From Chamaelirium japonicum (taxonomy: Eukaryota > Streptophyta > Magnoliopsida > Liliales > Melanthiaceae), in NCBI GenBank assembly GCA_947650365.1, contig OX393549.1:82042819-82106818 (forward strand): a DNA stretch of 64,000 nucleotides, given 5' to 3'. The notes beneath the pieces are model-generated. The model had not been told where the DNA came from and searched no databases. It saw only the letters and a program-made list of their open reading frames with translations. The position numbers were made by a program, and so were the translations under genes. Numbering within the stretch: position 1 is the stretch's first letter; every line of letters starts with the position of its first letter. Shown piece after piece: positions 1-64,000 of the stretch.

Positions 1-227
1 TGGTTGGGGTGTCCCATCACTTTCTAAAAATTAGATTGCAAAAAGCAAACATGTGATGTGAAAAATACTTAAACCCATCTCCCTCCCCTCTCTACGAGGT
101 ACAGATCGACAACTAATATAACCAGTCCAAAGATGCACCGACAGTCGAGCAATATCCAGAGTCCAAAGATATCCCATTCTTTGAATTAAAAACCAAAATA
201 TTTGTGAGTTCCTTAGGAGAAACATAC

Positions 228-3200
228 CTGAAAAGGGGACATGTCAAACATGGATAAAGGAGAAGCCATTGGCATGATAGGCGATCCTGGGGCCATATGC
301 TGGATACGAGCGGGCATGCTGGGTGAACTGTGATGCGCAGAAACATGTAGATTGTTGATGCCACCCTCACCAAGACCCACTGCAGAAGATACTGAATTGT
401 GCTTCCAGTCCAGTTGATTCCCAGTAGGAATATAAGTCGTACCCATAAAACTCAATCCTACTTGCCCAAATTGTCCAACCGGAGTAAAATGATTGTAGAC
501 AACCATATGAGGAGGGACTTGAACGCCTGGGATTCCTCCAGGAGGACCGATGAAAGGACCAGTAAACCCTGCTGGAGGGCCATAGATAGAGTCCACAGTA
601 GAATGGCACTGTGGCCAAGGCCCAAGTTGCCCTGAGCCCAATGTGGTACTTTTGTGTGGTTGTGTCTGGTTGCCAGCTGACTCATCATGGGGACCGAAGG
701 CAAAAATTGGGCCCCCTAACATTGGTGGTGTCATCTCAAAGCAGGGGAAATGGGTAGGTGGCGTCGCAGGGAACTGTGAGAACATTGGGCCAGAAGTACT
801 TTGTGGACTTGGTAAAGGATGCCATAATGGGAGAGATGGAGGCTCCACCAAAAGATCTGCACGAAGAGCAGCAGTAGGGGACTCTTCAGCTTTCGAGCGA
901 CCTGTTACTTCTTGACTGACTGTCAAACCTGATACAAAATTCAACACATCAACAGAGAGTTAGGGATATAAAAAAAGGAAAAATTGCAATGACCTCCCCT
1001 CACTTTTGAAATATTGCAGTAACCTCCCCTAAGGTTTGGGCTAATTGCAATGACCTCCCCTCACTTTGAAATATTGCACTGACCTCTCTTAAGGTTTCGT
1101 TTTATTGGCAGCAACCTCCCCTAGACAAATGGTTATGGACTATGTCATCAAATAAGTCTGAAAACACCTAAAATTTGAAAAATGAATTTGACAAGCAAGA
1201 TATAAACTCGACACAGAGGATGGCTAATTGTATTTTCAGAGTTGTTAAAGATTTATTCATAATTTTTAAAATTAATAAATAAGGGTAAAATGGGTATTTT
1301 TAGACTTATTTGATGACATAGTCCATTTTTGTTTGTCTAAGGGAGGTTACCGCCAATAAAACGAAACTTCATGAGAGGTCAGTGCAATATTTCAAAAGTG
1401 AGGGGAGGACACAGCAATTTTCCCTAAAAAAACTACTAAAACCAAGCACAAAGCCATCTTGCTACAGTCGAAGATCCAACAATCACCTCCTGATGTTAAC
1501 ATGGTGGCATCTGAAACACTGAAGCTTTTGGGATCTGAAACAGAAACTGAGCAGGCCCCTAACATGTTCCCAATTATCTCATCATTGCTACTAATAGCAG
1601 CAACTGCTACGGCGGAAGCAGCTGCTTCAGCTTCAGCTTCAGCCTCAGGATCTTCTAGATGTGCGCAAGATTCATTGGGGCGCTTCTCTTTATCAAAGAA
1701 CACAGTGCAAACATCTGAACTACCAGAACCTGGAGATCCAATTACATTGGAGATGGCACGGCTGAGAGGAGGTAGAATTGTTGGAGATGTAACAGCACCT
1801 AAAAATGGATTTTTTTTTTGGGTAAGTCTGAATGCAAAACCAAAAATTCAAACTTAAGTAAATTTTAAGAAGAGATTCTCACCAAATTGAATTTTCTCCC
1901 CAGCAAGCAAGGAATTAAGGGAATTTGCTGAAGAAGAAAAAGATTTTTCTTGAATCATATTAGACGATGACGGATTGGGCTCGTGACCAATGCTGGAAGC
2001 GGCATGTGAATCAAATCGAGCTGCCTGCATAGCCTCATCAAGTTGACTCTGGGTTAAGGCCATCACCTGGCAATGCTTGATGCCGACAAGTCAGATGATG
2101 CATGAACTACAAGGGTCAGTCGTACGACAATAAAGAAGATATACATCTTAGCTTAACGGGTTAACTATTGAAAAGGATGGCTTCCAAAAGTAATATCAAC
2201 TCCAATATAGATGAACAAAACATTAAGTTCCTTTTTCTCCAACTATTGAAAAGGATGGCTTCCAAAAGTAATATCAACTCCAGTAATATCTAAGGAACTT
2301 ACTTCATGACATATTAATCCCACTTACCCATTGAAGAAGCTGATAAGCAGAATTTGAACCAGTTTTAATCGAGGATAGTCCAAGATCGTAACTTAAACTG
2401 ACAAGTCATGCGATATTTATAGGTTTAGAATCGATATTATGGCATATACAGCCCCTAACAAATATTGATATTACAAATAACACCCTCACTTTTTAAGTCT
2501 TATTAATAACCCCCTCACATAGCTCGATTTTGGAAGAAGAAAAACAACTGAAGCTAATTTTTTTTACCACTTTACCTTGGACTACTCGACCTTTGTGTAC
2601 GTCATCGTCATCGCTGCCCGTGCAGGCCATCGTCCTACTCCTACCTTCTTGTCATCATCCTCATCCCGCCACCTTCTTTCTCCCCCAGAATGACGGTGGT
2701 GTGCACGAGCACCGGTGACGGCCATGGGTAAGATGGTCATAAAGTTGTCCATATGGGGCATTTTGAATAAATCAAGATACGTGAGGGGGTTAATAATAAA
2801 ACTTAATAAGTGAGCGGCTATTTATAATATCAATATGTGTAAGGGTTTATATGCAAAAAACCCATTAGAACATGGTAGCATTTGCTATACTTGTGGCCAA
2901 TATGTTGAATGTACAATATAGAACACCTTCACTTACAAACCATATAGACAGACTAATTACTAACAAGCTCACTTATTTGTACCGTTTAGTACACTTCGCC
3001 TTTGACATGGAATCATGGATTAGGTACTTTGAAGTCAACGTCAAATAGAAGGCTTGGCAGTATGCTCCCTAAAAAAGGCAAATTACCATCAAATTTGTAC
3101 ATGCATGCATGACGCATACTCGGAATCCATTTGTGCTCAAAGGACAGAACAAAGGTAAATCACCATCTGTACAGGAAGAATTTGAAGCTACCACATCGTA

Positions 3201-6200
3201 AGCCCTCCTAGTAGGTTTTTTTTTTTGGATGCTAACCATAACACAACTCTCAACCCTCCATGGCATGATGACACATATTAAAACCTAATGTATGGATGTG
3301 ATGTAATTTAAGACACAAAGAAGGATAAGAACAAGATCAACGCAAACAACATACACAGAATTAATTACTTGTTGTATTGTCCATTCTATGACACCATTTG
3401 AATCACTTCAAGTTGAACTGATAATATGCTCCCTTACAAACACTTTAAAATTGAATTCACTGGCAATAAATATCTGTCGAACGACTCCTATAGCAAGCTG
3501 AGTGCCTTTAAAAAATTTCTACCTACGGTACTCACCTCTGACTTGGAAAATCAATATCTTTTGAGTGAGAATTAGTCTGTAGTGTTGCCACAACAAAGGT
3601 AACTAAGGCCTCAATACATATCCTTGGCTAGTGATGAGGGTCCAAATGTCGTTACTAATGAACCTATTCTTCAAACTTGTACCTATAAAATGACAGGTTT
3701 TACGTCTCAGATGACAGCACGTATGCTGTTCCCGGCCTTGAACTTTGTAACCAATAAGGTAAATCATCCTACCCACAAACTAGCATTCTACGTTTCTTGG
3801 CAAGCCCCTCTCTTGCTAAATTGCCTAAGCTAAGTTTCGATCAGGAATTAATCTGAGAGGGTTGATGTCAAATTGATCGCGGGTCAATATTCTTGTCAAT
3901 CTTTTTGCGGAGCCTCTTTAATTAGCTGTGCCCCATAGTCGACGCGAATAAAATTTGAATGATAATGATAATTAGATGGCAACAAACAAGGTCACATCTT
4001 CCTAAGGTCAAATATAAATATCATACTTTCAGGTTAATCACATCTGTCAATTACATGCTCTTTTATACAAACATGTATAGAAAAAAACAATCGATGAATT
4101 GCACATAATGAGACCTTCCTAAGGAAGAAGTACAGAAAAGACATAGTTAATATAATAAGAACTTAATGATTCAGTTTGAAAACGTATGGCAGCATAGAAG
4201 TGTTGCATATTAACTTCACTATAAACAACTAACGTAGTAATTTAAAAAGAGCAATGGTATTCAACCATCCGGGTTTCCATCCGGATGGGGCCATCCTGAC
4301 ATGGAATCTAACTAGAACCGTCCCTTTGCGGGATGACCATTCGGAACTGGGTGCAAAGGGCAGCTGTGATAAGTGCCACATCAGGATGGCCCAAGCCGGA
4401 TGGAAACCAGGATGACTGAATAACATTTTTTATTTAATAATATGTGATCTACATTGATATTGAGTGATGAGTTTCTTTAGAGTAGAAACATGTAAGACAA
4501 AAAAAGCAGGCTATAAACAAAACCACCTTCAGTATAAGTATAACCAAAATTTGCATGACGCGACAGTATTAAGCTATATTGGTTCTTTATACATATAATG
4601 CAAAGAGAAAGGAAACCAAGCAAAACATTCACTTTATATCAAGAAGCCTTTTCCGATGATTTATGTCTGCACTCTACATATCCCAAGTAAAAGATGTATA
4701 AATTTAGTTAATTTTGATATCGTCTGACTTGAACCTTGGTAGCAAAGTTAGTGGTTGCAATATATCGATTCACAGCATATGGGAGCAAGATTGGATGCAA
4801 GAATCTCCAAGTCACAAAGGCCTAGGTACAGCTCCTTGCCACCTATTTAGATGTCAAAGTCATTCTAAAAGCAGCTATTCTAAAATTTTGTACTAGCACA
4901 AATGGTAAAATGGTGCCAAAGATACGCCAAACATGCAAGTTGACCGATATCATAGTATGTACAGTCTAATTTGCGATAGAGACATTTGTCAACTCATGAT
5001 GTTTTATTTCCTATTTTTTGTAGCTAATTCGCATTACGTGCAATACAGTTACTGTGTGACTTTAATGTATGTTGCAGCAGGTAATAGCATATTAGATATA
5101 CACATATATATGTTTAATTTAAACATCATGATTTAAACTGGAAGCAGAGGGGGGGTGTATGGGCTGTACATTAACACCACAGTTGAAGGAACTCAATTTT
5201 GCACTGAAAATGACCAGTAACCAATAAAGATAGCTATTCAGAACAATTAAAATAAGATGTAATAATTTACAAATATGTTGTCTAAAAGAACAGAATGGTT
5301 GGTCGCATCAGAGCAGAGAGCATATGAAATTAAATCAGCCGATACATGATGGTTACAAGCAAGACTATGTTCATTACAAGCAAAAACATCTAGGTTGTGA
5401 TAAAAAAAATCGACAGCAGGTAACAGCAATAAAATGTATTGGCAATTTAAAACTAATAAATCCTAAGTGAGAAGAAACCAAGCCTAAACATTGCCACTTC
5501 ATACATACGAGGTTACCTGTTGATTTATGTCCACATTGCCCCAGGAACCCAAAGGCATTGAAGTATTGTCGTAAACTCCATTTTTGTTTCCAAATGATAA
5601 GCCTTTTATAAACTTTGTCCTGCCACTAGATATGGCAGACACATTGCTTGTCTGGCTAGGCCTGCGCAAGAGTATGTTATCAAGGTATCCAATATGCATA
5701 AAGAATATAGAAGTCATTCAAGTGACATGCCATACTTCAAAATCGTGGATACTGTATCCGAACCAACATTTAATGCAGGGGTGCCTATTGGCGGTAAGCC
5801 CTGAGATGCAACACTGGCAGTGAATACAGGAGATGCCTCAAGACCAGCAAAGCCCTTTCCATCAACGTTAACTGAGATACAATGAACTTTATTTTGTGAA
5901 TCTCCAATCATAGATGCTACTTCTCTGTTGGAATTAGATGTAACCCCATTACTTTTAGGAACAACACGTCTCCGAGGTTCCTGGTACGAGCCAAACAAGA
6001 ATAAACACATTAACATTTTCCTCACCAAGAGTACGAGGTAACGATGAGAATGACCAAATGCAAAGCTGCATTACCTTTATAACCCTGGAATTGGCCTTCA
6101 ATTCCTTTTCCCTTTTTTCTCGCCTGTCATTCAGCATCTGCCTCTTAGACCTTACCTGAATGAAGTCATCCTCATCACTAGGAGCTTCAATGCCCGGTTG

Positions 6201-9200
6201 TTTGAAAACTTGGACAACACCACTCTGCCGAGGAGCATCAACATCGGCCTCAGAACTCCCTTTACTTTTCATGTTTACCTCTCCAGTATGGGAATTTTCA
6301 AGAGAAGACATGCGCTTCTTAGATGATATGTCATCCTTTCCAGAGACTTTATCAATATTGCCATCGGATATCACCATTCGCAAACAATGAGCACCTGAAT
6401 TTGAGTTTTCTGATTCAATCATCATCTTGGCTGAGTTACATAAAACAGCAACCTTCCTAACCCCAAACCTTGCAGAGTTCCCTGACAACCTCACGTCGAG
6501 ATTTGGCTTTCCATCCTGTCCAGCATAGTTAAATGATTGTACAGCTTCAGACTGTCTCCTCTCAGCAATCTCTCGAACTCTAAACTCTGTTCTCCGGGTA
6601 ATTCTTCGGGGCCTCCGCTGAAAACTCCGCTGAAAATCATTTAAATCAGTTTGTGAAATTTCTGGTCCTGACAACGATGATCTTGAACTAGCACTCCGCA
6701 CGGTAGAAGCACTCTTCCCTCTGCTACCAGATACCATGCCTGATGCCTTTGAAAAGAAATGAGAAGAATTTTGTTCAACATGCAAATGGGATTCTTTGTT
6801 ATTAGACACGGGTCTATAATTACTCTTCAGAGTAACATCACGAACACCACAGTGTACAGCCTGTGAAGCTGAGGCATATCTACTTCTAACCTCACCAAAA
6901 ATAGAACTCCTAGTTTGACTCTGAGATGCTACATCATTTCTTGGAGGTCCTGGCAATGCATTCCTCGGCCTACATTCTATGGCAACATGGGACAAATCAA
7001 AGGGCTTCGTGACAAGACCGGGCTGTTTATCTATCGGAAGTTCAGAAGGAGTCACTTTATCTTCCGAGACATTCAGAGAGGAAGATTCTTGACTTGCATC
7101 TACTGAGCCCCCAAGGTTCTGGCTCAAAGAATAATGAGCTGAAGCAGGTGGCTGAACGAAGGACACAGCTTGAGGAGCTAATGGCAAAATGCCCTGCGAA
7201 ATCGGTGATGTGTATCTCAGCTGACCAAACTGGAACAAAGGAGACTGTGAAGAGTGCAATTGTGTAATAGAAGGGCCAACATGGGGATGTGGATGCAGTG
7301 GCATCTGAATAGAACCAACCTGGATTGCTTGAACAGGAGATGGTATCAGAGAAGGACCAGAAAACAGGCCAAACTGAAGTTTAATAGGTGCTTCAGGCTG
7401 CCTAGAAGCATTACAAACTGAGGATAAGATGGGCTGAACTGGGGATGTAGAAGGCATCGGTGAGCTTAAGGCGGATGACACCAACTGTTTAGCTGCCAAT
7501 CCTGAACCACTAGTTGCTTCAACACTATCTGAAGTATAACTGGTGGATACTACTGGATCAAGAACCAACTCTTGAAGTACCTTTTCAGTTTCATTTATAA
7601 TTCCGAAAGAGTCACTTCTAGTCTCCTCAGGAGAAGCATTCACGGCTTCCAGCCTAGGGCCATCACTACTGGTCAGTTCTTGTGCGGCACCAACAAAAGC
7701 TGCCTCGACTCCGGCTGTCATGTCTGTGGTCCTGGAAGTCTCTTCAAACTCGTCATTCATAGGAATCTTAACTTCAACACCCTCATCAAATCCTAAAACC
7801 ATCTGGTCCACTTGACTAGTATCCAGCACATCTGATTGAATATCTTCAAACTCCAGGGCTGGGACAAGATTCTCACCATTGATTTCTTGTCCTTCCTCTT
7901 CTTCCTGGTAGCCATTGTCGTCGTCATCGTACTCTTCTTGCTCTGGCATTGTTCCATGGTTTTCAGTAGCCCACTCGTCATCTTCTCCATGACCGACTGT
8001 GCTTGAAGTCTCGATTATATTTGTGTTTCCGACCTCTAATGCTGACACATTGTGCTCGTTGTCAGACAGAACAGTTTGTTCCCTAACAGCAGAAGTTGGC
8101 AGTGCCTGGGGGTCTTCAGATTCATCCAAGTCATCATTCGAGAGATGGGTGGGTGAAGTAGGAGGACTTGAAACAGAAAGGGAAGACTGTGAATCACATC
8201 TCCGGCTCTTCATGGCCTCATTCTGTGCTGAAGGGATAGTATTCTCTGCAAGTAATGTAGTTGTTTTAGGTCGTTGAAGCATCTCTTCATATTCACGGTC
8301 ATAGATCGTTTCTTCAGCTTTTCCTACATGCTGGTATCTCATTTCGCTTTCCAGAAATGGTGACGAATCAGGATGTTGAGTAGCAGCTCTAAATGAGCTT
8401 TTGTGTGTGGAGAACATGGATGGAGGTGGAAGCACACGAGGCTGTCTCAAGGAATAACGAGATCTTCCAAATGATGGAAATTCATCAACCTCAGAGTTCT
8501 GATATGATCTTTCGGCATAAGGAGCATGGGGACTTCCACGAGAACGGCCAGGTCCCAACACAGCATCACCAAACTTATCATTATCAAGAAAATGAGGATT
8601 ACTTTCAGAATTCCTACTGAAAGAATCACCATCCCCTCCAACGTTCCATCTGTTTCCCCTCGAATGAGGCAAATCATCTGACACCGGTGAAGGTTCTGAT
8701 GTTCTATCTTTAGAAGAAAGCCCAACAGATGTTCCAAGGTTGCCATGAATCTCTTTCCTAGAAAAGACTCTACCAAAATTGGATGGATCACTCCTTAAAT
8801 TGTGGTGATCATTCTCTTGTTCATGTGAAAAGAACATTGAGCTATTCCCGTTATCATATGTACCTCTTCTCCAACTATTTGCATGTTGTCCTTTCTCCAC
8901 AAACGAAGAATTTCCATCCCTGGAAGAGTGAGGCTTCGAACCTGCATCAAAAACTCTTTTCATGTTTGAGGAATCAGATGATGTCATGCTAGGGATGCGT
9001 TCCACCATTCTCTCACCATCTTCCCACTCTCCAATATCTGCATGCTTTAGAAAATTTCTTTCCTTTGCAGACTCAGGCAGTGGTTGCTCACCTACAGCAG
9101 ATGGAAGTCTATCCGCCTTTAGGTTAGCTTCAGCCTGCCTCTTCGCAATCCTTTCCTCCAACTCCAAAAGTTTTTTTCGTGCAGCCTCCTTCCTTCTTTC

Positions 9201-11069
9201 CTCCTCCATAAGAATCATCCTCTTCTCCTCTTCCCTCGCAATCTTTTGCTCCTCGGTTCTTTTCACAGCATCCAGTCTCTCCTGGTCAGCTCTCCAAGCA
9301 GCCTCTCTTGCCTCTTCTTCAAGCCGCCGCCTCCGTTCCACCTCTTCCCTAGCCAGCCTTTCTCCTTCCTCTTGTTCTTTCCTGGCAAGCTCCAAAACCT
9401 TGGCTTGCTGTTCAACTATCTGTTGACGCTCCAGCTCTTGCATCCTTTGAACTCTCTCGATCTCAGCTTCAAAAGATTCTCTTGCAAGATCATGGAAATC
9501 AGCTTGTTTCTGCATGTCTTTCTTCTTCTTGAATACTTTTACATTTACCTCACCAATTAGCTCTCCTGAAAAAGGACCGCCGCTGTCAAGACCAGCATCC
9601 TCAAGGTATGGTTTCCCATTATTAGAGATCAACCGTTTTTCTCTTCCAAATTTCAGTATGGGGTCATTCAGAGAAAACCCTTTACTCCCAGTAGAGAATG
9701 GGCCTCTGGCTATCGTGCTATTCTGGAAGGCATCTCCTCTGTACTGATTATTGGAAGGATCGCCGTATCGGCCACGCATATTCCGATCAGCAGCTCTTCC
9801 ATTGAATGTACCTGCTAAATTTCTCCCGTTCTGAATGCTAGTTTCAGAGCTCAGATCTCTCCTAGTATACCAATTATCTTGAGCGCCATTACTAAATCCA
9901 TCCCGAGCATGCTCTACACGAGGCAGATGAGCGTAATTACTCTCTTTACTCGTCTCTCTGCTAACACCAAAAGCCTTCGCACCATCTCTATCTCTATCAT
10001 CTCTGGTTTCACGGAAACTGAACCAATCTCTTGGTTGTGGTGTTCTCCAAGAGATTGAATCGCGGCCGTCTTTACCCGGAGCAGTAAAATCACTCCTAAA
10101 TGAATCCCCTCTGAGGAACACCTTGGATGGCAGACAGCCACCTTCAACATCACGAGCACCTCGGCCATTGGAAAAATCCACCTCGGTTCTTGAGAACCCA
10201 CGATCTCGATCTCGTTCCGGGACAGTGAGGACCGTGTCGCGCTCATCATCAGCCCAGTCAGACGTGTGGGACAGACGGATGACCGGGAGTGGGCCCGGCA
10301 AGTACCCATCCTGCTTTCGAAACTGCTCCCGAGCGCCCGGCTTCCTGTTCGAACCCTCATCCCTTTCGGGCACACTACTTGAGATGAGACGAGAGGATCT
10401 CATTTGGGGGCGCATGTCAAGAGGGGACTGCAACTCGGGTCTCTCACTACGCCCATAAGAGGCCCCCTCGCCCGGCTGCTTCTGCTTCTGACTGAAGGTG
10501 TCCTTCTGTTTCGGGCCCAAAGAGATGGTGGCTCGCAGAGAAGGGAAGTCCTCGCCCCTCAAGAAAACAGCTTTTTCCACCGCCGCAGATGGAAAAGAGT
10601 GGGGCAACGGCTGCCCAATGACCCGGGCGGCAGGTGGCATGTAGCCCGCCTGCTGATGGCCTGATCTGCCCGGCGACGCCGGGCCTCCAGCACTGCCATC
10701 CCTGTCTTGGAAAAGCGGCGGCAGGCCCGGCTTGGTCCATCCAGTGGTCGAAGATCCACTCCCAGATCCGAGGCCGGAGCTCCCAGGCCTGCCCGAGGCT
10801 CCTAGCACGGATGTCAAATCGGACCGCTCGTGCTCCTTCCTCAGAGAGGGCAGGTTCAGCGGGGGCGGAACCGAGAGCTTCAGCGGTCCCTTCTGCCCCG
10901 CCGAACCCGAGCTCCGGGGCCGCGACAGGACCACCATGCCACCGCCTCCGGCAGCACCAGGGCGGGCCCGGCCATTCCCGACGCCGGGGGAGGAGGAAGA
11001 GGAGCTTCGATTTGGCTGCCCGTAGGATCTGTTCAGATTGACGGAGACGAACTTGCTCGGATGGGCCAT
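228..11069 (-). CDS. BAT2-N domain protein (large coiled-coil protein), 3' end off the left edge
   Basis: Six coding exons are readable on the minus strand: 11069-6075, 5980-5736, 5661-5517, 2066-1883, 1798-1487 and 928-228. All have GT-AG borders and compatible phases, giving about 2194 residues before the gene leaves the window. The start is placed at 11069 (MAHPSKFVSVNLNRSYGQ) because plant relatives begin this way; an in-frame ATG at 11147 would add 26 residues. The N-terminal region (to about residue 180) has the BAT2-N pattern, with LSVPPPLNLPSLRKEHER and FLRGEDFPSL. A charged E/R/K coiled coil follows at about residues 513-650, then long disordered S/P/Q-rich stretches. Late exons carry family-specific blocks such as SLLAGEKIQFG and GPIFAFGPHDES. 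The family resembles the Arabidopsis MOS1 paralogue type (At3g50370-like), probably acting in RNA or chromatin regulation; that role is inferred. The exon 5 donor is the least certain border. Confidence 0.88.
977..1424. repeat. MITE with long terminal inverted repeats in a BAT2-N gene intron
   Basis: The left arm (from 977, GGAAAAATTGCAATGACC) is the reverse complement of the right arm ending at 1424. Pairing continues for roughly 150 bp with few mismatches, past the shared block that reads ATGGACTATGTCATCAAA. The left arm contains an extra copy of about 60 bp of itself, so it is longer than the right arm. The 8-bp string TAAAAAAA flanks both sides (969-976 and 1425-1432) and fits a target duplication, although it is low-complexity. 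No coding capacity is seen. It lies in the intron between coding exons 5 and 6. Confidence 0.75.
2441..2856. repeat. MITE with about 85-bp terminal inverted repeats in BAT2-N intron
   Basis: The left arm, with ACAAATATTGATATTACAAA, is mirrored on the right near 2790-2856 as an imperfect reverse complement. Pairing runs through the shared CCCCCTCAC block at about 2511-2519 and its complement GTGAGGGGG at about 2781. The interior is short and has no convincing open frame. It sits in the 3.45-kb intron between exons 3 and 4. Target duplication not resolved. Confidence 0.65.
4253..4427. repeat. Short MITE (about 175 bp) with 47-bp inverted repeats
   Basis: The arms at 4253-4300 and 4380-4427 are near-perfect reverse complements. 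Each reads AATG(G/T)TATTCA, then a CATCC block and GTTTCCATCCGG. The interior is about 80 bp. It lies in the same 3.45-kb intron as the 2.4-kb MITE. No target duplication could be fixed. Confidence 0.7.
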
Positions 11070-11120
11070 ACCCGACCCCGGCGAGTACCTCCGGCAGGCG
11101 CCGAGCGCCGACACAGCATG

Positions 11121-11132
11121 AAACCCTAACCC
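11121..11132 (-). promoter_or_regulatory. Telo-box-like motif in the BAT2-N gene 5' leader
   Basis: AAACCCTAACCC on the plus strand lies about 50 bp upstream of the start codon at 11069, and a second AACCCTA occurs near 11227. Telo-boxes (AAACCCTA) are known to be common near the transcription starts of broadly expressed plant genes. A role here is inferred. Confidence 0.4.
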
Positions 11133-11524
11133 TTGATCTCTTAACACCGCGCTTGATCTTCTCTTTTATCTCCTTCGCCCCCTCCTCTAATCTATAGTCT
11201 ACGCGAGAAAAGCGATTGGGAAACAAAACCCTAGAGACCCTTTCTCGAATTGAGGAGCTTACGTCGCTGTCGGCGGGCGCTGTCTCGCGGTGGTCGGGGA
11301 GGTTACCGCCGCCGCCGAAGGGGCGGAAACTGGCCGCTCCTCGAAATGAATGAGACGAAGGGTGGGAAGAGAGAGAGAGAGGGGAGGCGGTCGAAAATGG
11401 CGTTATTAGGGTGGAAGTTCACACTGAAAGTAAAGAATAGAATTTGACCCTCTTGTTTGAGAGTGAGACCATACAAACTATGTAACAGAAGAGAAAGGTT
11501 AAAATTCTCCAAACAAAATAAACT

Positions 11525-11835
11525 AGCCGTAGAATTCTTTCACCAAAGTCGCTAGATAGCCGGCCACCTGATTATCCTCGTGAAGGATATAGTAGTAAAT
11601 TGGCACAATCACATAACAGGACATCATCAGAATCTCTCCTTTGAAGCTTTTGAATTGTCGATAACGAGTCCCCTTCTAGCCATATATTGGTTGACGTCCC
11701 AAGCCTGGTTGCTGCCTTGATACCTTCCCATGCTGCTCTTATCTCTGCTTGAGCAATTGTCGCCTGGACAATCGGTGTGCTACCCGCTGCTACTATGTTC
11801 CCCCTCCAGTCCCGTATAACAAAACCAACTCCAGC
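11525..11835 (-). pseudogene. RNase H domain fragment of a LINE-type retroelement
   Basis: Reading the minus strand from about 11835 gives GVGFVIRDWRGN, then AQAEIRAAWEGI with the catalytic-type Glu, then IWLEGDSLSTIQ with the catalytic-type Asp. After a frame change near 11585 the reading continues as HEDNQVAGYLATL, which matches the usual H-R-E-x-N-x-x-A-D-x-L-A end of plant retroelement RNase H domains. The first catalytic Asp region is missing, and a frameshift separates the two halves. No reverse transcriptase is attached. It is most likely a decayed LINE 3' fragment about 0.4 kb upstream of the BAT2-N gene. Confidence 0.7.
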
Positions 11836-12549
11836 TATTTACAGCACATATATTATAGGCCGCATAATTTTTAAGGGCAGCATTGGTAATTGGGCTGTCT
11901 TTAGTATTTTGTAGTGCAATGCGTCGTCCCATCCACCGTGTAGGTTGCCGCACATCCATTGCCGCCCATTCACCACACATCCATCATCGTCGGTCTATTC
12001 CAACCCCCTTTCCACCTCCTCTTTTCGCGTTCTGCTTCTTTCTCCTACATTCGAGCGTTTCAGCTCGAACCTTTTTATTGTACATCGACCATTCGAGGTC
12101 GAGTACGTCTACAGCCCATTCGGCCACTATTGACCAATCGGTCTTCGATGACCGAATGAGATATAGATGCGCTCAATCTCGAATGGTTGAATGCATGCTT
12201 TAGACTCGGTCTATAAGACTGAGAATAGGAGAGAGGAGGAGGAGAAGGAAGAAGGAGAAGGGAGGAAGGAGGAGTAAAAAGGAAGAAAAAAAAAGGGAGG
12301 AGGAGGAAGGGAGAAGGTAGTGGTGGATTTTATGGGGCCTGCAGCTGCGGATGCAAATGACGGTGTTGGGTGATGTCTTGCACGGAATGGACAGCGGCCC
12401 TGTGTTTCTCTCATCCATAGGCATGGTTCGCATAAGTGTAAGATGTTTTTTTTTTGTAAATGTGTTGTCCCTTGTAATCTGTGTAGTGTGAATAACTGAA
12501 CCCTAAAATTGATAAGCTTATCCTATTTACCAATTGCGCCCATGGTTTC

Positions 12550-13474
12550 CAAGATATTTTACTGCCACCCCATTCATGGTTCTACCCATCCCATTTTTAC
12601 TTTTATGGACTAAAATATCCTTTAGTGATAGAATGGGGTGTTTCCAAGGGGAGTGTGGAGAGCGTGAAATGTGAAAAAACTTGGGGTGTTATCATCATTG
12701 GAAATGGGTAGGGGTGTAAAAAAAAGCCCACCGGTTCGAACCCGGTCCGAGCTCGCCCCGAAAATCAACGTCCGAGCCCGACCCTGCCCGGTCAATGACC
12801 CGACCCGACCCGGCCCGGCCCGAAAATTCCATGGGCCAGGCTTGGGCTGCCACCTTGAGCCCACAACCCGGTCCTGCTCAAAAGAAGGCCCGTGAGCCCA
12901 GCCCAAAAGCCCGATCCAAATACAATAGATTTTGTATATATACACACAAATTGTACCTATTATACATCAAATGAAGTTAGTGTAGTGGTTTGAGTGGGCT
13001 ATAAGTTCTGTAAGATCTTGAGTTCGAACCGACAAAAAAATATTTTATTAAATAATAAACGGTTTTTAGCCTAAACCCAACTGGACCTGATCCGAAATTC
13101 TTAATATATCTATACACGGGTCAGGCCAAGGCTCATACCCTTGGCCCAAGGCCTGGCCCAGCCCGTTTTACACCCCTAGGAGAGGGTAGAGGGAGTCATG
13201 GGGTGGCAGTAAATTTCCTCAAGGAAAATTTTATTCACACCCCAAAGTTGGTGAGCTTACCCCATTTCCTATTGTCCCCTTTTGTTTCCTAGAAATTTTA
13301 CTGCCATCCCAATAATGTTTCCACTCACCCCTTTTTTACTTTTATGGACCAAAGTATCCTTCAGTGATAGAATGAGGTGTTTTTTGAAGAGGGTGTGGAG
13401 ATAAGAAAATGGGAAAAAACTTGGGGTGTGTTCATCATTTGGGTGGGCAAAGGAATTCATGGGATAGCAGTAAA
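12550..13474. repeat. Two tandem copies of a TTTACTGCC-ended MITE, the first split by a hAT-like insertion
   Basis: Copy 1 runs from about 12550 to 13213 and copy 2 from about 13296 to 13471. Each copy starts with TTTACTGCCA and ends with its inverse (GGCAGTAAA or AGCAGTAAA). The interiors share ACTTTTATGGAC, AGTGATAGAATG and AAAAAACTTGGGGTGT in the same order. Copy 1 is interrupted by the 12709-13178 element. Flanking sequence before each copy is also similar (from about 12499 and about 13232), so a larger unit was duplicated. Confidence 0.6.
12709..13178. mobile_element. hAT-like non-autonomous element, TAGGGGTGTAAAA ends
   Basis: The element starts TAGGGGTGTAAAA at 12709 and ends with the reverse complement TTTTACACCCCTA at 13178. 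Its 470 bp interrupt a MITE copy. The interior is rich in GGCCCGGCCC-like strings and lacks an open transposase. Flanking 8-mers (GAAATGGG left, GGAGAGGG right) are only partly alike, so the target duplication is either mutated or misplaced. Assignment to hAT rests on the terminal sequence and the similarity to the 14.4-kb element. Confidence 0.6.
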
Positions 13475-14362
13475 ACTAACCTAGTTTCCCACCCATTATT
13501 TATTAGTGGCAAATTGCCCTCCCCAATAGCCCACCTAGCACCTGCTTCCCCATCACTGACGTCGCCACTGTCTCCCCTCCTTCTCCTCCTCATCGAAGCT
13601 ATTGTCGTGTATCCTTCCCTCCTCCTCGTTGGAGTTGCTGCCACCTCCCCTTCCCTCTATCGTCGGAGTTGATGTCGCCTCCCTTCCCCTCCTCCTCCTT
13701 CCCCATCACCTCCAGTGAAGGAAGTGGATGTAGTTACGATGGGAAAGAAGGAGTAGGAGGAGCAGAAAAAGAAAGGGGGGGGGAGGGGCAACCATTGGCT
13801 CCAATGATATGGAAGGAGGAGGGGGAGAGGCTGGTGGGGTATGAGATGCGATAAGGGTTGGAGATGGGGTAGGAGATGGAGGTGGGTATAAGGCTGAGTG
13901 TGGTTATTAAAAACCTGGCCATTTCTCTCGCTCTTGTGGTAAGTTTTGATTCTTGATCAATATTGTGCCGATATACTAGCAAGTAGTCATGTCTGTCAAA
14001 GGACGGGGTTGGGGTCAAACTATGCACAATCCTTTGTTTTAGTGGGCATGCCCTAGCCCTTCAGGCTGGAAAATAATGGGCCCTAGTCTGACCGTTCAAG
14101 GGCCAGGGTTTAGCAAGGGCCAAGTTAATGTCATTAGTACAAGGATTATCAACAAGTTTATTTAACCGCTTCAGTCATTAAAAGATTAAATCTTTTTTTC
14201 TTAGCTATTAATGTACCATTGCTTTTTGACTTTTAGCGGCCATTTAAAATCATCATTCTATATTGGGGCATGAGGTCAACAATACAACTCAAAGAATTAT
14301 AAGTCTTATTAGTATTATATAATACTTTAAATACTAATATATCCAAACATGAGAACTCCAAT

Positions 14363-14938
14363 TAGGGGTGGGACTTGGACAGGTCTGACCCGAACCCGAC
14401 CCGCCCAACCCAAACAATGGACAAACATGGGCAAAGCTGGTTAAAAACTTGGACGGGTTTGGACAAAAAAAGATCAACCCGATTTCAATTTGGACGGGTT
14501 TGGGCACCGATCTCCCCAACCCGAGGAACCCGAGGAAGTGACACACTAAGGTTGAATGCTTTGATAATTTTTTTTTTATGGAAATCAAAGACCGCCTATT
14601 TTATGTTTGAATGCTAAGAATTATTTCGAAATATGTGAGGATATGGGTTGGACTTTATGTTTTTGTTATGCAAATTAAAGATTTTTTTTATTCAATTCAA
14701 AAATCTGTTGTTTTTTTTTCCATCTATTTATGTGCACAAGTATTTCTAATTGGGTAACCTGCCCAATCCGCTTATTATTTTGCAAATTGGAAAACCCGAG
14801 CAACCCGAGGAACTAGAATGGGCAAGCATGGGTTGGGCTTCCCCGGGTTCCACGGGCAAAACGGGCAAAGGTTTGTGCAAGTCTTGTTGGGCATGGGCAG
14901 ACCCTTCAACCGCCCAACCCGCCCAAGTCCCACCCCTA
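14363..14938. mobile_element. hAT-like MITE, 8-bp TSD ACTCCAAT
   Basis: The element begins TAGGGGTGGGACTTGG and ends CCAAGTCCCACCCCTA, a perfect 16-bp terminal inverted repeat. The 8-mer ACTCCAAT lies immediately outside both ends (14355-14362 and 14939-14946), which is the TSD length of hAT elements. The 576-bp interior has many short CCCGAACCCG-type repeats and no transposase. Confidence 0.85.
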
Positions 14939-15241
14939 ACTCCAATTCCCATAGGACCATAGTGAGTTGCCGAAAAATGACTGATTAATCCCAAATAATC
15001 ATTAATTTAGCAACTTAATAAGTATTATATATATTTATTATTATTATATAACAAATAGTCGTTGATTTAACTCATTCCTCATCATGGAGGATTTAGGAAA
15101 ACTAGGTCTGACATAGCCTTTAGGCCCTTGTAGGGCAGGGCTTTGGAGGGTCGAGTTGGATAATCTTTCCGAAGGGCCAGATTGACAGGCCTACTAACAA
15201 GTGATGTATGAAATAAGATCGAAGTCGTTCTTATTAGACTT

Positions 15242-15480
15242 TTTTTTGGGTACATAACTGGGGGTCACTGGACCACCGAAAGAGATCATCATGGCACAAC
15301 ACACTAGATGGGACCTAGCCGCCACACAAGCGAACACAAGAAAGGGTTGACCTTGCCTGCAATGAACTGGAGAGGTCCACCTAACCCGAAGTAGAGCACC
15401 TGGCTGAAGCAAAAAATCAATCTTAGGTAAGTACATACAAGGAGTGGTGCCACTACCAGCTGCACTAAGCAACGGTGGTT
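15242..15480 (-). mobile_element. SINE (tRNA-like head, A tail) with 15-bp target duplication
   Basis: The identical 15-mer GTTCTTATTAGACTT occurs at 15227-15241 and 15481-15495 and brackets a 239-bp insert. On the minus strand the insert begins near 15480, has TAGTGCAGCTGG (a good match to the Pol III A-box) within the first 25 bases, and ends in CCCAAAAAAAA at 15242. A degenerate B-box-like GCTTCAGCC follows the A-box. The A tail and long exact TSD are typical of LINE-mobilised SINEs. It has no coding role. Confidence 0.82.
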
Positions 15481-15495
15481 GTTCTTATTAGACTT

Positions 15496-16098
15496 GTCTC
15501 AAATGAAGAATCTTTACCAATTTTCTTTAATATCCTTCAATGGCACCTAAGAGTGAGCCAAGTGTTAATCGTTGGTGGCTCAAAAAGGATCTTTTTGCAA
15601 TAGTCTAGCTTCTTTTGCATCATTTCTATAACAGAATCAAGCAATAGATTTGGGATTAACAATTCCCACATTCATGTTTATATCTAAATATTGGTTTGTG
15701 GGGTGTTTAATTTTAAAATTAGCAACACTTATATTTTATTATAGGGATGAAAAATTAATTTCAAATGAAGCGATGGAGCGTTGTGGCATATTGTGGAGTA
15801 AGTTTTATTAGCCCTTAAATTATATTGTCAAGAGAATTTAGGAAAATTAATATCCATTTTTTCTTGAAGAATATTATTGATACCCCACATATTGTTCATA
15901 GCCCTCGATTTGAATACATCCCATTTTCTTAGATTATACTTTACTCTCAATTAAATGCACATTCTCTCCAGAATACACATTATTTAACTCCTTGCTTCTC
16001 TTGAATATCTCAACTCTTTCTCGCCGACGAGGTTGCCGGTTGAAAGTCGGTGGTCCCGAATATACCTCCTAGCTGCCGATGAGGTCGTCGACTCCTCT
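15496..16098. other. Intergenic AT-rich stretch, nothing recognised
   Basis: I see no conserved open frame, repeat ends or RNA gene between the SINE and the LINE tail. A short GCCGACGAGGTTGCCGG near 16023 is echoed by GCCGATGAGGTCG near 16075. Confidence 0.5.
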
Positions 16099-16329
16099 TT
16101 CTTTTTCTTTTTTTTCTTTCTTTTTTTTTTGATGGGTAAAAAACGAATAAATAAATAGGAACAGGGTACAAAGCACGACTTACTCAAAGTGAGTAAGTAG
16201 AGTCCAAAGGTGCCAGATCCTTATAGTAGTCAGACCGACATGGTAGCTACCATAGGCATCTGGACTCAAAACCAAACCCAACAACATCAAAATGAAGCAA
16301 CAAAATAGCAGAGCTAGCACGAACGATCT

Positions 16330-16720
16330 ATCTCCTCCCATCCGCAACCGCGAGGATCTAGAAGGGCTTGGGTCCTCCATCGATTCTCCGAAGAAAGCTC
16401 CACACCAGCCTCCTCACTGACTCCAAACGATCAATCTACTTTGGAATCCACAGGCAACGAACCACTAACAATCAACGGTCTGCTTCCCCTCGAACGCGAA
16501 CCCGAGGATCTAGAAGGGCTTGGGCCCTCCATCAACTCTCTAAATAGGACTACCTCCTCCATACGAACCTCGCCACACTCTAGCTTTGGAAGCCCATCAA
16601 GAAGTAAATACCAATAGATATTAGAACAAGATAATAACCAACGTAAAGTTTCCCCAAGGTAAGTTTCCCAAATGTAAAGTTTCCCCAAAGGTAAGTTTCC
16701 CTATGTAAATTTCTCCAGAA
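16330..16720. repeat. Direct repeats in the LINE 3' region
   Basis: GAGGATCTAGAAGGGCTTGG occurs at about 16351 and again at about 16502, giving a repeat unit near 150 bp. From about 16635 to 16715, GTAAAGTTTCCCC and GGTAAGTTTCCC alternate as short tandem copies of roughly 35 bp. These lie downstream of the zf-RVT stop on the minus strand. Confidence 0.55.
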
Positions 16721-16892
16721 AAATAGCTACAACCCTAAGGAGCTAACAACCTGAATTCTAGCCTTCGCCAACATAATCCCTCATAGGCTCTGTCACCTCC
16801 CGATCAGAAGCTGAGTCACCTGGATGGATGAAAGGGGTCCACTCTCCAATAATAGCTTCAGCAGAATGCAGCACATCTAGATTATCACTGTT

Positions 16893-19531
16893 TTACACAA
16901 TCTCAATAAACCGAGCTGCAATTTTGGACAGGATTATCGATTTGGTACAAGCTTTATCATCATAGACCCGACTATTCCGTTCTACCCATAACGAGAACAC
17001 AGTGGTAGTAAGAAAGGTCTTCGCCGCCAGTTTGTTAGAACCACCAGAAATAGTCTTAATGAACAGACAACATTTCTTAATAGAGAACCCCACTGCCCCT
17101 GTAGGCCATTTCATTATGTGGCAACATTGTCCCCAAATCGCTTCCGACAATGGACATTTGAAGAATAAGTGTTTAACATCCTCCGCTGCCCTCTCGCATA
17201 GAAAACCCCTATTGCCAAGAGAAATACCTCTCTTTTGAATCCAAGGAGTTATTGGCAATCGATCTTGAACCGCTCGCCAGGTACAGAAGCTGTGATTAGG
17301 AGGAGAAAACGAGTTCCAGATAACTTTAGCCCATTCTTTTAAGGATCCTGAGTTTTTAATAGAGTCCCAAGCAGATTTGAGTGAGAATAAACCATTGCCA
17401 GATTTGTTCCAATAAAGAGTATCCTCATTCGCCTCTGGATCTATAGGAATATCACGAACCAAACTGAAAAGATGCAAAAGCGCTGAATTAGTGGGATTGG
17501 GAAGCTGCCACGCACGATCAACGATCCAATCACTAAGGTTCGGCCACCCCAAATGCATATCCGGAATAGAATAAAGGCCAACGATTTGAATCGGACTCCT
17601 TCCATCAATCCAAGGATCCCTCCAACGGTCTATGCCTCTACCATTAGCCACGCAAAAGGTTAAATTTGGTGCCAATTAAGTCCACCCGACTCTGAAGGAT
17701 ACCATGCCATATACTAGAAGAAGATTGAATAGGAGCCACCTCCTAAAATGACTGACTGTCAAGGTACCTGTCCATCATCCATCGAGACCAGATATTCTCC
17801 GAGTCCTGTAACAGCTTCCAGCCAAGCTTCATGTAACAGGCTTTGCTAATATCATCGATTCTCCTAATCCCCAGCCCGCCTTTAGAAAATGGTTTGCAAA
17901 CTTTTGACCATTTCACATGAACCGTAGCAGATCCCCACAAGAATTTCCGCATCTATCGCTCGAGTAAATTCCGAATATAGGTGGGAATGATAAACACAGC
18001 AGCCCAATAGTAAAGATATGCATACAATACTGTCTTGATAAGCTATAGTCGACCTCCAAAAGAGAGTTTTGAAGATTCCCAAGAAGCTAGTTTAGTCCGG
18101 AATTTTTCTACCAATGAATAGAATAGATGAAGAGTCTTATGTGCCAGGAACAGCGGAAGCCCCAAATAACGAACCGGTAATGAATCAATAGATAATCCCA
18201 GATCCTCGACCAAATCCCCACCATTGGTCACGGCCCTTGATAGGTATATGGTGCTTTTGGCTGTACTAACTTAAAGCCCAGACTCTTGTCCAAACTCCTT
18301 CAAAAGATGAGCAATTCCAGTAAATGTCTGCTTAGAAGCCTTAGAGAAAATCATAATGTAATCTGCAAATAAGAGATGGGAAACAAAAGGAGCTGATCCC
18401 ACACGGAAGCTGCTCCACACCTGATTCGCCAACACATCTTCCAAGGATAAAGAGAGACCCTCCATCACAATAGCAAACAAATAAGGAGAAAGGGGGTCAC
18501 CTTGTCTCAATCCTCTGTTAGATTTAAAAAAGCCCGTCGGAGTCCCATTCACTAACACCGAAAAAGTAGCAGAATAAATGCATTCACTGATCCAACCAAT
18601 CCATTTTCTAGGAAAACCGAGGCAATGTAAAGCATACAGAATAAAAGGCCGACTCACCTTATCATAAGCTTTAGCTATATCAATTTTCACACATGCGTGT
18701 TTCGGGCTTCTCTTCACATCAAATCCTCTGACCAACTCGTGTGCAAGTAGGATATTATCTGTGATGCTTCGACCCGGTATAAAAGTCGACTGATAAGGAG
18801 ATATAATTTCCTTCATGAATAGTTAGAGTCGGTTGGCTAAAATCTTTGCAATGTACTTGTAAACGGAATTGCAGAGCGAAATAGGTCGATAATCCTTCAA
18901 CTGGCAGCAATTGGGGAGTTTCGGGATTAGAGCAATAAATGTATAATAATTCCTTGAGCAGCTGACCAGACTAAAAAAAAATCGACATTGCCTCCCAAAC
19001 ATCATCCTTTATTATATGCCAACAGGTTTGGAAGAAATAACCTATGTATCCATCCGGACCCGGAGCTTTATCATCATCAGACTTTAAAACCACATAATCC
19101 AGCTCCTGTCGAGTAATAGGGCTTATAACCCATGCAGCAGCCTCTACTGAAAGCACCCTCTTAAAAGGAATTTTCTTGAAGGCAATCACGTCTTCCTCAT
19201 AATTAAAGAGCTCTGTAAAGAATCGACGAACTTCCGCTTGAATAGCAGAGGAGCTAGTAAGTACATTCCCCTGTGGATTTACCAAAGAAGAAATACTATT
19301 AAAATTATAGTTAGAATTGACACGGGAGTGGAAGAACCTGGTGTTTCGATCGCCCAATTTCACCCATTGAGCTCTAGATTTCGGTCTCGCATTAGATTCT
19401 TCTTCCTCTGGTAGAATAGTATATTCTTCCATCAGGCTTTTCTCTTGCCGAGCTAGATCCACAGAAACCGGATCATCTTGAATTCGGGCCTGAATGTCAT
19501 CCAGCTCCAATTTGACCACTTTAACCTGATC
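16893..19531 (-). pseudogene. LINE ORF2, 3' part: reverse transcriptase plus zf-RVT
   Basis: The fragments read in order from 19531 down. They include [46 protein letters not shown] and LLFADYIMIFS, which are the successive RT blocks of plant L1 elements. A zf-RVT domain follows (KSAWDSIK, then TWRAVQDRLPIT and C..AAEDVKHLFFKCPLS). Breaks include a frameshift near the A-run at about 18972-18980 and stops near 18820, 18268, 18040, 17953 and 17740. The RT active site reads FADY instead of FADD, so a catalytic Asp is lost. After zf-RVT the frame stops at 16893, and no RNase H domain follows. Confidence 0.88.
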
Positions 19532-20544
19532 GGGAGTGTCACGCCCCAGAAATCAGGTACCGATCCCTGGGGTGTGAATTAAGAAAAACCAAGGGATTTA
19601 GGATTTGGTCAACTGTCTACTCCAATTAGGGTTTCTCACAGGGCTTCTGCTTTATCAAGGAATATTTTAAAACTTACTTTTTACAAAAAGATTTTTATTT
19701 TGAAAGAAAATATAGAGATACAGTTTCATCGACAGGGAGAGGATCACGCTCGACCCTCAACCAGGCTATCCTCTCAGCATGTGCGGCCTGCCAGTGCCCC
19801 ACGTACTGACAGAAGTCCCTCTAGAGGGAGCACGAGACTCAAGCCTCTAAAGGCGAGCCGAGTAGCCTCGCCCGCTCTCTAGCTCTCGGGCACTGGTTCA
19901 CATATCCTATCTAATGGGCTAGTCAATTAGTTCACTTTACAACTTATATTTTCATAATGAGCTACCCTAGGCTTGGGGCCTTGAGGAGAAGCCTACCCAA
20001 AAGAATACAGCTATATCATTGCCACTAATAACATACACTAAGCCAAATCTAGTACGGTTACACTGCCAGAAGGAAAATGACTATTACAAGACATACTGTA
20101 ATCTAAGACTCCACCGCCATCCTAACCCCGCCGCTGGCCTCGTACTACGGCTACCCCTGAGTCTTCAAACCTGCAGAAGAGCCTACTCGTGGGAAAGAGT
20201 AGCCCCCAAAATGAATTGGGAGATTAGCCAAAAAATGGCTAGTGACAAGCTAACTGCCTAGGTAATTAATGATGTCCGTATTTTACAAGCAGTTTACTGA
20301 TTAGCCTGGTTGTCCAACTACGTTCTCAATCACGCCCTAAGTGTCTATGCATTTTCTACATTTGCATACAATTCCTACTGTCACTAGGTTATCGAGAGTA
20401 TCATTTTACAATTAATAAAATTAAACACACTCAATCTGAACCCCGGATATTTTGTTTATCCTGCCCCCGGTCGGGCATTATTACTATAGGGCCTTTTATT
20501 TCGATGTAGAGGGCCGACTCTCTCGCCGCGCATACTCTGACAAT

Positions 20545-22499
20545 TGTTGGAATTGGATCCATGTATCGGAGTCGCAGCGGAAGCAAAAGAAAGATCCGAA
20601 GATCATACGGTGTATGTTTCATTATAATTTCGTGATACAAAACAATCTACATGCAAATCTATGATCTTAGCATATGTGCGGACACCCTAGAGGCATACTA
20701 CGATCTACGGAAGACATGCATGCATCTACTTAGGTGTTTAGATTCATCATACCTTATGGATCTATGATCCGGAAATTACAGAACGATGAAGAACCGTACT
20801 TGAATCGCAAGGGAAACTGTCGGATAGCACATTGTCCTTTGCGAATTGAAGAATCCTCGAAATCCCGTCTCTGAGTGCAAGGATTTCGAGCCGACGGAAG
20901 AATCCGTTGCGAAGACGATGGCGAGCCGCGAGATTTTCTTCTCCTCTTTCTCCTTTCTTCCTTCTCCTTCCTTCCTCTTCCTTCTCCCTTATTCTTCCTC
21001 TCTTTTCCTTGGCCGAAACCATAAAAGAGGAGGACTAGGGGTCGGATTTTTGGAGGGGAGGGAGTAGAACCATTAAGGCCGGCCCTCCCCTCCCTATTTC
21101 CTTTATAGGGCCGGTCTCCCATGGCTCCAAGGAGCCTAGGGCCGGCCCCTAGGTGGATAGGGATGAGGGGGGGTCGGATTTAGGTCTCCCGGGTGTCTAT
21201 CGTGAAGCCCGAACTAAAACGCCCTTCACGAAAAGCAGAAAACTGAAAGTGAGACTGAGTGAGGTGCGCTACTTGGAATCGAGTTCCGTCAGCACCTGTG
21301 AGCTCCTGGAATTATTTCGCTCAATCTAAGATCCATATTCAATATGTTCTGAGCCATATTTCAGAATTTACCAAAATACCCCTACGACTCGTAACACATG
21401 TGAACTAGGTTCTTTGGCTCCGGGCTTGTGCTCCATCGCGCTACTTCGCATCCAACGTATCCAACTAGGTCGGGGAACAATTTCTATACGCAACGACAGG
21501 GTGGAACCTTCAGGGTTCGGGATCTCTAGCTCCAACCGGATCCCTAATTAACTGTTCCGGTGACACACCGAAAGTTCCGTTAATCAGCCCTAATCCGATT
21601 AACCCGCGTAGCCACCCAGAGTGCGACGCGAGTTGAACTCTAGTGATCCTAAACTTATGTTACTCCCTCGTAACCCTGTTCTCTACTATACTCCGATAAT
21701 CCTTATCCCTCCTATTACTGGTGCTATGATACGACTTGGGCGGTGGGGAGCACCGTCAGATCCCGATCGATCATCTGACTAGGGTTTGATGACTTGTCAT
21801 CTATAACACCACACACCTTCCGGTGCTATGCCTAGCATCCAGAACATCGTCAGTCATACTAACAACCACCAGTCCTGGGTTAACTGTGTGGACAAATTGA
21901 CTCATCAAAATGCACCCATCCAACACTGGACGTCGGATAACCTGTAGGGATTATATGTCACTCAAGCGCCAGCCGGGTAACCCAACGTACCGTGGTATTG
22001 GACTATGGAAGGTCCACACACGTTGGCACATCAAAGCACCACACAACTGGTTGGCCCAGTGAGTATGGTCCCTCAGGGTTAAGGACAGATTATCTAGAGT
22101 AGTAAGACGGTTTCTGCACCAGTGTCTGAATCACTGAACTGTGCACCGTCTTGGTTCCTGTTCAACACGATCATCGTGCTTGGTCAGGTGAATGGGAATC
22201 CCACGTTCCCATGGTGGAGACTTCACCACATCCTCTACCTGCCAACAGCTTGTTCTCGGTGAAGCGACCGGCATTACCTAAGCTGTGAACTAGTTCTAGG
22301 TCTACACAGAACTGGTCCACTGGGTCTCCCAAGCATGGATCCTTCATGCGCCTCAGTGGCCTACTGTGTTCCCTATGGTCCTTTTATTATATGAGTATTA
22401 TCATATACCAGAGTAGTATTCTAATTAAAGCAATAACCAAAGTCATCTTTATTAATGTTAATACAGAAAATCCACGCTAAGGACACACGAGCTACAACA
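20545..22499 (-). repeat. Copia 3' LTR
   Basis: On the minus strand the LTR begins TGTTGTAGCTCGTGTGTCC at 22499 and ends CCAATTCCAACA at 20545. It encodes, near its end, a 122-residue basic open frame (21122-20754) shared by all three copies. It differs from the 5' LTR by scattered substitutions. Confidence 0.9.
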
Positions 22500-22510
22500 A
22501 TCTCCCACTT
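22500..22510 (-). other. Copia polypurine tract
   Basis: On the minus strand AAGTGGGAGAT directly precedes the 3' LTR, the expected position for the plus-strand priming purine tract of a Copia element. Confidence 0.7.
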
Positions 22511-22513
22511 GGC

Positions 22514-25500
22514 CTAGCGGGGAACAACAGTCTTAACTCCCATGGCATCCACGTGCTTCTCAAAAGCCTTGGTCGGTAACGCCTTTGTGAAAGGATCTGC
22601 CATGTTATCTGCAGACGCCACCTGAGTCACTGCTACCTCCCTTCGCTTTTGCAAGTCCCGGATTATGTAGTATTTTCGCTCGATATGCTTGCTCTTCTGG
22701 TGATATCTTGGCTCCTTGGATTGTGCTACCGCTCCACTATTATCGCAGTAAAGGACAATAGGATCTTGAGCTCCCGATACGCATCCTAAGTCCATAAGAA
22801 ACTTTTTGAGCCACACTGCCTCCTTGGCTGCTTCGCACGCCGCAACGTACTCAGCCTCTGTCGTCGAATCCACGATGCATCCCTGCTTCACGCTCCTCCA
22901 ACTGACAGCTCCTCCTCCTAATGAAAACACAAACCCTGACGTCGATCTCCTGGATTCTGGATCTGACGCAAAGTCAGAATCCGTATATCCAATCGGCATC
23001 AGTTCCTGTGAAGAGTAAACTAACTCATAATCTCTCATCCTATGGAGATACTTGAGTATACTTTTCACAGCAGTCCAGTGCCCTGGACCCGAATTTGACT
23101 GATACCTGCCCATCATGCCTATTGCATAGCATATATCTGGTCTCGTGCACTATATGGCATACATCAGACTCCCTACTACCGAAGCATAAGGTATCTTCTG
23201 CATCTCTGCCCTCTCCTCAGGAGTCTTAGGACCCTGATCCTTGGACAACTTAATTCCATGTCTGAATGGAACCAGTTCCTTCTTGGAGTTGTGCATACTA
23301 AATCTGACCAAGATAGTATCTATGTAGGCTGACTGTGACAGCGAGAGAATCTTGTTCTGGCGATCTCGAGTTACCTTAATCCCTAGAACATAACTCGCTT
23401 CACCCAGGTCTTTCATGTCAAATTGAGAGGATAACCACACCTTCACTGTAGACAACGTTCCAACATCGTTTCCGATGAGCAGGATATCGTCCACGTAAAG
23501 CACTAGAAAAACTACTGCAGTCTTATCGCTCCTTTTATAAACACATGGTTCATCCATATTCTGTTCAAATCCATAAGACTGGATAGCCTGATCAAAACGC
23601 ATGTTCCAACTTCTGGATGCTTGCTTCAGTCCATAAATAGACCTTTGCAACTTGCACACCAGACCTTCCTGACCTTTTGTGACAAAGCCTGGAGGCTGAG
23701 ATATGTAGATGTCTTCTTCCAAATCCCCGTTGAGGAATGCGGTCTTGACGTCCATTTGCCAGATCTCCCAATCATAATGGACTGCAATGGACAAGAGGAT
23801 CCGGATAGACTTAAGCATAGCCACTGACGAAAAGGTTTCGTCATAGTCGATCCCTTCTCGCTGGGTATAACTCTTAGCGACTAGTCTATCTTTGTAAGTT
23901 TCAACGGTACCATCCGGACCTTTTTTCCTTTTGTACACCTACTTACACCCAACAGGTTTAATGTTGTGAGGTGGTGTTACAAGTGTCCAGATCGAATTTT
24001 GGGACATCGATGTCAGTTCTGCCTCCATGGCTTCCTGTCATGCTGCATGGTCAGTGGATACCATTGCTTCGTCATAGTTCAGAGGATTATTCTTCTGAAA
24101 CTCTGGATCAACCATAAAGTCTTCTCCAATGTATCTATCAGGAGCACTTGTGGTCCTCCCACTGCGACGAACCTGCCGTGGTTCCATAGGAGTCGATTCT
24201 ACAGTACCGTTAATCTTAGTGGTATCGGCTCCCACTACGTTTTCTATCTGCGCACTCCCATCAGTACCAAGCAATTCTTCAAGAACTACTTTACTGGTGG
24301 GCTTATGGTCTATTAAATAATCCTGCTCCAGGAATATGGCGTTCGTCGAGACGACAACCTTTCTATCCTCAGGATCATAAAATAAACCACCCTTTGTCCC
24401 TTTTGGATACCCAACGAACAGACATACATTTGTTTTTTGACTCCATCTTATCTCGCTTGTCCTTCCGCACATGTGCTGGACAACCCCAAATCTTAAAGTG
24501 TTGTAGGCTTGGCTTTCGCTTCAACCACAGCTCCCAAGGAGTTAGGGGCACTGACTTTGATGGAACAAAGTTCAAAGTATATGCTGCCGTCTCTAGGGCA
24601 TATCCCCAAAAACTAGGTGGCAATGTTGCATAACTCATCATAGTCCGAACCATGTCTAACAAAGTTCGGTTTCTCCTCTCAGATACACCGTTCCGTTGTG
24701 ATGTCCCTGGTGCAGTCAACTGGGATACGATCCCATGCTCACGCAGGTACCCAATAAATTTATCCGATAGGTATTCGCCTTCTCGATCCGATCGAAGAGA
24801 CTTGATACTTTTACCCGTCTGCTTTTCTGCTTCAGCTCTGAACTCCTTGAACTTATCAAAGGATTCAGACTTCCGCCGTATTAGGTATATGTATCCAAAC
24901 CTCGAGTGATCATCCGTGAAGGTGATGAAATACTCGAAGCCTCCTATGGCATGGACACTTATGGGCCCACATACATCAGTGTGTACCAACTCCAATACCT
25001 CCTTAGATCTGCTACCTTTGGCTCGGAAAGACCTTTTAGTCATCTTGCCTTCCAGACAAGACTCACACGTCGGTAGGCTTTCTGAAACATTTGGACTTAA
25101 GAGTCCTACCTTAACTAATCTGTGAATCCTGTCTAAGGCTATGTGTCCAAGCCTTAGATGTCAAAGAAGTGTTGGATTATCTGAGGGATTTTTCATTTTA
25201 GATGAGTTAATCACACAAGTTTCAGTTATGTTATCCTGCTTATGATTGGAGTTAATTACATAGAGACTATTCTGTATCTTTCCCTTACAAACAAAGGAAC
25301 CATTCAATTTAATTGACACACCAGAAGCATCAAATAAAACTGAAAAACCTTCATTATTCAATAAGGAAACAGAAATTAAATTACATCTCAAGGACGGTAC
25401 ATAAAATGTGTCTCTAAGTAATAAACTTCTTCCATCAAGGAACTGCAAGATGACATCTCCAACTGCTTCAACCTCTGCCACGACCTCAGTTCCCATACTT

Positions 25501-26483
25501 AGGATTATCTCCCCATCACCCAGTTTTCTTGTCTCCTTGAACCCCTGCAAATTATTGCAAGCATGGTTAGTGGAACCAGAATCCATAATCCATGATACTA
25601 GAGAACAACTGGATGCTACAAGGGATTCCACTATATAGATTTGAGATATACCTGTCTCAGCCTTCTTGGGAGCCATGCGGCAGTCGCCCTTCCAATGCCT
25701 CTTCTTGCCTCATCGGAAACATTTTTCTTTGGGCTTCGCTGGACCATTCTGCTTCGGAACCTGCAACTGCACTTGGCCCATCTTCACGGGCTTCTTAGAC
25801 TTTTTTTTCTGAAACTTGCCTTTGGCTTTCAGAGAAAAATTCCGCTCCACGTTTAGGGATTGGGCTCCTGCCTTCATCCCGTCCTCTGCCGCCTGGAGCA
25901 CCGCTAGGAGCTCTGTATTAGACATCTCTAACCGGTTAAGATTGAAGTTGGTAACGAAGCCGTCAAACGCTCCTGACAGAGACGTGAGGAAAATATCGGT
26001 CTGGATCTCTGCATCCAAGATGACATCGAAGGAACCAAGCTCGTTCACATAGCCAAACAACCTCAGCATATGATCCCGAACTAAAGTCCCCTCTGCCATC
26101 TTCGTGGACATCAATTTCTTGATGGTCAGGTAACGAGTTACCCGACTACGACCCTCGAACATTTCCTTCAGGTAGAGCATCATGTCTAAAGCAAAGGCCA
26201 TATCTTCGACTTGCTTCTGAAGGACGGTCTGCAAGGATGCCACAATGTAGCACTTGCACATCTCATCAGCATCTAGCCAGTCTTTCCATTCCTTTAACTG
26301 GGCCTCAGTTGCACTTGGTCTCGGCATAGCCGGTTGAGGGGTACTTAGGGTAATTGTGTGTTTGCCAACCCTTAGGATGAGCATTAGGTTACGCTTCCAG
26401 TCCTCGTAGTTTAGTCCCGTAAGTTTGTTATCATTAAGTATGGAGGCAAGGGGGTCGAGCTTGGTCATGATTTCTGTAAACAA
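22514..26483 (-). pseudogene. Copia gag-pol polyprotein, broken
   Basis: Gag starts near 26483 (MTKLDPLASIL) and ends in a CCHC knuckle interrupted by a TGA at 25707-25709, where a Cys codon is expected. Protease shows WIMDSGSTNHAC. Integrase has HLRLGH...CESC, then HTDVCGP, FTDDHSRFGY and GVSERRNRT, the zinc and D-D-E regions. RT shows WQMDVKTAFLNGDL and YVDDILL. RNase H shows YTDSDFASD, EAEYVAA, YCDNSGA and the KHIERKYYIIRD end. Further breaks are TGA for Trp near 25160, a one-base gain in an A-run near 24435, and stops near 24037, 23939 and 23149. All parts lie in the Copia order protease-integrase-RT-RNase H. Confidence 0.9.
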
Positions 26484-28404
26484 TGGTTTAAAGCAATAGT
26501 TAGGGTCTACAACAATCTATTTCATAGAATTTAGATATAGATAATGTCTACTCCAGCCTCTATGTCTTCACCACCTCAAGTAGAGACATCCAGGAATCTA
26601 AATTCCCTGGGCTCGAGCACTGAGACTATCGGCCCTGAATTGGAGACAGCATCTCGGTGAGAGTATGCAACCGCTTCTGCCAACGAGGTTTTTACGACCC
26701 AGTCTTCATCAGAATTACCCACGGCAAACTGAAAGACCTCCCAGTCTCCTTTTGGCCAGCTTTATGTAACCCGCGTGCGCAGCAACAGCGGCTTCACACA
26801 AGCTTTCGGATGATTCCCACAAATCTAGGTGGTATCGGCAGGGGGGTTCATAGGCTCTCGCGGTGCAGGATAAAACCGTCACCCACTGCCACCGGCATCC
26901 TCCATGTCCCGAAGGAAACCACTAGGCGAACCAGCATGAAAGGAAACACAGCTCTCACCCGATGGGAATATCGAACTGCGTACCTCCCACCCAGACCCTT
27001 AGCCGGTTGATTGTGGAGGCCAGGGGCTCCCCTTTGGAGGGAACCTCTTACACATCCCTTCTTTATGAGGTTTTATGCATATCTAGAAAGGTCACGACCT
27101 TCTAGACTTAGACCCTGGTCTACCGTGCTCCCACTAGGATTATAAACCTTTCCGCAAAGCATTAGTATCCTCGGAAAATATCATAGTCCCTACTTTGAAT
27201 ACTCAGCTTTCGCCTTTCTTGCAATGATCACATTACATAGATTACAAGGATCCCGATACTTCACTAGTTTGTCCATAATCCTAAGATCTGGAGCCTAGCC
27301 TAAGGTCAACGTGGAAAGGACTCCCACTACGATGACGCCTCGTTCATAATTTGATGCCTGATATCATAGTAGACCTCATCTCATTACAGGTTTCGATGCT
27401 GGCCAAATAGGGACATCCGACAACCTCCGCCGGACCTGAACCTAATGGTGGCATAACCAAATCGTGATGAGTTCATACTACCATCAAACGTCATCTAGAA
27501 ATGGGTATCACACAGTGAAATCCTAACCTAACTTGGTCGCTAGGACCACGTGGGGAAAGGGCATCCCACTAGGGTTATCATACTTCTTATGGAGATATTA
27601 GTTAATTATCACTAAACAAATCTAACACTGCGTCTATCTCGGTGCACAGTACTTGGCTACCTGAACTACCACGAGGGCGGTTACCACCCTTCCTTTTAGC
27701 TAGCCACCGGATTCGCACGTGTTAGAAGCATATAGAGACACCGATGAATCCATAATTTTAGTACTAACCCTAAGCCTTATCTAGAGACAAACTCACAAGC
27801 AAGATAATCATATTATCATCGGGGTTCTCTAAATACTGAATAAAGAGAAACAACAGAAAAACATCCAAACTGAATCAAGTCCAGGGTCCGACCCCTGAAC
27901 CTGAATAGCACAGCCAAGATATCATGCTCTTCTGTTCTGCACGATCTCTGACGACGATCCTCTTTATCGCCAACGTGCACGCTTTCGCTGGGTCTTTGCA
28001 CGCCATGGTACCGCTTACCCGAACCGTGGATGTAGCATCATCTCCTTCTTCCTGTGACCGAAAAACTAACACGCTCCGAGCAAGTACTCGTTCGTGTATA
28101 ATTTCGCTAGAAAGAAAATAAGACAATCCTAGAAACATGGTCAGGGAACCGAGGATGGTCAACCCCCACCCTCGCTCATCTAGAGCCTTACAATCTACAA
28201 TAATAATCAATGCAAAATAAAATCCGGGGTCCAACCCCCGGATGCATGCAATCACATATTACTATTCAGCGCGGCACCTGCAAAAAGATGATACATAGCA
28301 CAATCCATATGCATGATCTACGCCGAACCCCAACGAAAACATATGCCATCATATATTCACATGATGTTTTCACGAATTCATGCATGAAATATACACCAAA
28401 GCGT
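26484..28404 (-). other. Copia untranslated leader
   Basis: About 1.9 kb between the primer-binding site and gag has no long open frame. It is the 5' leader of the Copia transcript. An unusually long leader is seen in several plant Copia lineages; no function is assigned. Confidence 0.6.
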
Positions 28405-28416
28405 GCTCTGATACCA
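28405..28416 (-). other. Copia primer-binding site (tRNA-iMet)
   Basis: On the minus strand TGGTATCAGAGC lies two bases after the 5' LTR end. It is the standard complement to the 3' end of plant initiator tRNA-Met used by Copia elements. Confidence 0.9.
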
Positions 28417-28418
28417 AT

Positions 28419-30372
28419 TATTTGAATTAGATCCGTGTATCAGAGTCGCAGCAGAAGCAAAAAAAAGATCCGAAGATCATATGGTGTATGTTTCATTATA
28501 ATTTCGTGATACAAAACAATCTACATGCAAATCTATGATCTGAGCATATGTGCGGACACCCTAGAGGCATACTACGATCTACGGAAGACATGCATGCATC
28601 TACTTAGGTGTTTAGATTCATCATACCTTATGGATCTATGATCCGAAGGTTACGAAACGATGAAGAACCGCACTTGAATCGCAAGGGAAACTGTCGGATA
28701 GCACCTTGTCCTTTGCGAATTGAAGAATCCTCGAAATCCCGTCTCTGAGTGCAAGGATTTCGAGCCGACGGAAGAATCCGTTGCGAAGATGATGGCGAGC
28801 CGCGAGATTTTCTCCTCCTCTTTCTCCTTTCTTCCTTCTCCTTCCTTCCTCTTCCTTCTCCCTTCTTCTTCCTCTCTTTTCCTTGGTCGAAACCACAAAG
28901 GAGGAGGATTAGGGGTCGGATTTTTGGAGGGGAGGGAGTAGAACCATTAGGGCCGGCCCTCCCCTCCCTATTTCCTTTATAGGGCCGGTCTCCCATGGCT
29001 CCAAGGAGCCTAGGGCCGGCCCCTAGGTGGATAGGGATGAGAGGGGGTCGGATTTAGGTCTCCTGGGTGTCTATCGTGAAGCCCGGACGAAAACGCCCTT
29101 CACGAAAAGCGGAAAACTGAAAGTGAGACTGAGTGAGGTGCGCTACTCGGAATCGAGTTCCGTCAGCGCCTATGAGCTCCTGGAATTATTTCGCTCAATC
29201 TAAGATTCATATTCAATGTGTTCTGAGCCATATTTCAGTATTTACCAAAATACCCCTACGGCCCGTACACATGTGAATTAGGTTCTTTGGCTCTGGGCTT
29301 GCGCTCCATTGCGCTACTTCGCATCCAACGTATCCAACTAGGTCGGGGAACAATTCTTATGCGCAACGACAGGGTGGAACCTTCAGGGTTCGGGATCTCT
29401 AGCTCCAACCGGATCCCTGATTAACTGTTCCGGTGACACACCGAAAGTTCCGTTAATCAGCCCTAATCCGATTAACCCGCGTAGCCACCCAGAGTGCGAC
29501 ACGAGTTAAACTCTAGTGATCCTAAACTTATGTTACTCCCTCGTAACCCTGTTCTCTATTATACTCCGATAATCCTTATCCCTCATATTACTGGTGCCAT
29601 GATACGACTCGGGCGATGGGGAGCACCGTCAGATCCTGATTGATCATCTGACTAGGGTTTGATGACTTGTCATCTATAACACCACACACCTTCCGGTGCT
29701 ATACCTAGCATCCGTAACATCGTCAGTCATACTGACAACCACCAGGCCTGGGTTAACTGTGTGGACAGATTGACTCATCAAAACGCACCCATCCAACACT
29801 GGACGTCGGATAACCTGTAGGGATTACATGTCACTCAAGCGTCAGCCGGGTAACCCAACGTACCGTGGTATTGGACTATGGAAGGTCCGCACATGTTGGC
29901 ATATCAAAGCACCACACAACTGGTTGGCCCAGTGAGCATGGTCCCCCAGGGTTAAGGACAGATTATCTATAGTAGTAAGACGTTTTCTGCACCAGTGTCT
30001 AAATCACTGAACTGTGTACCATCTTGGTTCCTGTTCAACATGATCATCGTGCTTGGTCAGGTGAATGAGAATCCCATTTTCCCGTGGTGGAGACTTCACC
30101 ACATCCTCTACCTGCCAACAGATTGTTCTCGGTGAAGCGACTGACATTACCTAAGCTGTGAACTAGTTCTAGGTCTACACAGAACTGGTCCACTGGGTCT
30201 CCCAAGCATGGATCCTCCATGCACCTCAGTGGCCTACTGTGTTCCCTAGGGTCCTTTTGTTATATGAGTATTATCATATACCAGAGTAGTATTCTAATTA
30301 AAGCAATAACCAAAGTCATCTTTATTAATGTTAATACAGAAAATCTACGCTAAGGACACACGAGCTACAACA
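28419..30372 (-). repeat. Copia 5' LTR
   Basis: It is collinear with the 20545-22499 LTR over its whole length and the 122-residue open frame is intact (28996-28628). Its terminal bases next to the primer-binding site are mutated relative to the left copy (TATTTGAATTAG against TGTTGGAATTGG on the plus strand). Confidence 0.9.
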
Positions 30373-30960
30373 ACCATGCGCAAAGTCACCTATATGATCA
30401 TAGGGGGTTTCCCGTCTTTCACGGTAGAGCTCTACCGCCCAACTTGCTTTCCTTGGGGACTTCAACTATCCCGGGACAGGATTGCTAGGCTAATCCCTCT
30501 TCGAGGGCACCACCTATTGACTTTACCACAATCCCTGCCCGTGTCCCCCTAGCCTACTGATCTTTGGCTGTGCGTGCAGGGTGGTTCAAGGCCCTTGCGC
30601 GCACGGGTCCGAATCTTTCCACATGATAGAATATCACATAATTATAATAATAAAGTGATTTCAATGTTTTACCCCAGGATTCGCAATGCACTCACAACTC
30701 ATGCATCATAATAATTATAAAGAATTTACTCTCGCCCGTATTCCCGTGTGCTCGAGTCTCCACACTCCATCCAGGAGAGTGAGCCCGATAATTATTATTT
30801 AATTATTAATTTCCAATCTTAAGGGAATTCCTACTTACGGTGTCTAAGCAATCATAAAATTTATTATTTAATTATATTATTAAGCATGTGTCGTCGGACT
30901 CGCGACTCTGCATACAAGGCGGGGTCCACTCGACCACATGCGACGATATCTGATGGGACC
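30373..30960. other. Middle segment of the outer LTR
   Basis: This 588-bp stretch between the full Copia element and the solo Copia LTR belongs to the interrupted outer LTR. It is AT-rich after 30630 and has no gene. It ends with GGACC, one half of the solo LTR target duplication. Confidence 0.5.
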
Positions 30961-32914
30961 TGTTGTAGCTCGTGTGTCCTTAGCGTGGATTTTCTGTATT
31001 AACATTAATAAAGATGACTTTGGTTATTGCTTTAATTAGAATACTACTCTGGTGTATGATAATACTCATATAATAAAAGGACCCTAGGGAACACAGTAGG
31101 CCACTGAGGCGCATGGAGGATCCATGCTTGGGAGACCCAGTGGACCAGTTTTGTGTAGACCTAGAACTAGTTCACAGCTTAGGTAATGCCCGTCGCTTCA
31201 CCGAGAATAAGCTGTTGGCAGGTAGAGGATGTGGTGAAGTCTCCACCACGGGAACGTGGGATTCCCATTCACCTGACCAAGCACGATGATCGTGTTGAAC
31301 AGGAACCAAGATGGTTCATAGTTCAGTGATTCAGACACTGGTGCAGAAACCGTCTTACTACTATAGATAATCCGTCCTTAACCCTGAGGGACCATGTACA
31401 CTGGGCTAACCAGTTGTGTGGTGCTTTGATGTACCAACGTGTGCGGACCTTCCATAGTCCAATACCACGGTACGTTGGGTTACCCGGCTGGCGCTTGAGT
31501 GACATGTAATCCCTACAGGTTATCCGACGTCCAGTGTTGGATGGGTGCGTTTTGATGAGTCAATCTGTCCACACAGTTAACCCAGGCCTGGTGGTTGTCA
31601 GTATGACTGACGATGTTCCGGATGCTAGGCATAGCACCGGAAGGTGTGTGGTGTTATAGATGACAAGTCATCAAACCCTAGTCAGATGATCGATCGGGAT
31701 CTAACGGTGCTCCCCACCGCCCGAGTCGTATCATGGCACCAGTAATAGGAGGGATAAGGATTATCAGAGTATAGTAGAGAACAGGGTTACGAGGGAGTAA
31801 CATAAGTTAAGGATCACTAGAGTTCAACTCACGTCGCACTCTGGGTGGCTACGCGGGTTAATCGGATTAGGGTTGATTAACGGAACTTTCGGTGTGTCAC
31901 CGGAACAGTTAATCAGGGATCCGATTGTAGCTAGAGATCCCGAACCCTGAAGGTTCCACCCTGTCGTTGCGTATAGGAATTGTTCCCCGACCTAGTTGGA
32001 TACGTTGGATGCGAAGTAGCGCGGTGGAGCGCAAGCCCGAAGCCTAAGAACCTAATTCACGTGTGTTACAGGCCGTAGGGGTATTTTGGTAAATACTGAA
32101 ATATGGCTCAGAACACATTGAATATGAATCTTAAAATGAGTGAAATAATTCCAGGAGCTCGTAGGCGCTAACGGAACTCGATTCCAAGTAGCGCACCTCA
32201 CTCAGTCTCACTTTCAGTTTTCCGCTTTTCGTGGAGGGCGTTTTCGTCCGGGCTTCACGATAGACACCCGGGAGACCTATATTCGACCCCCCTCATCCCT
32301 ATCCACCTAGGGGCCGCCCTAGGCTCTTTGGAGCCATGGGAGACCGGCCCTATAAAGGAAATAGGGAGGGAAGGGGCCGACCCAATGGTTCTACTCCCTC
32401 CCCTCCAAAAATCCGACCCCTAGTCCTCCTCCTTTGTGGTTTCGTCCAAGGAAAAGAGAGGAAGAAGAAGGGAGAAGGAAGAGGAAGGAAGGCGAAGGAT
32501 GAAAGGAGAAAGAGGAGGAGAAAATCTCGAGGCTCGCCATCGTCTTCGCAACGGATTCCTCCGTCGGCTCGTAATCCCTGCACTCAGAGACGGGATTTCG
32601 AGAATTCTTCAATTCGCAAAGGACAAGGTGCTATCCGACAGTTTCCCTTGCGATTCAAGTGCGGTTCTTTATCGTTCCGTAATCTTCGGATCATAGATCC
32701 ATAAGGTATTATGAATCTAAACACCTAAGTAGATGCATGCATGTCTTCCGTAGATCATAGTATGCCTCTAGGGTGTCCGCACATATGCTAAGATCATAGA
32801 TTTGCATGTAGATTATTTTGTATCATGAATTGTAATGAAACATACACCGTATGATCTTCAGATCTTTCTTTTTGCTTTCGCTGTGACTCTGATTAGCGGA
32901 ACCCAATTCCAACA
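30961..32914 (+). mobile_element. Solo LTR of the same Copia family, opposite orientation, TSD GGACC
   Basis: A 1954-bp sequence starting TGTTGTAGCTCGTGTGTCC and ending CCAATTCCAACA is the inverse of the two flanking Copia LTRs. GGACC lies directly outside both ends (30956-30960 and 32915-32919), an exact 5-bp duplication. No internal domain is attached, so it is a solo LTR formed by LTR-LTR recombination. The 122-residue LTR open frame is intact here too (32336-32704). Confidence 0.92.
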
Positions 32915-33157
32915 GGACCCGCATGTAGCGTTATGGACACCTACCCTTAATTTTTATAACAGCATAGTTAATTATCTAAACAGCGTAGTGTCACCTGAAA
33001 AGTGTGCTCGGGCTGATGCTGCTAGGCGCCCTCCGCTCCGCCTTCGACTCGATCCGCGTGTCCACTAACTGCCAAACATACCAGCGGCCTATGGTCATTA
33101 AGTGCGACTAAAATATTATTGGCTTAGGCCCTGATTAGCCGAGTCGAGAATTTATGC

Positions 33158-33357
33158 GTCATCGGACGCCGGTCTACTAGCACGCAAACCGATGCACCAA
33201 AGGTAGTGTCATCAAACACCGGTCTACTGACACACAAATCAGTATGCCAAAGGTAGCGTCATCGGATGCCGGTCTACTGGCACGCAAACTGATACGCCAA
33301 AGATAGCGTCATTGGACACCGGTCTATTGGCATGCAAAACGGTACACCAAAGATACC
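33158..33357. repeat. 50-bp tandem repeat, four copies
   Basis: Units begin at 33158, 33208, 33258 and 33308, each with GTCATCGGACGCCGGTCTAC-like sequence followed by a GGCACGCAAAC-like block and CACCAAAGGTAG. Period is exactly 50 bp with substitutions but no length change. It lies inside the outer LTR. Confidence 0.85.
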
Positions 33358-34929
33358 ATCTTGGTTAGTCGGCATTGCTGACGCCATGCGTCACACTAAG
33401 GTCTAATAGTAATGATTCGGCCAAACGGTCATGACCGTGTCGGTTGATGACGGAATCGGCAAAGCCGATCACGATCGGCTTGCTTTGCCAAAGGACGTGT
33501 TTGCACAGGAATCGCACTAGTGACCATCCTAGGTTGCTAAATAGCACCTTGTTGCCGCTAAAAGGGTCGGTCTCGTGTGCAAATGGCTATGCGAGGTGGT
33601 TTGGCCCGCATCGGTATCATCAACTTGATACGAGCGTGACCCGAGGAGATCGGGCCTGCTAACCACGAGTGTGGGCCCAAAGGGCTTGATCGATATCGTG
33701 GGGAGGTCAAGGGGTTGGGGTTTGGTGTGCCAGGCCAAAGCTTGGCGTGAGATTATCGGGGCTACCTACCGCCGGTCCACCGGTTGTCAAGCAACCGGCA
33801 ATGGTCGTGCAAGGGAAGGGTTGTGATTTAGCTCGGTCGACGCGATGGTGGTTAGGCGTGAGATGGCATCGAGCCAAGGGTGATCGGGTGTGCTATCCGT
33901 TGCCCGGCCGCCAACGGCGAGGCCATCGGTAACCTCGGCCACGAAACCAACCGGGGCAGCACCTAGCTAGTCGGGCCGGTCGGATGGGGGTTTGGCTTGG
34001 CTTGGTCGGCCTTGCCGACTGTACTGCTGCCAGCCACTTGGCCGACAGTCAGGGCTGTAAACATGGCAAATGCCACGGGGGTGGGGTCGATATGGTCCAT
34101 AAAATGCCACCGGCACCGGGTCGGCTTCACCGGCTGCACAGCCACCGGCCACATGGCCGATAGCCATGGTCGCGCAGGTCATAATGGGTGAGGGATCTCA
34201 GCGGTTGCACAGTCGCCGGCCACTGGGCTGGCGGCTATGGTCGTGGCATGAGGCGAACGGGGGTAGCTGTGGTCGGTCAACTCACAACACACACACACAC
34301 AAAAGAAAAAAAAGAAGGGGGGAAAGGGCCGCCGACCTAGTGCAGGGGTCGTCGGCTTCGATAGCTCCTCCCGGCTGTGGCTCCTCCCGGCTCTGGTGCA
34401 TCCTCCTCCCCGGCGCCGGTATGCTCCGGTGGCGGCTCCTCCTCCGGCCGGCAGCGCTCCGGCTACCGCGCGCCACACACGCAGCAAGAGGGAGAGGAGA
34501 GAGAGAGAGAGATCGGGTGGGAAAGAGGGGCTCGAAGAAGGGGGATGAGGGGGGTCAGGCTGAGGAAGGGGAGAGAGGGGGAGTGGGGCAGGAGTTTTAA
34601 GGGAGGGGAGAGGTGGCAACCGACAGGGTAGGGGCGGCGGCCGGCTTAGGGCCTAGGGGCGGCGGGTAGGGGCGTGATTCGAGGTGGGGGCGGCAGCGTC
34701 GGGTTTGGGGGGCCGGGGCCGGGGTCAGGGTCGGGGTCGGATCGGGTTCTGTTTGGGGGAGAGAGAGGGGATCAGAGAGAGAGAGGGGGGGGGTGAGAGG
34801 GCTGATGAGAGAGAGAGAGAACAGATATGTGGGGGAGAAGAGAAAGAGAGATGAGAGGGTCGGGTTGGGTTGGGTAGGGTAGTGGGCTAGGGTCGGGTTC
34901 GGGTAAGGGGGTTTTTTTTTTTCTTCTTT
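33358..34929. other. GC-rich part of the outer LTR, no supported gene
   Basis: Long open frames occur on both strands here because the sequence is GC-rich and low in complexity (GGCCG- and GAGAGA-rich). None resembles a known protein. From about 34490 to 34880 the plus strand is purine-rich with GAGAGA runs. Confidence 0.5.
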
Positions 34930-34936
34930 CTTTCTT

Positions 34937-34985
<49 letters not shown>
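34930..34985. repeat. (CT)n microsatellite
   Basis: A run of TTTC units passes into about 22 CT dinucleotides, then TTTTCTCTG. It lies near the right end of the outer LTR. Confidence 0.9.
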
Positions 34986-34988
<3 letters not shown>

Positions 34989-35120
34989 CTCTGATTTTGC
35001 CCGTGCCGCGCCTGACTCGATCTCGACTCACGTCGAGATGCGCTGGTGCGCGAACCTCGCTGACTCCGACAGACCCGCCACAGTAAAATAAATAATAAAA
35101 AAAAAGGTCGTTACAGGGAG

Positions 35121-36016
35121 CATTACTTTCACCATGCAAGCAAATCTGGTTCCACTCCCGTAACCCCTGTTTTAGAGATTTGAGCTTGGTAGCCAGGCAA
35201 AACTGAGGCACCCCATATGGTCTAAATCCCCAAATCTTACTAACAATCGACAAAAAACCATTCCGAGCACTCCAGCTGTTGAAGAATTTAAAAGGCTTTG
35301 GATCCCAACTAGACAAATTATCCCAATGACAAATAATAGGAGAATGATCACTCGAGCCAGTAGGCAAAACTGAAATAAAAAAGTTCGGATACTTATTTAT
35401 CCAGTTATCATTAGCAAGACCCCTATCCAATCTTCCCAGTATTCGATTACCCCCTTCCTGACGATTGGACCAAGAAAATTGAAATCCGGAAGCCTTAAGA
35501 TCAGTAAGATGAGCCACCTCTATCACTTCATTGAATCTCTGAAGATACTGGATAGAGACCGATCGACCTCCAATCTTTTCGTCAAGGAATCGAACAGAGT
35601 TGAAATTGCCCATCAGCACCCAGGGTTTATCTATGCAAGAGCTACCCAATCTAACTAGCTCCTGTCGCTCTGCCTTAATATTAGCTTCATAGATGAACGA
35701 TATGATAACCCCCCTGACCAGTTCTAAGAAACTACCCTTCACAAGTAACATGCTGATGATGAATGCTGAAGTTATCGAGTTTCCACTATTTTTTATTCCA
35801 AAGGACGAGAATTCGATTGCGCAGCTCCCCTATCCCATTACCTTGCCATCCCCATCCTCGTGGAATCAAGTGTTTCAGAAGCTTAACATTAGTACCTTTG
35901 ATTTTGGTTTCAATCAGACCACAACAATCCGTGGATTGACTACGAAATAATTTCAGAAGTTCCCCTTGCTTGCCCCACTTACTAATACCTCGGACATTCC
36001 AACTCATAATCGTCAT
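35121..36016 (-). pseudogene. LINE ORF2, 5' part: AP-endonuclease-like domain
   Basis: The frame starts at 36016 with MTIMSWNVRGISK, the usual N-terminus of plant L1 endonucleases, and includes the metal-ligand Glu of GLIETKIKG. It breaks in an A-run near 35790 and continues in another frame with WVLMGNFNSVR, RILGRLDRGLAND and PTGSSDHSPIICHW. GNFN replaces the usual GDFN, and SDHSP holds the catalytic His. It is cut at 35115 by the LTR insertion and resumes at 19531. Confidence 0.85.
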
Positions 36017-36024
36017 GGAATGGA

Positions 36025-38549
36025 CTATTCAGATTTAGCTTGGGCTTCACCTAACCCAACAGAATTACTCCTTGTATGTCTACCCGATCTTGTAACTATT
36101 GTAGACTTCCCCCTGCCACGTTTAGTCGAGTGATCAGCTTCAACAGTAAGTGGGTTAGGATGATTGCTGAAGACGTCAGGAATTTGAACCGTAGTTCCTT
36201 CCCCTCTACTTACTATCATCCCCTGATTACCCGTCCTAGCTTCTATCGGAACGCTGCCTACTTGCTCTGAAAACTCCTCTTGGAGATCTCCGAAGACTCT
36301 GCCCATTACTTCATCTGAAGCCAAAGAACCGCTAGCCTCCATATATGCTGATCGGATAACTTGTTTAGCTCCAAAATTTGCTGCAAATAATGAACGATTA
36401 GCACTCCCTCGCTTCTCTAAACTAGGTATCTGCAGACCTTTGTGTTTAGCCATAACTACTGCCGAAGCTCTCCCCTTGATCTCTTCCGGTTTATCCTCCC
36501 CAATACTAATAGGTTCCTGCAGCTCCTGTACAGTACTAGCACCCTGCCCATTCGCAGAATTACCTTCTTTCTCCTGACCATTCCCAGCAGCAATCACATT
36601 GTCTTCACCGCCCCCTCTGGTTTGGTCCCTCACCTCAATCAGAGTATCACCTTCTATATCTGCCGAAAACTGATCAATGTCCTGGCTATTAAACGCCCAA
36701 AAAGGCTCAACTATCCGTTCAGTATGCTCCCGAAGGATATCAAAGGGATTAGACAACTCAGTACCCTCTAGTTCCTTACCTTTGCCTCGATCCTTCCTCA
36801 TAGCACCCCCCACTTGCTCCCAGCCTTGCTCAAGATCTGATGAAGTTGTTCCCTATTCCCCAGCTGAATTTACCACAGGATTATCAGGCCCTCTTGACCC
36901 CTTGGGAATAGGTCGTCACTGAAACCGGTTCCCCTGTTGAACATCCGACACTTGCCCTCTCCCTAGCTTCTTCTAATTCTCCCCAAACTTGGGATGTTTG
37001 TGACACATACCTTCAGAATGGTCGAAAGATCTACAAGCGCTATATCTCTTAGGAACCCAATCATACAAAACAGGTTGAATGGACAAAAGATTGCCTTTAT
37101 TATCCCGGGCTTCAACTACTTTAGGTAGGGAGTCCTCCACATTTATCTCCACACAAAACCGAGCATAACTTACCCGGGATTGTGCAGTGGTCGCTTGATC
37201 CATATACAATGGTACCCCAATGGTACTTCCCATTCGGCTAAGTATCTCTTCAGACCAAAGGTCAACCAATAGATTTGGAAAACGTACCCAAATTGGAACT
37301 TTGGTAATAAGATCTCGTTCACAATTCATACCTTTCACCCATTTTTTCAATACAAGGGGTCTGCCTTCAATATGCCAAGGACCTCCTTCCAAAGCTTTCA
37401 CATAATCCTCTTCAAGCCCAAACTTAAATAAGAACACTCCATTCTCCCTAGAGTACAGCTCCAGACTGCCAGCCGGCTTCCATTTCTGCATTAGTTGCGC
37501 CTTCAGATGCAAATAATACGGCCTTCTACCCAACACATACCCAACCAAAGCTAAATCCATTGTTTCTAATTTCTTTCCACTTCCTCTACAGGGCAAACTG
37601 CCACTTTTTTTGTCCCCATCAACGTCGGAGCAATATATCGAAGCACAGGACTTCTCGAGCTTTTAGGTGGCGCTCCTACCGAATTCCAAACAGATTTCAA
37701 CCCACCAGCCAATCCAGCATTTCCAACAGCAATAGAGTTGGGTCTCTGACTACAGCCCTCATTCCCTGAACCGGATTTGAAACCTGGATGAACTACCCCA
37801 CTTCCACCAATACCTCCAGAATGATCTCCCTCCAGCGCTGCCGGCCGACCCTCTCTCTGAACCCACCCTGAGGATTGTAAGATTGAGAATTCTTCAGGAC
37901 GATCTATAGCAAAAGATTTACCACCCTGCATCCTTTGTTTTACTCTGCTAGGACTCAGCTCTCCCAGACCTTCTGCCGAACACCTAGCGTGCAAAGGAGA
38001 TACATCACATTGATGACCCAATGCAGCCCTATTAATAAACTCCGCTATACTTGGAGCAGCTGGTGGTGAGTACGTCCGTAGGAGATTCGCATCAGGCTCT
38101 AGCTCTCCTTGTTCAACCCCCTTAATTGCCCCAACTAGCAGTGGGGATCCGCAATGGGAACTGGCCTCCCCTGTTTTAGCCTCCCCTATTTTAGAAAGCT
38201 CAGACCCAGCAGAGCAAGAATACAGCTCCCCCTCAACTGATTTGTTCCCCCCTAGATTGATCACCTTATCAACGCTCAGATTACCACCCTTCCCTGTAAA
38301 AGATCGATCATTCCCCACTAGCTCCAGCTCCTCCTGAGCTCCAGCTCTATCCGAAAATGGAGATAGATCACCTGTTGATCCTGCACCTTGATCATCAGCT
38401 ACCTTCCCTGCTTGCCCATCTAAAATCCCATTGAGATGAGGCTCGGTGGGGGGCTTCATCAGCACCCCCGAATGGGGATCCAAGATCGCCCAAGATTCTA
38501 GAGAGAGAAGCTCCGGGTCTAGGGTTTTGGGTTTAGGGTTTTTGAACAC
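36025..38549 (-). pseudogene. LINE ORF1 (DUF4283 and zinc-knuckle, gag-like), broken
   Basis: Three open pieces lie in order on the minus strand. 38549-37566 is a low-complexity N-terminal region starting MFKNPKPKTLDPELL. 37596-36973 is a DUF4283 domain (LVGYVLGRRPYYLHLKAQLM, then GPWHIEGRPLVLKKW and IWVRFPNLLVDLWSEE) ending in a knuckle-like CRSFDHSEGMC. 36813-36025 is a charged C-terminal tail. A frame change near 37580 and stops between 36970 and 36815 break it. It would bind LINE RNA in a working element. It ends 9 bp before the ORF2 start. Confidence 0.8.
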
Positions 38550-38667
38550 ATGTACTAAGGTTCGAAGGTTATAATTGCCCTTTTAACAGAATTGGACAAG
38601 TGATTAAGAAAGTATTAGGGTGGGGGCTATTAAAATTTCCTTTCTTTTAAGTCCACCCTTTTTAATG

Positions 38668-38987
38668 GGGATTTTTTTCAAAATAATATTTAAAAATAAA
38701 ATACTAAAACAAATAACGTTTGACCAAAAGTAATTACCATACTAGCGCTCTGACAGCCACGTGGCATGTCAGCGCAATAAAGCGAGTCGCGATGTTTTTT
38801 TTCCCTGTTTCAAGTAGAACCCGGTATTTGGATTACAGGGTTTAAATCCGGTATTATGGATATCGGGTTTACCCGAAATTCAACGAGAAAATGGCTAAGT
38901 ATGGGAACGTTATATAAGCGGTTAAACTCGGTATCTAGAATACTGGATTTAAACCATGTAATCCAAATATCGGGTTCTACTTGAAAC

Positions 38988-39076
<89 letters not shown>

Positions 39077-39196
39077 CGACTCGCTTTACGGCGCTGACAT
39101 GCCATGTGACCGTCAGAGCGCTAAACTGATAAATACCTTCGATCAAATGTTATTGAATTAAATATTTATTTTTTAAATATTATTTTAAAAAATCCC
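38668..39196. mobile_element. Foldback MITE with (TA)n core, 9-bp TSD TTTTTAATG
   Basis: The element begins GGGATTTTTTT and ends AAAAAATCCC. Its two arms (about 250 bp each) are long imperfect reverse complements, sharing AGCGCTCTGAC, CATGTCAGCGC, AAAGCGAGTCGCGA and GTTTCAAGTAGAACC-type blocks. TTTTTAATG flanks it exactly (38659-38667 and 39197-39205), the TSD length of Mutator-like elements. It starts about 110 bp beyond the LINE 5' end. Confidence 0.85.
38990..39074. repeat. (TA)n microsatellite, 85 bp
   Basis: An uninterrupted AT dinucleotide run lies inside the right half of the foldback MITE, between a TTGAAACACA block and TCGCGACTCGC. Confidence 0.95.
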
Positions 39197-39204
39197 TTTT
39201 TAAT

Positions 39205-39804
39205 GGAGTATTTTTCCAAAGTAACCACCAAGTTTGTCGTATTGCTCAAACTAAGTACATAGCCCGAAAACGTTACTTTTTTTACCACCTACACGTGTCG
39301 ATTCAGTGGCACGAGTGTTTTATGACTTTTTCTGACCATTTTGCCCTTAACAGTAGTAAAAACATTGGTTGAATAATTTTACGTCGATAAAGAGGTTCCA
39401 TCGATGTTCCGGCGATGAAGAGGTTCTGGCAAGGTTCCGTCGATGAAGAGGTTCCGACGAGGTTGCGGCGATGAAGAAATTTCTGTGAGGTTCCAGTGAT
39501 AAAGAGATTTCGGCGAGGTTCTGGCAAGGTTCCGGCAGGGTTCTGAAGTGGTTCCGATGAAGTTCCGACGATGAAAAGGTTTCGGTGAGTTTCTAGCAAA
39601 ACGTAACGAAAACGTAAACAAAATGTAACCAAACGTAAAATTTATGTTTGAGACTCTACTGGTTTCACGAAAGAAAAAGTGATTCGCTACATTAAAATTA
39701 TTTTTGTCTCAAATTTTTTTGATGATTATAAAAGTAACATTTTTGGGATCTGTACTTAGTCTGAGCAATACGACAAAACTGGTGGTCAGTTTAGAAAAAA
39801 CCTC
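39205..39804. mobile_element. Second inverted-repeat element abutting the foldback MITE
   Basis: The left arm (from about 39205) with GACCACCA/AACCACCA and TTTGTCGTATTGCTC is repeated inverted near 39760-39804, giving about 60-bp arms. The interior (39370-39600) is built of degenerate GGTTCCG(A/G)CGATGAAGA repeats of roughly 18-40 bp. Flanking CTTTTTAAT and CATTTTAAT are similar but not identical, so a TSD is only suggested. No transposase. Confidence 0.6.
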
Positions 39805-39839
39805 CATTTTAATATTGTACTTGGTTACCAAATATAATT

Positions 39840-39921
39840 GAGGTTTTTACCGAAATGGCCACCAACTCTCAACTATTGTTGAGAATGGACCCCGTCAAAA
39901 AATCTGCACGAAAATGGCCAC
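39840..39921 (+). repeat. MULE left terminal inverted repeat
   Basis: Eighty-two bases identical to the reverse complement of 45998-46079. It contains an internal palindrome, CTCAACTATTGTTGAG. Confidence 0.95.
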
Positions 39922-40119
39922 TGAAAATTCTTTGGGACCTAACTACCCTTTTACTTTACTACTAAAACCCTAGCTCCCATTGAGTCGCCCTTCACTTCCC
40001 TCATTTGGACGGCAGCTTCCTCCACCTCTTTCGACGGCAACTGAGAGACGGACACCTATTTCAATGGCGATCATCAAATCCCGTGAGTCTTCCTTCACTT
40101 CACCCCCTTTCGACGGCTC

Positions 40120-40752
40120 CTACACTTCACCCCCTTTCAACGACTCCTATACTTCACCTCCATCCTTTGCGATTTTTTTCATATATGTTTGATTAACTTC
40201 TTCATTGTACCATTTGATTACTTTTGATTTCATTAACAACAACAACCAATCGAGAAAAAGGAATGAAATCAACAAAAAGTAGTTGAATATTAACAGCATA
40301 TTTTAGGACGAAAGATGGACGAAAGATGGACGAAAAATGAACGAAATTGATAAAATTGGCTATTCATCATTATGGTTAGGACGAAAAAGGGATGAAATCG
40401 ACAAAATTAGCTGAATTTATATTATATTGGTCGTGATGAGTCCTACACTTCACCCCCTTTCAACGACTCCTATACTTCACCTCCATGCTTTGTGATTTTT
40501 TTCATATATGTTTGATTAACTTCTTCATTGTATTTGATTACTTTATGATTTCATTAACAACAATAACCAATCGAGAAAAATGAACGAAATCAATAAAAAG
40601 TAGTTGAATATTAACAGCACATTTTAGGACGAAATATGGACGAAAAATGAACGAAATTAATAAAATTGGCTATTCATCATTATGGTTAGGACGAAAAAGG
40701 GATGAAATCGACAAAATTAGCTGAATTTATATTATATTGGTCGTGATGAGTC
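40120..40752. repeat. About 320-bp tandem duplication in the MULE left region
   Basis: The block at about 40120-40440 is repeated at about 40441-40752. Shared landmarks in order are TACACTTCACCCCCTTTCAA, CATATATGTTTGATTAACTT, CAACCAATCGAGAAAAA-like, GGACGAAA motifs and TATTGGTCGTGATGAGTC. The first copy has an extra GGACGAAAGAT unit. Both are rich in GACGAAA and GATGAAA, the motif that also dominates the right-hand array. Confidence 0.85.
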
Positions 40753-40982
40753 TAGTATGTATTGGTCGTGATAAGTCTAGTATGTATTGGATACGTATGA
40801 TTAATTTTTGGTATCAAATTTGGTATTGTTGAGTTTTGATATTGTGGTTCTATGCTTAAAATAGTAACATTACATTGTAGGATGAAAAAGTGATGAAATC
40901 GATAAAATGATTCATATTTGATATCAAATTTTATATTGCTGAGTTTTGATATTGTGATTCTATGCTAACAGGGATTTGAAAT

Positions 40983-43820
40983 ATGGATTCAACATTACCG
41001 ATACTTTGTTGTTACGATGGAGAATTGTTATATTTGAAAGAAAAATACGAGTACAGGGGTGGAAGAACTAAAAGTATCATTTTATCTACAAAATCGGATT
41101 TTGACTGTCTTCTTCAGGAAATTTATAAGATTACAAATGATAGTCTCAAAGAGTATGAAATCACAATGAAGGTTTTATATCCAAGTACACTTGCATGTCC
41201 TCCTGCCGAAATTGTGGATGATAATGATGTTGCAGTATTTATTGCCCATAACATCCGAGCCAATAATAGCAATGTCCCATTGCTGATAAGCAGAGTGCTG
41301 AAAAATCCGAGATCTATTGACAGGTCGATTGAAATCGAACAACTCGGTAGTAAGAGAAAGTTGAAAGAAACGACACAGGTGTCTCGTAAAATACCTTGTG
41401 TAGTTACCCCTCCCGTTGACTTAAAAAATATCTCGACGTCATCGGAGCTTCATTGTTCGATATCGTCATCATTCGGTGTTGGAGATTTGCATACGGATGA
41501 AAAGATTGATATTAATTATGGCGAGGATTTCAGTTTTGTACCATGCACACTAGATGTCAGTCAACGTATTGAGTACAAGAGTGTGGAGAAACCTGAAGAC
41601 AACCCTCTATTATTTGACATTGTTATGAATGACAGAAGGTATGAATAATTTTTTCAAATATCTTATATTGTAATTCTGATGATTAATTAGTTTATGTACT
41701 TATATGTTTTTAAATAATATATGCCCAGTAAGGTGAATATAGATGACGATCAGCAGGGATCAAGAAGAGATACAAAATTATCTATAGATCTTAACCAGAA
41801 GCCTGCTGGTTATCATGTATTGGAGGAATTATTCATTGACACTCCTGCGGATATGGTAGTATCTCCAAAGCACACTCAACAGAATAGTCAGCTAAAGGAT
41901 AAGGATATTATCTGTAAGCAAGAAGGAAGTAAGACTGAAAAACAAAGAAGTAAGAAAGAAGTACCACTGAGACATAGCCAGAAAGAGTGTTTTGCCAGCA
42001 GTAGTTGGATGGAAAACGATGAACGTAAGTCTTCAATACCTGATTCGGTTTTGGTTTATGAAGACAAATACGTACCTAACGAATTCCCTATTGCTGTTGA
42101 AGTAAAAGATGATTATCAACAACTTTATCCTAATCAGATGTTTATAGATAAAGACACATTGATCAAGATGGTACAGAAGAATGCTTTATTTACAAACACT
42201 GAGTACAAGGTGATGAAGTCCAGCAGAACAAGATATGCATTAAAATGTAAAAGAGAAAATTGCAGTTGGAGATTACGTGCAAGTAGACAAAAAGGGTGTG
42301 ATGTTTTCAAAATTACTTTCCTAGGCCTACACAACTGCTCATTGCCGCAGCGTGGAATTGATCATCGATAAGCTACAAGCAAGTTGATATGTGATTTTGT
42401 GAAAGCTCGAATAGAAGCACATGTATTGTACTCTCCCAAAGCAATTATATGTGATGTGCAACAAGAATTTGGTGTGCAGATCACTTATCGAAAAGCATGG
42501 CTGGCAAGGGAGATGGCAATTGCTCTTTTAAGAGGCTCATACGAGGACTCGTATGTAATTCTTCCAGCATGTTGTCATGAAGTTGCACAAAATAATCCTG
42601 GAACCATCACTAATATTTTAAGGAAAGGAGACAGATTTAAGGCTGTTTTTATGGCTCTTGGTCCATGTTTACGTAGTTTTCAAAGACAAAATCTAAGACC
42701 AGTAATAGCCGTTGACGGATCTCATTTAAAAGGCAAGTACAAAAGTACTTTATTTATTGCAACCACTTTGGATGGAGATAATCATATATTTCCCGTAGCT
42801 ATTGGGATTGGTGAATCGGAGAACAATGAAAGTTGGAATTGGTTCTTAACACAACTGCGGGACAGCTTGGGTCAAGTTAATGATTTGGTTATTATATCCG
42901 ACCGACACAAGGCTTTATTGGCTCAAGTTCCTATTGTCTTTCCGGATGCTGTACATGGTTATTGTGCGTTCCATATTTCGCAAAACATGTATGCCAAATT
43001 CAAACAACAAAGATTATACTCTTATTTTTATACAGCTGCAAAGGCAACAAGAGAATCAAAGTTTCATCAAGTGATGGAAACTATAAAGCACATGAATGAA
43101 GATGCACATGACTGGTTACGAGAAATTGAGCCAGCAAAATGGACTACAGCGTATTTCACACGCAGAAGGTATAATATTATAACCACAAATAGTTCTGAAA
43201 GTTACAATAGTGTCCTAAAAGATATCAGAGAACTACTCATCACTATGATTTTGGAGCAATATCGGTTAAAACTCCAACTTTTATGATTCAAACGAAGAAA
43301 TACGGCAACAACTTTGACAACAAAACTAACAAAATGGGCAGAAAATCAGCTAGCCGGAGATATGGATAGAGCTCGTGGCACAGCGTGTCATCCTATTAAT
43401 CTCGATGAGTATATGGTCAGATCTATACAATATTGTGATCATGTAGTTTTAAGCAATCGAAAATGCACATGCCGTAAATTTGATGTGATGGCCATGCCAT
43501 GTTCACATGCATTAGCCGGAATTGCACAGTATAAGATGGATCCTTATCTATTTTGTGCACACTACTATACAGCGGATAACTACAGGGCAACCTATGCAGA
43601 ATCTATATATCCAGTTGCTGATAAAAGTGAGTGGAAGACCCCAGAAAGTATTCAATCAGCTAATAAACTAATCCCACCCATTGGAAAAAAAACAGCGGGA
43701 AGGCCAAAGAAAAAAAGAATTCTCTCACAGGGTGAGGAACGCCGGACTGTCAAATGTGCTAGATGTAAACGTTCTGGACATAATAAAAAATCATGTAACT
43801 TTCCTATTATTACAGAGTAA
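40983..43820 (+). pseudogene. MULE transposase (MuDR-type), two in-frame stops
   Basis: Coding exons 40983-41638 and 41729-43820 join in phase over a 90-bp GT-AG intron and give about 915 codons. The N-terminus resembles the PB1-like domain of plant MULEs (ILCCYDGELLY). A MuDR-type DNA-binding region follows (MFIDKDTLIKMV to LHNCSL). The DDE core shows RPVIAVDGSHLKGKY, LVIISDRHKAL, the CAFHISQNM motif and TTNSSESYNSV. A SWIM zinc finger (CTCRKFDVMAMPCSHAL) and a C-terminal CCHC knuckle (CARCKRSGHNKKSC) complete it. TAA at 42369-42371 and TGA at 43284-43286 (at a usual Trp) break an otherwise intact frame. The frame is open after each stop, so the damage is recent. Confidence 0.9.
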
Positions 43821-43825
43821 AGGTA

Positions 43826-44428
43826 TCATGTTTTTTTACTTGCATCATCTGGAACTGCAGTTGCTATGATTGAAGCCATTAAGGAGGCCTGAGTAGCCCC
43901 GCGTGGAAAGTATCTGCTTCTCAAGTTGTCTGACCCTATCTCTAGCATCGGAGGAGGAGGCCCAAGACCAAACCGGAGTCCAGAAACTAAAGAAAACTCC
44001 AACGGAGATAAGGAAATAGTCTGGCCATCCAAATCAAACTTCAGACCACCTAAGTGTCTTTGCCACAAATAATGAATGACACTTGGGAAAATCATAGCTC
44101 GTGCACCGCGTCTCCAATCAAATAAGAAACCAAAACAACTCCTTTTCATCCTATCCATCATATCTGTAGAATTGGTTTTTGTATCCATTGCCTTGAAGTG
44201 CTCCTCAATTTCATTAAGGTATTTAATGTTGTTCCTTGCAGAAGCTTTACCAAAATACCTTAATCTTTCACTTAGCTCCGTGCCCACTTTATTTTCTTCA
44301 ACATTCTCTCCCTCTTCTATCTTTCTTTTCTTTTTCTTTACTTCAATAGGTTGTGTAATTATAGAAGAAGCAGGGTTCCTATCACCACTTCCACGAGAAC
44401 GCCCACGACCACGGTGTCTCTTCACCAT
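43826..44428 (-). CDS. DUF1985-like protein fragment carried by the MULE
   Basis: A 200-residue frame on the strand opposite to the transposase, ending 6 bp from the transposase stop. The start is placed at the Met at 44428 (MVKRHRGRGRSRG), preceded by TTTACAG, so it could also be an exon start. It has a basic N-terminus with KKKKRK, then a segment with SCFGFLFDW, VIHYLWQRHLGGLKF and SLSPLEFSLVSGLRFG, resembling the DUF1985 domain often fused to Ulp1-like SUMO proteases in Kaonashi-type plant MULEs. No Cys protease domain follows before the stop, so it is truncated or only the first exon. Function unknown. Confidence 0.6.
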   Translation of the reverse strand: MVKRHRGRGRSRGSGDRNPASSIITQPIEVKKKKRKIEEGENVEENKVGTELSERLRYFGKASARNNIKYLNEIEEHFKAMDTKTNSTDMMDRMKRSCFGFLFDWRRGARAMIFPSVIHYLWQRHLGGLKFDLDGQTISLSPLEFSLVSGLRFGLGPPPPMLEIGSDNLRSRYFPRGATQASLMASIIATAVPDDASKKT

Positions 44429-44629
44429 CTGTAAACAAAATATATATATGATGAAAATTTGGATGATATGTGGACGAAACAATACATAAAATATGGACGA
44501 AACTACTATTAGTTATTCTCCAAATACGAAAATACTGTAAGCTTTGTTTGAAGAGAATTGATCTCTCAGTTTCTAGATTGAACAAAATATCCTTCCATTA
44601 GTCCATGGATACAGATAAAGAATTTGTCA

Positions 44630-45560
44630 ACTGACTGTGACTTTTCGGCAACGAAACATAGCCGAAATTTATAATTTCGTCCAATTTTCGTCCAACTTTC
44701 GTCACACAGCTCAATGCAAGTCTCGGGCAGAACTGTCAGAACTGACTGTGATTTTTCGGCGACGAAAACTAGATGAAATTTGTTATTTCGTCCGATTTTC
44801 GTCACACAGGCCATAGCCAGTCACGGCCAGAACTGACTGTGTTTTTTCGGCGACGAAAACTAGACGAAATTTGTTATTTTGTCCGATTTTCATCAAACAG
44901 ACCATAGCTAGTCTCTGCCAGAACTGACTGTGCTTTTTCGGCGACGAAAACTAGACGAAATTTGTTATTTCGTCCGATTTTCGTCAAACAGACCATAGCC
45001 AGTCTCTGCCAGAACTGACTGTGCTTTTTCGGCGACGAAAACTAGACGAAATTTGTTATTTCGTCCGATTTTCGTCAAAACAGACCATAGTCAGTCTCTA
45101 CCAGAACTGACTGTGCTTTTTCGGCGACGAAAACTAGACGAAATTTGTTATTTCGTCCGATTTTCGTCAAAACAGACCATAGCCAGTCTCTGCCAGAACT
45201 GACTGTGATTTTTCGGCGACGAAAACTAGACGAAATTTGTTATTTCGTCCGATTTTCGTCAAACAGACCACAGCCAGTCTCTGCCAGAACTGACTGTGAT
45301 TTTTTGGCGACGAAAACTAGACGAAAATTATTATTTCGTCCGATTTTCGTCACACAGGCCATAGCCAGTCTCGGCCAGAACTGACTGTGATTTATCGGCG
45401 ACGAAAACTAGACGAAATTTGTTATTTCGTCCGGTTTTCGTCACACAGGCCATAGCCAGTCTCTGCCAGAACTGACTGTAATTTACGGCGACGAAAACTA
45501 GACGAAAGTTGTTATTTCGTCTAATTTTCGTCTCACAGTTTAAAGCCAGTCCCTGGCAGA
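44630..45560. repeat. 91-bp tandem repeat array in the MULE right region
   Basis: About ten units, with the shared ACTGACTGTG string at 44741, 44832, 44923, 45014, 45106, 45198, 45289, 45380 and 45471 (period 91-92). Each unit contains GACGAAAACTAGACGAAAT followed by its inverse ATTTCGTCCGATTTTCGTC, so each can form a hairpin. The array lies upstream of the DUF1985-like frame and inside the right TIR. Confidence 0.93.
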
Positions 45561-45997
45561 AATATAGGGCTAAGGATTTGGGTCTATAGAGCATACCTTG
45601 GCAAATCCGACGAAGCCTGAAAGACGAAGCCTCAGCGACGAAGCCTCAACGACGAAGCCTCAGCGACTGTTGACGTTGACGCCGGTCCGACGAACCCTCG
45701 ACGACGGTTGATCGTGACAAACCCTCGACGATGAACCCTCGAAGATGAACCCTCGACGACGCAGCCTCGGCGAAACCAAGTTACCCAGCCACGACGACGC
45801 AGCCGGTTGAGTTGGAGGTTGTCGGACGCAGCCTCGACGAAGGTTGTTCGTGACGAAAACAAGACGAAAGGCTCGATTTTCTCTCAAAACTCGTAAGAAA
45901 CCAAGTTACCCAGCCGAGATAGGTTTTTACAGTGGTAAGGGTCAATATGTCTTTTTACCTGTTTAGTGTCATCGTGCGACCTGTTTCCCACGTGCTG
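45561..45997. other. MULE right subterminal region with CGACGAAGCCTC-like repeats
   Basis: Between the array and the TIR are many short (A/G)CGACGAAGCCTC and CCTCGACGATG units at irregular spacing, and ACCAAGTTACCCAGCC occurs twice (about 45775 and 45899). Open frames through it follow from the repeats and are not supported as genes. Confidence 0.55.
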
Positions 45998-46079
45998 GTG
46001 GCCATTTTCGTGCAGATTTTTTGACGGGGTCCATTCTCAACAATAGTTGAGAGTTGGTGGCCATTTCGGTAAAAACCTC
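45998..46079 (-). repeat. MULE right terminal inverted repeat
   Basis: Perfect inverse of the left TIR, followed directly by the TSD AATATAATT at 46080-46088. Confidence 0.95.
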
Positions 46080-46305
46080 AATATAATTCGAACATGACGA
46101 CGTGCCGCAGCAGGCATGGCCCACTGCCTTTGACCACCAAGTTCGTAATAATGGCCAAATCTAGGTGCTGGAGATCCCCAGATCCAATCTCCTCCTCCCG
46201 TTTCACTAGCCATCCACCAGCCCCCCCACTGAGCAACTCCGAGCTCAGCCGTCAGTCCATGCCGGAATCCTCGTCGCCGGCCGCCTGAGAGGGAGGAAGG
46301 AGCCG

Positions 46306-49300
46306 ATGGACATGAAGCGGATCAGGAGGCCGCAACCGTCTCCGACCCCGCACCCCGATCCCGAGGACGACCGCGGCGCCTCTCGACCCGCGGCCGCCGA
46401 GAGGCGGCCCGGCACCAGGATGCTCCGGCTTGCTCTGGTCCTCGTCGCCGGCTTGGTGGCCCTGCCCCTCCTGGTGGTCCTCGTGTCGGGGGCCCACCGG
46501 AGCCCCACCGTCCTGGAAAAGGAAGTGCGATCAGGAGAGGGTAACCTCCCTCCGTTCTTTTCTTTTCCTTTCGAGTTCCTAATTTGATTCTAAACACAAA
46601 ATGTCTGAATTTCTCTCCTAGCTCATAGTCATTTTAGTTGGATTTGTGTGAACAATCGTTATATTTTTGTCTGAACACATTTCCTGATTTTACTGTACCA
46701 ACACAAGATCTAGATCTGTTTATAGACTTCAAAACACATTTAAGTTAGTAATTAGAAAGGAGATGACTAAGGAGGGAAGCAAGGTAGAGTTTGGCCTATA
46801 GAGATTGTAATATTCTTTAGGGCCGATTTGGATAGCCGAAAATCCTACATGTGTGTACCTTGATGGCCTTACCGGAGAGTGGTCGTCAACCTTGTCGCGG
46901 GCCGGTCGCGCACTTCGTCTCAGGCCGGCCACGAGCTTCACATCCCGTGGAGGCATGCAGCCCACGAAGGAACCGGGGACGTCAATCTCGTCACGGGTCG
47001 ACCGTGCACGAGGAAGAGAAGGGGGGGGACTGTCCCTCCTTTTCAATGGAGGTCGGTCGTGCACGAGGAAGAGAAGGGGGGGACAGCCCCTCCTTTTCGA
47101 TAAAGGTCGGCCGCGCACGAGGAACAGAAGGGGAAACTGCCCCTCCTTTTCGCTGGAGGTCGACCGCGCACGAGAAAGAGAGGGAGGGACTATCCCTTCT
47201 TTTCGATGAAGGTCGGCCGCGCACGAGGAAGAAAAGGGAAGGACTGCCCCTCCTTTTCGATGGAGGTCGGCCGTGCACGAGGAAGAGAAGGGGGGGGACT
47301 GCCCCTCCTTTCCGATGGAGATCAACTGCACACGAGGAAGAGAAGGGGGGACTGCCCCTCTTTTTTGATGGAGGTCGGCCGCGCATGAAGAAGCGGCCTT
47401 AGAGCACCGAATTTTCCGCAAAGGGTTGACCCAAAAATCACTCCCCCAGATCACGCAACGGTTAAACCTGAGAAATTCGGTTGACCGATAAGGCAGGAAA
47501 CGACCCGAGCCGTAATTACCAGGTGCCAGTTGCGCGATACGTCACCTCCACACAGACAGTTGAGCACATTGCGGGAGCGCGTCACCAACGTCGTCCCGCA
47601 CGGAACGCTCTAACTGTCATCCTCAGACACTATGAAAGGAGACCTACCCCTTAGAGAAAAGGATCGAATTCTGGAGGAGGTGCTGCCCAATTCTTTTCGG
47701 ATTTTTCGGAGTTAGAGTGAAATTGAGATTACAGAGGTCTGTATTTTGGGAGACCGGTCCTCTCAGGGTGTAACTGGGTCAGGGTGAGAGATTGTAATCA
47801 GTTTATTGTATTTAGTACATTCTCGCCACGCCCCGTGGTTTTTTCCCCTTCGACGTTGAGAATGAGCTTTTCCACGTAAACCCGGTCCTCTTTGTTCTTT
47901 GGTTTGTTAGATTGTGCATTCCAAATGAACCGCCCAGTCCAAGAAAACCCCCCCACACTACACTATCCTGTAATGAGGCCGTGTTTGGTAGACGAAAATT
48001 TTCATTAAAAGAAAGGAAAGTCTAACCCCTTCTGAGGGAATATACTTTACACTCGAGAGTGAGAGGAAAGAGAAATCCCTCACTTTTCGTCCGATTACAC
48101 TAACATGGGGGTAATTTAGGTATAGAATAATTCGAATTTCTGATTACTTTTCCGGCCACCAAACACGTCCAACATCACTTAAGGGAGGGAATCCCCTCCC
48201 TTTCCCGTCACTTTCCGGCTACCAAACGCGGTAGGATTTGAGGTTAATAAACCCTTCCCAAACATTTATATCCTAACCTAGTGGTGTTTCGATTGCTAAA
48301 GCTTGCTTTCTATAGGTTTGAAATTACTAATATTTCTATTCCTTCAATTCTTTCTCATGATAGAATCATTGCCCCTCATTTGCTTTCTCGCCCAAGTTAG
48401 GACCTTTGAAAACTGCACTTCTCTACCCTTCTGCTTCTTGCACATGCATGTTTTATTTTGTTTTCCTCTATCTTTCTTCGTTCCCTTTACCTATATATAT
48501 TTTCGGGTTGTTTTTTTAGTTCTTTGTAATGCCAAGTACGCTTGTCTTGAGCTTTCAAACAAAAATCTACATCCTTATAGGCAGATTTAGCATTTTAAGT
48601 TAAAAGCTTGAATCTATAATGTTTCTAGAGATTTCTAAGATTTTCCATTGGTCTTCTCAAAAAGTGCATATATTTTGGTATTCATCTAGCTAAATATTTG
48701 GGTATACCTATTGCAATTTAGACGTGCTCACTAACAACCTCTAACCTCTGTTACCTAAAACTTTAATTTTTTTAATAAGTCATGATTAAAATGCGACTTA
48801 TTTGGTAAATGTGTGCTATGTGACTATTTCCCGAATTTTTTAAAAAGTCACGATTTTATAAAAAAAAAATCATTTTCGTGTTTTATTCTTGATTTACATG
48901 TTTTAATACAAATTGATCGTGTTTTAATCCCGTTATATATAAATATATAACATCTATATATTTATGCTCAAAAACCCTGTTGGAACATCTATTTATAAAT
49001 ATATTGTATATATGTCTACTGTTTGTTTCCTAATTTTCTTAACTTTTTTTTCAATTTTTCCGACTTCTTTCCGAGCCCATTTTTTCCCGATTTCTAACTT
49101 GGTAACTATGCTTGAGAGTTGAGACCCACATTAAAGCAAAATTATCATGTTGAATCCTAGTTTTGTGTCTTCTTTCATTGTTTGGTTTTTTTGTTTGACC
49201 ATAATTCCTCGTAACCAAGATGTCGTCTTTCTTGATGATCAACCGTCTTCGACTAGTTCTCTAAGCTCTTGGGGACTATACAAGCATTTCCTAAAGCTGA

Positions 49301-52300
49301 GCTGTTCCTTTAGTCCATAAGTCCATTATCCCTATCATCTTATCTTGTCGGCAATCTTCATGTCCTGTGATTTTTCCCTTTGAATTCTAAGTGTTTCCTT
49401 TGGCTTATTCAGGTAAGAGCAAGCTCTTCTTTGCGACCATTGTGTCCCATTCTTTCATCAACATTTATCGCATAATGCTTGTCCTATTGATGTCTCATGG
49501 CCGCATCTAATATTGGTTTGATTGTGGTATGTTTTTGTGGAGTAAACAGTCCCATCATATTTTTTCTTTCTTTTGTCTTCTTTACTTTGAGCTGATCTGT
49601 GTCACATCTTTGAATTGTCTCGTGTTGTCGATCCATTTATCCTTATGATTTGACTTGTTGGACTAGGCCTTTGCAACGGTGTGGCCTTTATTTTCATCCT
49701 TCATTTCCTTCATTGAGTCCTTTGTTGTAACTTCTTTCTTCATTCAAAATGATGCTTTATGAATCCGCTTAACCACAGTCTTGCACTACATCTTAAACCA
49801 TTTGCACCCACAAAAAATTCTACGTATTAGCATGCTCTCACATCATCTCCTCATGCAGTGCTTTTTACTGAAATTTTTATATAGGTCTCTTTGTCTCTGC
49901 AAAGCGTACGGTGTACAACTCTAATTATGATATTGCGATACAGAAGCACTGTCAATTGTGCAAACACCTGGTGCTCAATCTAATCGGGTGTAAGGTAGAA
50001 GCATTCAAGGCTTCATCCAGACATCCCAAAAATGGCGAAAATAACACGTAATAGTTTTTATGTGGAAACCCAAACAGAAAAACCATGATACTTTCTTACA
50101 GGTCAAGGCAATCCACAATGGAGCTCTGTTGTTACACATGCTCTCAAGCATCTACTCTTCAGAATACTCGGTGCTCCCATAGTCGAACTCACCAAGATTG
50201 TTGTCTTTGTCTCACAGTCCGCCACCTATCCAGATGTTCTCTCCTGTAACCTTGTGCCAACCGCTTCCAGTAACGACGGACTCTTCAACGCCACTTCTAT
50301 ACGTAAAATCTCTCAACTAAAGGAATGACAACTTCAATTGACCAAACTCGGACACACCATTGAGTCAGGACCACGAGCTTTTGAACGGTTCCTAGGCTTG
50401 TCTCGAAGTGACATTTTCTGACGAGATAGATTCAAAGAGACAGTTCTCTTGATGAACCCAACTTTGGTCACTGACAATATTCCCCCAAATCAATCAAAGA
50501 AAGATAAAATACATGGAGAGGAAGGGATTTCAAGACCAATAGATAGGAGGGATTGGGGCAATCTAATCTCTCGTGCACACCAACCCAAAACCCTAAATGA
50601 AATCGAATAAAAAATCTACATAGAGGGAAGGAGAAACTTGCCCAATTTGGGGGTTTTTCTCTCCAAGAGCTCTTGAGTCTTGGCTGCAAAAGAGGTTGTA
50701 GAATTTTCACCCTAATGAGCTAACATAGTGCACATTTATATAGGGTGAACATCTCCTATAGGCGTCCATTGTATCTGGCCACCAATGACTGAGGTTAACC
50801 CAACTAAAGGGAGAAATTGGGTTGTTGGAATCACAACCCCGACATGGTTCAAATAGTTCTTCGGAATGCACCCTTGAGCGGTCCGGATGGTTGTCCGACA
50901 TGTTGCATGTCTTTAACGGTCCAGCCGACCTTCTAGACCACCTATGGGATCCTGCCCTTAACTTTCAAACAACTAAGAAAGGTTTGGACCAAGGTTTAGC
51001 TGTCCAGACGATTGTTCGGACCACCTTGGGCACCCTGTCTTTAACTCCGATCGAGTCCGATAAAATCCAATAAACTCGTAAAATATTAAATAACAATAAA
51101 ATAGGGTTTTTGATATAAAAACATTATAAAATCAAATTGAACTCTAGAAAAACGTGAAACAATTGACAAAGAGAAATCACACGTAATTACTTGAGAGATT
51201 TGAAAAATCTCATTTTTCATATACTACCCAACTCACTGAACCAAATACTGTGGAGATGGCCAAGTCTGGTCTTTTGGTTTTTAAAATGCTACTATGCCCG
51301 ATAGGACATCTTCAACAACTGTAGCGCATGGTCGCTACCTAGAATTACAGGATATTACACAACTTCATCGAATTTGCAAGCAAAATTAATGCCAATAAAG
51401 ATGTACGCTTTACAACGGTTACAATTGCGTATGACTGGAATCACTTGCCTGCATCATTGTATCATTGCTCGAAGCAAGTATTAATAGCTTGCAATGGACT
51501 CTGAAAGGCAACCTATTTTCTTGTTAATTTCATCAGCCAACTGATCTTCTTGTTATGTCACATCATTAGCTCTCTCAATTTGTTGAGGCCGTTGTTCCAG
51601 CAGTTGGCTTGTTAGGATGTAGCTCAAGGCTTATCACGGTGTATTGAATGAACTCCGTTTATTGCCCATTTATCCCACTGCTTGTAGTTAACATGTTGAT
51701 CCATGCTTACCCTTTCAACTTCTATTAATTTTGCTTGGTGTTTTCTTAGCTCACCATAGTCTTGATTCGCACTAGATATTGGTGCATCCTTGTGGCATTT
51801 TTAATCTATTCCAACTCTTTCCACCGGGCAGTGTCGCAATGAACACTTTTTCCGCAATGCTGGCAGAAAGTACATTCGAGCTGAAGCCTCCGTGCTAGAA
51901 GTGAGAACTCACAACACTTCTGACCTTCTTTGACTAGGATGACATCATGCACGGTTTGTTTCCTCCCTTCTTATGAAGATTTCAAAAGGGTGACAAATCT
52001 GAACTATATTTCTAGAAACAAAGCTTCTGCTTCATTAGTTTTTAGTTTTACATGTGGTTCCTCTTTCGATTGTTAAGGAACTGAACAACAATTGGGTATT
52101 TTGGTTCATCCTTGTGCTCATAACACTTCCTTCAAGATCCTGAGTTCTCGAGCAACATTTGGCTTATCCTGCAGATCTATCGCATTGAATACCCATTACA
52201 AGTACACTGGCTGCTATGATACCTCTTCTGCACTTCTTTCTTATCTAGATTTCTGATCAATGCTTTCTTCTGGAAAACTATTCGGGTATTGTCTACCTTA

Positions 52301-55300
52301 AATTCGGGGAGGGTGTTATTCCCAATACAGTGAATAATGAGATTGCTGTCAATATATATTCTTTATAGGTAATGAACTGCATGTATTAGTGTCCTGACAT
52401 GGTCATTAGGTGTAAGCCTTGTAGTATTTTGGCTTCATTCTGTAATATACTACATTCAAATTACTTACCTACATTCAGCCTTCCTCTTGTAGTTTTAACA
52501 CTCGTTGAGTCAAGTGATACATAATTCACTACCTTTTGCTCTAATACTAATTATTGATGTTATTCGTTGCTGATGTCGCCTTACCCATGATTTCTTTATT
52601 CACCTTGGTATATTAATATAGTTTTTATTTAATCGTTTCCTACTTTTATATTTCTGATTTTCAATCTACCAAATTCTTTCTCCTTGGGATATTAATATAT
52701 GATTTTTTTTTTCCAAATCTTTTCCTACGTTTATATTTCTGATTTTCAATCTACTGGTTTTTTTTTCTCAACTTTTATGATTTTATTGCATTATTTCTGA
52801 ATTTTACGTATCTTTACCTGAATGTATTTTCCGAAGATTTCTTTCCTTTTGCTAATTGAATTTTAGAAGTTACTCCGGTTCATTAAAATTAAGATTTAGA
52901 ATTGTCATACTGACCTGAAATAGATAGCCCATGCATGTCTTTTCTCGCTTTTCTGTAGAAATGCAATGTGTGTTACAATGTAAACATGCATAATTGTTTG
53001 CAGCTTTATGGTAGCATCGCAAAAAATGAAAATATATTTGATCCTTTGCTTCTGTCAGCTGCTCTCTGTCGACACAACTTTTTGTTTGAGAGGTTCTACA
53101 TTTAACTTGGTACCTCTATATTATGACATACACATATGAGAACATGTTGCCCAAAAAAGATATATTTTGGTTTTTTTTGACCTTGTCCTCAAGTTAATTG
53201 GTGTAAATAAAAAATACCCCCTTAGTCCTTAGTTTTCGAGTCTTACCGGGGGCATGGTAAAAAAAACCTTACATTTTATATGCTTTCAAGGAAGATTTTT
53301 GCATTTTAGTTTATGTTTGACCTACATTCTATAGAGGTTGATGCAATGCAGTTATGCATGTTTCTACATGGCAATTTGTCCTTGCGCATAATATTAAGTG
53401 GTACTTCTGTTCTCTAAATACAAGAGGCGAAGCATATATATTTATTTAAGGGGGACTTGGTGATCGGTCCCCGGAATAGATTCGGTGTTGCAATTTGGAC
53501 ATAAAGAGATCCCCTTTTACATCAGGTCCCTGCAATGATGCGTTTTCTTCCCAGCCACATATTTTGACTTTTTCTCCCCTTCAGATGACATCACTGCCCT
53601 TCAACTTAGATTCATCAAATTTACATTTCTTGCTATCTAGATGCATATCGACCATCGGATTTAATGTAAAAAGGGTATGGGTGCAATGCACCTATCGTTG
53701 CCGGGTGTAAAGTATTAGATCCGATTCATCTCGGCCGTTCCCTATTGTTAAAGAAGCATCTCGACCGTCGGACTTAATGTAAAGAGGGTATGGGTGTGAT
53801 GCACATGTCATGGCTGGGTATAAAGTACAGATCAGATGCATCTCGACCGTCAGATTGAATATAAAAAGGATATAGATGTGATGCATTTGTCGTGGTTGGG
53901 TGTAAAGTACAGATTGGATGCATCTCTACCGTTCTCTATTGTTACAGATGCATCTCGACCGTTGGATTGAATGTAAAAAGGGTATGGGTGCGATGTGTCT
54001 GTCGTGGATGGGCATAAAGTACATATCGGACAGTTCAGATGTGCTTGGAGCATCCACCGCCGGAGCATAAATCTTCCTGGGCGTCCCCCCCCAGGGGCTA
54101 GTGTTTGCAAGGCTAAATTAGTTACTTGGCATTTATTTTTATTAGGTGATAAACCGGCCAGGATTTGATTTAATGAATATCCAATCAGAGGGACTTGTTG
54201 GCTAGGAACCTAACACCCATTTCCCCTTTATTTGGATTTAATCATTTTGTTCAATGGTGTTGCTACACACGCTATCATGTGTAGTGTCCTCATGTGTGTG
54301 TAATTTTTAGGTCTGGAAGACGATTCTGTTGCATCCTCGAATGTACAGATCGACAAATTTCTAGGAGGCTTGCTGGCTTCTGGGTTTGATGAAGCCTCCT
54401 GTCTGAGCAGGTATCAGTCCGTTCTGTACCGCAAAGCGTCGTCCCGTGTCCCATCCCCATATCTACTGGAAAAACTACGGAAGCATGAAGTGCTCCATAG
54501 AAAATGTGGTCCAAACACTGATCTGTACAACAAAACCATCGATCAGCTGAAGTCTGGTCGTGGCACTGGGGCTACGGAGTGCAACTACTTGGTATGGATT
54601 TCATATAGCGGCTTAGGGAACAGGATGTTGTCTCTTGCTTCGGCATTTCTTTACGCTCTCCTTACAGACAGGGTCCTACTCGTCGACAGAGGTGCTGACA
54701 TGGCAGACCTCTTCTGCGAGCCATTTCCTGAGAGCTCGTGGTTATTGCCTTTGGATTTCCCCATCAACCAGTTCAGCAGCTTCGGGATCGAAACTCCCGA
54801 GAGTTACGGTAACATGTTGAAGAACAAGGTCATCACTAACAATGCTGATGGCGCTTCGATGGGGTTGCTGCCTGCTTACATCTACCTCCATCTAGCGCAT
54901 GACTATGGTGATTATGACAAACTCTTTTTCTGCGAAGAGGATCAGCGTCTCCTTCAGAAGATTCCTTGGTTGATTCTGAAAACAGACAACTACTTCGTGC
55001 CATCTCTCTTTCTGAGCCCAACATACGAGGAAGAACTGAGTCGGCTCTTCCCTGAAAAGGACACCGTCTTCCATCATCTAGGCCGTTATCTTCTCCACCC
55101 AACCAACACGGTGTGGGGTCTGATCACGAGGTACTATCAAGCTTATCTAGCGAAGGCTGGAGAACGGGTCGGCATTCAGATCAGGGTCTTCGATACAGGG
55201 GCCGGCCCCTTTCAGCACGTGTTGGATCAGATCCTTGCTTGTGCACTGAAGGAGCATCTGTTGCCTGATGTCAGCCTCCAAGAACCTGTCACCTCGACTA

Positions 55301-55776
55301 TAAATTCGAGATCGAAAGCTGTTCTTATGACTTCTCTGAACTCGGGATACTTTGAGAGGATCAGGAACATGTACTGGGAGCACCCGGCCGCCGGCGGGGA
55401 GGTTGTGAGCGTCTATCAGCCTAGCCACGAGGGGTACCAGCAGACGGAGAAGCAGATGCACAACATGAAGGCGTGGGCGGAGATGTATCTGCTGAGCTCG
55501 ACGGACGTTCTGGTCACGAGCTCGTGGTCGACGTTCGGGTACGTGGCGCAGGGCCTCGGCGGGCTGACGCCGTGGATACTGTTCAAGCCGGAGAATCAGA
55601 CGGCGCCCGACCCTCCCTGCCGCCGCGCCATTTCGATGGAGCCTTGTTTCCACGCTCCGCCGTTTTACGACTGCAGGGCAAAGAGGGGCGTCGACACGGG
55701 GGAGCTGGTCCCTCACGTGAGGCATTGCGAGGACATGAGCTGGGGCCTCAAGCTGGTGGACCGGGATGAGTGGTAG
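46306..55776 (+). CDS. Galactoside 2-alpha-L-fucosyltransferase-like (GT37, xyloglucan FUT family)
   Basis: Exon 1 (46306-46540, 78 codons plus one base) and exon 2 (54311-55776) join in phase across a GT-AG intron of 7770 bp, giving 566 residues, close to Arabidopsis FUT1 in size. Residues about 40-62 form a single membrane anchor after a basic, Pro-rich N-terminus, which fits a type II Golgi protein. Exon 2 carries the GT37 signatures: LVWISYSGLGNRMLSLASAF, DRGADMADLFCEPFP, the sugar-nucleotide motif GIQIRVFDTGAGPF (Arg near residue 370) and the Cys-rich end SMEPCFHAPPFYDCRAK. The likely reaction is transfer of fucose from GDP-fucose to galactose of cell-wall polysaccharides or arabinogalactan proteins; the exact acceptor is unknown. 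A MULE lies 226 bp upstream. Confidence 0.93.
46994..47392. repeat. Minisatellite, period 53-55 bp, about 7.5 copies
   Basis: GCACGAGGAAGAGAAGG-type starts are at 47006, 47061, 47115, 47168, 47221, 47275, 47330 and 47383. Each unit also has CCCCTCCTTTTCGATGGAGG-like sequence. Because the period varies around 54, open frames run through it on both strands, but there is no sign of translation. It lies in the fucosyltransferase intron. Confidence 0.92.
47971..48233. repeat. MITE with GTGTTTGGTAG ends in the fucosyltransferase intron
   Basis: Left GGCCGTGTTTGGTAGACGAAAA pairs with right CTTTCCGGCTACCAAACGCGG as inverted ends of about 22 bp. The interior is short (about 220 bp) and non-coding. 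TSD not resolved. Confidence 0.55.
48240..53640. other. Long AT-rich part of the fucosyltransferase intron
   Basis: No gene or clear element end is seen in 5.4 kb. Around 49.9-50.7 kb the text (TATGTGGAAACCC and similar) resembles degraded LTR sequence, but no matching partner was found. Much of the rest is T-rich on the plus strand. Confidence 0.45.
53640..54040. repeat. Minisatellite-like repeat, four degenerate units, just before exon 2
   Basis: GCATCTCGACCGTCGGA-like starts occur at 53643, 53756, 53838 and 53949, each followed by AATGTAAAAAGGGTATGGGT-like sequence and GTCGTGGTTGGGTGTAAAGT-like sequence. Spacing alternates near 112 and 82 bp because some units carry an extra CCGTTCCCTATTGTTA segment. 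It ends about 270 bp before exon 2. Confidence 0.8.
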
Positions 55777-57950
55777 CGGTGATGGATCGACTTCCTCGAG
55801 TTCGTGTGGATCGGATTTGTTCATTTTTTGTAAACTAGACTCTTCTTGCTGTTGTGGGCAGTGTGTTCCCTTGTTGCTCATCTTTTGCAGTGGGAATTCT
55901 TGTTGTTGTATCAGGAAAAATGAGGGGCTTGTGGGGACTTATTTTTCTGTGATATTTATTCTGTAGCTGCTCCTAATGAACTGCTGAATGATTAGAACCT
56001 GAAGGTCATGGTTTTCAGCCTTTATGTGGCAGTAGTTTTATCTTTTATAGTAATATCCCCATTTCAATGTTAATTAGTCTTAAATCCCTCCTTTGGTCCT
56101 TATTTAAGTTAAATGATACAATTTGTCAGGATATTAGCTATAGTCCCTCCCGAGGGACACGCTTGTACAGTAAATCCTTAACTGAAACTGTTGATTTTAT
56201 TCAATGATTTAAATTACAAAATTACCCCTATATTACCCTTTCAGCAAAAGTTTCCACTTATCCATTCATCGGTTGACACTAAGCATATAGCGGGTGCTAA
56301 AGTGAATTCACTGTAGCTACTACAGCAAAATCACTGTAGTAACAATATCAATTCGGTAAATTGATACTTTGATCAAACTGAATCGATACTCTTTCTACAA
56401 TGATTTTCACTATAGCAGCTAGTGAAATCATTGTAGCAGCTACAGTGAAATTACTATAGCAAACGCTACGTGCACAATGTCAATCGGCAAATGGATACTC
56501 TTGTTAGAAGGCCAGTTTTGTCATTTGAGGGGGTAAAAGAAGGGTGGGGTGTGTGTTGTAGCGTGTGCTGTTCGGGTAGGGACTTGGTGCAATATTGAAA
56601 CATTGCTTGTCCTTTAGCTAATATAGCATCTGTTAAAAGGACTTAAGGCTAAGTCTCCCTGAATTTAATAACCTATAACAGCCCCACAATAGGCCGAACG
56701 GGCCTGGCATGGCCTGAAATCTCGGGCGTCACCCTTGGTCCAATGACCAGGGCCGAGTAGTGTCAAGCCCAAAGCTCCAATCCGGCCCAGCCCAACTCTG
56801 TAGTGGCCCGACCCAGCCCAGCCCAACTTGTAGACGTTGTAACCTGTACTGATTGTGTGTTCTCTTTCCCCCTAAAAAAAAAGTATTGCACAACTATTTA
56901 AACGTGAATTCATTGCATGGTTTATTGGATAATCGTTAGAACCAAGGTTTGGAGTTTCGGCCGAAACCGATCCGTTTCCGTTGTTTCGGATTGGTTTCGG
57001 TTGAAACCGGTTCCAAAACCCTCCAGTTTCGGGTTTAGAAACTCAGCATTCAGTAAAAGCAGGACTAAGTTCAAGATAAGGTGTATTTCAGCATGACAGC
57101 TTGACAAACATATTTACATAAAAAATATTTAAGTAAATGATCTTTATGTTCTCCATTTATTTTAAATTATTTTATGTAAATAAACAAATACCCACCAATT
57201 TTGATTTAATAAAAATATTAGAACAATCAAAATCCAATGGAATCAAAATGTAATTTTTCAGTTCCTATACAAAATCAGACTTTACAGCTTTTGGCCAAAA
57301 AAGAAAATTTGGTGAAAAAAAAACACAGTATTTTGGACCGGAAAAAATCTTAGAAATCTAGAAGTATAAGATCAATTTAAAAACCCAAAGTCTGGTAAAA
57401 TATTTTGAATCTATACAAAAATTCTTTCACAATAATTATTTTTTCCTTCAGACTTATCCAAAATCCAGAATCATGTTTTTCAACTTTTTGACAAAAAATC
57501 GGGGTTAAACAAAAGCCACGCTTTTTTAAAAACAATACCACTATGAAGTAGGTACCGATATAATTTTTTTATATATATTTTTTATATTTTGTAATTATTT
57601 AAAATTTAATAAACGAAACCGAAACGACCGAATCTCCGAAACAAACGTAATATGTCCCCTACATGAACAACAAACGGCAACACTATGGCTGGCACATGTA
57701 ACAGACACCCCTATTAATAGGGGTATTATTTGAAGAATATTACAGGGATATCATCTCCATAAGAGAGATAATGACGTAATCCAATGTAGACAAATTATAG
57801 CGGTATAGTATAGGGAAAAGAATGACGGATCTACTTTTTCTTCCAATATTATAGAGAGATCATCTCCAAGGAAGAGAGACAACGGCGCAACAATGGAATG
57901 AGATCACGATCTTATGGTATAGGGAAAAGAATGGCGGCTCTTTGACCTTT
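55777..57950. other. Fucosyltransferase 3' flank and intergenic DNA
   Basis: The first few hundred bases are probably 3' UTR. At 56300-56460 CACTGTAG and CTACAGTGA-type strings recur with partial inverted symmetry. The rest is AT-rich with no recognised gene. Confidence 0.4.
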
Positions 57951-57951
57951 A

Positions 57952-58362
57952 GAGCATCTCCTACCGTCCTCCATAACTCCAAAATGGAGGTGGATGGCCC
58001 TCCAATCGTCCTCCATTTTCACCTCTATTTTGGAGATCTATATTTTTGGCCTCCATATTTTGGAGGTTTCGAGGGATTTGGAGGCCAACTTATATAACAT
58101 TATCTATCATCCTTAGTACCAAAAATATCCTTTGTTTTATTCCCCTTTTATCCCATTTAACATTTGTGCCCCAAATCAGGTGTATAAATAGGGATTTTTA
58201 ATACAAAATGAGGATATAAAGTAGACTTTTTTTTAATATAAAGTAAAGAGAAATAAACTATAGAGACATGTGGTTGGAGTGTATGTGCCTGCAAATCAAT
58301 TGTATCTCCATTTTGGAGACGATATGACCTCCAAAATGATGTCCACGGTTGAAGATGCCCTT
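57952..58362. repeat. MITE with AGAGCATCTCC ends
   Basis: Left AGAGCATCTCCTACCG pairs with right CGGTTGAAGATGCCCTT, and the inner CTCCATTTTGGAG-type blocks are repeated inverted on both sides. This end type is common in Tourist/PIF-like MITEs; assignment is tentative and the TSD is unclear. Confidence 0.5.
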
Positions 58363-58384
58363 GGTAATGTTATAGATACTAGTG

Positions 58385-58475
58385 TATGCCCGTGCCTGTC
58401 GGCACTGCAGCGAGCCACCTTCGGCAGCAACACATCTGTCGGCACTGCAACAAGCTGCCTTCGACGACAACACCA
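58385..58475. repeat. Short tandem duplication (TGTCGGCACTGCA)
   Basis: TGTCGGCACTGCAGCGAGCC at about 58397 recurs as TGTCGGCACTGCAACAAGC at about 58437, each followed by a CCTTCG(G/A)C block. Low coding value. Confidence 0.6.
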
Positions 58476-59059
58476 GCATTCATAGGAACACCCATTTCAT
58501 TGCATGTGCTGATTGGCACGAAGAGAGCGCCTTCGGCGCGATCAACTCTCCCTCCCCCTTGTAATCGATCAATCACAACTCTCTATTCGAACAGATTTCT
58601 CGAGATCGACCCGATGGTTTGGGACGATCAAAATTTCAACATTCGGGTTTATAACCGTTGATGTGAACAACGATCACGGGATGAACAGTAAGGTTTAGTA
58701 CAATTTAAATGGACTGGGATTTTATGGCTTTAGTGTAGTTTAAATGGATCGAGATTTGAAACCAAGGGGAGGGAGTTGGTTGACGGAAAAATAGAGATAG
58801 TGCGTTGATTTTTGAACGAATGGTTAGATCTATTCGGTTCATTTTTGTCAAGTTAACTTGTCCTTGTCAGCTTCCGTTTTGTCTAGTCAGCACAAAACCG
58901 ACGTGCCATGTTATATAGATTGTTGTACTAACGAAGGAAACTAACAACTCAAAAACAACAAAAGAAAGAAAAAAAAGGTCCCTCACTAGCCTTGTATTGA
59001 ATGTCAGGCTTCTCAACATGTACAAAGAGCGGAGTAATGTCGTGCTGGAGTGGCGCCGA

Positions 59060-59084
59060 GGGGGGGGGGGGGGGGGGGGGGGGG
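59060..59084. repeat. Poly-G run, 25 bases
   Basis: An unbroken run of about 25 G on the plus strand. Such runs are unstable in replication and sequencing, so its length may not be exact. Confidence 0.9.
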
Positions 59085-59494
59085 ACAAACTATGAAATGA
59101 ATCCCAATTCGAACACATAGCATGGTACCTCAAGAAAAATAAAGATTTTTCATATTTGATGAGCTAAACATTCTCAGACAGGGTTCCTCTTTTCCAAAAG
59201 AAAGCAATAATTCGAGTAATGTACAGAAAAACCATATCTACTTCCCTTCACTGAACCGCTCCAGTTAATCTCACCTTCGTACCTCTTCGATCATCTTTCA
59301 CCTGATGCCGGAAAATGTGAACCTCAACAGAATAATACTCTCGACCTTGATAATAAACGCCGACCTTTAGTTCAAACGTAAAACCATCCGCAAAACAAAA
59401 GTGAGTAATCGAGGGTTAAGGCCCGTTTAAGATTAGCGCAGAGACTGAAACTGAACACACACTTCCTGTGATGATCAGTTTAATGCAGTCTGTG

Positions 59495-62045
<2,551 letters not shown>

Positions 62046-62930
62046 CTAAAAAAAAACCAAAAGGGTTGTTAGCAAGCTGTTCAAAAGCTCAACTCATTCA
62101 GTAGCAGATTTAGATATGAGCAGTTTTAAGTTCTCGAGTAGTGGCTTTGAATAATCCTATTTCTAGGATGAGTGGACAGATAAAGTTGTGAAAGCATGAC
62201 CACTTATACTACCTAGATTCAATGATTGATGCTGGTCAAAAATCATGTTTGAGAAAAAATAGAGCATATCGACAGAAATCACTATGAGGTCATTCATGTT
62301 TGCTTCGCGAAATGATCAGAAGTCCAAGCATTAGGAACATCCATTCCGAAAGCTATGGCTCCGAAGCCTGAAGGGCAAGGAGAGGGTAAATTATCAGACC
62401 TTGTCCGCAGGATGCACCCACAGTCCAGAAATTACCCCGAAGCCTGATTGTGTGTTTAGGGTGATCATATTGTGCAGTTACTTGGGCTAATCACATATAT
62501 TTAACCGGATACAAGATTCATGATAATAGACAACTTCATTATTACAAGCCTTCTATTCAAAAACTTCCAACTCAAAAAACCAAACTTTCTGTAATATGAA
62601 TAAAACTTTGCTTTCACGAGATAATTACAGAAACTTAATATAAGGCATCCAAAATTACTAACCAGATCTCCCTTTGTACAAGATTAAGCTAAAAAAATCA
62701 CATTATAAGGACTACTCAATTTATCTCCAGCTTGACTCTTACTAGTTAGGATGCACTTCCGGAAGTCATACTCGAAAATATTAGGGTGAGCTACACATCC
62801 CAGTGGGAAATAATCCTTGCAAGAATAATATTCTATATATACTAACATAGGAAGCACCGATACGGATACGGGGATATGTGGATTTTTGAAAAAATAGGAT
62901 ACACGGTACGGCAGGAATATGTTTGTAATT

Positions 62931-62934
<4 letters not shown>

Positions 62935-62990
<56 letters not shown>
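62935..62990. repeat. (AT)n microsatellite, about 56 bp
   Basis: An AT run ends exactly where the GGGAGCCTGC inverted-repeat element begins; a shorter ATATATAAATATATATAAT run resumes after it at about 63393. Confidence 0.9.
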
Positions 62991-62991
<1 letters not shown>

Positions 62992-62994
<3 letters not shown>

Positions 62995-63392
62995 GGGGCG
63001 GGGAGCCTGCACCCGAGGTGTAGCATCGTTGCTGCACCTCTCGCTTGTTTACCTCCCTAGAAGTTTTGGAATTTGATGAAATTTGGTGAGGATGTTGTCT
63101 AGGGTAAGATGATCATCCTCACCAATTTTCATCAAATTCCAAAACTTCTAGAGGGGTCAAATGGTCGAAGCAAAATCTGCATATTTTAACGGTGATTGCG
63201 GACGGCTGATTTTACTTCGACCATTTGACCCCCCTAGAAGTTTTAGAATTTATTGATTTTTTGTGAGGATGATAACCTTACCCTAGATAACACCTCCACC
63301 AAAAATCACGAAATTCTAAAACTTCTAGGACCCTCAAACAATGCCTGAGGTGCAGGAACGACGCTACACCTCAGGTGCAGGCTCCCTTTTCC
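62992..63392. mobile_element. Four-armed foldback element with GGGAGCCTGCACC-type ends
   Basis: Outer arms of about 50 bp (GGGAGCCTGCACCCGAGGTG and its inverse CACCTCAGGTGCAGGCTCCC) enclose two further hairpins. Hairpin 1 (63050-63160) pairs CTAGAAGTTTTGGAATTTG with its inverse. Hairpin 2 (63205-63335) pairs CTAGAAGTTTTAGAATTT with its inverse. TA-rich sequence flanks both ends, which would fit a TA target but is confounded by the microsatellite. Confidence 0.7.
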
Positions 63393-64000
63393 CATATATA
63401 AATATATATAATAGTAATAATTAAATATAATATTTTTTGTGCTAGAATAGAATATGGATAGTGAATAGTTTGAAAATTAAATGATCATACTCATCATTCA
63501 TTACATGATTTACATCCAATACAACCAAAAAATACAAAGCTAGTTCATATTCATCCATTACAAAAAAGTAACGCTAACAACATTACGCAAGTGTCACATT
63601 CATCGCCCATAACGCTAGCAAAAAACGTTTACAAAATACAAAGTTAGTGTCACATGCGTCATCCAAAAAACAAAACATATAAATGATATCATTAAGCAAA
63701 TGATCACGTAGAGAATTTAGACACATATCCGACGTTTCGGTCGAGTTTCGGTTGGGTTTGGGTCGGTTTCTTGGATTTTGGACTACATTATCATCCATAC
63801 ATATCCCGGCGTATCGATCCCGTATCCCGGCATATCGGTCCCGTATCCCCGGCATATCGGCCCCTGTATCCCCGGCGTATGGGATCTTTTTTTTTTTTTT
63901 TTGAAACCCCGATACTTCCTAGCCGTATCGAATACGTATCCCACCGTATCGGGCCGTATCAGAGTATCGGAAAGTATCCGATACGGATACAACACCTGTT

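Follow-up and report, generated by a model that had tools for sequence, protein, structure and literature searches.

The window, meaning the whole 64-kb stretch of Chamaelirium japonicum DNA that was analysed, contains a MULE insertion of 6,240 bp (39840-46079, plus strand) that lies upstream of a fucosyltransferase (FUT) gene. The element is bounded by 82-bp terminal repeats (TIRs), one at 39840-39921 on the plus strand and an identical one at 45998-46079 on the minus strand. Both flanking 9-mers read AATATAATT (39831-39839 and 46080-46088), a target-site duplication with a 9/9 match whose right copy includes a TATAAT-like string. Read as inverted arms, 39837-39921 and 45998-46082 are complementary at 85/85 positions; these 85 bp comprise the 82-bp TIR and the last 3 bp inside the duplication. 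With the element set to 39840-46079, the TIR measures 82 bp and identity ends at base 83. The 30 bases that span the left duplication and the start of the element occur once in the 1.52-Gb genome, at this site. The boundary call is sound, and the perfect 82-bp TIRs and exact 9-bp duplication described in the first-pass annotation are borne out. Both agree with the long TIRs and 8-11 bp target duplications of MULEs. Among ten related elements with both ends read, the duplication is perfect (9/9) in six, one of these being AAAAAAAAA, and is 8/9 in one, 7/9 in one, imperfect in one and absent in one. The L017/L018 pair of ends was omitted from this count, as the two lie 36.8 kb apart with unlike flanks and are probably two elements.

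The element carries a mudrA-type transposase gene (40983-43820, plus strand) with one predicted intron at 41639-41728, the ends of which were read by eye. Its pieces match the Pfam MULE (E=1e-22), MuDR DBD (E=7e-9) and SWIM (E=1e-5) domains, and the MURA-type transposase domains expected of a MULE lie over the cut-off (PF10551, PF03108, PF04434, PF00872). Two in-frame stops, TAA at 42369-42371 and TGA at 43284-43286, deprive this copy of the uninterrupted transposase frame of an autonomous MULE. Each results from a change (C>T at 42369, G>A at 43286) that none of the nine aligned relatives shares. On the minus strand, 43843-44428 is a truncated 5′ part of a DUF1985/Ulp1-type (KIU/VANC-like) gene with its first ATG at 44428; a Pfam search of this shortened frame gave no match.

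The neighbouring gene is FUT1-like and belongs to family GT37. Its open frame (46306-55776, plus strand) encodes 566 aa in two predicted exons, 46306-46540 and 54311-55776, whose splice sites were read by eye. The protein has the two features of a GT37 fucosyltransferase: a complete XG_FTase domain in exon 2 (E=9e-219, profile positions 23-475 of 475) and an N-terminal hydrophobic anchor, seen as a strongly hydrophobic stretch at residues 40-60. The closest solved protein is the galactoside 2-alpha-L-fucosyltransferase 5koe (E=4e-220), which we take to be Arabidopsis FUT1. A start at 46306 is plausible from the sequence. A family search of the genome found at least one GT37 gene (one candidate, one scored), namely the FUT of the window; the same kind of search found at least four GT34 genes (six candidates). 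Within the 7.8-kb FUT intron (46541-54310), GC-rich units of 53-55 bp are repeated in tandem at about 46996-47404.

A deleted member of an 11.5-kb family

The genome contains relatives of the element. A search with the 82-bp TIR, in which the best 40 of 885 first-look candidates were scored, gave at least 42 matches, 40 at 100%, counting the window element's own two ends. Three complete relatives, C6, C5 and C2, are 11.45, 11.64 and 11.55 kb long. They align at 98.2-99.0% with bases 1-4003 of the window element and with most of 4004-6240; the middle is missing from the window copy. The junction lies at 43840-43842, where 5,313 bp of C2 are missing and a 3-bp TTG is common to both breakpoints. 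The lost sequence includes most of the minus-strand DUF1985/Ulp1-type gene. The 36-base junction occurs once in the genome with up to 3 mismatches allowed, and no sister copy with the same deletion was found in the genome at that threshold. The window copy is a unique internal-deletion derivative of the 11.5-kb elements that lacks ~5.3 kb, and the deletion could have come before or after the insertion. With its internal deletion and broken transposase, which the first-pass annotation had missed, and a shortened DUF1985/Ulp1-type gene, this copy could transpose only with proteins from another source.

Damage is not peculiar to the window copy, which differs overall by 1.0-1.8% from nine relatives. 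The older relatives are damaged too: C6 has frameshifts, C5 is interrupted by an early stop in its first exon and by a frameshift in its second, and C2 has a stop of its own. The relative a2 still has both transposase exons in open frame (222 and 700 codons). Its minus-strand gene encodes the DUF1985 domain (PF09331, E=1.5e-14) that characterizes VANC-type systems, together with an Ulp1-type Peptidase_C48 domain (E=2.5e-7); a similar Ulp1-type frame is present in C6 and C5, and this part is deleted from the window copy. The six elements of the a lineage (a1-a6, L044-L055; 11.5-12.0 kb) are 0.04-0.29% apart and form a very recently amplified MULE lineage. A search with DUF1985 gave an identical score of 357.1 bits, with no stops, in 26 of the 150 matches scored from 529 candidates.

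The C and a lineages differ unevenly along their length. On the transposase side, up to C2 position 4500, there are 0-1 differences per 500-site interval. From 9501 to 11500, a region that takes in the right array and the beginning of the DUF1985 gene, there are 11-18 per interval, which could reflect locally faster evolution or exchange with a further lineage. Compared with C2, the arrays of a1 and a4 are also enlarged by insertions of 364, 180 and about 90 bp. The differences that separate the two lineages are mixed, with 21/86 being C>T or G>A in the C-to-a direction, and such changes account for 30/40 of the single-copy changes among a1-a6.

Possible consequences for the fucosyltransferase gene

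The reading that we favour, at a probability of about 0.65, is that a non-autonomous, internally deleted MULE inserted into the 5′ flank of FUT, an intact FUT1-like gene, and that it affects FUT modestly or only under some conditions, without replacing the promoter. The ends, the duplication, the deletion, the two stop codons, the relatives and the open FUT frame are established from the sequence. The source is a young MULE family with TIRs and with genes for a transposase and a DUF1985/Ulp1-type protein, the window copy being a non-autonomous deleted form. Ordinary Mutator-type transposition with a 9-bp staggered cut would have placed the element in the FUT flank. Incomplete repair between short matches would explain the internal deletion, and any further movement would presumably require transposase from intact relatives. 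FUT most likely keeps its start signals in the leader that remains between the element and the gene, and its expression may be affected by, for instance, methylation of the MULE. We consider it less likely that the promoter was replaced than that it was retained. As a gene-proximal insertion, the locus is of an ordinary kind. It recalls the maize MuDR/Mu system, which has internal-deletion derivatives and is alike in its TIRs, its 9-bp duplication and the presence of a non-autonomous deletion copy near the 5′ end of a gene; the second gene of MuDR differs from that of the window family.

The layout of the insertion site bears directly on this reading. The first-pass annotation had placed the end of the MULE 226 bp upstream of the FUT start codon, and that distance is exact (46080-46305, including the duplication; 217 bp without it). 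The leader on the FUT side (46089-46305, plus strand) is GC-rich (61%) and contains ATGs at 46094, 46116, 46151 and 46259. The TATAAT string belongs to the duplicated target, and the copy beside FUT retains its old spacing. No second copy of the leader was found in the genome, so that comparison revealed no conserved promoter. Likewise, the leader and exon 1 together (46089-46545) are single in the assembly, in which neither an uninserted haplotype nor a paralogue was found as an empty site. Upstream, a dispersed 0.6-kb inverted-repeat element (39206-39806), with ends that are 83% complementary, is separated from the insertion site by ~30 bp. Its longer matches elsewhere are 73-83% alike (best 40 of 701 candidates scored). 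This repeat probably predates the MULE and, if it did come first, little unique promoter DNA would have been displaced by the insertion. A 27-nt similarity between 46133-46159 in the leader and 39224-39250 in the repeat might have been the relic of an old TIR, but this reading was dropped because nothing else in the genome matches the leader.

An unlikely alternative is that the MULE itself supplies the FUT promoter, with transcription running from in or near the right TIR into the gene. In its favour, the TIR end lies 226 bp from the FUT ATG, and an excerpt of PMC6446971 states that MULE TIRs hold transposase promoters. Among suppressible maize Mu alleles, a like case is the Mu1 allele a1-mum2, whose expression depends on whether the transposase is active, in the account given in an excerpt of PMC2563033. 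However, a transcript that started in the TIR would carry the four upstream ATGs, all of which are out of frame with FUT, and the first of which opens a 64-codon frame (46094-46288). The DUF1985-type gene at the right end also reads inward, away from FUT. Both points are compatible with outward transcription.

The opposite effect, in which the insertion lowers FUT expression by cutting off upstream control elements or by spreading methylation, is also improbable. One support comes from the substitution pattern of the window copy. Compared with C6, C5, C2 and a1, this copy carries 33 private substitutions in 5,946 sites (0.55%), of which 29 are C>T or G>A. Such changes are common in silenced transposons. 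By context, 3 of the 29 are in CG, 6 in CHG and 20 in CHH, and the corresponding sites in C2 number 698, 658 and 2,919. The C>T excess was therefore rejected as proof of methylation, since CG and CHG are not enriched relative to available sites. A loss of FUT would be visible, because the gene is the only GT37 member found in the genome search. Against a knock-down stand the dispersed repeat, which leaves only ~30 bp upstream of the site, and the open FUT frame, though recent silencing would leave the frame open too.

GACGAAA arrays and likeness to VANDAL elements

The main interest of the family lies elsewhere: this MULE lineage combines recent amplification, well-kept TIRs, a DUF1985/C48 gene and conserved motif arrays. 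The arrays are built on the heptamer GACGAAA, which occurs 47 times in the window element, both strands counted. The Markov expectation is a mean of 1.3, and none of 300 shuffles exceeded 7; the remaining 57.7 kb of the window contain 8 occurrences. Seven sites form a left subterminal cluster (40307-40696, plus strand), in a block of 0.3 kb that is non-coding and duplicated. The other 40 GACGAAA/TTTCGTC sites are in the right part of the element, which includes a 91-bp tandem-repeat array studded with them (44642-45575). The commonest spacing is 11 bp (22/46). All 47 sites lie outside both the transposase frame and the DUF1985 frame as read from its first ATG; one falls in the open stretch that precedes that ATG. 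Short-motif tandem arrays in non-coding DNA, as found in VANC-type systems, are thus present. They are also general in the family, as 18-48 sites were counted at each of 24/24 right ends, the window's included, with 19 of these 24 ends covered to 1,485 bases. Co-evolution of the VANC type would lead one to expect a different motif in each DUF1985 subfamily. No such divergence was found in four more distant loci (L062-L065), where GACGAAA is the commonest 7-mer in 4/4.

The pattern of change within the arrays suggests that the motif is maintained. Among array differences fixed between lineages, 3 fall in motif positions and 20 outside (p=0.07 alone). Changes in single C-lineage copies fall 18 in motif positions and 17 outside (p=0.02), an excess that could be explained by the CG within the motif. 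The contrast between fixed and single-copy changes (p=0.005) indicates that lineages retain GACGAAA while single copies lose it; this comparison draws on just three and six copies of a tandem region in which alignment is difficult, with motif positions defined from the same copies. In the window array, private substitutions of the C>T or G>A kind have removed at least two sites, 44877-44883 and 44888-44894.

Known elements offer close parallels to parts of this arrangement. Kaonashi of Arabidopsis and the ULP-MULEs of melon, rice and grapevine, all KIU/ULP-carrying MULEs, are alike in having mudrA and, downstream of it, an Ulp1-type gene that reads the opposite way. Unlike the window family with its 82-bp TIRs, the KI-MULEs of Arabidopsis are non-TIR elements, and the window copy itself is without the Ulp1 part. 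TIR-bearing MULEs with ULP genes have already been described: an excerpt of PMC2528002 reports ULP sequences in TIR and non-TIR MULEs of grapevine, in both orientations. For VANDALs carrying KIU, an excerpt of PMC13317346 describes recognition of motifs in elements of their own kind and a lowering of their methylation. The array layout of the window family matches that of VANC targets, as in VANDAL21, portrayed in excerpts of PMC5735166 and PMC10398659. The motifs differ, being YAGTATTAY for VANDAL21/VANC and GACGAAA, in both orientations with a commonest spacing of 11 bp, for the window family. Degenerated TIRs are described for VANDALs in the excerpt of PMC10398659; VANDALs usually, but not universally, have absent or degenerate TIRs, and the perfect 82-bp TIRs of the window copy depart from this. 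TIRs are nevertheless known in some members of the clade, certain Brassicaceae elements according to the excerpt of PMC6446971.

By analogy, then, the DUF1985/C48 gene and the dense non-coding GACGAAA arrays resemble the layout of a VANC anti-silencing VANDAL, here with well-kept TIRs. A more specific proposal is that these MULEs have a VANC-like anti-silencing function and have retained their TIRs. The DUF1985/C48 protein of intact copies would bind the 11-bp-phased arrays, and the array that remains in the window copy, its right edge ~0.73 kb from the FUT start codon, would tie both methylation and expression of FUT, the sole GT37 gene found, to activity of the family elsewhere in the genome. 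We regard this as quite speculative. If the arrays do act like VANC targets, the family would add another example of such a system without degenerate TIRs, and the FUT site would offer a natural setting in which to test whether a transposon family controls a single gene in trans. No description of a TIR-bearing family with DUF1985 and phased motif arrays was found among the open-licence papers listed.

Age of the insertion and other features of the window

The first-pass annotation had taken the perfect TIRs and the exact duplication to show a young insertion. Youth is upheld, on the separate ground of the 0.55% private change, from which the insertion appears fairly young; the TIR argument fails, as pair identity does not follow age in this family. 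The private change bounds the time since the split from C6, C5, C2 and a1 at ~0.4 million years with 1.3e-8 substitutions per site per year. This is the rice rate, and slower-evolving plants would give a greater age. Part of the change may also predate the insertion. Left and right TIRs match at 82/82 within the window copy, C6, C5 and C2 (4/4 of the older lineage), whereas they match at 81/82 in 6/6 elements of the a lineage, the youngest. TIR identity was accordingly rejected as an insertion clock. Indeed, a perfect TIR pair gives no date for a DNA transposon, because the two repeats are not copied from one another at insertion. At 0.55%, ~0.9 changes are expected in the 164 TIR bases, so that observing none is unremarkable. 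The left TIRs of the nine relatives are identical to the window's, which is no test of the clock, as these relatives were chosen through exact TIR matches. Among the 24 loci from the DUF1985 search, the five that contain the right TIR differ from the window's at 0, 1, 3, 3 and 5 of 82 bases, which gives no demonstration of special constraint on the TIR; the other 19 end short of it.

That the insertion is instead old, with ends perfect by chance or kept so by constraint or conversion, would fit the failure of TIR identity to track age in this MULE family, but is very doubtful given the 0.55% private divergence, the mere 4 differences in 798 bases of the non-array right part that separate it from the two nearest of 19 other loci in the DUF1985 search and, as weak evidence, the 9/9 duplication.

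Elsewhere in the window, no RNA families were found at gathering score in the 38-57 kb region. A DUF4283 frame (36976-37662, minus strand, E=3e-34), a zf-RVT domain (16896-17675), a copia-type gag (25713-26516) and integrase domains (24378-25160) are retroelement remains. A 1,736-codon open frame also runs along the minus strand at 5955-11165.
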